Shown one piece after another: positions 1-64,000 of a stretch of DNA of 64,000 nt; the first letter of the stretch is position 1; every line of letters begins with the position of its first letter. Location: contig NC_092582.1 of the NCBI RefSeq assembly GCF_037975245.1, forward strand, positions 5,620,001-5,684,000, in the 5' to 3' direction. Under the pieces are notes generated by a model. The model searched no databases, was not told the DNA's origin, and saw only the letters and a program-made list of their open reading frames with translations. This DNA comes from Apostichopus japonicus (lineage: Eukaryota > Echinodermata > Holothuroidea > Aspidochirotida > Stichopodidae). The position numbers and the translations under genes are program-made.

Positions 1-696
1 AGAAATGGTATAACATTCTTCTTAGCTGTTTGGGAAAGCTATTCATGAAAGGTTTTCTCTATCACATATAGACCAACAAATGATGTTTGGGTTTGTGTCT
101 CCTTTAGTGTCTTGTTGTCTGCAAAATTGTAAACTGGTCTTCTAGATCAGAGGTGAACAAGTATAAATTTACAGTAAAGATTTTCTGCATTCCTCAAAGT
201 TTACAGGTACCAGTCAGGTTTGCATTTCACTAAATTATGATATTCTTTGTTCCAGCTGTTTGCTGATCAGAGTGATTGCTCATCATTAAGTGTGGTGGTA
301 AAGGAATATAGTTTGCACATAATAATTTGTAGAAATAGGATGGAGGGTTGGGAAGGAAGTACATGGTGGAGAAGTGGTGAATAATGATAGGGCATTACAG
401 ACGTAACAATGTTTTGTTAATTAATGACATAGACGTCTCTTTGTTCTTGAAGTACTGAGAATGTTGGTCGTTCAGTAAGTTTTTCACCTTAATCAAATTG
501 TCAACTTGCTACTAGAAAAACTTTTAGCTTTCGATAGCAAGAGATTTAATTTATCAGCTTGCAGTAATTATAGAAACAGAGTAAATAGGTGAATAAGCTT
601 AGAAGTTAGAACTCACTTTGTGTTCATCATTTAAGCTCGCATTGTTACAGTAAACATAAACGTTTATGTTCATACCCCCATTTCTTCCAATTCCAG
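1..696 (+). other. Probable INPP5E intron (5' part), no exon recognised
   Basis: AT-rich sequence with no open frame that I can link to a family. It ends in a pyrimidine-rich tract and CAG at 694-696, which is the acceptor of the first visible INPP5E exon. The exon that should supply the first two bases of the split codon at 697 is not visible here. Confidence 0.6.
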
Positions 697-3600
697 GAAA
701 CTGAAGGCTCAGAAAGTTCAGGATCAATTAGACAGTGAGACCATAAAGTCTAATAATTCTCCACAAGTTGATAAAGCGGGAGGAGGTTTGGTTGAAGATG
801 GAGACACTGGAGAGGTAAATGTCAATGCCGATTTCGGACAAAATTCAAGTCCAAGCGATGCACTCACTCCGACTAATGACGCCTACAGTTCTTCACTTTC
901 TAAACATTCATCATCTGCTCCACCCCTGTATTCATCTCCAGACGGAAGAATTTCAAACAGGAGCGACGTAAGGACTTGGAATAAACAGGATCATGTACAA
1001 AGTAGTAGTACGAGTGCAATCTCCCAACCAGAGGACAAACTCTCTTCTCTGGATGAAAATGTCTCTATGGATGTGGGATCTCTAACTTCAAGCTTGGATC
1101 AAAGATTGCCTGAACAAAGACAAAGTTTGTCTGAGGTCAAAGAAGAGATAGAAGACGGTGCTATAAGGAAAGGACAAGATGTTTCAAATATAAACTTAAA
1201 CAAGGAAAGTTTTAGGACAGAAACTACTTCAAGAAGCACAAGTGGGTTGTTTTCTCATAATGGAAATGAAAGTGCAATAGATACCCAGGTCCAGCGGCAG
1301 GGTTTCCGCTTGCCTGGGATAACTAGTCGATCAGTTTCCGGCAATACTGATGTCAAACATATCACCACAGGTGATGTAACAAATGAAGTCAAAGCTGACA
1401 GAACCACAGAAACGGATAGCGACGATGATGATTTGATCGTTATTGGAGGAAGTTGCTCTGAGATTTCAAGACCTTCCTCATCAGCACATCTTCTTACCTC
1501 ACCGATCCAAAAGAAGGTACTGGCATCAACACGAGAGGATAAAGATGAGAGTGAAGATGAGGCGATAGGGAGTGCTTCCTCGGACTGCGGATCTCAGCCT
1601 CTGGAGCAATCAGAATCAGTGTTGAAATATTCGGATATATCCGCCGGTAACGTCACCTACAAGAACCAGCAGAATAGGGGAGTGTTTCAGTCCTTGGATA
1701 TGGACATGAACTCAAGCAGGGATGCTCTATCGGATCTGAGCCATCCGGGCACAAGTGGTGTATCCAGTAGTAAGAGGACGGATTGTTCGGAGAGCGATTT
1801 GACAGAGAGATTGAACTCAAGAACCTACTCTGAACCTCCTATGGGAAGCACAGAAAGTCTTACGGATACTAACAGATCGTACCTCTCAACAGGAGCCCTG
1901 CGCCAAATCACTACTCAGGCTGCAAGACGCAATCAAAACAGGTGACCGGTTTCTACTTGTCTTTAGATCTTTCATAGCTCATCGCTCTGAATTTAAATAG
2001 ATTGTAATACTACTTTCTTTCCAGGGTAGTATTTCTCACTTTCACAGTAAATATCGTAAATGGTTGAATGCTTTTTCTTGAGGGTGAAATGCGAGGAGGT
2101 TCAAAATATATGTAACAAGAATAAAAATGGAAAGGAACTATTAATTGGGCAAATAGGCCATTTTCTCCACTTGAAAGAGTCTGTTTCCACTTGAAAAATA
2201 ACATTCAAATTCAACCCCTAGCATCCAACTGTAATGATAGTATGACATACTATGACTATTAAAATGAAAATATTATAATTTTAATATTTTTCAGTTAACT
2301 TTGCCCTATGAAGCATCCATCAAGTATGTCCTGTTTGTATATAATTCCTTCAGTACTTTCCTTTGTCTCCTCCTCGCACCCAGTCTGAATGTTCTAATCA
2401 TCTCATGGTCTATACTGTACTATTTACTGTCGTAGAGAGCTGTTAAGTATATGACTGCAGCCATGTGTTCTTAGAACATCTATCACATCTTTATCGATGC
2501 CTTAGTACACCGATGATTAGCGTGGTTGGGGTTCGGTTACATTCTCCAAGAAAGTACTTCACTTTGTTATCCTCTTCTGCACTACTATGCCTCCTTGTCT
2601 CCTATGTACAGTAGTACAGTACCTTCATACAATGTTCACAACTCACCTTACTACTGTACGCAGTTTATCCTAGCTGTGTCGATCTGTATGTGTACTTATT
2701 CTGCGGGAGTATCCATGACGATTCTTCAGCAAGTTCTGTAGGATCATCATGAGGGGTATCGAGCTCGTGGAAGGACTCCAAAACCAGAGTTGGTTGGTGA
2801 CTTGGTGTATAAAATAATTTAGCTATTAGATTAATTTCTTACTGAGTTTTGCTTTTCTATTCATATTCTCACCCCTAAAAGGAGTTACTTGATGGGTGGT
2901 GTCAGAAACACCGGTTCCTTGCTTGGTAAAGAGGAGTTGGAAAGAAATCTCCCCGACAGAAAGATCAGAGTGTTTGTCTCGACTTGGAACATGCACGAGG
3001 AAAAGGTATGGTTAATTATTAGTTTAGTGTTTAATTAAATGTCAACTCTACAATAATTGAACTAAAACTGAAGATTAAATCATGAAACTGAAGCTCTAGC
3101 TAATGTCTTACTTTAATTTTTTTTTTTTTTGCTTTCACCAGAATGAAGAGGTCAGGTACATGTTGTACTGTACCACAAAGATTAGCATTTTGCAATATGT
3201 GGCATGAAGCCACCATTAAGGGTATACCCTACTACTGTGTGGGATTACAGTGGTATCAATGACCAAGCAGGTGTTTGAATATTCTTACTAAAGAACAGGA
3301 GTTAAAATTTCCAATTGGGAGACTTGAAAGTGTATTAACTGGTCTAGATATTCCAACTTCATGCTTTCAAATTAGAAACATTAAATGTTTACATTATTAC
3401 AAAAGTATACGTCACAAAGTAACACATGAAATTAGTGTTGGAAGTACAGAAGCTTTATTGGAAGCATTTCTGAAGGGGTTGGACATTAAGAGTGTCAATG
3501 TGCAAATTAAAGTGTATGACCTAACATCTGAGAGGTTTCTAAGTAGAATACATGTGCTGATTGCACTACGTTATTTGTTAAGTTAGACATAAAAGTTTTA

Positions 3601-6600
3601 ATCCGGTACCTTCTTAAATAAGCAAAAACTATATTAACTGTTTATTTCATCTTTTAACTGAGGGAAAGGGCCTGTGGCTTTAGGGATCATTCCGTGTTAA
3701 GCACTAAATTTGACACAAAGTTTACAGTATTATTGTTTCTGATAATAATGTTCCTTATAGCACTTGAACATTTGAGTCAACATATAATTTTAAATTCCTT
3801 TCAGAGTGTTAAACTTTGCGTTATTTTTGTGACTTTTCAAACAAATGTGTGCAGCCTTTGCCGCTCCAAGCAGAAATACAAGTATTTGGCTCCTTCCACA
3901 TTTAACCCTTCTCGGCTGCATCTGGTTCATTTTCAATTTCAGATGATATAAAATATTGCCGTGCTATTAGATAGCACATCAGCCAGTGTTCATCTTTGTA
4001 AATCTTTCCTCCAATATCTTCATCTTGTTTCAATTTCTACCGTTTCTGTCTAGGTCCTTCCTGATAACCTGGAGGATCTTGTCCTTCCAGAAGAGAGCAT
4101 CATATTACAAGACATCTATGTGGTTGGTACACAAGAGTCAACCCCAGATGCGTAAGTGGTTATCTCATGTGCGATTAAACTAAAAGGGTGGGGGAGGATG
4201 GGGGCGGGGGGAGAAGAGGAATTTTCTCCTTGCCTCTACCTCCGTACTCTTACCCCCATTCATCAACCACAAGCAGATAATAAGAAATTTAACCCATATC
4301 ATTAAAGCTATCTTCTCAGTGAACACAACTAGCAGTGATGTTGATTTCCACATAAATTTTAGCTAATTCCCACAGACTTAAATCAAGCATTAATATAATG
4401 GCAGATGCGTAGCCTTATGCGAAGGAAGGCTCAGACAGTTGCTGTCTTTGAAATCGACTCCCAACACAAAAATATCTTTTTTGGAAATACCCATCTAGAT
4501 ACAATGTATAAATGTGCAAAGAATATTTTGTGTGCAATTCTGCTCTGATTTAATATGAATCAATCAGTCTTGAAAAAGTGATCTGTATGAATTGGACATA
4601 TCAATGTTATTAATTGGTGAGGGAAGTCTCGTCTTGATTTCATGTCAAAACTGTCCGCAAATTTACTTGATCTTGCAAAGTTAAATATGAATAATATTTT
4701 TATTTGATTTTGCAGAGATGAGTGGGCAATCAGGATGCAGGAGACCCTAGGCACCACTCACATTCTCCTCCACAAAGCTTCTCTTGGTGTTCTACATCTT
4801 CTCATCTTCATCAGGAGAGATCTCTTCTGGTTCTGTTCTCGTAAGTGAATCAAATGCAGGGGCAATCAGCATTTATTACATTTTACCTGTAGTTTGAAAG
4901 GATTAGAAACTGCAATTCCCAACTGGGGAATGTTTGATTTTACAGGAGAACCAACCCTTTCAGGATGAATTCTAAAATTCTGTAATGTTACAGTTTATTT
5001 GTGGTTTAGGTGGTATGTGATCAAACACTTGGTATGGTATCTGGTCACAATGAAATGGAAACAGTAAGGTATTTGCTAAATTACTGGCATTTGGTGACAA
5101 CATCTAGAATGGTACACTTGTTTAATTTGCTTTAATGTGAATATTTGATAGTTGGTTTGAGGTAAAGATGCTGAAAATTTCAAAAACAATGTAAAAGAAA
5201 TGTAAGAAGTAGTCTCCAGAATATGTTCTTTTACTTTGGCATATCTTGCCCACTGAAATGATTGAATCAAACACTTTGAGGTATTGTTGGTGGTCGAAGA
5301 TTCAAACCTGCACTCTCAATTGCATTTAAATGTCTAACAAATATTGAACTATTTCTTCGAATATATTTAATGTACTTTATGATTAGATGTATTTTACGAG
5401 GCGGTGTGGAGGGGGGGGGGGGGGGGGTTAGGGAGTGGTAGGGGTGCAGGATGGTAGCTGACCGAATCCACTTGTCCCTCCCCTTGATACTGTAGTTTTC
5501 ATGCCATTGGCCAAATATGCTCATTGCAAATCTATCTTCTGTTTTATTTTAGCCGTTGAAGAAGACTCTGTTGCAACGAGGCCAGGTGCAATGATAAAGA
5601 CTAAGGTACTGCAATGTAGTGAGACATTCTAAGTATGTGAAAGAATACAAACATTGTATGTATACTACAGTCTGCATTCTTCAGTAGGACACACATCTAT
5701 ACCATAACAATGCTGAGTATGATGGCTTAGTGTAGTATGGAGAATAATACTAATTATACTAACAGCCATATCAAATAATCTTTTAATAAAGAGATTGATT
5801 GGTTCATGTGTAGTAGTACATACATTAGTAAGAGTTCAATAATGCATTTGTCCCATCGCTTGCTTACAACCATCTTTTAAGTCTTAGTTTGGAGGTTAGG
5901 TTATTTCTTCAATTTGATGTTGTTTCAATAACAGTTCAAGAGGTTGGAAGATGAGGGCAGAAGGGAGCTTTGTGGTTTTGATGTTACTGTTTTGTTTCCT
6001 TTGATATTAGGTCAATCAAGGCAAGTCAGTACAACCACTCATCCATTTGAAATAATCAGAAAAAGTCGGGAGAGTATTAAGTACTCTGCCTTGTTAATTC
6101 AGTGCTGACTTTGGGATGCATGTTACTGTATAATTTCAATTTCTTTTTTCCAGTATAAATTATAAAATTTATAAATAGGACACATAATAATGATACATAA
6201 AAAAAAAAGACGTAAAAATGTACAAACATGAAAGCATGAACAAGAACGAAATAAGATGGAGGATTAGAAGTTTTAAAGATTAAAAGGATTATAACAGAGA
6301 TTCTAAGAACCCATTTTGAAAATAAATGGCTGCTCTGTAGATAAATGAGTTCTTAAAGAGCATAATTCTAAAAGTTGGCAAGATAGTAGGATTACGTAGA
6401 TTGTACTTGTTGGTTCTATTGCACAGAGAGATCAACTCGGAGTGAAGTGGGTGATCTTTAGAACTATGTATATTCTTAGCTAGTCTTATGAATTCATTTT
6501 TACTAGCAGTGTTTACTTTACCAACCAGGCTTTCATAGTCGAGATTAAATATATTTGAGCAGTATTTCAAGATGCTACTAATAAAACTGTGTTTGTAGAG

Positions 6601-9600
6601 AATTTTTTGATGGAATTCTTATGGAGATGGGTGAACAAAGGAGAAGATATTTGTTTGATGGTATACTGTATAAATAGAATCCAATGTACTTTATGAATTA
6701 ATCATGTTACTGTTGTTTCCCTACAGGGTGCTGTTGCAGTGTCGTTCACTTTCTTTGGTACTTCATTCTTGTTCCTAGTCTCCCATTTCACATGTAAGTG
6801 TCCATAAAATTGATCAATTCCATATCTTTTCCCCCATTTTATCCCCATTTTTCAGTGAGCTGTTAAATCTCCATGGGTTTACCTGAAATAATTAGGCTAT
6901 TTGAAGAAATGATGGTCTGTGTGTCTTTTTTACTACAAAATGTGTTTGCTTGGAGCATTTCAAATAAAAATCATTCCTTGAATTTTGTGCAACTATGTAG
7001 CCATTTGCTGACATCAAGTTACATTTAAATGATCGGAATTGGACACGTAGCAAATGGCTGTCCTGCTGAGTTATTCTGTTTAATAATGACAATATTTGGC
7101 TGCATTGCTACTATCTGATAGACGCAGGATATTAATGGACAATTCAACTTGGCATTGAATATTTATGTAAAAGAGCAATAGAGATGACAGAATGGTGAGT
7201 CCAGTCCTACAGTAACATTGATCCGAGTATTTACATGCAACTACAAAAGAGTAAATTGCTTTAAAAATTAACAGATTTAACAAGTAAAGATGAAAATGGT
7301 GAGGAAAAGGATCTTTCTGAATATGTATCTCAAAAACAGACAAACTGAAGTCAAATCTTTAATGAGTGGGAGAGGGGGGGGGTGGGGATAGGATCGGGAG
7401 GGCTGACTGAGGGATGCAGTGACCTCTGGGTCAAGGACTGGTCAAGTAGTTTCAATGAGCAGATGACTCCTTTGATCAACAACATACGTACTATGTGTCG
7501 GAATATTTAAACGCGTATGGAGGAAAATAATCATAGCTAGCTTAAAACTTGATATGTTTGGTTGTACTTGAAATTTATTTCCTTTTCTCTTTTTCCTGTT
7601 ATTTTCTACCACAGCTGGCGATGATAATCTTTCAAATCGAATTCAAGATTATGCTAAAATCATCCGATCTCTAGATCTACCTATCAAGGTACCTGCTACC
7701 AGGAAATATAATGTGGATAAAGGTCAGTCATTATATGTGTGTGTGTTGATGAGGAGTTCATCCTTATATCATTTTGTATGGCAAAAGGTGTGAATTTTTA
7801 AATCTGGTGATATTTTGTGAATGTGTCTGGCAACGACAGAGTTAATTGATCCCATCTCGGAAATTGAGCTGATAAGTGGTATCGTGTTTCTTTAAAAATA
7901 TTGAAATTGTCTATGCAATATTATATTTCTCAAAGGAAGTTGCATTTTGATATAAATTCCAGATACAGTATGGTGTCTTAAAAGGGACATAGGGGAAAAA
8001 AATAAGTGTCCCCAAATCTCAAAATTTTGACTTTCTATCTCAATTTGTTTCCTTTCCTATGTCCCTATTAAGCCACCGTAATACAGAGATAGGCAGCTAA
8101 GCAAACTTTTCCAATTGTGTCACATTTCAAGATGATTTTAAGTAAGGGATGGTTTAACCAGTCCAAATAGGTAACATTTAATCAACGATATCTGCCAGCA
8201 GAGATTATCCTGTTAATGTAAAGGCATGTAAAGATGTTTAACCCTCGACCACTGTCATTTCTTAGTTATGTTTTGTTGTGTTCACTCTCCCATATGATGT
8301 TGCCCTTTCAGATGACATCACCTCAAGATTCGATGCAGTCTTCTGGTGCGGGGATTTCAACTTCCGACTGACGGAATCCAGAGCAAAGATTGAAAATTGG
8401 GCTCAGCAGCTGAAACACGGCAACGAGGAAGACTTTAACATTCTCCTGCAGCACGATCAACTCAGGAAGACGATGACAAAGAGTAAGTTGAGATGTAAAG
8501 TATATCAGGATGGAAAAAAATGCGTTTATTTATTTATCTGTATCACAAAATGATGTCACAGGAGATTACGAGAGTGAAGCTAGTTCCTTAGATGAGACAT
8601 TGTCATAGTGAACACGGTTACATTATTACAGATTTCTAGGTTTATAAAATTAGCATCAAGAAAACTCAATAATGACCCTCTGAAGACATGGATTGTTTCT
8701 TGTATGCTAAAAATCAAATGACCTAAGAATGGTGGGGGTGGGGGGGGATCAGGGTGAACTTTTCACTGTATAAATGGGAATTGTGTTTCTTGTTGATTCA
8801 GATTAGTATTTCTGATTTTTTTTTTTAGAGGGATTTATTCTTTGTATACTAGCAAATGATGGTTTTTTTTATTGTTGATGTTGCAAGGTTTTGTTCTACC
8901 AATTTTTATGCTTAATGAAAATGAATATTTTCTTTGAAAAAGAAATCTGAAAATTTCAAGACTAGTCAGGTAAATTACCATTATAAATTTGTTACTTTCC
9001 ATAGTGTGATTCCTGCAAAGAGCTGTGTCTGTGGATGTAGGATATGTGTGCCAGGTAACAGGGGTGGGTATGGTGAACAGGCGGTCTGTATGGACAGAGA
9101 CACTTTAAAGGACACATCGTTGTATATTTGAACACCACAGTTATTTTGACCCAGCAGTGATGTGTGTGTGTGTGGGGGGACATGCATGACCGAAGCTGCA
9201 TGTATGTGTGTGTGTATGTTACTCTTTTTACACATACATAATTACGGAAATACGATATCAAACTTGAGCATCTGTTTGATGAGGTTCTAAGGTTTGCGTC
9301 ATTCTGTTTTGTTGATATGGATAATTATATTTCATATATATCTTTGAAATTACATGGGAAGGAAAACAATGGGTGTATTGTTATCACAAACTGATTGTTT
9401 TCTTCAGGTTACGACAATAAAGTTGAATATACAGTCCAAGGTGAGGTTGGATCATTTAAACTGCCCTGTTGCTTAAACTCCTCCTCTCGTTGGCCTTCTA
9501 TTTTGCTTGTCATGGATATTTAAATAGCTTCCCCTCCATTTGCTCATGCCATTTTTACTCAATCCCTACATACTGAGTATGCCAAAAACTGATTCACAAT

Positions 9601-12600
9601 AATATTTCCTTTCATTATAGCTGACCATGGCATGCACCATTTGCTTGATTCGTCACATTCCACGTAATATAGCTAGATATCAAATGATAAATTATCAGCA
9701 TGTGAATCCTACCTTTAGTAAAAAGTTAATCTTGCTATGTTTTTTTGTTATTTTCATCGCTGATTGATTAATGCTTTACTCACCAACTGCAAACAGATCA
9801 CGGTGAAACATTAATTCTAAATATAACTTCAGGTATAACAAGTTGAAGTTCAAGGTTGCTAGTCTTCTCCCCCTAGCTAGGGCATCAAAAGTTATTAACC
9901 GTAAACATTAGGTTGGAAACGATGATGGTTCATATCAGTTGGCAGGTGATACTGTTTTTTTTATTATGTAACATACAAATTACTGTAACTTTCATTCAGG
10001 TAGCATCGAGTGTTCCATGATCGCCCCCCTCCCCTACCTGGTTCATCCACTCAGCCCCCCCCCATCCCACCCCCTTAAGTAATTAACACATCATGGATTC
10101 CTTTGAAAGGAGGTTTTTGAATATAAATCATGGTTATGTCCGGTTTTACGTTCATTCTGTTTTATAAAATCATACCATGGTTAGAAAATGCAACATACTG
10201 TGAATGTAGGATTACACAACCATTTTTGCTGAAGGAATATTGCAGTGTTTACATGTTTTGAACCACATTGCATTTTGTGGTTCAAAGTAATGCTGACCAT
10301 GGCAACATCAAAAGGTCAAAGGTGTGGACCAGATTCAGTAGTTGAAAGGTTAAGTTAGACTCTGAATGAACTGTTTGTCAAAAGCTCACTCACTCGTAGT
10401 AACATAAAGACCATCGCTATGTCAGTGTACAGTTTTGTCGGTGCTATTGGGTGTGTCCTGATCTGCCAATATCGTAGGCATCCTGCTAACACAGCATGTT
10501 GCAGTATGAAAACCAATGAACATCTTTCTACTCATTAAATGCTGATTCAGGTACATTTATATCTCTAATACATTTATCTCCTGTTTGCATGGAAAGATTA
10601 ATACACTGTTTATTTAAAGAGGTACTGTTGGCATTTAACACAATGTGGTGGAGAAATACCAAGTGCATTCTATAGCATTAGTGAAAATAAGCAATGTTTG
10701 ACAGGTCGTCGAGAATGATTATTTTCAAAAGTTTGTAAATTAATACTGCTGCATGAAGAAGCTTAAAGAAAATGCTTAAAAAGATGTGCCGTATGCTGTT
10801 AATGCAGGATCAGCCTGTATGAATAGTAGAGTATGTGGTGGAGTCTTGTAAAGAAAAAAGAATTGTTTGTTTGGCTAAAATTGATTCAAAACAGTATCCC
10901 ATTGTTTGCAATTTCCTTAAAGGTATGTATTTTAGATCCTCCTGCAAGCAGGAACTCGCGAAGGAGCCCCATTGGCTTATCAAAGCCGCAAGCTGACCGA
11001 AGTCAGTCTCTTAGATTCATATTTAACGTCCATGATTATGAATTGTCAATTGTCAACAAGTCTGTAACTGGACAACATACATTAATCTTGGAGTGATTCG
11101 AACTCGGGAACTTAGGATTGGGGAGGCACAAGCGTTAACCACTGAGCTAACACTCATATAAGTTACGGATATGAGAGCACACTGGTAATATGGAATTAAC
11201 CTAACCCTATGCAGCATGACAGCTTTATGCATGCATGGAAGACAACTTGTTCCTCACTTACACAATAGTTTACAATATCACAAGTTATTTACCCGAACAA
11301 CTTCCCCACCATCTCATGTCTTTTAAAATCATTGTTCACGCTAAGTACCCTGCATGGCAAATTCATCAAAATAGTTAAGCTTTGAATTGCTGCAATACAG
11401 ACAGTTGTTGATGATATCTGATTGAATTGCTAAATCTTGACTGTGTACATAATATAGTAATCATCAAGTCATTATATGCTCTTGCCAACAATTTGGCTAT
11501 AACCAGGGTAATGAAGGTGGGAGCAGGGGGGGGGGGGGGAGGGGGTGACTCATCCCTAAATCTTCAAGAGATCCTTGTTACATTGGACTGCTCATCTCTT
11601 GACTGACACATGAATTTTCATCTTCCATTTCCTTAGATTCCATCTTTAAGGGTTTCCAGGAGGGAGAGATCAACTTTCTACCGACCTACAAGTATAATCC
11701 TGGAGAAGATGTCTTTGATACCAGCTCCAAGGCCAGGATACCATCTTATACCGTACGTAATCTTACAGCAGTGTCTATCTGTCTGTCTGTCCGTCACATG
11801 TAGTACCACAATGGTATATTTCATACGTCGTAAAAAGATCTACATTAGAGTCAGGCCCTTAGACCTGCAAACCTAGCTGTATGTTGGCATAGCACTTGAT
11901 ATGTGTATCATAATTCAGATGGATAGTGTGCCCTGATGTGAGGCCCAGCAGTAGACCCACAGAAAAGAAACACTTTATCATGGAGTTTTTTTCTTATAAA
12001 TCATATTGTATATATGGGCTCATATATCAGTGTATGGGTTGAAAAGTGAAATATGCTTTAGTGGTAAGTACTAAGTATAGTATCAGAAGCAACCATTTGG
12101 CAGCCATACACATTCTCCTTTTTCGTAACGAATAAGTTTCCGATAATAGTTTTGATCAATTTTTGGTATCACATAGAGTTTCCAATCTGTGTTTAAATTG
12201 GCAAGTTTATGTTGATACTCTTCATTTTCATCTTCAGGATCGAGTTCTCTACAAACCACGTAAATCTGGGGAGGTCAATGTACTATACTACAATTCTTGT
12301 CCAACCATCAAATGCTCAGACCATCGTCCTGTTTATGGTATCTACGAAGTCACAATACGTCCCGGCAGAGATGAGTAAGGAGGATTCGTTCGTTCTTATT
12401 ATTTATATCCGATCTCTCCAAATAGTTTGTCCGTTAAACGTTAGTCCGTGATCTTAAAGAGCAAACGTGTACAACTTAATAATAATAATACTATTTGATT
12501 TTATATAGGGCTTTACACCAGCGATAGGTCTCAAAGCGCTTTACAGATGTTATATTACCCATGGTCAATGATAACCTGTCCCAGAGACAATCCCTCCAGT

Positions 12601-14472
12601 CGGCAGCAGTTATATACTGCGCCCAATGACAAGTCTTACAGGTACCCATTTAACCCCTGGGTGGAGAGAGGCAAGTGAGATAAAGCTGAGCTGTTGACCC
12701 CCTCACCTCACTGTGTTTTCATGGCTCGTGGAATAGTAAGTCATTCAGGGTTTTGATGTTAAATGATCGTCAGGTTGAATTAAGATAACAAACTGAGCTG
12801 TTTTCAGGTCATATGAGAAAAGTAGTTGTGATAAGAGATATGACAATAAATAGTCACTATTTGTGATATTACCAAAGTAATGGATTAATACAGAATGAAC
12901 TTTTTATAAAGAAAGGGAGCTTTTGTGAAACCACCAGCTCATAATCACCACAGGGGTGGATCCAGGATATTTAAATGGAGGGATTGTAGCCCTGGGGCTG
13001 TTGTATTTTCAATTTGTATGAACACTGATGTTTAAATTTATATTGTCATACTGGTTTAGTCTATATTATACCGACTGGTTAGCCTAGTGGTTAGAGCATC
13101 CGCTTATCAGCCGGAAGGTTCGGGGTTCGACTCCGGGCCGAGTCATACCAAAGACTTTAAAAATGGGACCTACTGCCATCTTGCTTGGTGCTCAGCATCG
13201 TGTATAGTCCACAGTGACTTGAGAATGGTTATGGAATGATAATAGACTGTTGGTTATAGGCACTGCGCCATGAGCGTCTTCGGACGGATACCGGCGCAAT
13301 ACCAAGTGTACACATTATTATTATTATTATTATGATATTGTTTATAACAGTGTTTCTTCTTTGTTACTTTTGTCTTTTCTTAGTCATCTTTGTGGGACTC
13401 CAAACTTTGCAAAAGATGTGTTTGTTGAAGGTAAGTGGATCTCTATGACTTAAATGAACCTACTAGCTATCTCATAAAAACTGTCTGCAAAGTTTATAAT
13501 ACCTTCCAGGGGTTATTTTTGGTCAATTGAAAAGAAAAAACCAAATTAATAAGAGGCAAATAAAATGATGCTGCAAAATCATGGGAAAGTTTGAATCCAA
13601 TATCACATAATTTTTCATGGATCATTTTATAGTGGATGGGGGAAACATGACTTTTTGCAAACTGAACAAGAGGGCAATCCATGGGGGTTAGCAATCTCAT
13701 CTCCTTTACGACAGAAAGTGATTGTTGGGTTACTTCAGAGTACATCTGGTTGCCATCTTTGTTAATAGGTTGGAATCCATTGTTTTAACGTATACTTTGG
13801 TTTAAAGTTTAGTACAAAAGGATATGACCTACCCATCACTGTTTGTTTCATGCAAGGCATCAATTTTGGGCCAATTTCACCTCTGACCTACTTTGTCCTT
13901 TCAACCTAACCCTCATCATCCAAAAAAGGAATACTTCAGTATTTGTCGCATCATACTCTTCATATCTTAAGGAATATATATATCGTATGGTTTAATGGCT
14001 TTTCCCTACATGCTGACAAGCAGAAATATTTATTTAGCTTTTCGACCTTAAACCTTTTACATCATCAATTATTCAGGCACAAGGTTACACATGGTCAGGC
14101 ACTTACCCACCAAGTTTGAACTTGAACAGACTTATGGTGTAAGAGTTTGTGCAACACATTTTTTTGGCTCAAGCACACACACGCACACACACTTCCTCAT
14201 ATTTCTGATGTGGGGTGAAAGTACAATATCTCATCTCCCTATTCATTACATGTAGGGAGATGAGATTTTTTTGTATCTATCTCACTTATTAACACAGGGG
14301 TTTACAAAATTTTCATAGTCTTTCCTATTACTCTACAACTTCTCTTATAGATTCACTTTTTACAAGTTTTTTTTTTTTTTTTGATACAGCAAACAGAAGA
14401 AGAGCAGCAGCAGTGACTGGTACCAAAAGTGGTTCAAAGAGTCAGAAGAGTGCAATCTGTAGTCTAATGTGA
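697..14472 (+). CDS. INPP5E: Inositol polyphosphate 5-phosphatase, INPP5E type (5' end outside window)
   Basis: Lipid 5-phosphatase; family members remove the 5-phosphate of PI(4,5)P2 and PI(3,4,5)P3, and INPP5E acts at the primary cilium. Coding exons: 697-1941, 2882-3005, 4054-4151, 4716-4840, 5553-5605, 6727-6793, 7615-7722, 8312-8482, 11637-11752, 12238-12374, 13384-13430, 14390-14472. All junctions are GT..AG and keep one frame, giving 790 visible residues. Residues 1-414 are Ser/Thr/Asp-rich and probably disordered. The catalytic domain starts near residue 443 and shows TWNM (residues 449-452), GTQES, GDFNFRL (8350-8370) and SDHRPVY (from 12316), the metal- and phosphate-binding motifs of the family. 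The protein ends in CSLM, a CAAX box whose final Met predicts farnesylation, as expected for INPP5E. The tail between the catalytic domain and CAAX is shorter than I recall for the human protein, while the N-terminal region is longer. Exon 1 of this list may be preceded by further exons upstream. Identity as a 5-phosphatase is very secure; the INPP5E subtype rests on the domain sequence and the CAAX box. Confidence 0.93.
5411..5427 (+). repeat. 17-base G run in INPP5E intron
   Basis: Uninterrupted run of 17 G between exons 4716-4840 and 5553-5605. Similar runs occur at 11526-11539 (14 G), 29602-29619 (18 G) and 51983-51999 (17 G). Confidence 0.9.
10925..11155 (-). mobile_element. tRNA-derived SINE, copy A
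   Basis: Read on the minus strand, it starts with a tRNA-like head carrying an A box (TTAGCTCAGTGGTTAACGC, near 11150-11130) and a B box (GAGTTCGAATC, near 11105). A unique body follows, ending in an ATACATAC-type tail. The same body occurs in opposite orientation at 15095-15305. It lies in the 8483-11636 intron of INPP5E. The tRNA-like part does not fold as a clean cloverleaf by eye, so this is a retroposon and not a tRNA gene. Confidence 0.75.
12475..12720 (+). repeat. Dispersed repeat, class unknown
   Basis: AT-trinucleotide start followed by a 'tatatagggctttac ... caaagcgctttacag' block. A related block (tatatagcgcac ... tgtgcgctttacaaa) stands at about 17300-17370. No coding capacity. 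The class cannot be told from this window. Confidence 0.45.
12953..13015 (+). mobile_element. hAT-like terminal fragment
   Basis: Begins CAGGGGTGGATCCAGG, the CAG-G-GGN-GGATCCAGGAT style of end seen at other small hAT-like elements here (compare 60068-60136 on the other strand). No partner end was found. Confidence 0.4.
13073..13331 (+). mobile_element. tRNA-derived SINE with (ATT)n tail
   Basis: The tRNA-like head contains an A box (TAGCCTAGTGGTTAGAGC) and a B box (GGTTCGACTCC) about 35 bases apart. A body of roughly 170 bases follows and ends in ATT repeats at 13314-13331. It sits in the last-but-one INPP5E intron (12375-13383), just upstream of the exon at 13384. Confidence 0.8.
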
Positions 14473-14804
14473 TGTAACTACAGCCAAAGTAATCATCATT
14501 AATCATGAATAATTATGTCTACTAACTGTACATGCCAGAATGTAACAGTATCACCTACTAAGAGGATATCTGGTGGAGGTTGGAAAAGTGGCTGTCCAAC
14601 CAAGTAATGGGATATATGAGATGCAGCCGCTTCTGTGATGTCAGAAAGTAACAGTCTAACAGTGGTAAACCAACATACAGTAGATTCATTATCAACCTAA
14701 CAGTCTGAGTGTTCAAGGAAAGATCACAAGTCTATCTGTGAAACTGTGACATGAGCAAAACAGACTCTCTGGTACTTCGCTCCTCCCACTAACCTACCCA
14801 CTGC

Positions 14805-14810
14805 AATAAA
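14805..14810 (+). terminator. Candidate poly(A) signal of INPP5E
   Basis: AATAAA 333 bases after the INPP5E stop codon, the first canonical hexamer downstream. The true 3' end could be further on, because more hexamers occur later (for example 17316-17321, inside a repeat). Confidence 0.5.
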
Positions 14811-17800
14811 CATTGAAAAAGCATGTAAGTGTTAAACATGTGCTGTTATCTTTGTTAGAGGGTGTAAATTTGATGTATCCCCCTACAGAGACCTATTTTA
14901 AATGTGACATTAAATTGTGACTTTACTTAAAAAGATGAAATTGTCTGACTAGGGCTGCAGTCCTGTCCCGTACGTTTTCTGTACTTACATGAAGAAATGT
15001 TTTCATTTGTGTCACTTATTGCTAAGACATTGTTCTGTATAACATACTGTATACATGAACTGCTAACTGGACTCTTCTCTGCTATACCTACTACCAATCA
15101 TAAGATCCCGGTGCGAGTCACTCCAAGATTAATGTATGTCGTCTAGTTACAGAGTTGTTGACAATGGACAATTCATAATCATGGACGTTAAATATGAATC
15201 TAAGAGACTGACTTCGGTCAGCCTGCGGCTTTGATAAGCCAATGATGGCTTCTTCACGAGTTCCTGCTTGCAGGAGGATCTAAAATACATACATACATAC
15301 ATACATACATATATGCTCCAAGAAACCACAAAATTTTGTCTCATGCAGTGCTAGGACAACACTCTGTATACAGTACCATACTTACTTGATGACTTTTAGG
15401 ACTGAAGTTGTCTCACATATTAGAAGGACATTTCCTCTGTATGCTGCATATGTACATGATGAGAAGAACATAAATAGTTTCTGTCCCTCACACTTTGAGA
15501 TATCATTCTTAAAAAAATTCCTATGCTGTATGTACAAGCAGCTCAATTTGAAAACCTTGTTTTAGACACCTTTACTAGCAACTGTCCGTCCAGGCATGCA
15601 ATTCTTTTGTATTTATTTTGTTTTGAATATTTTATGCGATATTAAGTTGTTTTTAATACTCTGCTTTATTTGTTTCAAGTTTCATAACTTTTGTATATAC
15701 CAGACAAGCACAAACTTAATCTACTTGCATTTGTCAGTGCAAATAAGTCACACGTTCTTTAATTCATGAATAATCATTAGTGCTTTGACATGATGAAAAA
15801 TCATGAGAGATTTGACTACTGATCTCTGATAATCAGTTGTGCAACTAGTGCCCAAGCTGCTCAGACTACTGATCCATTTCTTTTTACCTTTTTATTATCT
15901 TGACTTCAACCTAGTTTAAATTTTCAAAATGAAGTCGTATGTTATTTCAAAGCATACGAAGATACTGCCACTGCAAGATGTATTCTTAAAAACATATTTC
16001 TATTTATTGGAGAAAAAATTGAAATCCATCCTCTTGCCATGATGATGTATCTGTGAACCATATCAGTTTTCTTTAATTTATTTAGAATCGCCCTTTGTTT
16101 ATCTGTCTTTCTTTTCTCGTTTTTGAGTTTTCTTTTGAGGATGATTTCCTTTGCCATTATAACTGTTGTATATTTTGTACAAATTCACAAACGATTTTCT
16201 TTAATTTTTACAAAGGTCGTAAAAATATAGTTCATCCAAGGAAGTGGTCTCAGTAGTATCATTTATTTCCAATTGGTTGTTTTTCCAATCATAGCAACTT
16301 TTAAGATGCTGCTTTTTCCTGAAAAAACTGATTTATAGTTATAATTCCCTTGCAGGGAAATCATTTTCAGAATCTATATACTTAAAACAGAACAATGTTA
16401 CCATAATATATTGGGTACTAAAATCATGTACAAAGGAGGAAATGTGGAATTCTTTCATATGGGGTTTTTGTTTTTGTTGTAAATGCACATACTAACTGCA
16501 TTAAAGTTGGGTGTATCTACGTTGCCATTAATTAATCTGTACATTCCTGAGTAACTTATGATGATAATGGGAGGAATTCAAGGGTTGTGAAGGAGGGGAT
16601 GGGGGGGGGGGAAGGGGAGTAGATGCTCACTTAGAAGCTAACAATGATGCTCCATTTTGCAAAGTGTGCTTCAAAGGAGTCTTTAAGTTCCTGTTAGTTT
16701 CATTCCAAAGAACTATTCCTTATGAGACATTTTTTGTAGCTCTATTGGACTAAAATGTGGTTACTCTGGTTAGTACTTCATCAAGACAAGCTAAATGTTG
16801 AACTGTAATAAGTGAAGAATATTGTGAGTGGACTGGATGATTTCTCTTATTCCCAACAAAGGTCAAGAAAACTGCTAGAGAAATGCTTGTGTCAAGTGAT
16901 TCTTCCTCTCTATATTGGTTGTCAGTTAAAAGTGATATCAGAGTTGAGTTGCAGATGGATTGATTGAACAGGAATTCACTGCATGCTTGTTGTCCAGCCT
17001 ACGGAATTTTGTCCATCGAGTTTTGATTGCTAAGTGCTCAAATGTTTTATCTTACTGTTTTTATCAACCTGTCATCTTCTATCCTACACGTTTATAATGG
17101 CTTGTTAGTTATAAAGATTGTAAATTTGATATATTCAAATTGAAATATATGCATATACAGACATGTATTATTGTGCTAGAGTTTAGTGTACATGACATAT
17201 ATTAAATAATTAACAAACAAACAATGTTGTTCATGTCTTTTTTTACATTTTTATCACTTTTCCTTTTGTAATACATGTCAAATCAGAATTGACAGAAGAA
17301 ATGTAATGTAATGTAAATAAAATCTTATATAGCGCACTACGCGCGATGCATCTGTGCGCTTTACAAACAAACTAGAAAATACAATGCCATAAAACAATAA
17401 AAAGAAAAAACAGTAAATACAAAATACCAACTACAGAAATATACAGGACTATGAGATCGAAAAACTAATAAAAGTACTGGTGCAGCGAAAAGCGATAAAA
17501 CAGATTGACTACAAAAACTACAATTTGAATGCTAAAAAGTGAAAATTCCAATTGAAATTAGAAATTGAAATGATAGCAACGGTATGATTTCCCGGGCCAT
17601 ACTGTAATCCCTAGCCAATCCACCATCCCCTTTCCTTTTCTCATTATTCCATTGCACTTGCAGACTTGGGGGAAGGGTTACAGCATAAGTGAAAAAATTA
17701 CTCTTAAAGACAGCTGTTTAGTGTAAGAGGAGTTGTCCATAAACGGCAGCATGTTCGTATTTGCAAATGTGTGGGTGGCCAACTGTCCTTTGAAGTAAGA

Positions 17801-18024
17801 CCATGCATTGTTGATAAGAACTTTCAGATAACCTCTACCCCATTCCCTTGTCACTTCCCAGATTTCAAAGTTCTTGTGGGGATATTATTCCAGAGGCAAA
17901 ATTGGTATTCCTTCTCAACTCTAACCTCTCTCTCCCATTCGCTCCCACTCCACATCCCTTTTTCCACAAGCTATTAATTTGGTATTTTCTTCTACATGAG
18001 CCTTAAAGGTACTGTTTTGTTGTG
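14811..18024 (+). other. INPP5E 3' UTR/intergenic stretch
   Basis: AT-rich DNA between INPP5E and ANAPC5. Contents I can support: the second SINE copy at 15095-15305, a G-rich run near 16600, and a fragment of the 'tatatagcgc' dispersed repeat near 17300-17370. No convincing coding exon was seen on either strand. The ANAPC5 promoter must lie in the last few hundred bases, but I see no TATA box that I would name. Confidence 0.6.
15095..15305 (+). mobile_element. tRNA-derived SINE, copy B (inverted relative to copy A)
   Basis: Matches the reverse complement of the 10925-11110 element over the body (for example GACTGACTTCGGTCAGCC and GCTTGCAGGAGGATCTAAAA). It ends in (CATA)n at 15290-15312. The 5' tRNA head is truncated to the B-box side (GGTGCGAGTCACTCC). 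It lies about 0.6 kb after the INPP5E stop, so it may be within the 3' UTR. Confidence 0.75.
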
Positions 18025-21000
18025 ATGACTCCCATCGGATATTTTTCGCGGCTTAGTGTGAAATTTTACATCGGCAAATACACTTCTCTGACTTATGAAG
18101 TGAAGATGAGCCCGTTTGGATCCAAAATGAACAGTCATTATCATCGAACATCAGGCCGGGCCCAAATCAGCCCTCACATGGTTTCGGTTTTGATAGCTAT
18201 AAAATCATTTTCTGAGCGAGATAGACCTCATCCGCCAAAGTTGACCATAGGTTCTGAAAGTACTCCTGTTCCCGCATACGTTAGATGGAGTGTTTTAGAG
18301 CGCCGTCATTTCGCCAAAGCAGCACTCTCTTGGGTCCAGGTAACTTCAGTTTCCTTTTTTTCCATGCATTTAACGTTTATCTGATGTTGTGAAGTGATTA
18401 GAGGTGTAAACAACACTTTACGGTAAATGAAATTTTAGTATTTCGTGAAACTACTCCCAATGTCCCTGCTATTGCTAAGTAAAGAAGTCAGACCCGTAGC
18501 ACTAACACAGTAACACAAGTAACATATAAAGTCACCAAGTGCTGGCTAAGCATGATGCATACAAAAATCTCAAAATATTGTAGACCTGTCAACCTGTTTG
18601 ACCCAAAATAGGGAGAATAACATTTTTTAGGACCAAAAATAGGGAGAACAAGGGGAAAATAGGGAGGTTTGTAATTTTCAACTGAAATGATATAAATACT
18701 CCTAAATAAGTATAGTCTACTTATGCAATACAATGAGAGAATCATCCAATCAGTGTTTCTTGCGAACTACACTGAATAGCCTTTCCTGTTCAGCGTTACT
18801 GTGGGGAATTACTAAGCATAGGACTAATTGTTGGCTATTTTCAGAAATGTCGCAAGTGATGAAACATTAAAAAACCGGGAGAATAGAATATGAAACCGGG
18901 AGGCCGGGAGATTCGGGTAAAAACTGGGAGTCTCCCGGTAAAACCGGGAGAGTTGACAGGTCTGATATTGTCTCTTCTGCAAACCAGTTTTCTCATATTC
19001 ATACCCATTTTCCCTGTGCTGCAGCATCATGATCACCTTCTAAAATGTCATGACAACCAATTTAATATAATATAATATATAAAATATTTGTTGCAATGTG
19101 TGCATCAAAATAATGTAGACCCCTATGATGTACAGATCATTACTAACAACAGGTGATCATGCATCTACGTTAGGCTACACATTTTCAATTTTGAGCGTTC
19201 CTTCTGTTCTGCAGGGATTTGATGAAGATCATAAAACTTTTGAGACTAAAGTTAGGAAGATCAGTAGTGTCTTGTCAGATTTGTTGACCCAAAGGTAGGC
19301 TGCCACTTTTTTTTTGTCCATCCCTTGTCTACTTAGTACTAATCCCCTTACATCTCTCTTTTTGTGTTCACCATGCTCATTAACCTGTCTGTATTCTTTG
19401 TGTGCTTTTGTTCCTTCTGTTACTGTTACATTTCATTTAGCCTCTGAAGAAGATTCTGCTAGGATCGAAATGTCAGGCCAACTTATTTTTACACATTTTT
19501 AGTGTGTGTAAGTTACATACTGACCATTGGTCTGAAATAGTACAATATGATAATGATATGGTGGTATAATACTCCCCACAAACTCCTTCATGCGACTGTT
19601 TGTTATCGGTAATTTTCAGTTCGAACGTCATCAGAATGTCAGCATCAGTTTAGGATGTTGACATACATGTGTTTAAGTTGTCAAAAGTATCGAGGTGTGA
19701 GAATGAGTGACCATATACTTGAATTTCTACAGTAACATATGAGGGAGCAATAATGATGACCCTTAAAAGTCATGGTCTTGTAATATAATTATGAACTTTG
19801 TCTTTTAGACTTAAAGATATAACAGAAAGTGAACCGTTGAAGTTGGCTGATTTCTTTGAATCCATGGCCAAACTATTAGACAGTCGTAATGGAGAGGCAC
19901 CCCTTCATAGACAGAGCATCCTCGGTGAGTTACTTTTATTCTTTGGTACCAATAGATACTTCATGTCAATATTATGTTACAGTGCCTGAGGTGTATCAAA
20001 ATAATCTGAGCAGATTTTTAATGTGTTAACATTTATTGTTCATCCTGTGACATTCTTTGCTCAGTTGCCATGTTTCGATTTGTCTTTGCCTCTTACCGAA
20101 TTGAATGGAAACATTAGCGCAGGGTGGTCAAGAAATTTATCTCGAAAGTGACGGTGAAATTCTGTATCATCTCCTTGGGCTGCAATATTTTTAGGATGTA
20201 CCGATTTCTGAGATAAAATCAAAAGGAAATATTACTGTTGATTATAAATGATTTAATATATATGTTGAAATATATCCTTTTACATGTGGACTGTAAACTA
20301 CCTCAATGTTTCATGTTTTTGACTTTTTGCCTGCTCAGTGAATTCATTGCTTCAGTTGATCTATGGTTGGATTTAAATATTTAAGGGTTCATTGAGTCGA
20401 ATTTAATGATAGGTTTTGAAACCTGGAACCTTGCAAATACCTTGCACACAGGCAGGACTCTTTTACCATCTGTGCACTTAACCCTTCAGATCTAATTAAT
20501 GCTTTAAAAATTTAGTACAAGACTACTTTGTTCCATAAAGAATTGACAAAGATAATGTCATGCCTATTTTTAGTTTATGATTATATTTCTTATTCATCAG
20601 GCATGTTTGTTCGTAGAATGGTGCTTACCTACGACAAACTCACTTTCTCCGAAACGATGAAGCTGTACAGAGATTTAAAGGGATACCTCCAGTGCCCGGC
20701 ATCTGCTTCTCCTGAAAAGCATCCAGAGGTTGCGGCTGAAGTCAGCGGTATGGATATCAGTATTGAGTTAGATGAAACACCGATGTTAACTGAAGAATTA
20801 GAAATATCAAAAAAGCAGTCCAAAAAGTGAGTGAAAACCCAAGAAACTTAAACATAGTAATTAAGGACACATTTCTTGAGAGGAGATGACAACATAATTC
20901 TTTTAATTAGTAATGTGATATTTTTGTTATCTGTACAAGAAGCCTTATTTTTATTTTTTTTCATTTTTTTTTATTTTATGGATTCTGTGCCATACTGATA

Positions 21001-24000
21001 TTAACCGCAGGCTTGGAAATAGTCTATAAATGTGTTTTTGTGTGTTTTATTGGACATTGTGCCTTTTCCTTGAATATTAAAAGCATAAAATATTTTTCAA
21101 AAATCAGTTATTCAAAGCATTCTGTAAGCTTCTCTCATGTACTGTTTTTATATATATTTTGTATGGCATCGAAGCTACTTAAACAATAATTGTGTTTTCA
21201 CTCTTTTATTTAGTTTATCTAACTAAATGGTTCGCTCAAAACCCTACAGAAATGGCAGATTTATTGATTTTAATATTAATATTGTTATCAACATTTACAT
21301 TAAAACTCATTCTAGGTTTTCCAAAGTCATACGATTGTTTGTCAGCATAATATGAATTACCAGTTACATCTATGGTGATCGGGAAAGAGGAACCAAACAT
21401 AGCTTCTTTAGTTTTTTATATATCTGTGTCTAAATGCCCCGCCCACCCCTTTCTTCTCATTTTGTGCAAATCTTCAGATCAACTGCACAAACCCTTTCAC
21501 AAAAGCAAGCCGAAAGTTTTATATCCGAACAAGCAGCTCTACTCCAGAATGAGGATCCCACTGCCCCTCCTCCAGATGTATTGCAAGAGCAGATCGGTAC
21601 AGTTTGTGAGAGGAACCCTCACCTGGCAGAGGTGGTAGGTACACACACTTCTTGTGTTCTGCAAGAAGGAGTTAATTGTCTGCTGTCAGTTTACTGAAAG
21701 CAAAAGAGCAGCTTTTGATTTGTTATTTTGATGAATGGGGGGGTTAATACGAATAGAAGCGGAGGTCAGTCAAGGTAGACTTGAGTTCAACTGTATCCTC
21801 TTGTGTTCCTCTATGTTCTGCAAGGTGAAGTTAGTGTCTGCTGTCAGTTGACTGAAAGCAAAAGAGCAGCTTTTGATTTGTTATTTTGATGAATGGAGGG
21901 GTTAGAACCAATATAAGCGGAGGTCAGTGAAGGTGGACTTAAGTTCAACTGTATCCTCTTGTGTAATCGTGAAGTACTAACTTCCTACTCAACTGATTTG
22001 GTTTGCAATTCAAAAGAAAGGGAAACTGGAAACAATGAAAACCTATTTTGACAGATTTGACCTTAGAAAATCAGTTCTAATGTGAGCTTGATTGCAGTTG
22101 TTAATTAAATAAAATGAAATGAAAGAAATATTATTCATCAACAAATTTATTCAAACTGAAATTAAATAATTATGAATACATTTGTTAAAGTCCTAGTACA
22201 TGTGGATTAAAGTGGTTTGGTCAATGACAGTCCTGGTTTCAGCTACTGTAGAAATCTGGATGATTTTCAACTGAAACAGCTTTAAAGGTGCAGGTAGTTA
22301 GAAACCATGTTGATTTTTGTTTAAAGTTTGACTTCAATTCTCTTAAATGTTGGGTTTTTAAACAGATCTAATTTGGTTTGCTTTCTTCCTACTTCCACAG
22401 CATTATTTAACATTCCTGAATTGTCTCCGATTGAATGAATTCTGCGGCGCCGTCCATAGCCTTCACAAATACTTTGATCAACTCACGCAGAAGAAGACTA
22501 GATCTAATGAATCTGAGAGCATGAACGCCAATGAAGAATGGACCCACAGCTTCAGATATGCCGCCCTCAACATGGCTAGCCTTCATTTCAGGCTCGGTCA
22601 CACGTAAGTGTAAACGGGACATTCTTTGGTATCCGTGGTTACAAGCATTTGAAGACAACATGCCCTTAGACTGCCTTAGTCTTTCTGAAGATCATCATTG
22701 ATGGTAGTTTGGCATCATAGTGAAATGTCTTTACAAGAGTGATAAAGGTGTCTGTTTGTCAGTTTTGTCTGTTTTGGGTCATATTAATCAATTTTTATCC
22801 ACTTGACTATAATGTCCATAGACACAATGGATTTGTATATATTTGGTACATCAGGGTAATATATCAATATATAACAACATTACTGGTGGGGTGACCATGC
22901 CAAAAAGAGCTAAAACTTCTAGTTCATTCTTCATACAGATGCAGGGAGTATATCCTACAAAGGGTGTCACTAGGAATATAGGGAAAATGCTTTCATTTTA
23001 TAGGTAGAATCTGTTTCAGTGCTTGGCTATTTTTTTGTAGTTTGTCTCTCTCTGATAACAATTTCTCAAGTGTTACGCTTCCATATTTCTTGCCCATTCA
23101 TCACTTTCCTCTTCCTCGAAGAAATACAATCGAGCGCTTTTTTATTGTTTCTGGCATTATTTTATTGTTTTATAATCGTTAGCAACGAAGCAGTGTTGGC
23201 GTTGAGGGAAGCTATCCAGAAGGCCCAGGAAGCCAATGATCATGTTTGCTTACAACATGCAATGGTGAGTAAAAGATGATTTGTCGCCTTAGTACAGAGA
23301 GATTAAGTGGCATTGAATAATCAATAATAGTACCAATGAAGACACAGTGTAATGTGTGCAAATAAATACCGGAGAGGGTGACTTGTTTAAGTTTATATCT
23401 TACACAACATAGAACAACTTACAGCCAATGCTTGAAACTGTCTCTTACCATACATATCAAATGAAATATATTTTCCTCATCTTAAGTCTGTGGTCTTCTA
23501 GTTCAATAGACAAGTTACAGGATAATGTATATTTTTGTCTCAAACACAACTAATAATTTGATGGAATATTTTCATCTAATTCAGTTTTCATTTCTGTTAC
23601 CAGCCAGATGTTTACCTTAGAGGATAGGTCACGTCTTCTATAGAGAAGAAATCTTTTGAAAACCAGTTGCGAGGTTTTCCCTTCAGAGAACATTATAGCC
23701 GTACTAGTCACTGAGCTACTGTACGTATAGGAAAATCACGGTTAGAAAGATTTCAATCTTGAAGATGAAATAGACACTTAGACTCCTGCCTTAAAGAGAC
23801 TACATGTATGTTTAATTGACAGTTTGAAGGCATCAACCCCACAGAAATAGCAGATTTATTGATTTTAATACTAATATTGCTATCAACATTTACATTAAAG
23901 TGGGTGATAACTTATAAATTTGATTACATTTACAGAGTTGGATGTACAGGATGAGTCCTGATGAGGAGGTTGACTTAGGACATACCATAGCTAAATCAGA

Positions 24001-27000
24001 GGAGCTTAATTTACCGGTAAGAATCTTTCCAAGTTATTACAAAAGTTTTTTCTCCCCTACGGGGGGTTGTTTGTCTTCCAGTATTTGAGTGGTATCGGTC
24101 AAGTGCTTATAATGAGACGTAATGCATACATGACGCCGCACCAATGGGTGAAAAACCCCATCTCGTTATCTCACTTCTAGGTGTTCTGTAAGAAAAAGTT
24201 AGCTGAGTGGGTAAAAGGGAAGGGAGGGAAGTTTTTCATATAATGGTATTCCTTTGATGACTTTATCATGCATGGAAAACTACAGCAATTTTGTTCCTTT
24301 CTCCCAGTATTTTCTTATATTTATTTTTATAATTTCTTGTATTTATTTTTTATAATTTTGCAGTATTTAACTTCACTTGGAGTCCAGACTCTTGCCAAAC
24401 AGAAGGCACTTACGTTTGTGAAGCCATTTGAGTAAGTTTTATTTCTTTCGTTCTTAAGATATTAAGTGGTTTTCTGGATGGTACCTATGTGCCTTTACCA
24501 TCGTAATAATGTAATCTTTTGTTAGGTTTTGCAGTTATTTGAGTATGGGGTGGGGGAGGGGTTACAAGACTTGATTCTGAGGTCACTGTTTCACTGAAAA
24601 TGTTCAGTGACCCTTCCTACCTGGTGTTATGGCCCTGGTGAGGGAGGAATTAGGAATTATTGTTGTATGAATGCCAAGTTTTATGAAAGTCCACCATTTC
24701 TCTTTCGCTAGAATTTTTGAATACCTTTCACGTAGCGATGCTTTGAATTGTCAACACCAACAACAGCAGCTGGTGTCTGTTAGCCAAGCACAGCAGTCTA
24801 GTCTCTGGAATATCTATGGTTATAGGTGAGCTAAAAGACCTCTTTAATAGTATCTATCTGACCTTGTTATATCTATGGTTATAACTTTTGTCTGTTACTC
24901 AATTATGGCAGTCTAGTGTCTGGAATATCTATGGTTATTGGTGAGCCTAAGCACCACTTAAATAGTCACTGTCCATTGATCTAACAAACTACATCTTGTT
25001 AAATCTACGGTTATAACTTTTGTCTGTTACTCAGTCATGGCAATCTAGCCTCTAGATATCTATGGTTTGTAGGTGAGCCTAAGCACCTCATTAATAGTCA
25101 CTGTCCATTGATCTAACAAACTACATCTTGTTATATCTATGGTTATAGCTGTTGTTGGTTAGTCAAGTCTCTGGAATATCTATGGTTATTGGTGAGCCTA
25201 AGCACCTCTAGTCACTGTCTATTGATATAGGAAACTACATCTTGTTATCTATGGTTATGACTGGTGTCTGTTAACATTCATGTTTCCATGCAGGTTCATA
25301 TTGAGTTTTGGGGTAACAGTTCTTGTTGATTCAGTCATATTCTAGGAACCCTCCTCTCCCTTTGCAGTTATGTTAAATTTAGACTGATGTACTTTTTACT
25401 ATTTTCAGGTTCCTGTACCTATTTATGTACCACTTTTGCTGATTCAGTCACCTAGTAGGACCCCTCTCCCTTTGCAGTTATTTATGATTTCTAATGTAAA
25501 CTTGTTACTATTTTCAGGTTCCTGTACCTATTTATGTATCCACATTTAGCTGATTCAGTCACATTCTAGAAACCCTCTCCCTTTGCAGTTGTTAACAATT
25601 GAGACTGATGTACTTTTTACAATTTTCAGGTTACTGTCCCTGTAAAAACCACTTCTTGTTGATTCAGTCACCTACTAGGAACCCTCTCCCTTTGCAGTTA
25701 TTTATGATTTCTAATGTAAACTTGTTACTATTTTCAGGTTCCTGTACCTATTTATGTAGCCACATTTAGCTGATTCAGTCACATTCTAGAAACCCTCTCC
25801 CTTTGCAGTTGTTTACAATTTCTGATGTATACTTGTTACTATTTTCAGGTTCCTGTACCTATTTATGTAAACACTTCTTGTTGATTCAGTGACATACTAT
25901 AAACCCTCTCCCTTTGCAGTTATTTACAATTTCTGATGTATACTTGTTACTATTTTCAGGTTCCTGTACCTATTTAAGTAACCACGTTTTGCTGATTCAG
26001 TCACATACAATGAACCCTCTCCCTTTGCAGTTATTTACAATTGAGACTGAAGTACCTGTTACTATTTTCGGGTTCTTGTACCTATTAATGTAACCACATT
26101 TTGCTGATTCAGTCACTTTCTAGAAACCCTCTCCCTTTGCAGTTGTTTACAATTTCTGATGTACTTTTTACAATTTTCAGGTTACTGTCCCTGTAAAAAC
26201 CACTTTTTGTTGATTCAGTTACATACTAGGAACCCTCTCCCTTTGCAGTTATTTACAGTTTAGACTGATGTACTTATTTTCGGGTTCCTGTACCTATTAA
26301 TGTAACCACATTTAGCTGATTCAGTCACATACTATGAACCCTACCTGTTGACAGTTATTTACATTTTCTGACTCCTTTCAACGTTACAGGTTCATGTCCA
26401 GTCTGTGTGACCATTTCCTGTTGAATTCTGTCACATCGGAGCCGTCCAGATCATCTTCCAACCAAATCCCAGACACCGAATCATTTTGCCTCACCGTCTG
26501 TCACCAGGCACGGCTTCATTTTAACGCAGGAGAGCTGGATGTAGCCAGAGATCTCATCCAGTGTGCCAAGGAGAGTTTATCAACATTAACAGAACATTCA
26601 AAGGTTAAACACTATCGATACTTTCTTCTAGTACATTCAAATATGCAAATATATGGGAGCAAAAGGTGTTTGTTTTTGCGGCCTGTGAGATGTTTCAAGG
26701 AAAAGAAAAATATCAATCTATTTTACATCATCACAAAAAGCAAGCTAGCTGCTTAGAATTTATCGGCACTAATGATGCTGTCAGGTAGGCCTATTATCGC
26801 CATTAATTATCAGCTGTACTGTATTGACATTATGTATTTGTGAATACAGATTTAGTACACACACCTATTGCTTGAAAGTCCTCGGAATCAACAGCAGGTC
26901 ATTGGTTAGGTGCAACCCAGGCAATTTTTCACTCCTTATGTCTGGCCCATTCATTCAAAAAGGTTGCCCACCCCTGTTCTAGTACATTCAAATATGCAAA

Positions 27001-30000
27001 TATACGGGAGCAGAAAGTTTAGTTGAAAAAAAAAAAAAATAGTTTAAATATTTAGCCAACTACAGAACTAATCCTGAATGTCACTGAGCAGCTGTAATAT
27101 GTTTGCAGTCCTTTTTTTCTGTTTCACTTCCTGCAAACCCTTCCCAAACAGAGTCAAAGTCAGTATCTGGGTTTTGTACAGCTGTTTCCCAGCCCTTGCA
27201 AGGTGGACTCAGATCCATGTCCAACCCTGAACCCTACAACATTGGTGTCAAACCCAGGAGAAGGGAGACTTTTTGATTGGACAAAGGATTATTTTATATT
27301 TCATTTTTTTTTATTATTATTATTTACAGATTTGGATGCAGTGCGAGCAAGAGTTTGCATTCCAACATTCAATCTTACAAGGTAAATTCTCAGAGGCGAA
27401 GAAAGCTGTCGAGAATTTGTCTGCAATTAACCAGTCAGAGACGACGTACTGGTAGGTTCGATCTCATGTAGATTTGATGATTTCGTTCTGTCATGGGCAG
27501 AGCAATTTATTACTATAATTTGTAATGATCATGACAGATTAATCACAGCTTTAAGCAAGGCACTGCAAACATTTGGTCTAATGTCGTAAAACTCTAGTCT
27601 TACTTTCAAGCTGAATCGCAAGCTGTGATTATCTCTCTTTGTTCCTAGCGTTAAAGAATATGGTGCTTTAGTAAAATAGTCAAGAACAAATTGTGTGAAT
27701 CAACGGTGCTACTTTCTGTAGAAAAGGTCAAGAATTAACAACAAATATTTTTGTGGGTTACAGAAATCAAAGAGAGAGAACCGCTTTGGGGGGTCAATCA
27801 TTGAGAACCTGTCCCTGATGAAGACTCTGCTAAGAACTTCAGACCCTGTAACAATTATAAAAAGTATCTAAAATTAAACATAATAATAATAATATTCAGG
27901 TACAATATTCATTAAACTTAGATTAGTTTTGTAGTTATTTTTTTTTTTCTTTTTTTTTTCACCTTGAAATTCCTTGATTTTTCATGTTGATAAATTTCCC
28001 TTGATCCTGCAGTAATTGTATCTTACTGGCAATGCAAGGCAAGGTTACCATGGCAACAGAGATATTGTGCAATCTCATCCAGAAATGCCATAAAGAAGTC
28101 AGTGAACATAGCATAGAGTTCCATGCAAAGTAAGTTTACAACTTCATACAACATGAAATTCTGCTACCATTTTATTTTGGAGTTTGGAGAGGGGGGGGGG
28201 TTGCTAAAACACTTAAAACTGAAATTGGATAACCACCTGACATGATGTAAGCAAAAAGCTATCTGTCTCAGAACTCCCATATACATGTGCGACTTTTCAG
28301 TGTCGTATTATTTATCGTTCTTGATGTTTGTATTTTTCCCTGTTTTTTTTTCATTATTTAATAAAGAGAAACATTTTCTAGTGAAGAGAAGAAAATATTG
28401 AATTCAATTCATTTTGAAATTTCAATTGTCAAATCTACTTTTCAATGTGTGCCGATATCATGAACCATGAGTGGTTGTGGTCCGTAGTCATTTTATATCA
28501 TGCTGACCTATCCCTGAGTCAATCAGTGAGGGGTTGTGTTGTATGCACTCATTATTGATTCTTGCCATTTAAGTTGCGTATTTTTCTGCATGCTGTCTTG
28601 CATGATAATATCTCTCCTATCACATATATTAAGCCTGTACAATTATGGAATCATTGCTTATGAACTAGAGACTCCTGTTTTAAGTTTCCTACCTGACCTC
28701 ATTAAACCTCCTTTTTGCTGCATACAGAGAGAAACAGTCTTGGATAACTATAAGATTTATATTTGAGAAGATGGGATTAAAGATATGTCTGATTGGACAT
28801 TTGGACATTTTATTATTCAAAAAGCAGTAGACATGATATTGATTTTGACCTCCTCATGTTGACCCAAGGAGGGGGGGTGGTATGATGAATCTACACTACA
28901 TGTTAAGAGAAGGCTGGAATATTGAGGACATTCCAACATTTGCAGAGAAGAATTTTGATATAATCACAAAGAGGAACTCATGTGCATTACAGATGAGAGT
29001 TTCCTCTGTTAAAATCATAAAGCATTATAATGTTTGTTTAGGTACTAGGGTTAGAAACAGGTCACTTAATAGTTTATTTATTCACTTGTCTGTTGCTAAT
29101 AGGCCTTAGCTTAGGGTATAAATATTCCCAGGGAACGATCCTTGAGCATAGTAATACCTTTGTCACATACCATGACCCATTTACAAGTAACTGTCAGTTT
29201 GTTGCCTAGCAACCTCTGCTGTAGTTGGTGCTACTGTGTCCCCATGTTGTCTCTGCTATTTTCAAATTACAACAGGTGTTTGTTATTGCTGTCCTCCATA
29301 TACCTGATGCAGGGAGAACCAACCTCAGCCATTCCTCATCTCTTGGAGTGTGTGGCACTCTGCCAACAGCATTACCAAGCATACATGTTAGCAGTCAGCA
29401 CAGCACATGTTGCTTATGCACAGGTGTGTAGTAATAAATTGTAAAAGGTCTTTGTCATGGTAAAAGTTAGGCTATACTGTGACAGTTAATAGTTTTTTTC
29501 TTTCTTGTTGTCATATTTGGTTATATTTTTAATATTAACCATTAAAGAGGCCAGTGTCCATGAACACAAAGACATGCAAATGTCAAGAGCTGGAGAAGGA
29601 TGGGGGGGGGGGGGGGGGGTAGAGTGGAAGGTGGGAGCTGGTGATGAAGGGGAGTGGAAATGGTTCCCCTCATTGCATAATGGTGAACATTATCGTGTGG
29701 TAATTTATGGGAGTGTAAAATGCCCTTTGAGCTTTTGATTCCTCTAGTAAGTGAAATTCTAGTACTCCCACAACACAGGGGATCCAAACTTGTTGGCCGG
29801 CCACGCAGGGTTATCAAAGGACTCTTTAAAGAGATAGTATTATGTTAATCTTTGTATCTTGCTAATCTGCAAACAGTTCCAACCGAAAAGTGCCACTCTC
29901 CGTCTGCGTTGATGTAGTTTCTTTACCTTGCTCATAAAGCTCATAGTGGAAATAATAGCAAATAAAATGCAATGTTAGTAGAAAGTAACCAGGTTGTTGA

Positions 30001-33000
30001 CTTTGAAGTTTTTTAATCTTTGTATCTTGCTAATCTGCAAACAGTTTTAGCTGAAGAGTGCAATCTCTGTCTGCTTTAATGTAGTTTCTTTACCTTGTTC
30101 AAGCTATGTGCTCATAAAGTTCATAGTGGAAATAATAGCTCATAAAATGCAATGTTAGGCTTGAAACCTGGATCAATTGCCTTTAAAATAACCAGGTTGT
30201 TGACTTGGAAGTTTTTTGTCCATGCTGCAATTCTTTTGGAACACTCGACATCAGTTTATGACTACCATGATTCGGTAAGAACAAAAATTCCTGTAGTGAG
30301 AGATGTTACAAAATAAAACCAGCTATTCTACAGGTCTCTTTTGGGTCAAGTTAAAGTTTACAAGAACGGTTTTATAACGCCACCAGTTTTTATCATTATT
30401 CTTTAGTTTCTGATGAAGATGCCAGAGAAAGCATTGGCTCTTCTGGAAGAAGTTTTACCTCAAGTGTTAGCCAATGGTAAGTCGGGTAGATACAGGAGTT
30501 CTTCTTCTCACTCATGATATAATGTAGTGGTGTTAGTTAGCAGACCAGGAAGGCTTCAGACAGCTGTAGCCATCTTTACCTCCCCCCACCCCACCCCCAC
30601 CCCCATATCAAACATCCCAACCCCACATCAAACATCCCAGCCCTTTCATGCCTTAGAGTAGAGCTTACTTTTGGTAATCTTAAACCAGTGTGATGAATCC
30701 GATCACACTCATTGTGTTTGGACAAAGAAAATTCTACGACCTTGTAAGTAAACAGGTACAGATTTGACATGTACTGTAGAATTTATTATTGCTTCCGTTT
30801 TGATTGCTATAAAAGATTTTGTCAACCAGAATTCAGATACTGATACTTAATTTTTTGTCATTTCCCTGGCAGTAACTTTTTGCTACCTGTTGGTTCTGCA
30901 ATAGATGAATTAAGTTGATGAAATATATGTAACTGGAAGGGACTTTTCTTTTCTTTTGTAAAGGATCTCTGTATACTCAGTGCTGTGTGCAGTTTCTGGT
31001 AGTGCAATGCAGGTGTCAGGTGACCAGAACAGATGAAGATAGAAAGTCAGGTGATTACTTTTATTTGCTATGGTATTGTGTATTAATTGCTATATATTGT
31101 ATGCTATAGTGTATGCTGCTATGTACATGAAGTATTGTGTGCAATGTCTTGTAGTGCAATGCAGATGTCAGGTGACCAGAACAGATGGAGATAAAATGCC
31201 AGATGATTACATTTATTTGCTGTGATAACAAAGTCAGTTGATCACTGATTCATTCAAATTGAGACAAAGCTTTAACTTTAATTTGGCCACTTTACTGTAA
31301 AAGTAAAAGATGTTTTTTGATTGAGCAGAGAAGAAGCGAGAAGGAAGCACAGAATGAATCCCTTCGGCGGCGTTATCATCATGTGCCTCTAGGTAGCTAA
31401 ATCAACCATTACACTAAAGGGTGCTTAGATCAGAAAATTCACTTTATGTCCTGCCATTCAACCACAGCTGTCCACAATTGTTTGGGATTTATTGTACATC
31501 TATGACAATTGTTATTGATAAAGTCAGTTAACAGGTCATGCAGGGATAATGGAAGGTTATGAAGAGGACAAGACAGGTCGCTTGAACCTCCCTCGAGCTG
31601 GGCCAAGTAAATTCACTTTAGCCTCCTAGAGCTGTCTTCTCTGGCTTTCACAGAGCTAACAAGATTTAGATCCTTTGGGTAATAGTCAAAATTGAAGGTG
31701 ATGGAAGGAAATGTGTTCGGGTAAAAATTATATTGGGGGTGTTGTAACTTTCACAGTATAGCTTCAGCTATTTCACATATTGCAGATTCTATAGAAGTAA
31801 GATGAAGGGAAAGAAGGGGATTAGGAGGGGATGGGCAGGAAAAGGAGGCATAGGCAAAGACAAGGCTATAGCTTAAGAAGGAATACTCCAGTTAGACTTC
31901 AGTCCACTTTTCCACCATTCATGTAACTAGCCAGCCTTCACCTTCTGAGAATAGTTCACCCTTCCACAAATAAATACAATCTGAATAAGCTTTCAATCTT
32001 TCCAGCAGTCTGTTTGCTCAATTCCCTTTATTGGTACTTTTAACAGCTGTCTACATCCATCTCTGCTGTGTGTCCATAACTTAAATATTCCTGTCCTCCC
32101 TTCTGTGACCATTACATTCCTAGCTGACCTCAGGGGAAAGTCCTTGTAGTGTCCAAGAAGCCAAAATAACGACTCATATCTTATTTTCATGGTAGTATTG
32201 GTAGCATCTTCAAGTGCTAAAATTTGTTTGGAAGATGGTTGTATTTCCTCCATCCTGATAACCGAGCCTGCATGCAAATCTGATTAGCTGGTTGTGCCCT
32301 ACACGTTGTTGCAGTGGGTTCCCTTCATTGCTCCCACCTCCACATGTCAACCCTATGTGGTATAATGATGTTGGTTGTTGCGCCCTGTGATCTGAGAAAC
32401 ATACAAACATAAAATGATGATATTAAATCTGTAGCACACTGTGAAGTCAGAGTATCAACCCTTATGCAACACGTTACCCCTAACCTAGAGTCCTACATTA
32501 AAGGGACTAATTAGTGACACCCTATATTCTACGTATCCTATCAAAAAAAAAAGGGGGGAAAGATTTTTGAATACCTTTGCAATTTATTCACAGTTGAATG
32601 TTAACCATTATCTTCACATAGACTCATGGTGAGGTCAACTGAGCGAGACAGTCTTTTATTCCATTCCCTGGATTTTGGTATCGTCAAGGGACAATTCTTT
32701 CTGCTTTATTTTATAGACCTCTAACACAGCCTGTTGTCTACATAGTGTTGACTTTGCAAACACTGAACAAATAACCAAACACTCTTTATATTACCAAACA
32801 CTATTTATATCACCAAACACTATTTATATGACCAAAAAAGTTTTATCTATTTCCAAACAGTTGATTTAAGTCTCATATTGGATTGGTGAATGGTGGAAGT
32901 TTTTCCCTGTTTCATACCTCTCATATGTTTCCATTTGACCTGAAGGAAGTACACCAGGGAGCACCTGTGAATGTTTTCTCTTCCTTCCAAATCCTTCCTC

Positions 33001-34012
33001 CCCCCCCTTGCCTTAAAAAATCTGGCCCCTATCTGTTTGCCCCCTGCATTATATTTCATTAAAAGGAAACTATTAAGCAATATCTTTTCCTGTTCCCTTT
33101 CCTTTCAGCCTTTTTGCAAGCAGCCCAACTCTTGAATCAAGTCATGGATGGTTTTCAACGGCTTGGCGCTGAATACAAATCTAAGGACGTTGTTTACTAT
33201 CAGGTATGTAGTTATTGCAGGTCCATAAATTTATTCATAACTACTACAAGTGTGAGTGTAAACAAAATTTAACGTGCAACATCTGATGAGTACTTCTGCT
33301 ACCAGTGCAGACTACAATTGCTATACCATCTTGAGTTGTGAGGGAGCTATATACATGAATAGGGTTGGAGATAACTCTTTGATAATCATTTTCATAAGCC
33401 TACGGAGTCCCACAAATGATTTGGCCAAAAAAATCATAAATCAAGGAGCATATCTAGACTAGATATGTAATAAATGGTAAATATCTTGAAAACCGGATAA
33501 TGGAAAGTAGTTGCAAAGAATTTATCTATGCTCAATTTGATGGTTTCCTTTTTCTTTTTTCTGGCACCTGCAAATATCTGGCAAAGATTTTAGCAAACCT
33601 ACTATTTTGGGGTGTTCCAGCTGAGGCCACCCAAGTCTTCATCATGAACCATATCTGTTTTTTTTTGGATTAAAGGTCAAAGCTTGAAAGTCATGTAGTT
33701 GTTACCAATTCCCATAATTTCAACTAGAATTTTACTGCCACTCTAAACATAAAAGGAGTTATACCAAATTGACACAGGGGCACTGGGGCTATAATCCCCC
33801 TCAACTGCTCCCCTCCCTCCCGCCCCCCATCTTGTCAGGTCTGGCTCTCTGCTATAGTTTCTGTATCTATCTCTTGGTAGGCTCACCTGTACCAGCAAAC
33901 CGGTTACACCCCGGAACGGAATAAATGCGCATTACACTTTCGCAGCCTGGAGAGGCTATACCCAACTAATCGGTTTCCACCAATGAAAGTTCTCTGGCCT
34001 CTATTGTTGTGA
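18025..34012 (+). CDS. ANAPC5: Anaphase-promoting complex subunit 5
   Basis: Scaffold subunit of the APC/C ubiquitin ligase that drives mitotic exit; ANAPC5 is an N-terminal domain followed by TPR repeats. Coding exons: 18025-18339, 19215-19294, 19809-19924, 20601-20826, 21478-21634, 22401-22603, 23183-23264, 23936-24016, 24364-24431, 24712-24825, 26390-26603, 27330-27451, 28013-28129, 29276-29423, 30407-30476, 30964-31050, 33109-33203, 33881-34012. The frame is continuous (2427 bases, 808 residues if the first ATG is used). Family-like blocks include VRRMVLTYDKLTFSETMKLY, LSQKQAESFISEQAALL, HYLTFLNCLRL, LREAIQKAQEANDHVCLQH and a C-terminal DVVYYQAHLYQQTGYTPERN. The start is uncertain: 18025 is the first in-frame ATG, but 18106 (A at -3) gives a length closer to what I recall for other animals (781 residues). 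Donor 26604 (GTTAAA) is weak but keeps the frame. No clear AATAAA was seen after the stop. Confidence 0.93.
18582..18963. mobile_element. Small hAT-like MITE in ANAPC5 intron 1
   Basis: 382 bp with 12-bp perfect terminal inverted repeats AGACCTGTCAAC. It is flanked by AATATTGT (18574-18581) and GATATTGT (18964-18971), an 8-bp target duplication with one mismatch. The subterminal regions are rich in 'ATAGGGAG' and 'ACCGGGAG' repeats. No transposase. The 8-bp target site points to the hAT superfamily. Confidence 0.75.
19440..19478 (+). ncRNA. Hammerhead-ribozyme-like motif
   Basis: Read 5'->3': stem I arm GCCT (19440-19443), CTGAAGA box (CUGANGA consensus), one extra A, stem II GATTC/GGATC with loop TGCTA, then GAAA, TGTC (predicted cleavage after C at 19474), and stem I partner AGGC (19475-19478). 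Stems I and II pair fully (one G-T in stem II). Helix III would be only 2 bp, as described for hammerheads of Penelope-like elements and retrozymes. The extra A before stem II departs from the consensus. It lies in the ANAPC5 intron 19295-19808 on the sense strand. Activity is inferred only. Confidence 0.5.
21240..21305 (+). repeat. Dispersed repeat, copy 1 (partner 23836-23900)
   Basis: About 65 bp (from 'cctacagaaatggcagat' to 'acatttacattaaa') reappears at 23836-23900 with only a few differences. Both are in ANAPC5 introns on the same strand. Confidence 0.75.
21653..21966 (+). repeat. Tandem duplication, unit about 160 bp
   Basis: Two head-to-tail copies, both containing 'gtctgctgtcagtt', 'gaaagcaaaagagcagc' and 'agttcaactgtatcctc'. 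Copies diverge by about 10 percent by eye. Located just after the exon ending at 21634; the exon itself is not part of the unit. Confidence 0.8.
23836..23900 (+). repeat. Dispersed repeat, copy 2 (partner 21240-21305)
   Basis: Second copy of the 65-bp block described at 21240. It ends about 35 bases before the exon starting at 23936. Confidence 0.75.
24826..25262 (+). repeat. Tandem copies of exon end plus 5' splice site
   Basis: Immediately after the exon ending at 24825, about three diverged units of roughly 115-130 bp repeat the last bases of that exon ('tctggaatatctatggtta') together with a GGTGAGC-like donor. Near-copies stand around 24918, 25050 and 25170. Two of the three have lost the AGG of the donor (TTGGTGAGC); one keeps TAGGTGAGC. 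Confidence 0.8.
25275..26389 (+). repeat. Tandem copies of 3' splice site plus exon start
   Basis: About ten units of roughly 110 bp lead into the exon starting at 26390. Each has 'tttcaggttcctgtacc' and 'gctgattcagtcacat', which mirror the true junction (ACAG then gttcatgtcc ... gttgaattctgtcacat). Most units also contain CCCTCTCCCTTTGCAG, a second, strong-looking acceptor motif. Unit junctions fall near 25406, 25515, 25626, 25734, 25846, 25957, 26067, 26178 and 26279. Confidence 0.85.
26811..26976 (-). mobile_element. hAT-like element end, inverted copy of 34397-34580
   Basis: On the minus strand it begins CAGGGGTGGGCAACC at 26976 and matches 34397-34580 over about 165 bp. The surrounding insertion (26662-26976) is bracketed by a 36-bp direct repeat, 26626-26661 and 26977-27012, with one mismatch. 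That is much longer than a hAT target duplication. It sits in the ANAPC5 intron after exon 26390-26603. Confidence 0.7.
27815..27851 (+). ncRNA. Degenerate hammerhead-like motif
   Basis: CTGATGA plus the extra A, then GACTCTGCTAAG, closely resembling the 19444 motif, followed by a deletion that removes most of GAAATG, and a TCAGACC end. Probably a decayed relative of the 19440-19478 element; not expected to be active. Confidence 0.35.
29602..29619 (+). repeat. 18-base G run in ANAPC5 intron
   Basis: Longest pure G run in the window, in the intron 29424-30406. Confidence 0.9.
29849..30218 (+). repeat. Tandem duplication, unit about 165-205 bp
   Basis: Both copies start 'aatctttgtatcttgctaat' and end 'ccaggttgttgactt.gaagttttt'. 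The second carries small insertions. Entirely intronic (ANAPC5 intron 29424-30406). Confidence 0.8.
31131..31219 (+). pseudogene. Duplicated copy of ANAPC5 exon 30964-31050
   Basis: About 90 bp matching the exon and its donor flank: 'gtagtgcaatgcagatgtcaggtg' type sequence with roughly 85-90 percent identity by eye. The frame stays open, but the donor GT is changed to AT (gccagATGATT), so it should not splice like the original. If read through it would reach TGA after about 30 codons. Confidence 0.7.
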
Positions 34013-34396
34013 TAAATCTAGCCTAACCACAACTGTTATCCAGCAACAGAGAAAGTGGTGCATGAAACATGTCAGGCATTCCGGGAGAAGGAACTGCCCA
34101 TACTCTGGAAAATATGCTGTGCTCGCTAGACTGGAGAAATATCAGCGTGGAAAATAACTGCACCCTGTTAGGCAGTTATTTTAAGAAGCTATGCAGCCAC
34201 AAATGCATGTAGAGGAAGCAAAATGGCTTCTAATGAACACTTTATCTGTTGGCCATTCAATTTACAGGTTAATCTCATTTTGAATTTGCTTTGTGATGAT
34301 TTGAAAGACAATTTTCAGATGGGAAAACCATGGAATTCTCCTGGATGGAAAGCCAACCACTTAAGCCGGACAGGGATTGGACCCATGACCTTGTAG

Positions 34397-37190
34397 ATCA
34401 GGGGTGGGCAACCTTTTTGAATGAATGGGCCAGATATAAGGAGTGAAAAATTGACTGGGCCACACCTTACCAACGACTTGCTGTTGATTTTAAACCTTTG
34501 ATTCTGAGGACTTTCAAGCAATAGGTGTGTGTACTTAATCTGTATTCACAAAAACATTATGTCAATACAGTTGCAGTCTAAACTAAAGTTGTTGCTGCTG
34601 TTTTACCACGTTGTTGCTCAAACTCACGTTGTTATTTTAACTTCCGTTGTCTAAACATACGTCGTTGTCTAAACTTACGTTGTTGCTATTGGCGCTGTTC
34701 AAAATTGCTCAACCGCGTAATGTAAACCAGAATGCAAAATGCATTGAGGTTTCGATGACTTCAGTACACTAGAAAGGTGTTAGTATAAGCAGAACTAGCT
34801 GTTACTATAGAAATGGCCTGAACCACCATTTTGATACATTAACACTACGGCATGATAAACACAGGTCAGTCTACTGTATGTGGCTATACACACCTGCACC
34901 AAAAACAATAGGGGTCTTGGAGGTCCAAGTCCATTTGGAGTCACCAAACGCAAACTTGTGGAAACCTTGTTTTATAAGCTACCGTATCTCCCACAGCCAG
35001 CCTATCAGATAACATGTGCGTTAGTACAACTCATACGAATAGGAGGCTGCACGGTAAACAACTTTTAAAATGTTATAATGTTATACTTATTGGCTATGCA
35101 TATACGCTGTGAATGTCGGAAATCAAGTACAACGTCGAGTGTCTAGACAAAGTACCAGCATAAGAATACTGCACTTTTAAACTGATTTCATTGAGCCCCT
35201 CCAACAATGTGTAGAGATAATCTGGGAATGTCGGTAATTAAGTAAAACGAGTGTCGAGACAAAATGCCAGCATAAAATACTGTACTTAAAATTGAATTAT
35301 TGAACCATTACATGATGTCTGGGTATGTTGTGAATGTCGGCAATCAAGTAAAACGAATGACAGTAATATTACTAAAGACAAATGTTTTCGTCCCGATCGA
35401 ACACCAATTGCGTTTATGATATAACCTATACTTTTACTAGTGTTTATAGTTGAGAAGATGCGATCTTATCACTGCCTGTACTTTGTGAATGCTCTACACA
35501 ATATATATATGGCGGATGCCATCCAGTGCCCTAGCTTCGTTGTTTTACAAGGGCGGCCGTCCGACCTTCATTTCGCCTGCCCTGCCACTCTTTCCTCCTC
35601 TCCAACTCCGTATATAGTACCTCGATGCTTTGACCTGCAGCGATTTCACCAGCAACCCCAACTCTTCAAATATCCCCGCAAATGTAGTGTGCATATCTCG
35701 CTAAATTCCACGCAATTTGTATTAGGCCTGTTCAAACTTCGGAGTTTCAACTGCACATGCGCATATCCTGAAAATTTGTGGAGAAAAGATCATAACCTTA
35801 CCTACAACACATAGCCTTAGTCAAAACTCGAGTGTATCTTGGATGATTCGTTTCTTGCATAACATGTTAGCGGGTTTTTTGGTCTAAAATGCTGAGCGAG
35901 GTTTGTGTATATTCCATTTACAACACAATCCCTTTCGCAAATCGAAACTCCGAACTGGATTGGTGTTACGAATGAACTTGCTTGGCGGGTTTAGTAAACT
36001 AGTTCTGTGTGTCATATTGCCTACGTACTTCAATACTGTGCCCCTCTTGTTATTCACGAAGCGCAGACTACATCCAACCATAGAGCAACTGATCCAACAT
36101 TTACCCTGCATGCATTCTTTTCAGTATTTGGAAACAACCAACTCCACGAAAATTATAGTATTTAAATAACATTTTTACGCAATGTCGAAACTTCAATGAC
36201 TACTTTTGACGATGTATGACTGCAGTAGTTTATGCACACGAATTAGTGTTGCACCAGAATCATGACTTGAAGCACGTGGTCAAAGGGACCGCAAAAATTT
36301 ACGCAAGTTTGCAACGAAGAATTAACTGTGGTATAAATGCACATTTTACATTATCAGCTCTCAAAAGGGAGAGAACATAACATACTGTGAGATTTAAAGT
36401 CCTTTTCAGTATCAGAGATGTTGTGGTAGCTTCCCGCAAAATTCACAGATTGTCTCAACTCATAACTTTCTGTGATAAAACAATTATTCAAATATGACAT
36501 TAACAATATAAATGTAAATAACGTCCTCGGAGTTGTATCAACTATCATGTAAATATCGTTAAAAACGTGATTTTGTTCGACAAATCAGGTTGTTAAGGAT
36601 ACTTACATGGCTGTTGCTACAAATCCGGCATGACATTAACGATAACCCCCCCCCTTTCGCGTTACATAGTTAAACCATCATACTTTGCGTTCATTGAGCA
36701 CTGAAGATGCAAGCATGTTTGCAGACAATGGGTAAGGGACTATTAACCAAACAAATCTCGGGAAATTTTAGAAAACATCATTGGCCGTATTTAGCATGAA
36801 AATCTCTGTAATAGATATGTTGTTAGCACTGCACGGAAGCAACTTGCGGTTGATTGTTATAATTTTTTTGAAAAGAAAGAATGTTCGTTCACAATGTGTT
36901 CACAACGGAACCTTAGATAGCAACGAAAGTGTAGACATCAACGTGAGTTTAGACATCAACCGTAAGTTAACTTAGCAACGAAAGTTTTAGACATCAACGT
37001 GAGTTTAGACATCAACCGTAAGGTTTATAAATCAACGTGAGTTTAGAAATTAAGGCGCGTTTAGTCGTCGACGTGACTTTAGACATCAACGTAAGTTTAG
37101 ACATCAACGAACAACAGCAACATGGTAAACTAGCAGCAACAGCTTTAGTTTAGACAGCAACAAACTTAGTTTAGGCAACGAAATACGGTT
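34397..37190. mobile_element. Large non-autonomous hAT-like element with subterminal arrays
   Basis: The left end is CAGGGGTGGGCAACC; the right side ends near GGTTGCCC (37184-37191), which looks truncated. Inside both ends stand inverted blocks: 'gtctaaactaaagttgttgct' type sequence at about 34580-34690 and its complement at about 36900-37165. The latter includes some ten units of the 'acatcaacgtgagttta' kind. The middle has short frames (for example 35440-35814, 124 codons) with no recognised similarity and no transposase. The left end matches 26811-26976. I could not find a clean target duplication because the right end is damaged. Confidence 0.6.
35108..35375 (+). repeat. Three diverged tandem copies, unit about 115 bp
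   Basis: The phrase 'gaatgtcgg.aat.aagta.aacg' recurs near 35110, 35228 and 35333, followed in the first two by 'tcgag..agacaaa.t.ccagcataa'. Lies inside the 34397-37190 element. Confidence 0.65.
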
Positions 37191-37214
37191 GCCCTTTTCG
37201 CGTTCCATACTTCA

Positions 37215-37490
37215 GGTCTGCTCAGGTAGAGGGGAGAAAGTTTAATAGGGTAGGTCAGTGGTATTGTTTGAGAGAGTTGGTAAAACAGGATTTAAAGGGG
37301 GAAAATAGGAATTATAGCCAGTGGTGTGGCCAGTATTCTGCTAACGGAGGGGGGGGGGTATCCCTCATGGGCCCAAAATTGGTGGAATCTGTAAAAATGG
37401 CCTGAAATTTGGTGGGCCATAAAGTTTTGTGGGCCCTACATTTTTAAGCTCGAAAAGGTATGAGCTTCTGCGCCATTGGTGCTCTAGTTG
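37215..37490 (+). repeat. Dispersed repeat, copy of 47182-47413
   Basis: From 'tctgctcaggtagagg' to 'cattggtgctctagttg', this stretch matches 47182-47413 at high identity apart from a short internal insertion ('ggtggaatctgtaaaaatgg...'). It includes GCCAGTGGTGTGGCCAG followed by a G run. Confidence 0.8.
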
Positions 37491-37752
37491 ACGTTTCCAT
37501 TTTCCTCTCTCACTAATGTATCTATATATATGTATACTATATATGGTCTAGCATAACGCGTGTGTGTGTGTATTGACGCCTTGAACAATTGTTCAATTGT
37601 GCAATGGAACCAACTGTGGCTGGTCTTGAACTCGACCGAGTCGTCGGGGAACATGATGCATTTCGGGAAGGGGCGACCGCCCCCCCCCCCGAGCAAATTT
37701 TCTCTATGATATCGCTAGTAATTTAAAAATAGACAATGCTTAGATGCAACTT

Positions 37753-37860
37753 ACAAGGCCTGGGAAGTGTCATTTCCAGCGATCTGGGAGGCATTTTCGG
37801 CCAAAATTTTCTTGTACGCTTCGCGCCAACCCATGGTGGCGCTTCGCTTAGATAGTTTGC
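37753..37860 (+). repeat. Repeat family R1, copy 1
   Basis: Starts 'caaggcctgggaagtgtcat', ends 'gcgcttcgcttagatag'. Related copies at 38974-39075 and 41513-41625, and a tail-only piece at 39567-39648. Non-coding. Confidence 0.75.
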
Positions 37861-38006
37861 CTACAGGCTTCGCCCTTCCGTTGGCAAATTACTCGCTACA
37901 CGCCTGTTCGAATTTGTAAAGCAAAGAGCAGACATCACATAATATCAGTGAGCATGAAAATGCATGTTCAAAAATGAACAGCCTCAAAACTGTCTATGTG
38001 TGTAGT

Positions 38007-38429
38007 CAAAGGCGTAGGAGCCCAATTGGATTTGGGGGCTGTAACGACTTGCCCGAAAAATATAACCAAAATTTTGGCGCGCGTTCAACATGTTAATGTC
38101 AATATCATATAAGCAAGCATAGGTCATTACATCGCATGGCATCGTGTACCGTACGGTCCGTCAAAGTTGCGCAGTCATCCGCAGGATGCTAATGTAAACA
38201 ACCAAATGTCTTATGTAGATGGAGAAAAAGCATACAGGTCCAATTATGTCAAAACTCTCTTTTACAGTAGTAATGGCGAATTAGTCTGCCAAGCTTAGAA
38301 CTTTATTTTAATTACCAAGGAGATCATTTTTAAACTATTCATTTATTCTCAGCATATTGCCCGAATTTTCAGGGGAACAAGTTTGGTTGGGGGGGGGGGG
38401 GGCTGCAGCCCCCGCCTCCTACGCCTATG
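38007..38429. mobile_element. hAT-like MITE with perfect 8-bp target duplication
   Basis: 423 bp. Ends CAAAGGCGTAGGAGCC and (reverse complement) CATAGGCGTAGGAGGC. Flanked on both sides by TGTGTAGT (37999-38006 and 38430-38437). Contains a G run at about 38390-38402 and no open frame. A second, interrupted copy lies at 40487-41208. Confidence 0.9.
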
Positions 38430-38973
38430 TGTGTAGTGTTCGGTTTCGAAATATCTGATATCGGAAATATCTGGTATTTTTCATTTCCTTCAACGAAGTT
38501 TTATAATTGCCGTTATAAGAGGTTGTAATATTTGTACACCAATAAATTAACTGTGTCGGAATTTTCGAAAACTTCCTGACCAACATTCTTCATCATACTT
38601 CCCTCTACTCGTAGCAATTTTGACCTGTCTGTTAGCGGTTGAAGGAGGTTTTTCTATATTGGTTGTCCATAGATTGAATTTTGTGCAACATTATGTATAT
38701 GTTTTGAAGTGATTTTCTTCACGAGAAATGTGAATTTTCAAATTCTGAACAAATAATGGGCTTTAAACTTTGAAAAGTGGGGCTTTCGGATATTGTGGGC
38801 CGTGACGTAGAATCACCTACAAAAGCAATGATCCACAGGACATGCAATGAGGTCGAACATGATGTGTGACTGGTTACAATCTTCAAAAAGGTTATGGATG
38901 AAGATGGAAAAAAAAAAATTGGGAAATACTTGGTTCTCAGGCAAAAGGGTACATCTGGTTGCTCATTTTCAAG

Positions 38974-39117
38974 CCCGAGAAGTGCCATTTCCGGTGATCT
39001 AGGGGGTATCAAAACCTTAAATTTTCTTGTACGCTCCGCGCCAACCGATGGTGGCGCTCCGCTTAGATAGTAATTCGCGCCCCCCGGGTTAGAAAATCCT
39101 GGATACGCCCTGGGGAT
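38974..39117 (+). repeat. Repeat family R1, copy 2
   Basis: Shares 'gaagtgccatttccgg.gatcta' and 'gcgccaacc.atggtggcgct' with the copies at 37753 and 41513, and ends in an 'aaaatcctggatacgccctg' hAT-like terminus. Confidence 0.7.
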
Positions 39118-39129
39118 TGTACCATAAAT

Positions 39130-39338
39130 ATTTTATGTGTGTGTGTGTTTTCTCTTGCTAGACTAAGAGTCCAGCCACTTTGATTGATGAACATAAGGAT
39201 ATCTTTAGAATGAATCATTGTAGACGGAAGCTGGTTTAATGTTTTTGAACTTTTCATGATTACCGAACGTTGTGACTTTGAGCCCACACTGACGTAGGCC
39301 ATGCAAAGCCTATTACTTTACCACTGAGTTCAATACAG
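39130..39338 (-). mobile_element. Possible degenerate tRNA-derived SINE
   Basis: Read on the minus strand from 39338: 'aactcagtggtaaag' resembles an A box and 'gtgtgggctcaaagtc' a degenerate B box. It ends in a CA-rich microsatellite. Weak evidence. Confidence 0.35.
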
Positions 39339-39566
39339 TTCATTTCCACTTCTGTACATAACAAGAATGGAACAAGTTATCGATACCGACTTGGATTAGA
39401 GTTGAAGAAGAAGGCTTTTAGAGGCAGCTTCCCTTTCACCATTAACATAATTAGGAGCAAAAGACTTAGAGCAGAAGATAGAGCAATAAAATGAAAACAA
39501 CAGTAACCCAACTCTGTTCATATAATTTCAAATGTGCTTGCGTCTGTATATTGCTTTCCTTTACTT

Positions 39567-39648
39567 AGATAGTAACAAGACGCCCTCCCATGAAATGGTC
39601 CAGCGCCCCCTCCCCCCACTGAAAAAATCCTGGCTACGCCACTGCCTA
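39567..39648 (+). repeat. Repeat family R1, tail fragment
   Basis: 'agatagtaacaagacgccct' through 'cctggctacgccactg' matches the end of the copy at 41513-41698. The terminus, read in reverse, is CAGTGGCGTAGCCAGG, a common hAT-like end. Confidence 0.65.
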
Positions 39649-39649
39649 T

Positions 39650-40486
39650 AGCTGCTATTAAAATCTTTCTCCTTTGCTTTTGGTCCTCTCCCTTCCTCTC
39701 CTCTCCTATTTTTTTTAACAGGTAAGATTTTACCTGAGAGGTTGTTGTGACCGCTTCCAAAATAATGATCACTGTATTATAGTATAAAAAGACGAAACGA
39801 GAACACTGGAATAGATTATAAAAACGAATTCAGATTAGCTTGATCAGTCAATATTTATTGACAACAAAATAAATTAATAATGAAATCAATTAATTACAGG
39901 CTACGCTACTAAAATCATATCGACTGAAACTTTCTAATCATCGATATCTTTCTTAGGGTACAAAATAATGTCCCCGCTTACTTTAAACGAAAACATTTAA
40001 CTTAACACCCAGACAGTGTCCAATAAAAAAAAGTAACTTTCACAATTTATATACTGCCGCACACACACTAATAAATAACTGCCTTTAATCAAACGGCCCA
40101 GCTACTAAATTTTATCTCGTGGCAATTTTCTGGGGAATTAAGTTACAACAATCTGTCTCCTCTGCTTGGAAACTAAGTTTGGAGCGACTTCCAAAATATC
40201 CCTAATATCGCCTTTCGAAAATGTGAAAGGAAATTCTAATTAACAAGGCCACACCCGCTTAAGCTGCTTATAGTTACAATTCCAGTCAACACAATACTTT
40301 GAGACACAGGTGTCTATACAAAAGGTTTTTACACAAATACTCTACAGATTAAACAAAGCATAACCTAGCGATTAAGTCCAGTCGTTCATTAAATTTTTAT
40401 GGGACTAACTATAGCTGAGGTAAAGCTATCAATGTATCCAATTAGTTTCGAAAAACAGTCTCTAGAACGGGTATTTTTTTTAATTT
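39650..40486. other. Intergenic stretch without recognised features
   Basis: AT-rich, several poly-A/T tracts, no convincing exon or repeat with a partner in this window. Confidence 0.5.
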
Positions 40487-41208
40487 GATTTGAGGGGCTG
40501 TAACGACTTGCCCGAAAAATATAACCAAACTTTTTTAGCGCGCGTTCAACATGTTAATGCAAGGTCGTAGGAACCGGGGGGCTGGGGGCGCCAGCCCCCA
40601 GTGAAAAATATGGGGGGCGGAAGTATCATTCCGCCCCCCGCTTCGCAAGTCAGAAAACCCCTTTTTCATTTCCAAATGAGAAAAAAATCTCATTTGGAGC
40701 ACAAAATTGCATCTAAGGCCAGGTGAAAATGCAAAATTATATACAAAATGGAGTGGGTGGGTTGAAGTGTGCTATATTGCACCAAATTGCATCTGAGGCC
40801 ACCTGGAAATGCAAAAAAAAAATCTAAAGGGGATGGGGACACCCCCTCCCTTTAGACCCCTCCCCCAGGCCGGCCATCAGTCTTCAGCCCCCCCCCCCCA
40901 CTCAAAAGTACCTTCCTACGCCACTGTGTTAATGTTCATATCATATAGGCATACATCGGTTATTACATCGCATGCCAATTACAAACAATCAGTTGCCGTG
41001 TTATTACCCTTCCATATTAGTTATAATGTTGGGAGAAGTCGTTACAATAGTGATAATATAAGTTTAACCATTCAAAAAAAATTGAATTTATTTTTCTTTC
41101 AGTAGGTGCCCGAAAAATTCTCAGCATATTGCCCGAATTTTCAAAAAAATATTTGGTTGAGGGGGCTGCATCCCCAGCCCCCCCCCCCCCCGCCTCCTAC
41201 GCCTATAT
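40487..41208. mobile_element. Second copy of the 38007 MITE, interrupted by a nested element
   Basis: 'gggctgtaacgacttgcccg' and 'gcgcgcgttcaacatgttaatg' match 38030-38095. After the insertion at 40560-40926 the match resumes with 'tcatatcatata.gca', then 'gcccgaaaaattctcagcat' and the right end CGCCTCCTACGCCTAT. The left terminus is lost. Confidence 0.85.
40560..40926. mobile_element. Nested hAT-like MITE with perfect 8-bp target duplication
   Basis: 367 bp inserted in the 40487-41208 element. Ends CAAGGTCGTAGGAACC and (reverse complement) CAGTGGCGTAGGAAGG. TGTTAATG flanks both sides (40552-40559, 40927-40934). The copy at 38007 shows the uninterrupted site. GC-rich subterminal parts; shares 'gacccctcccccagg' with elements at 53416 and 54538. 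Confidence 0.92.
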
Positions 41209-41512
41209 ATGAGTCTATTTCTCTCGTAATATTTCAGACGCAATCTTTGATGTCAGTTTGACATATAGTTCGGTCATTTCAGTATGTTACTTGGCTGAAA
41301 GCCCAGTCAATCTGTCCTTATTTTCCACGCGCAATTTGCAGATTTGTCGAAAAATGTCAATGCCGGTGTCAAACTCACAACAGATATGTCATGATATTTC
41401 AAAGTAACTTACCAGACTGTTTTTTTTTTTCTATTTCACTAAACTATTTGATGACCATATCAAGACATGGGATCTCAAAATAAAGGATGTTGAGAAAACT
41501 TTAGAGCAGTTT

Positions 41513-41698
41513 ACAAGGCCTGGGAAGTGTCATTTCCAACGATCTAGGAGGCCTATTTAGCTAAAAAAAAATCGGTACGCTGCGCGCCAACTCATTGTGG
41601 CGCTCCGCTTAGATAGTAACAAGACGCCCTCCCATGAAATGGTCAAGCCCCCCCCCAGCACCCCCCCCCCCACTGAAAAAAATCCTAGCTACGCCACT
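41513..41698 (+). repeat. Repeat family R1, copy 3
   Basis: Longest copy: 'acaaggcctgggaagtgtca' through 'cctagctacgccactg'. The 3' half equals 39567-39648. Confidence 0.75.
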
Positions 41699-41846
41699 GG
41701 GTGGCATGTATGATTGGCCATCAGTCTCAAATCGCGGGGAATAGACTTATACCGATTTAAATCGACATATACCAATTTCCTTGTTAGCGTAGATGACGTC
41801 ACGTTCTGTACTGTTCATATCATATTGGACCCTATCAATAGCAAGA

Positions 41847-41933
41847 TCGATAACGCGGAAACCGTTGATATTGAATCCGGTATCTCTATTACCGAACTCG
41901 GTTTACCCATTTCCGCTGTTTCCGCGTTATCGA
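41847..41933. repeat. Perfect inverted repeat (15-bp arms, 57-base loop)
   Basis: TCGATAACGCGGAAA at 41847-41861 and its exact complement at 41919-41933. Inside, AACCG/CGGTT and CGGTA/TACCG can also pair, so either strand could form a branched hairpin. It adjoins the U2-like segment. Confidence 0.8.
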
Positions 41934-42006
41934 CCTGTCCGTAACCTGTGTGATCATCGTCAGGTGTGTATCCAGTATCAAGATTCCCCTCGAAACAATG
42001 GAAAGG

Positions 42007-42051
42007 GAACAGATACTTAACATGATCTTAGCCAAAAGGTCGAGAAGCGTT
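42007..42051 (-). ncRNA. U2-snRNA-like 5' segment (probable pseudogene)
   Basis: On the minus strand from 42051, 45 bases match the first 45 bases of U2 snRNA as I remember it, without gaps and with 5 differences (positions 2, 12, 30, 33, 34). Conserved pieces include GCTTCTCG, CCTTTTGGCTAAGATCA and AGTATCTGTTC. Two differences fall in the branch-point recognition sequence (GUAGUA becomes UAAGUA). After base 45 similarity stops and no Sm site is seen, so a functional U2 gene is unlikely. Confidence 0.6.
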
Positions 42052-43663
42052 TAGGTAAGAACGTGAACGTTGTGTAGCTTGTGTCAGTCTTCTTCACTGC
42101 TATTTACGTTTTTATAATTATTTTGATCTATCGATCCATGCTGGATTTCCGTTTCTCCACCGTTTCTCCAAACACGCACGGCATGATTAATTGGCATGCA
42201 TCATGCATCCAAAGCATGGCACTAAAATAGTATGCCGGATACTACGACAGTTCATCCAATTAAATTGCAGTATCTAGTGACGTCATCATACCTATGTTGT
42301 TTGCGGAATGTTCCCTTCGTGAAGAGCGTAGTAAATTCGGTTGCCACGAAGACAGTTACAGAATCTTTGTTTGATCCTGTATACCTTTGCGCGGTTATAC
42401 GATGGAATTCTTAGTTGAGTTATTTACCATATTCTACAAAGGTGTTTAAACTGCATCAATCGGATCACTTGTTGGTACGGTATTATGCCTGATTCTAATT
42501 CTCCCGCCACGTGTGATTGTATTAAAACTTGCGTAAGCTTTAACGCTCGGTGTGCATATACTTGCCCCTACTTTTAATTATATTTGCTCTTTGATACTGT
42601 ACGACGACACTGGCACCCGTCTGAAACAGCAATTGTTTTCTTGTTAGTACGTTCTGAGGATACGTTAGAAACGGTTATTGACATTTTTGGAAGCAATCAT
42701 CGACGGTCAGTTGTAATAAGTACTTATTTTTTGCCTAAATGTTTATCTATCAAGTAGGCCTACTGGTACTATTAGCCTAGTAAAATTAGTATCATTACCA
42801 GCCCATATGCCTTCGAACGTTACATGCAGTAATAACATAACGTTAGTGCGTACTAAGCAGTGTAGACGTAGGCCGTAGCAGTACTAGGCTACTTGTAAGT
42901 TGTACTAGTACTTAGTACTAGCCTATGTATCCTCAAGCAAACAACGTTGTGACTTCGATTGATAATAACTCACCGGTAAATTACTATCATAATAGTAAAT
43001 TTTGCAGTAATATCTTTCGAAAACCTTAAGCTGTATTGATGCAGGCCCGCTAAGTTACCAGCCTTTACTGGGTAGGCCTAGTCACCTGTATTTATAAGGC
43101 ACTCTGTCTTAATGGCGCGATGATTTTAATCTCCTTGCAAAATTTCAATTTCATTTCTAAATTGTGATAAGGAATGGCGGAGGCTACGTTTAAATTGTAC
43201 CTATTAATTTAGACCTTATTATCTCAAGTTATACTAGGCTAGGCCTAAAAGTTATTGCCCCTCGGCTAGTACCTGTAGTACTTTTCATTTTTCAATTAAT
43301 GGCGGAAATAACTTTCCTACTCCTAGATATCTCTTTTGCAAATTACAAGAGTCTAAACTAACAAACTATCTTGAACCGTTATTGGTAATCCCCTGTCAAT
43401 AATCAGTATGCTAGTCTAAAATTAATTTAAAGCAGAGAACTCTTTGTTTTAGATACTAATAGTGGTAAGCTTGCTGGAATTTGGTAAAGATAGCCTAGGC
43501 TAATGTATGTTAACGAGTGCTTTCAAAAGACATTTCATCAGTATACATGTAGGTTAGGCATGGTTGAATAGGCCCACTCAGTCCTTATATTACATAATTC
43601 AGAAAAACCATGAAGCCTTCAAGTTTTTATTAACCTTACTGGCAAATTGAATTGACCACACAT
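42052..43663. other. Intergenic stretch upstream of GLUL
   Basis: AT-rich with many 'taggcct' words. No exon, repeat pair or promoter element that I can support. A non-coding first exon of GLUL may lie here, since the coding exon is preceded by a splice acceptor. Confidence 0.5.
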
Positions 43664-44496
43664 TAGTGTTGATAGTCGTAATCGCCAGTAGTTGCGATTA
43701 CACTTTGGAAGTTTGATTAATCGCGCTCACAATTTAAGTCGTGATTACTCGACTGCAAGCTAGCACTACACATAATTTGCTTTTGAAAAATAGCCTAACC
43801 TTTCAAAACAACACTTTACAGTTTGTCAGCAAATATCGCAAAAGTATACAGGTTCTCACAAATTCACAATGCAACACTAGCACCGTGCTGTGTTAAAAAT
43901 CAGCAAGCACTTGCTCCGGTTACTTAGATTCATGCGTTTGCTTGTCAGTAAAACGCTTGTTCAGTCCTACTCCTAGCAATGTTTAATCTTTGCACTAGTT
44001 CGTTACTTATTAATCCTCTACGATTCCCAAAGTATTTGTAATTTCTTCAAACATGTTTACAGTTGCTTCCTCACTGACCTGGTTCACGTTTATCGGATAT
44101 CTGATCGAGTGTGTCGATTGCGGTGTAGTTTAATTTCAATGTGCAAAATATGCGCCTGCTATGACGCTAGGCTAGAGCCTAGCCTAGAACGTCCTACAGA
44201 AAACTCTTGCATACTGATCATCAAACTGCTAGTGCAAGTGTTACATCTATTCATTGTTTGCATGATTGCCTTTACTAGTGCTAGAAGTTGTAGTAGCCTC
44301 GTAGATTCATTCGATAGTTTTTGATTTACTATGAAGGATTTTATGAAACGTTGCAGATTGAAAATTGTTCACCTTGTTTGTTTGGTTGATGTTTTAACAT
44401 GATTTAGACAGCACACGTTAAGACACGAGTAATCGCAGTAATTGCAAGAAGAGCTATGCGATTAATCAACTACAAAAGAGTCAACTATCAGCACTA
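43664..44496. mobile_element. hAT-like element with perfect 8-bp target duplication
   Basis: 833 bp. Left end TAGTGTTGATAGTCG, right end (reverse complement) TAGTGCTGATAGTTG. CCACACAT on both sides (43656-43663 and 44497-44504). Subterminal 'gcgattaatc' motifs occur near both ends. No transposase; the 71-codon frame at 44109 is unrecognised. Its right end is 135 bases from the GLUL acceptor. Confidence 0.9.
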
Positions 44497-44630
44497 CCAC
44501 ACATATTACGAGTGGTACTGAATTGCCGTCGCTTTCCTTGAGATGGACCATGGTCAACATTGTTTACAAAGGATTGGAAGCATAAATTAAGCCAAATGTT
44601 AATTGTTTTGGTTTCCATTTACTATTTACA

Positions 44631-44632
44631 GT
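44631..44632 (+). promoter_or_regulatory. GLUL: 3' splice site in the GLUL 5' UTR
   Basis: Pyrimidine-rich tract and TTTACAG ending at 44631, 17 bases before the start codon. This suggests that an untranslated exon lies upstream. Confidence 0.6.
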
Positions 44633-44648
44633 AATATAAACGACCGAA

Positions 44649-47600
44649 ATGGCAGATATGACGACTTATTCCTTCAAGTCTTCCCAAGTGTCGCACTACA
44701 TGGCCCTGCCTCAAGATGGTAAGGTACAGGTCATGTACGTGTGGATTGATGGCAGTGGGGAGACCATGAGAGCTAAGACAAAGACCATGGACTTTGTTCC
44801 AAAGTCATTTGAAGGTAAGAAGGCAAAGCATGGTAATTTTGATGCACTGATTCAGGTACACGGTCATTCGCTGTGCCCTTGTGTGATGCGTCCTGGTTTA
44901 TTTTGCCCAATGCATGCATTTACTTTGTTAAAGTCGATACCTTTCTGTACACGGCAAATGACATATTCACACTGTGACACCCTTTGGGGGAATCTGATGT
45001 GAAGTTTGCCTACTTGCCTGAAACAACTGTGTTACTATATACATTGATTTTGTACATTTTTGTGACGTTATGCCAGTTACTGGTGTGCGGACTAGTATTA
45101 CAGTATGTTCCCAAACTGGTAGTCACTGTAGTTGCAGTGTTTTTAAGTCAAATTGAAACCCACGTTTTTCCCATTGTAGTTGTAAATCTCATCGATGTAT
45201 TGCTCATTTGTAGTCAGACTAACTACATATGAGGTTAATAAAGCAATGACATTGTGAAGTTTGCATGCATAGTAACAATTCTGGTCGCCTTGAGTCAGCA
45301 GTTGATGCAAATATTACCAACGCTGATATTAGAATGATATTGCGACGTCCGTTCCAACATTTATGATTCGTAATTGAATATCCTTTAATGTGATTGGATG
45401 ATATCAGATTAAGTAATTAAAGACGAGAATGAACGAAAAGTGAAATGAACTCCAGAACTCTATACAAGATGCCACAAATATATCTGCTGTTCAGTGACTG
45501 ATGCCTTTGCTGTTGTGACTTTTCACGTTATAAATCATTAGTGGAATAGTCAAGTTTCCTTGCAGACAATGAATTATAATCGCTATATGAGTCAAATTTT
45601 GAATTGTTCTAATCAACATTGTACATGTAATTAGTTTAACTCCATTAAATGGCATCTACGTGACTGTAACGATGTGTTATTAAAGTAATATGCGCATCAA
45701 CTGCACGTGTGTGAGGGTGTTAAGATTGTTTATGCGTGTGTCGCTTGTGCGTGTCGCTTTGGATGCGTGATTTGTTTGAATGGTGCGTGTTTTCTTTAAA
45801 TAGGGTTTGGAACGGATTGGGAGGCAGTTATAACAGTTAGTAGTTCATAAAGGCAAGACATGTTCTTTTATCTTGGTAAGACTCCGTTGAAGTTTGGCAA
45901 CAAGTACACTTCGACGTAGTGACAAATATAACCCCCGGTGACTGGACTCTTTATTAATTTGTTACAGTGACCAACTCATTGATAGCTCCCTCATTATGAA
46001 CTCTGTTCTTAGTTTGATCAATTACACTTTTGAGTAACACTTGTTACAAATTCGGTTTGATAAGACCATGGAGCAAACCCTAAAGTTTAGATGTTTGGTA
46101 ACAAGAAAATGAGTACAACAGATGCTGTTTAATTGCTTGTACCAATCAGTGATTGTCTCGATCTTCTCTTAGCCAAAGACCTAATGAGGTCAAGACAATG
46201 AGTTGCAGCAGATGTGAAAGTAATGGATGACATAACAAAACTTGTCTTTCGATAAAGTACACATTTTTAGCTCATACCAGCATGCTGGTGTGAGCTATTG
46301 TTACAGTGCGGCGTCTATCACTCTATCCGTCAACAATTGGTAAAACCGCTCCCACTCGCACAGTGTTTGATGGAATTTCATGAAACTTGGACACAAGGAC
46401 CATTAGGTATAGGTCCATCAGAGATGATCCAAAATTTGGGGTCAAAGGTCACCTGTGGGCCGTAATGGGCCATTTTGTGGAAATACTCAAAATGCTTCTT
46501 CTCCTACAGATTCCATGGTACAATGTTGAGGGTTTGTCACGATAGTACTATGGTAGTTTTACCTTCAGGGTGTTCATGAATTTGAGATCAAAGATCAACT
46601 AGGGGTCTTTTGTGGCCCGGGCTGCGGCCCTATATTTTCAAATTGCTCCTGTTCGTACAGTGTATGGCCAATTATAATGAAACTTGGTCACAATGTTCCT
46701 CGGGATGAGAGTTACGAGGGGTGTTCGGAAAATTGAGGTCAAAGGTCATTTAGGGGGTCATCGGGGGTCATTCTTTGTAATATTTTCAAATATCTCAATC
46801 TTCTCAAGATTTTGATGGATCATATTCAAAGTTGAACTGATGATTGTTGGATTGTGTTTGAATAAGGTGATGCCTAAAAAATTTTGGTCAAAAGTTAATT
46901 AATTACAATTAATCCCCATTGTTTAAAAAAATCTGAGCCTTCACTTTTTGCCAAAGCTCCTTTAATTTGTCTCCCAGTGTCTGCAGTGTTTGTTTACATT
47001 TGTGGTTAAGCTCTGCAGAGGCTGTTAGTGGAATTAAAGCAGGACTGGGAGTTGTTATTAACTGTTGAACTGTAAGCATGAGAGCCCTATAGCCAATCAG
47101 CACTTGCTGTTTCTTAGAAGTCTTTGAGCCTGAGGTATGTAGGCAGCTTGTGAAGTTATGCCTTGTAGGGAGTGCTTGTTATGTCTGCTAAGGTAGAGGA
47201 GAGAAAGTTTAATAGGGTAAATCAGTGGTATTGTTTGAGAGAGTGGGTAAAATAGGATTTAAAGGGGAAAATAGGAATTATAGCCAGTGGTGTGGCCAGG
47301 ATTCTGCTAATGGAGGGGGGGGGTATCCCTCACGGGCCCAAAATTGGTTTTGTGGGCCCTACATTTTTAAGCTCGAAAAGGTATGAGCTTCTGCACCATT
47401 GGTGCTCTAGTTGTGATATAATAATGCTATGATGATCATGCTAAATTATCTTTAATGGCATGTTCATATCTTTTGTTACAGACTGTCCAGAGTGGACCTA
47501 CGATGGGTCAAGTACCGACCAGGCAGAGGGCTCAAACAGCGACCTTTACCTACAGCCTAAGGCCATGTTTAAAGATCCTTTCAGATTAGGAGACAACAAG

Positions 47601-50600
47601 ATTGTACTGTGTGACATCTACAAGTACAACAGGAAACCAGAAGGTAAAGTACTAACAAAGGCAAAACAGGATGATTATATGGTCATTATTGCTTCCTACC
47701 ACATTTGTACATGTTTATCAATTAGACTTTCTACGATGACAAATATGGGGTTAATATTTCTTTAATAATGTGATGTGACCGTAGTCAGGAGGTTAAGCTG
47801 CTTTGTGCTAACTTATTAACTTAACCACATGACAGGTTGAGTAAATGACTAATTGGTCGATTGTTCCTATTGTATGCAGGGCTGACTTCTGTCAATTATC
47901 CACATATATCAATTATCCAATGTGACTCCATTGTCTTGGGGAACTATTTTATACAAAGTTTGGGTCAATACCTAGAAAACGTGTTTTGAAGTGAACGTAT
48001 AATGGGATGTGAGGACAGTTCCCAAAGGAAAGACAGATAGAGATACAATCAATGAACGACTTCCTGAAGGACAGGTCTCGTGCCATTTACGGAATTGAAG
48101 TTTGAATGTTCCTTCACCAAACAGGAGCACACTTGAACAGGCGAGATCCTGTCACCTCCACCCGTATCTGAGACCTCTTGAACATGAAAATGTAAACCAT
48201 GTTGTTGAATGCTTTGATCCAGTGACAAGTGACAGTTAAATATATTGCATGAATTCTGTGATCTGTGGATGCAGTCTACATTCCACAAATGATTCAGTAT
48301 ACTTCACCTAGGTGCAAGCTTGTCGTTTGCCCTCGGTGAGCAGAGAATATTTGTGTACTTTGGTGCATACCAATACTGAGGTAGAAATCTTGTATAATAA
48401 CTGCTCTGCTGCAACATGGTTCAATGTTTGAAGCAATTTGATCATTTTGTCAATCGAACAAGATAAAAAAGTCTTTCCTTTTGAAGGTTTATAAGAAAAA
48501 GCAGTGTGGAACTTTGAAAATCACTGTCACAAATAACCCTTCCCTCCTCTCCCTGTCCCTCCTCCTCTCCAGTCTCTCCCCCTCCTCTCCCTGTCTCCCC
48601 TCCTTCCTTTCCTTCCCCAGTTTTTAACCTGTTGCTGATTCTGTTACAGTCATATATAAATGCTTTTCTTGATCTTCTTTTATATATCTAGATAAGAACT
48701 TCAGATATTACTGCAATCAAGTTATGTCAAAGCCAGAAGTTGCATCGACCCATCCATGGTTTGGCATCGAACAAGAATACACATTCCTCTCCCCTGACGG
48801 TCATCCATTTGGCTGGCCCAAGCTTGGTTACCCTGGACCCCAAGGTACGTTTTTAAACTTTTATGCCTGTTGTCTTGTTCGTATAGTTGATTGCTGTTTA
48901 TTATTTGTTGTGGTTACAGTGTTATATGATAAATAGTTTCTGTTGCTTTCATCTGTGATATCGTACCCTTGAAATGTATGTCTGTAATGTGTAAACGTGC
49001 GAGACGGTTGAAATATATAGCTTCCATTGATTTGGTTTTGTTCCAGGTCCATACTACTGTGGTGTTGGTGCTGATAAGGTCCACGGTAGAGCTATCGTTG
49101 AGGCTCACTACAGAGCATGTCTGTACGCTGGAGTCAAGATTGCAGGGACCAACGCAGAAGTCATGCCGGCCCAGTGGGAGTTCCAAGTGGGTCCATGTGA
49201 AGGTATTGAGATGGGTGATCACCTGTGGATGGCCAGATTCCTCCTACACAGAGTAGCCGAAGACTTTGGTGTTGTGGTGTCCTTGGACCCCAAGCCCATG
49301 GCAGGGGATTGGAATGGTGCAGGAGCTCACTGCAACTTTAGTACCCAAGCCATGCGGGATGAGAACGGCATCGTGTAAGTATTCACAAAAGGAGTACATA
49401 ACAACCTCATTTGTAGGTTTGGGGGTCACTGTTGTCACTTTGTTTACCCCTGTTATCGGCAGTATAGTGCACAATGTGTGAATCACCCTGTTATGGATAA
49501 TAACAAATTGGTGTTGTCAGTAGTTTTATGCATTTGACCCACCCTTATAAATTATTCAAATAATGCACACGTAACCCACAGCTTTTCTTGGGTAATATGG
49601 TGCTTTCCTACTCGTATCTCTCAGGTTCATGTACTCATTTCACAAACACTTCCCATTGGCTAATGCAGTGATAAACCACAGTATGTATCCCACATGCTTA
49701 TGCAGTTATGTCCCGCGCATAAACCACAGGGTTATGGATGTTGTAAATCTCGACAAGTGGCTAATAATAAGAGGTGGTAGCTACAAGTAAGTAGCATGTT
49801 TCCTTAGGAAGTATCCACCACAGAATCAAATGGATAGAGATTGTAGTTAAACTAAAGCACTTTCTTCAAAAGTGCAAAGGAATCTTCTCGCATGTTCATA
49901 ATTATCGTGTATGTACATAACTAGAAAACTATGATTTCTGTGACTGAACTTGATGTGTATCACTGAATGGATTATTGAGCAAAGCAACCGCAAAATGGGC
50001 TGATGGCTGAATATATATTCTATTTCTATAGTTTTCAGCAGCACTGGAGTAACTGCTTTGAACCTAACAGTGTGTACATTGTTAGTATGTAGGATGACAA
50101 GGCTTGTATGATGAAACCATTATGCTCAAACACTTACTGGTGGTATTTGCAACAGACTGCAGTAGGTGATTGTTAATAGTAGATAGGGTCTTGCTGAAAA
50201 AGGATGGATGGGGTTACGATCTGTTTTTAATTAAAGCCAATGTTCCTTCTTCTTGATACAGAGATATCAAAGAGGCTGTGAAGAAGTTTGCTAAGAGGCA
50301 CGACAAACACATCTTCGCCTACGATCCCAACCAAGGTAAAGACAACGCCAGACGACTCACGGGGCTCCATGAAACTTCCAGCTTGGGTGACTTTAGTTCC
50401 GGTGTGGCAAACAGAGGTGCCAGCATTAGAATACCAAGACATGTAAGTTGTTATTAGCTCTTCATAGTAAGGAATTGTTACAGAAATTTCACAGAATCAT
50501 TAATCTATATACTTCTTTATATTACTACCATATATTTCCTCCTTGAGGGAATCTTCTTTTTGATGACAACATTCACCCTGCTGTTGCCAAATGCATTTCT

Positions 50601-50916
50601 ACGAAATTTTCAACAGTTAAGCACTACAATCAGCCCTCTAAAAACCTCTGAGTATGGACAACAACCTTTGCTATTGGTGTTCAAATGACATTTTAATACC
50701 TCTAATTTACATATCTGTGAAATTCCCTTTTTTTGTTTTTTTTTTGTTTAGTGTGGTGAAGACCGAAAAGGTTACATGGAGGACAGACGGCCTGCCTCGA
50801 ACTGCGACCCGTACAGAGTTACTGAGGCCATCGTGCGGTCAGTTATTCTGGACGACTGGTCAGATTTCTTTGTCCATGCCGATGCCATCGGTCCTCTTCC
50901 AGAGGACAACGAGTAA
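44649..50916 (+). CDS. GLUL: Glutamine synthetase (glutamate-ammonia ligase)
   Basis: Makes glutamine from glutamate, ammonia and ATP; animal enzymes are decamers in cytosol or, in some taxa, mitochondria. Coding exons: 44649-44814, 47482-47643, 48692-48844, 49047-49374, 50262-50442, 50752-50916. Frame is continuous, 384 residues, close to the vertebrate length. Visible signatures: [20 protein letters not shown] (residues 62-81, GS signature 1 area), [22 protein letters not shown], and [17 protein letters not shown] (243-259, ATP-binding signature), then [11 protein letters not shown] and [12 protein letters not shown]. The start ATG (context AAAATGG) follows an acceptor at 44631. No mitochondrial presequence is obvious. 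The C-terminus runs slightly longer than I recall for human GLUL. The first intron (44815-47481) carries a large repeat at 46267-47413. Confidence 0.97.
46267..47413 (+). repeat. Long interspersed repeat in GLUL intron 1
   Basis: Begins with a near-perfect 28-bp palindrome (AGCTCATACCAGCATG and its partner). It contains several 'ggtcaaaggtca' words and ends '...accattggtgctctagttg'. The last 230 bp match 37215-37490. No coding capacity; the class is unknown. Outer limits are inferred. Confidence 0.55.
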
Positions 50917-51515
50917 GGGACAGAGTCTGATACTTTCCGACGCGCCGACTTGATGAACTCCTTGAACCGTAAAAGTGGGAAAGCGATATTTGTTGATATT
51001 CAAGGGGATGGTGAACTTTTCAAATTAATTTCTTCCAGGAGATACCTCTCCCCTTATGACTCCCAGTCCTCCATATGACTTGCCAAAGAGGGGGAGGGGA
51101 GGGGGGACAGGTAAAGAGATGTTATCATAAGCATTTATACATGGGTCTGTCGTCATACATGCAGGTTTCAGAAAAAACTAGGTGTGTCGATTTGCTACCG
51201 GGTGTGGAGTGCAACTTAAATCATTCATAAACCCTCTTCGTTTCAGGGTGTACATATTATTAATGTATGTTAATGTTGTAAATATGCTGGCCATTTCCAG
51301 GGAATAATTTTAGAGGTTTACTTTGTGCATAGTAAGTATGAGATGTTCTCATGTATAGAGGCTTTCAATCAGTCCCGGGCTGCCTCCCTGCATAGTGTAA
51401 GTCTCCCTGCTGTAAAAGAGTTAACTCCTTAAATAGATTATTTTTGTATATTGGGGGTTGGTGGGGCGGGAGGGGGGGTGGTTATATGTGTTTTATTGAT
51501 TATTAAGCCTTCTGA

Positions 51516-51521
51516 AATAAA
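51516..51521 (+). terminator. Candidate poly(A) signal of GLUL
   Basis: AATAAA 600 bases after the stop. Further hexamers at 52174-52179 and 52259-52264 are alternatives, so the 3' UTR may be about 0.6 or 1.3 kb. Confidence 0.45.
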
Positions 51522-51982
51522 TAATGAACTTGTAGAATAGTAAATATCACACGCTTGGCATCCATCCAGAAATAAGATGAAATTATATCTATTGAAGGTG
51601 TGGTGGTGTGTAGCAGCTGCAAATCTATGACACACTGTTTACAGCCGTTATCTGTATCGGTATGTGTATTCAGGCATTCCCTTTAGTGTACAATCTACTA
51701 CTGTGCCTGGTATGTAAATATCAACAGGTGCAATACAGGAAAACATTTGTCTATGTCTGTCCAGTTACTAAGGAAATCATAACGTTTTACTGATCAGAGA
51801 ATATGCTAGCTGTAAATCGTGGGTGACATTTACAGTAGGACTCAATTTCTGTTTTTCTCTAAAAATATGAAGATATAATATTATGCCTAACTGTCCCCTC
51901 AAAAGGATTGTGTTAGCAATACATTGCTGAATTTCTGTGATTGGTTCATGAGTGATGGTTGTGATGAGAGAAAGGTGGAGGC

Positions 51983-51999
51983 GGGGGGGGGGGGGGGGG
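51983..51999 (+). repeat. 17-base G run
   Basis: Pure G run in the presumed 3' UTR/flank of GLUL. Confidence 0.9.
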
Positions 52000-52264
52000 T
52001 GGTGGGAAGGGAGAGTAAAAGGGGCTCAATTCCACACCTCTTATGTTTCTTTAATGTGTTATGTCTGTCAATTTCTTTTAGTGTGTTATGTGTTTATTAA
52101 TAATGACCGCCCTATGGTACTTTGTTCGGATAACTTTAATTGTCTTATTTCCCTTTGGTGGCTTTTCTACAAAAATAAATTCTTTTAATATGCAAATGCA
52201 AACTTAACATGTTGATTTCTTTATTGTAACCAGCACACTGACACCTTTGTCAAATATGAATAAA

Positions 52265-53409
52265 TTATGCCAGAAATAATGAATATTAACAGATTGCATA
52301 ATTTAAATATCGCTTTGCCTTTAATGAGGAAAATAACCTTTTTGTTTCTGTGAAGGACAAAGGGCTACATAGTAGATTGTAGAAATTTGAAACCAATTTT
52401 TTTGATGTTGGCATGGCACGAGAAGTTTAAATTGACGGTATCCTTACGTCATTCGTTTGTATTGTCATTACTCATTATCCAGTCGTATCGTTGTCTGAAC
52501 GTTCTTTGCCCACGCGTCTCTGAATCAATATTTTAATCAAATATATCATCTGCAGTGGAATGTTTGCTTGTAAGGGATAATTGGGAGTCGGCCAAGTTTC
52601 GATGAAATCCGTGCAAAGTTCATATGGTAGCAGCAACACCCTTACATGTACAGAACAAGAAAATCTTAAACGTGTCGAATAATTTCCACCGAGAAAAGTA
52701 AACAATTTGGTTTAAGTCTGTAAGAGTCATATCTAATTGAATCTTCCGAGTCGAACATTAAACCCGATGAATATTTAATACAAAGAAGACTGAATTAACA
52801 GTTTGATGTGAGCTACGTTGCTCTATAATGTAAGGCTGCATAGCGCTAATAACATCCCAATTGACCAACACACTGAAATAGACTAATGCGGTCTCAGAAG
52901 CCTGAATGATTTGTCTCCTGTAAGTGCACATTGGGATGGTACAAATGGGGGAGGGGGGTAACTTAGCTACGGGCACCAAATGCATACACGCCAGTCCTAC
53001 AGTCAGTCTACAATGCTGAGAAAGGAACAACAAAAGGTCTGGTATTTTGCAATAAACAAATCACTACATAATTATTTATAACACTACATAATTAAATTAA
53101 AGTTCCACACACCCAAAAAAATCCTATTCACGAGTCACGACCGGTTTAATCCTTTTGGGGCCTAATCAGGCGATGGTGGGAACAGAACACCGGACCTTTT
53201 GTGTCAGACCGAAGTCAGTTGCACTCGACCACATTGATTCTACTGATATGTGAAATGGCTTTGTATTACTCTCAATGAGGGGTATTACCCAAGTGTTACG
53301 ATTGTACAGAGTGCACCCCTAGTGCTTTTGAATCTGACAATTTACACAGCATTACCACTTATATATATAAATATACAAAATGTTTACTAATGCGTAAAGA
53401 GGTTTGTTC
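52265..53409. other. Intergenic stretch
   Basis: No gene recognised on either strand. At 53145-53245 (minus) a 'tggtcgagtgcaactgac' / 'ggtgttctgttccc' pair resembles the A and B boxes of a decayed tRNA-derived SINE, but the match is weak. Confidence 0.45.
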
Positions 53410-53415
53410 ATAAGA

Positions 53416-53851
53416 CAGGCATGAGACTCTTCCGCGGAAACGCGGATTTCCGATTTTTTTTTTTTCATTTTCGCGTTTTTTCTCGTAATTCGTGTTTTTT
53501 ATTTTTATTTATTTATTTATTTTTTATTTTTTTGCCGAACAAGCTGGACTGTGAAGGGAAGGAACACCGAATTTGACCAGTGGTGGAATCAAGTAGCACA
53601 AAGCAAGCAAAAAAGCCTTTTTTTGGTTCAAAAAAGCTAATGGATAAATAATACAAGCAGAAATTCCACACTTTTTTGGCGAGTTACGTGATGTGATAGA
53701 TTCCATCTAGAGTCCACCATTTTGCATCTAAGCCCTCCTTACCTGACAAAAAATTTCTAAAGGTGAGGGGGACACCCTCTCCCCTTAACCCCTCCCCCAG
53801 GACGGCGATCGATAAATTTCAGACTTTTCCCCCGGCTCAGTCTCATCCCTG
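53416..53851. mobile_element. Small DNA transposon (MITE)
   Basis: 436 bp with ends CAGGCATGAGAC and (reverse complement) CAGGGATGAGAC, flanked by ATAAGA on both sides (53410-53415, 53852-53857). T-rich first half with TTTA repeats. The right part shares 'gacaccct.tcccctta..cccctcccccagg' with 40835-40870 and 55250-55280. A 6-bp target copy is unusual for hAT, so the superfamily is open. Confidence 0.7.
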
Positions 53852-54510
53852 ATAAGAGACGAAAACTTCAGATGGAAGAACATTTGATGGTGACATGGAA
53901 GGCCAACTTGTCAGCTATATCTAGTAATAACTATTATCTAGCTTTAGAGACCACATTACTTTGACATGTGCAAGTCAATGGGGCATATAATGCTACCATA
54001 ACATGCAATCCATTGCCCAGTGTTTTACAAGCTACATATATTATCGGTGGTGGTTTGTAACATATTATTTATAACATATGCCTATCGATGTAGTTGCAGT
54101 GGGGGAGCTTCAGCATTTTAAAAGATGGCGCTGTTACAAGGAACTCTAGACTCTAACAGCTCTAGATCCTCATAAGCGTGATCTGTTCATGTTTAAGATC
54201 TCCAAATTAAATATTTTGCATATCTCAAGCTATATGCTAGTAGTTAAAAACAAAATATTTAAAACATCACGTCTTCAATAAGGTTCAGTACATTTCTGAG
54301 ACTTTCATATAAGTTCTTTTTAATTCCAAGCTTAAACTCAGTTTGGCAAACATGATTGAAAATACTTCAAAGGAGCTCTCTGATTGGTCGACGACCAGAT
54401 GTGTAAAGTTGCCAAACGAACAGTGGGCGACATTTCGTTTGTAAAATGTGCAGTTTTGTCCACTTTCGGGCCCGGGCTAGAAAGGACCGATATGACAGTG
54501 CCCCTCTGTT

Positions 54511-55329
54511 TATATATATATATATATATATATATATCAGGGACGTAGCCAGGGGGAAGCAGTGGGAGCGACTGCTCCCCTTTCAGTGTCGAAAAAATGT
54601 TAAAAACTGTCGTTTCTTGGTATGGTATTTTGTCAGTGCTCTTTTGATCTTGAATACTCGTCAGCTCCGTTAACGCGATTATAATCGTACTAACATCCTG
54701 GCCTACTGATTCAGCTACTTAGTTTGGCAGATGCAATTAGCTACATTTAGCCTATAGCCTGACAAACCTACTGTTGGCCACTGCGTAATGAAATACATAT
54801 AGCCTACCTAACCGCACTCGATGGAGGATCACGAACCGCATGCACAACGACGTCAACGTGCGTTCTCATCCTTTCTATGATTCGTCATAAGTTGTTGCAC
54901 GAACAGCATGTTATGAAGAAGCTAAGTAGCAATCGTACGTGATACGCGCTTCCTATAAAAAATTATTACACTGCTAAATATGAAAATTTATATTGTCCAT
55001 CAGTTAAGTTCGTCAAATGTACTAAAGTCCAGACATTGGACCATAAACAAGAATCATCCTACTGGAAAAATTGTAAAAGAGCACTGTGTTTTTCTTTCTG
55101 AAATAATATGTAAAAGATCGAACATGTAAAAGAATAATTCAAACCGCAAAAAACAAAAACTGCTGATAATATGATATCATATGATAATGATGAAACTGGG
55201 AAAACCTTGCACCAGATCGCATCTAAGGACCTTGAACTGTTCAAAAATTTCTCACCCCTCCCCTTAGACCCCTCCCCCATATCAATCGCAAAATGTGCCC
55301 CCTTGCAAATTCCTGGCTACGTCGCTGAC

Positions 55330-55400
<71 letters not shown>
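54511..55400. mobile_element. MITE (54538-55327) inserted in a (TA)n tract
   Basis: 790 bp with ends CAGGGACGTAGCCAGG and (reverse complement) CAGCGACGTAGCCAGG (15 of 16 equal). Left flank is (TA)n from 54511, right flank ACG then (TA)n 55331-55400. The target duplication cannot be read in the repeat. No coding capacity. Confidence 0.75.
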
Positions 55401-55403
<3 letters not shown>

Positions 55404-56639
55404 CTATTATTGGAGCAAAGTATGAACTACAATAACTAGTTGTATGGTTTGCCATGATGTTGGTTCATGGACGCTCACTTAAAACGGATTTTTTTTTTCT
55501 GAGGAAAAGAAATATAGGTCATGCATGGCTTGCACACATGAATATATTTATATTATAGTGGAATGCCGTTTGTCCAATATAATGTAATTTACATATTCAT
55601 GTTGAAAATGTTACCCAATTGTTTGTGGGTTTATAATCCCATTATGATTTTGGTGCTTAAAGGTAGCTGTAGGGGCCCCAAATATGCTAGATATTCAAAT
55701 ATGGTCACCTCTGGTCAAAATTCTTTAAACTGTTTGCATTACAACCTTCGAGGAAATTTGCCCCACTGAGACATTCAGTCATCTTGTGTGTTCCTTAAAA
55801 ATGTCTGAGAACAATTTGGAGAGTAAAGACCTCAAGGAAAGGACTTTGAAAACTTCTATCAATTACAGCGTGTTATAATTTGGGGCCTATACCGACTACC
55901 TTTAATTATAATGCGTACACATGTAGCTGGGAACATTGTATTTGTGTTCATCGCTTGAAAAGTGGTTTATGTTTTGCGACAGTCTTCCCAATTAATTTAT
56001 TCCGTTTTCGAAGGGACTCCTGATTCCTCACTTAATGTAACACTTTAGCTGGTGCTATTGACCAATATAATAATGTGAAATCTTTCTATTTTGCAACCGT
56101 TTTCAAGTGTGACTTCGTCTGCCATCGGAATATTCCTTTAATTGCAAGGGATTGCGCAGGGCCGTCTTAAGAGATCACCGGGCCCTGGGCCCGGCAATAG
56201 AGCGGGGCCCCTCAATCAAGTGAGTTCGAAAAAAGTTGCGTGAAAAATTGACATCCTTGACAATCGCTTAAGCATAGACATGTCTGCATTTACCACCCCT
56301 CCCTATGTCGCGCATAAAGCATAAAACTTTAGCTGAATAACATACGTGATATATCTAAAAGCTTAAATACATTATAGAAGAGTAATCTTCCAGTTGCCCT
56401 CCATCCCTTCCCTAACAATACTGGACTCACAATTTGTAACACTCTTGTGTTGAGTCTTTCAACTGAAAGGGGGTGTAGGCGGTTTTACACTATCTAAGGC
56501 AACGTAGTCGCCAAGAACATGAAGTATTTTAAGGGAGGGCCCCAGGAACATGAACTTATAGCATGCTCCTCATGGTGAAACATAATTGCACCTATTAGGT
56601 GAATTGAGTGTACTGTTAATAGTAGGAGAGACTAGCGTA

Positions 56640-56708
56640 GGTTCTTATGACCAACTAGACCGGTTTCTGCTCTCAAACTTATAGGAGGAGCTTCATCAGT
56701 AGTAGCCT
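56640..56708 (-). ncRNA. Hammerhead-like core beside a Penelope-like fragment
   Basis: Minus strand: CTGATGA (56699-56693), extra A, stem II GCTC/GAGC (56691-56688 and 56672-56669), A, GAA (56667-56665), helix III ACC/GGT and C at 56649 as the predicted cleavage base. The stem I arms next to the core do not pair, so it is probably inactive. It lies 3' of the retroelement frame on the same strand, where Penelope-like elements carry such ribozymes. Confidence 0.35.
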
Positions 56709-56783
56709 TTGAATATTTTATATTCGGCCTGGGCGTCTCGTTCTCAAAATGCATCTATTTTCTGTGCACGAGTTTTTATGGAC

Positions 56784-57098
56784 TCATAGTGCAGCTATAA
56801 GAGCATCTAAATGAGCTTCGTGTAAACCTTGAGAGTAAGCTGATTCTTCGTTAGTATGAAACCTTGAGTTAACAAGTAAATCTTTGAGATTTTGGGCCCT
56901 TTTGTAGGCTAGAGTCGGTTCTTTTGGAAACAGTTTGGATAATTCCGCGTGTTGCGAGATTAAGTGCCAATGTTTCAAAAGTTGTTTTTTTTTCAAATGC
57001 GTGGTTTTGATATGGGGTGTATAGGTGAGCTTGAACACAATTAAGTGGTGGTTCCTTTTGTTTAGGTTTGGTAGTGAGGTATTGCCCACGGTTTTCAA
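56784..57098 (-). pseudogene. Penelope-like retroelement protein fragment
   Basis: A 104-codon open stretch containing LLKHWHLISQHAELSKLFP then AYKRAQNLKDLLVNSRFH. This resembles the conserved block after the reverse transcriptase in Penelope-like or related elements (HWxLL..LFP..P..AY+R..NL+DLLV). Upstream (57100-57180) another frame continues with KLLLRNYKKEELASATK-like sequence, implying a frameshift. No RT catalytic motif or GIY-YIG endonuclease remains. Class assignment rests on remembered motifs. Confidence 0.55.
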
Positions 57099-57419
57099 AT
57101 TTTATGCCTTTCGTGGCTGAGGCAAGTTCCTCTTTCTTATAGTTACGGAGTAACAGTTTCTCTGTGTAAGCCTTCGGGGCATTGTATATTCCAGGGTTGC
57201 CAACTCAGATTCGAATATTTAATGTCAAACTCTCAAGTGTTTCACCAACTCTCGTCACAAGATGTCAAGTATCGAATTCAATCAGGCATAATGGCCTATT
57301 CAATAAGTTTTCCTCCCAGATTAAGACATGGGGTTACTACGATTGCGGGGCCCCTGATATCGCGGGGCCCTGGGCCAGGGCCCAGTGGGCCCATGCGTTA
57401 AGACGGCCATGGGATTGCG

Positions 57420-58442
57420 TAACCTATAGATTAAAATACTGAACCAGCATAAACAACTGAAATGATGATCAAATTCAATGAACTGCTTTAACTCGAGATT
57501 CCGTCACCCGACACTACAGGACATGTTCTTCCGGCTAATTGATTTATAACCGGTGATTTATTCGATTATGAAAAAACATACCTAAAATCCAATAAAGAGG
57601 ATATTTCGCACAGGCTGTGCAAATAGTATTTTTAATTTAGTGTTTCAGATGCCAACCAGCTTGCAATTAGTACCATATTTTTCTCTGGGTTTATTTGTAC
57701 TTCTGATGAGCTATGATTAATACCCTGTGTGATAATCTGTCAACCAATGCAGAGGGAAATGGTAATTAATTTTCTTCTAACTTCTCAGGGAGTTTTATGG
57801 TGTTAAAGTTGACAAATGTTTCGTAATTATTAGTTCTCCACCTTCGATAACCGTCAAATTAGCCGATATAAACTAGTTAATAATTAAACCAATTTGTAAT
57901 TACAGAGCGTGGAAATACCAGAGAGGTTTTCTGTTTCTCACTTCAGTTTTAATATACTATTTAAGACTAATTTTGACCAGATTCTTTAGAGGGACTGTGC
58001 GGCTACATTGTCAAATTGTCATAAACTAAATCATCGTGATTAAAATCGGATGTGGATGGAATTCTTGGGATATATAGTTTCATATATGAATTGATCGTTT
58101 TTTTTTTCTTTTTTGTATATCCATGCGGCATTTCACTGTGTTTAATTATAACGTCGCTGTATATGACGTATAAACTACCAAAATCACATTGATTGTGGGT
58201 GTATACAGATCGGTTAAAAAAAAACATGGCTCATTTTGCTTTGGGGGATTGAAATAAGAAAACGTTCTTCAAAGAAGTAAGAAATATTCTTTCTCAAACA
58301 AGTAGTAGTATTGGTCGTTTGCGAAATTTCCTAATAGCGTACATCTTCAAGGCTTTTGGATCTACTGTAACGCAGGTCAAAGCTATTCTTGGGTACTGCC
58401 AATCTGTCGCCTTCCTCGCCACACCACCAACCACCTCCCAAA
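57420..58442. other. GPCR upstream region
   Basis: AT-rich with T-tracts. No TATA element or exon that I can defend. Confidence 0.5.
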
Positions 58443-59699
58443 ATGGAAGGAATGAATTTACTAGCTTCAACTGTCGTCACTTCAGATATATGCAAAATTA
58501 TCCACGATCATTCTGGATGGGTTCTCACTCTTCATGTGATGACGTTGGTGATTGGATGTGTGACGGTAGTGGATAACGGTGTCGTACTGGTCACCTACTT
58601 CAACAGTGAACGCATGAGTGAAATTCGAAGAACCATTCAGAATGTGTACATATTAAACTTAGCTATAGCCGATTTCGGGGTTGGGTTGTTGGTCATGATA
58701 CCATATGGACTCTATATGCTCACGGAGAGTACATGGTTACCACAATGGCTGCTCGTTGCATGGAACACGTGTGTGCAACTGTTACTATATCAGCGATTAT
58801 ATATGACTGTGTTGCTTAGCTTTGATCGATACATTATGGTATCGAATCCCGTTCGGTATCGGAGTAAAGAAACTACAAAACGGGCTGTGATTCGAAGTCT
58901 CCTGGTTTGGTTATTAAACTTTTGCGTGGCTACTGCAGCAGAGGTGTGGTTTTTGGTAGCAACCAGGAAGACCAACCATTGCGCAAGCGCAAGTAACCCA
59001 TGGCAACACTACCAGCTGTTTGGCCTGGGTATTGAATGGTTACTTCTGTTAGTGTTTATGGTCGATTTTTGTGTGCCATTTTTCTTTCTGGTGTTATTCA
59101 ACGCCTTGGTGTTCCTGAAGCTTCGTAAACGCGTTCGCAGAAGACTGAAAAATAGCGCAAATAATTTTCAACACATATCAAACAGTGAGGTCGTCGAAAG
59201 CAAAACGGAGCCACAGACAAAGGTTTCCGTCATATCGAGCGAACAAGTAAAAAAGGGTCACCGATATCAAATCGAGTCGCCGGCAAATCAGAACAACGAG
59301 AAACAAAAAACCGTTGAAAGGAAAAATGAAATAGCGCTTAATCAACGTTGTGCCAGTAGTTTAACAGATCTGCACGCTCAGATGAGCGCAACTGATCTAA
59401 CTACCTTCACTGAGAAATATATAGAGAAAAAAGCCAAGCAAGAGAACAAACGGCTTCGAGCAGCCGCCATTAAATTGCTCCTGTTTGTGATTGTTCTAGC
59501 GACGTGTTGGTTGCCATCTTTTATAATAGGGCTCGTTAGCGCCTTTACCGGATTCCCAGACAGTCTTCAGACAGTGGAAAAGGTTCTAACATTATTTCTT
59601 TGGTCGAATTCTGCGGTGGATCCGTTTCTGTACTTTGCGCTTAATCGTCACCTTCGAAGGGACATCCGTCGACAATTGCGCTGCAAACGCGGGAATTAA
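58443..59699 (+). CDS. Rhodopsin-class GPCR, intronless, orphan (amine-receptor-like)
   Basis: Seven-transmembrane receptor, 418 residues from ATG 58443 (context AAAATGG); an in-frame TTG further upstream is not a likely start. Landmarks: TM1 about 26-52 with N45 (1.50); TM2 about 67-90 with LNLAIAD and D77 (2.50); TM3 about 101-127 then DRY at 128-130; TM4 about 148-172; TM5 roughly 193-226; a basic, polar third loop of about 100 residues; TM6 343-368 with CWLP at 355-358; TM7 377-400 with DPFLY at 393-397. The long loop and TM6/TM7 recall the histamine/muscarinic branch, but position 3.32, Asp in amine receptors, is Val111, and the usual Cys at 3.25 is Leu104. The ligand is therefore unknown and amine binding is doubtful. 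Short N-terminus without signal peptide. Single-exon structure is typical of lineage-expanded receptors. Confidence 0.93.
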   Translation: MEGMNLLASTVVTSDICKIIHDHSGWVLTLHVMTLVIGCVTVVDNGVVLVTYFNSERMSEIRRTIQNVYILNLAIADFGVGLLVMIPYGLYMLTESTWLPQWLLVAWNTCVQLLLYQRLYMTVLLSFDRYIMVSNPVRYRSKETTKRAVIRSLLVWLLNFCVATAAEVWFLVATRKTNHCASASNPWQHYQLFGLGIEWLLLLVFMVDFCVPFFFLVLFNALVFLKLRKRVRRRLKNSANNFQHISNSEVVESKTEPQTKVSVISSEQVKKGHRYQIESPANQNNEKQKTVERKNEIALNQRCASSLTDLHAQMSATDLTTFTEKYIEKKAKQENKRLRAAAIKLLLFVIVLATCWLPSFIIGLVSAFTGFPDSLQTVEKVLTLFLWSNSAVDPFLYFALNRHLRRDIRRQLRCKRGN

Positions 59700-61660
59700 A
59701 AGTTGACTCATCGGTTAATGGTGGAATAATGTGTTACGTAATCGGTTGAACCCTGGATTTGTATAGATCCAGTATAACTGGAGGATATGTAACATTCATT
59801 AATTAACTGAGGAAGTTGTAAACATTAATGTCTATCACATAGAGTTATATATGCTTGACGGGATATGTATATCCATCCGGAGTGACGTGGACTAATAATA
59901 TATGATATATTACGTTTTGTATTCAATACGCATACGTTCACATATCATTCATTATGTGATGTCGTGATCGTGCTGATATTAGTTAGAGCATGGACAAATG
60001 TCATTACCTTTTAGCTTAGTTGCAATATTGTTGACATTGGCTAATCTTCGAAATGCAGTATACGCAACTAGCCCCCCCCCCCACCTCTATACATCATCGG
60101 AAACCTCCCCCTTAAAATCCTGGATCCGCCTCTGATTATAAACAAATTATATCTAATCAGGTTAGGTTCGAAGGGGTTATCCATATAGCCTGGCGGGGGA
60201 AAAAAATCGTCAAATAGTATAACTGCTTGAATGAAGGGAATTAACGAGGCGATGGCATTTGCTTTCGGTTTCGCATGCAGCATAAAAGAAAGTGTTGTTA
60301 CGTAATTTCGGAATTAACCAAATTTATGCAAAAAAAAGAACGAAAAAGAAACATCAGATCTTTTGTCACGCAGTACAGTACCGGGATGAATCAAAATCAG
60401 TATTACGATGACACGTTTTTTCTTTTGATCATCTAAATTTGTAGGCCTATGTAAAATATAGTGTTAGACTTAATTACGTCTGGAAATGATTATTTCACTA
60501 TCTTAAAAAGTCACGTTTGTGAGGCGTTACATTCTGAACCCGAGATTTCAACCTGGTATATAATGTGTGCAGGGCCGCATATATAGAGTGCAGTATCTTG
60601 TGTAGATAGGAAGTATAACCAATACTTCATAACCACAATCGTTACGTCTTGGAACACTTTGAATTTCGGGTGGTAGAAACGGTTGGGGTTGGTGGGGAAG
60701 GGGTGAGGGGAGGAGTCGATGGGACCAGCCTGGTCCGCTACACTTGTGGGTTGATTCGTTGTTAGTGGAGGTATATTTTCCTAGTGGTTGTGGGTTGTTA
60801 CTAACGTGTTGTTTATGACGTTGAAACAATGATATCGTAGTAGGCCTATATAATAGTTCACTGTATGTGTATTACACGTGTATACAGTTAATATAGCCTA
60901 TACTAAAGAAAATTAGGCGCAAGCATACATAATTAACGTGGCGTACATACGTACGGTACATTAAGAGCTACAACATAAACTCGATATAACAAACATATAC
61001 AGTGCGAGATCGGTGCATGTATTATGTACACAGTCAACGTGACAAACATATACAACAGATAAACACACAGGCAACGTGAACAATATTTATTGTAGAGTAG
61101 GCCTATTGTATTTGTATAACATATGCTACACTTCTGGTTTCTACCACAATCGGTCACGTGTTTAGAATATAATCTTATGCATCGCTTATAGGCCTACGCT
61201 TTTGAAATGCGCCTAAGCTACAAAATGTACCGTTAAAATAGGTCTACAGCCTCAGCTCCGTCTCTTGTATTTATTAGAATGAAAAGACAGGAAGAAGGAG
61301 AAGAAGAAGAAGAAATCAAAAATATTTATAACATGAGACAATATAATTGTTTTCAATATATTTCAAAAGTTGATATTTTAATATTGAATCATATACATTT
61401 ATATAGTTTATGTAACCTACACTGGAAGACGATGTGTCTAAGTGTCAGATATCTTGTACAGCTATATACTTGATCAATTCGGCCTGCAGGCTGGTCTTAC
61501 TATCATTGTCAAAATTCACAGAGCTGCTATAGCAACCATGCAAGAATTCCCATAAATTTGTAGGGGTGAGGAATATTACGCTTATTCAAATCCATTCTTA
61601 CTTATTATGAGAATGTTAACAATTCCTGACTGCTTTCTGACTTATACTGATTTGAATATT
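59700..61660. other. Intergenic stretch between GPCR and lipase
   Basis: AT-rich. At 60068-60136 a C-run and 'aaaatcctggatccgcctctg' form a solitary hAT-like terminus (reverse CAGAGGCGGATCCAGG). Other short open frames here show no recognisable similarity. Confidence 0.55.
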
Positions 61661-61667
61661 AAGTGTT

Positions 61668-61673
61668 TTTATT
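61668..61673 (-). terminator. Candidate poly(A) signal of the lipase gene
   Basis: AATAAA on the minus strand, 25 bases beyond the stop codon; it would give a very short 3' UTR. Confidence 0.5.
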
Positions 61674-61698
61674 TCTTCTTCTGTTGTCTTGAATAAAA

Positions 61699-64000
61699 TT
61701 AGGAAATACAGTATGTTGGCTTTCCATTAGTCTTGAGATAACGCCTTCCGGTGCAGGAGGAAGTTGCCCAGTAGCCCATGTAATTGCAACAGCCAAACAC
61801 ACCGCCACAGGAGGTACATTGACCTGCCTCATAATTAGCCCAGGAGCTGCAGTCATATGACGTAAACTTACAGGTTGTTGCCAGGATGCTCTCGGCGTAG
61901 TAGTTCTTCACTTTACTGTGACTGCAGGATGCAATGTCGGTCAAACAGTTTGGCTGGGAGGATCCACCATTGGGATAAAAGTCCACGTGACCCATCTGAA
62001 ATTTTGAAAACGAAGTATAAGTGATCCTCTCGTATAGAGTGTATTATTTCAACTTTAATTTGTTATAGCAAATAAATGCAGGGCCGTAACCTTTCAAGGG
62101 TTGGGGTGGGGTGGGGGGTGGGGGGCATCAGTTTAAAGAGAGACACATCTTACGGTCTACCCGTTATTTTCTTGCTCCTTTATTTTATAAAGGTTTTGTG
62201 AGGAAGCAGCACATAATGTTTTACATTTTTACATAACTCCTTTGTTTACATCCCTAATATGGTAATAACTTACATCAGTTGATGACCCGTATGTGTCATC
62301 ATCGGTATGGATGTTGTCGACAAAGTCGGCGTCGGATGGATCAAGACGACATCCAGAGTTGGACTCGCCGGAAAATCCTGGACCAGCGGGATCCAAACCT
62401 ATCATCAAATAATTCAAATGAGTTGGTCGTTTGACTAAAATAATTGCATCTATACAACATTTTTGGTTATCGAATCTATAACATATACAATTGACAAAAT
62501 TCACCAACATGCTACTTTATGTTGCCATAAAAATTGAAGTGCAGAAAGTTACCTTATAGTCAAGCTAACATAAAGAGCAAACCACACAATTGATTTAAGA
62601 ATTTATGTCACAGCGACTTAAAAGGCCATAAATCCTTCGGACTATACTTATGTGTATAGTTCGTGTTACATTATAATGCATAAACATATATTATAGATAC
62701 ATTTTCATCCTCCAACAGATTTCGAGCCCCAGAAAACTCCCATCTTCCCTCTACTACCCCCCCCCCACCCCCTTGAACAATTATAGTAGCCCTGCTTTGT
62801 ACTGGTTGTTTACTGTCTACCCGTTCAATGTTTGCTGTTTGCTGCTGTTTGCTTACTGATACACTTGTGTGCTCTAATCATCAAATACAAAACGCATTTA
62901 AAATCTGCATCCACAGCGATGCAGTAAAACTGTCTATGTCCAGTAGTAAAGACATATACTACCTGCTGTGTTAAATTAAAATTGACTGCAAGGCATACCC
63001 GTGATACCTCTGTCCTGTGTCCAGTATTCAAGGCATACCTGTGATACCTCTGACTGTTAGGTAATGTTGTGTCCAGTATAAAAAAGCAAACCTGTGATAC
63101 CTCTGACAGCTACCGTAATGATGTGTTCAGTATAAAAGGCATACCTGTGATACCTCTGACTGTTAGGTAATGATGTGTCCAGTATTAAAAGGCATACCTC
63201 TGATACCTCTAACAGCTAGGTAATGTTGTGTCCAGTATGAAAGGTATACCTGTGATACCTCTGACACTTAGGTAATGCTGTGTCCAGTATTAAATGAATA
63301 CGTGTGGTACCTCTGACAGGTAGGTAATGCTGTATCCATAATTAACGACATACCTGTGATAATTCTGGCAGTTACAGGTAATGCTGTGTCCCGTATTAAC
63401 GACATACCTGTCATACCTCTGACAGTTAGGTGCTGTGTCCAGTATAAAACGGCATGCCCATGATACCTTTGACAGCTTCCGTAATGATGTGTTCAGTATA
63501 AAAGGCATACCCGTGATACATCTGACTGTTAGGTAATGCTGTGCCCAGTATTGAAGACATACCTGTGATACCTCTAACAGCGAGGTATTGTTGTGTCCAG
63601 TATGAAAGGCATACCTGCGATACCTCTGACAGCTAGGTAATGTTGCGTCGAGTATTGAAGGCATACATGTGATACCTCTGAATGTTAGGTAATGATGTAT
63701 CAAGTATTAAAGACATACCTGTAATACCTCTGACACTTAGGTAATATACTAAAATAATAATATACATATGATATAGTGCATTTTCAATTCTATGTGAACA
63801 ATATCAAACACGTACCTGTGATACGACTGACTGTGTATCCTTTGTTCTTCAAAGCTTCTCCGGCATATCCTGATGCGTGAGCACCCAGGCTGTGTCCAGC
63901 TAACTCGATTTTGGAGAAACTCTGTCCAAGTCCTTCGGCAAAAATGGCGATTTGGTTTCCTACAACTCTGATGTTCTGCCTGGCCTTGTTGTAGTTTGCG
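61699..64000 (-). CDS. Pancreatic-lipase-family triacylglycerol lipase (5' end outside window)
   Basis: Secreted-type serine lipase. Coding exons on the minus strand: 64000-63816 (partial), 62398-62274, 61995-61699, all joined GT..AG in one frame. The triad is visible: Ser in AGHSLGAH, Asp in ITGLDPAGP (split across the 63816/62398 junction), and His in CSHSKVKNYYAES. RLDPSDADFVDNIHTD and MGHVDFYPNGG are family hallmarks. Ten or so Cys in the last exon suggest disulfides and secretion. The protein stops at KPTYCIS straight after the catalytic domain, so the C-terminal PLAT domain of vertebrate pancreatic lipase is absent, as in many invertebrate digestive lipases and phospholipase A1-like members. 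Whether it is a lipase or phospholipase cannot be told. The intron 62399-63815 carries a minisatellite. Confidence 0.93.
62990..63752. repeat. 52-bp minisatellite, about 15 copies, resembling the adjacent donor site
   Basis: Unit of roughly 48-54 bp, plus strand 'aggcatacctgtgatacctc' then 'tgacagttaggtaatg.tgtgtccagtattaa'. On the coding (minus) strand each unit has 'gtcagaggtatcacag/gtatg', against the real exon end 'gtcagtcgtatcacag/gtacg' at 63816. Copies differ by point changes and small indels. The minus-strand open frame across it (63703-63290) is a by-product of the unit and not a gene. Confidence 0.9.

Follow-up and report, generated by a model that had tools for sequence, protein, structure and literature searches.

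Introns in which minisatellite units span an exon-intron boundary have been described in amphioxus under the name "mirages", and the accessible parts of the two reports (PMC3087553 and PMC3902484) list Adh3, the globin genes BflGb6 and BflGb9, PGBD5, and troponin C. The unit lengths given there are 150-160 bp in the globins, 60 and 108 bp in PGBD5, and 10-72 bp in Adh3, and data from RT-PCR, Adh3, and the globins in the same parts of the reports point to regular splicing despite the mirages. Length polymorphism between haplotypes or somatic instability is a further trait by which mirages are recognised. Within the literature covered, which is partial, boundary-spanning arrays are recognised only in these two reports. 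A paper on amphioxus huntingtin (PMC2206037) mentions tandem repeat elements in scaffolds, and the portion available does not describe them at exon edges. Two other systems are related. In a potato gene, one duplication crosses an intron-exon boundary, according to the available text of PMC4974935, and in C. elegans the intronic minisatellite CeRep25B has been tied to alternative splicing, according to that of PMC4039745.

In this report, we describe a further instance of these already known boundary-spanning repeats, found in intron 9 of an animal ANAPC5 gene within a stretch of 64,000 nucleotides (hereafter "the window"). The repeat units in the window are about 132, 110, and 52 bp long, against 10-160 bp in the amphioxus reports as far as their accessible text goes. 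In intron 9, both edges of one intron have been multiplied and the repeats occupy 96% of it, whereas the amphioxus acceptor and donor copies described in those parts lie in separate genes, BflGb6 and BflGb9; a single intron enlarged from both of its edges until it consists of little else is not described in the portions of PMC3087553 and PMC3902484 available. As in the potato gene, a tandem-duplicated segment carries splice signals across an intron-exon boundary. However, the potato-type duplication creates a new intron, as described in the accessible part of PMC4974935, whereas intron 9 appears to be an existing intron that has been lengthened with its ends unchanged. CeRep25B resembles the present case in being a minisatellite within introns that possibly influences splicing; unlike intron 9, it is a 24-base repeat family clustered on chromosomes III and II, for which the available sections of PMC4039745 do not describe exon-edge copying.

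The gene lies on the plus strand at 19215-34015, where 18 exons were modelled by hand and 714 codons are open; the model covers no gene start. When the modelled protein was compared with the PDB, the best match was chain 4ui9_O, anaphase-promoting complex subunit 5 (E 3e-120), which we take to be the human protein, with query residues 21-704 aligned to residues 90-751 of the chain. It also matches the Pfam families ANAPC5 and Apc5_N. The modelled exons measure 56-226 nt and the 16 introns besides intron 9 measure 280-1716 nt, so that intron 9 is long but not the longest. The features of this region are as follows (a slash marks the splice junction).

24712-24825, plus strand: ANAPC5 exon 9 (model numbering), 114 nt, ending ...SLWNIYGY-R; authentic donor TAG/GTGAGC
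24826-26389, plus strand: ANAPC5 intron 9, 1564 nt, 96% self-repeat
26390-26603, plus strand: ANAPC5 exon 10, 214 nt, starting (R)FMSSLCDHF; authentic acceptor TTACAG/GTTCATG

Self-repeat covers 1509 of the 1564 bases of intron 9. With low-complexity masking the proportion is again 96%, against 0-40% in the 16 other ANAPC5 introns. Tandem Repeats Finder (TRF) reports arrays at 24863-25273 (period 132) and 25323-26369 (period 111), together with a higher-order period of 220 at 25327-26369. The two arrays, one for each exon edge, adjoin between 25273 and 25294, and their parts are listed below.

24768-25273, plus strand: donor-edge array of TRF period 132, made up of the authentic tail of exon 9 and three decoys, each with an exon-like tail, GGTGAGC, and the start of the intron
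24940, plus strand: last exon-like base of decoy donor 1, TTG/GTGAGC
25072, plus strand: last exon-like base of decoy donor 2, TAG/GTGAGC, a 9-mer identical to the authentic donor
25191, plus strand: last exon-like base of decoy donor 3, TTG/GTGAGC
25280-26440 (left end approximate), plus strand: acceptor-edge array, ten decoy units followed in register by the authentic acceptor and the first bases of exon 10
25294, 25409, 25518, 25630, 25738, 25849, 25960, 26072, 26181, and 26284, plus strand: first exon-like bases of the main decoy acceptors (authentic, 26390)
25353-26250, plus strand: invariant block CCTCTCCCTTTGCAGTT, in nine copies, each providing its core unit with a second decoy acceptor

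The exonic parts of the decoy donors at 24940, 25072, and 25191 are 81%, 74%, and 56% identical to the authentic exon 9 tail, the copy at 25191 carrying a deletion. On the other side, each decoy unit consists of an acceptor and about 55 bases resembling exon 10. The 11 acceptor anchors from 25294 to 26390 are 103-115 bp apart, and the authentic acceptor, 106 bp past the last decoy, is hence in register with the array. The order along the intron is therefore four donors followed by 11 acceptors, with the authentic sites outermost. The repeat unit spans the exon-intron boundary, as in a mirage, and does so at both edges. It is also mirage-like that many, but not all, of the units retain their splice dinucleotides: GT is present in all three decoy donors and AG in eight of the ten main decoy acceptors, those at 26072 and 26284 having lost it. 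The initial annotation of this DNA had proposed that the intron is made almost wholly of copies of its two exon edges, with decoy 5' and 3' sites on both sides, and the three donor and ten acceptor copies bear this out.

Both arrays are more similar to their exon edges than chance would predict. Used by themselves, the last 70 nt of exon 9 detect three copies in intron 9 (E 1.6e-13, 2.9e-10, and 1.5e-7), along with shorter matching fragments. In a plain BLAST search, exon 10 alone gave no significant match to intron 9 (best E 1.6; none reaching 24 bits), and the acceptor-side similarity rests on three other comparisons: a junction query, a consensus, and a profile. A query across the acceptor junction matches intron 9 with 70% identity from -38 to +47 (E 3.9e-5), its other matches being wholly intronic. 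The consensus of the nine core decoys scores 37 when aligned with the first 58 nt of exon 10; dinucleotide shuffles score 10.5 +/- 3.7 and none of 5000 reaches 37, nor does any of the 3650 AG-preceded 58-mers of the window, and the starts of the other 17 modelled exons score 4-16. When the first 4 nt were removed, one shuffle in 5000 attained the consensus score. Finally, a profile built from nine decoy units and run against the masked window has its best plus-strand match at 26351-26440 (E 7.7e-5), the next being at E 0.064. The similarity thus extends past the splice motif itself, which was the check that the initial annotation had set for its own claim. No relatives of intron 9 were found elsewhere in the window at E 1e-3.

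The divergence of the units is also of the kind known from mirages, with a homogenised core and diverged units at the ends of the array. The core units U2-U10 share a mean identity of 80%, against 63% for the authentic unit and 61% for U1 when these are compared with the core. This resembles amphioxus BflGb6, in which the units at cluster boundaries escape homogenisation, according to the accessible text of PMC3087553. The closest pairs are U3/U5 (99%), U6/U7 (91%), and U4/U9 (90%), and pairs this similar are indicative of repeat turnover. Within the core, a 17-nt CU-rich run ending in CAGTT, CCTCTCCCTTTGCAGTT, is the same in all nine units, other parts of which vary, and a run of this length arose in 6 of 20,000 column permutations. 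CTCTCCCTTTGCAG was found at nine of the ten expected places, and the tenth place of the block, adjoining the authentic acceptor, reads CCTACCTGTTGACAGTT and is degenerate. No similarity was detected between the donor and acceptor arrays (best E 0.86) or between exons 9 and 10 (best E 1.4). The order of four donors before 11 acceptors and the dissimilarity of the arrays suggest two separate expansions rather than the copying of a whole short intron.

Splice-site strength was scored with donor and acceptor matrices derived from the 16 other ANAPC5 introns, which provide few sites. The authentic donor at 24825 and the decoys at 24940, 25072, and 25191 score 9.0, 7.8, 9.0, and 7.8, respectively. 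The authentic acceptor scores 1.3, which is above 3 of the 16 native acceptors (each scored with itself left out), and seven of the ten main decoy acceptors score 7.6-9.0, that at 25294 scoring 0.1. For the second acceptor-like site of each unit, the scores range from -1.6 to 4.9 across nine units, and the unit adjoining the authentic site has -5.9; five of the ten, at 2.1-4.9, outscore the authentic acceptor, so that 12 of the 20 decoy acceptor positions do so in total. It had been claimed earlier that the pyrimidine-CAG sites look like strong acceptors. Against a native median of 4.9 these sites are middling, and it is the TTTTCAG sites that score higher. Because the decoy donors are about equal to the authentic donor and many of the decoy acceptors outscore the authentic acceptor, site strength does not explain which pair is chosen. 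The reading frame is more discriminating: only the pairing of 24825 with 26390 is open to the normal end, 1 of the 84 formed by 4 donors and 21 acceptor positions (two of them without AG), a count of pairings that join exon 9 directly to exon 10. Protein conservation and the reading frame together suggest that the outer sites are the ones used.

We consider that intron 9 is probably a two-sided mirage, built by local tandem duplication and unequal exchange, in which the outer sites are still used. The starting events would have been short tandem duplications, one across the donor edge and one across the acceptor edge, and these would then have been multiplied by unequal exchange or slippage until both arrays filled the intron. 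The original sites would have remained at the outer ends and in use. Each extra copy would lie within the intron and be removed with it, so we infer that the expansion may have been neutral; the extra copies would be free to drift and homogenise, and the outer copies would be constrained by the coding sequence. Splicing would keep to the outer pair mainly, and probably, by exon definition, since exons 9 and 10 are shortest, at 114 and 214 nt, when the outer sites are used. With the decoy donors exon 9 would be 229-480 nt long, and with the decoy acceptors exon 10 would be 320-1310 nt long. In the accessible part of a survey of splice-site choice (PMC9225289), long flanking introns are associated with a preference for the sites closest across the exon, and the upstream preference of 3' sites is significantly reduced under exon definition and is not said to be reversed. 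This fits the use of the outer pair and is no proof of it. The starting intron was presumably short, because almost only repeat remains. A short intron would be expected to be spliced by intron definition, in which case the inner copies should win and the first duplications should have been harmful, and this is a puzzle for the proposed history.

The initial annotation had offered intron expansion and a source of alternative exons as possible readings of the copies, and it is expansion that is the likeliest reading. That the arrays provide alternative splice sites or exons altering the APC5 protein is very unlikely: the decoy signals are good, and further donor-like sites scoring at least the native lower quartile occur in intron 9 at 25157, 25263, 25629, and 26180, but none of the 83 non-authentic pairings is open to the normal end. 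Moreover, all three decoy donors precede the main decoy acceptors, so that a cassette exon would need other pairings. A quite unlikely alternative is that the array regulates splicing, by way of a repressor that binds the CU-rich block of each unit and either silences the inner sites or delays excision of the intron. PTB-like proteins are candidate repressors for such a block. The invariance of CCTCTCCCTTTGCAGTT and the degeneration of the copy nearest the authentic acceptor agree with this proposal, but the units are recently related, so that the permutation test overstates the case, and homogenisation alone may leave conserved blocks. The exonic copies, with AGGT at both edges, also recall the gain of an intron when a single AGGT-bearing exonic segment is duplicated in tandem, for which models are documented (PMC3443670, PMC4974935, and PMC3087553, each in its available part). 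We attach a low probability to this origin for intron 9: the mutual dissimilarity of the arrays and of the two exons suggests that the intron ends are not copies of one segment, which the simple model requires, although old copies could have diverged beyond recognition. A variant in which a mirage becomes an intron stays conceivable.

A process coupled to splicing or transcription might instead aim duplication at exon edges, and three edge-related cases within one 64-kb window, the other two of which are given below, could be taken as a sign of this. However, when the five local duplication clusters inside ANAPC5 were placed at random as whole spans, 2.9 edge hits were expected against the 2 observed (P for at least two, 0.93), and with approximate single-unit spans 1.0 was expected (P for at least two, 0.27); with five clusters these tests have low power, and intron 9 entered them a single time though both its edges are affected. 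They give no sign of such aiming, which we regard as highly improbable. Least of all do we favour an assembly artefact or chance similarity, which is extremely unlikely. Tandem arrays are error-prone in assembly, U3 and U5 are almost identical, and one amphioxus globin mirage seemed to be aberrantly assembled in the draft, according to the part of PMC3087553 available; on the other hand, the core units differ by 20% on average and the edge similarity exceeds that of the controls. The copy number in the arrays may nevertheless be wrong. A broader conjecture would be that introns of this lineage routinely grow from their own edges, that exon definition hides the inner sites and so lets boundary copies accumulate freely, and that the CU-rich block repeated in the units is kept as a silencer of decoys stronger than the authentic site; taken as a whole, we regard it as decidedly doubtful.

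If intron 9 is a two-sided mirage, it extends the range of mirages, provided that the host is not a lancelet, and suggests that introns can lengthen without mobile elements. It also offers a natural test of the choices made by the spliceosome, with four donors of nearly equal strength and 19 acceptor-like positions that have AG. Many of the decoy positions outscore the outermost acceptor, yet only the outermost pair yields the protein.

Two further edge duplications lie in the same window.

30984-31227, plus strand: donor-edge duplication of ANAPC5 exon 15/intron 15; exon 15 ends at 31019, and 30984-31075 is copied once at 31136-31227
62987-63745, minus strand: donor-edge array in a lipase-family gene, 15 copies with a spacing of mostly 52 bp; the exon ends at 63816 (ATCACAG/GTACG)

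The intron 15 duplication is 92 nt long and 87% identical (E 2.4e-30), and the donor 9-mer CAG/GTGACC is the same in both copies. The minus-strand gene matches PF00151 (E 4e-49), and its array-bearing intron is 1417 nt long. Fourteen of its 15 copies have GT, and seven outscore the authentic donor on the ANAPC5 matrix. With the exon alone as query, the best match to the array is a modest one of 19 nt (89%, E 7e-4); a query that crosses the junction matches over 43 nt (79%, E 7e-7), both values being given without a shuffle control. At the cut-offs used, a scan of the exon edges of all 17 modelled ANAPC5 introns found no such duplication in the 15 other than introns 9 and 15, the matches in introns 4 and 10 lying wholly within the intron. 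Wholly intronic local duplications are present in introns 4, 10, and 13 (21655-21964, 26626-27018, and 29845-30217, respectively). Nine clusters of local direct duplication passed the filter in the whole window, including the five inside ANAPC5.

The GC content of the window is 0.34-0.42, and searches of its whole length with Rfam (at the gathering threshold) and ARAGORN gave no matches. Two reading-frame pieces at 8266-8550 and 11603-11800 match Exo_endo_phos2 (Pfam) and perhaps belong to an inositol-phosphatase-like gene. A long reading frame at 58371-59696 encodes a rhodopsin-family receptor (Pfam 7tm_1, E 3e-33). A glutamine synthetase exon is found at 49031-49375 (Pfam Gln-synt_C, E 4e-12), and further exons of this gene, judged by eye, are likely at about 44.6-50.9 kb. 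An 18-bp unit that resembles CAACGTAAGT or, judging by eye, its reverse complement is repeated at 34608-34687 and 36913-37109, about 2.3 kb apart. The array at 36913-37109, with its repeated CAACGTAAGT, resembles decoy donors, at a place where no exon was modelled, and the two sets of 18-bp repeats are perhaps the ends of a mobile element.
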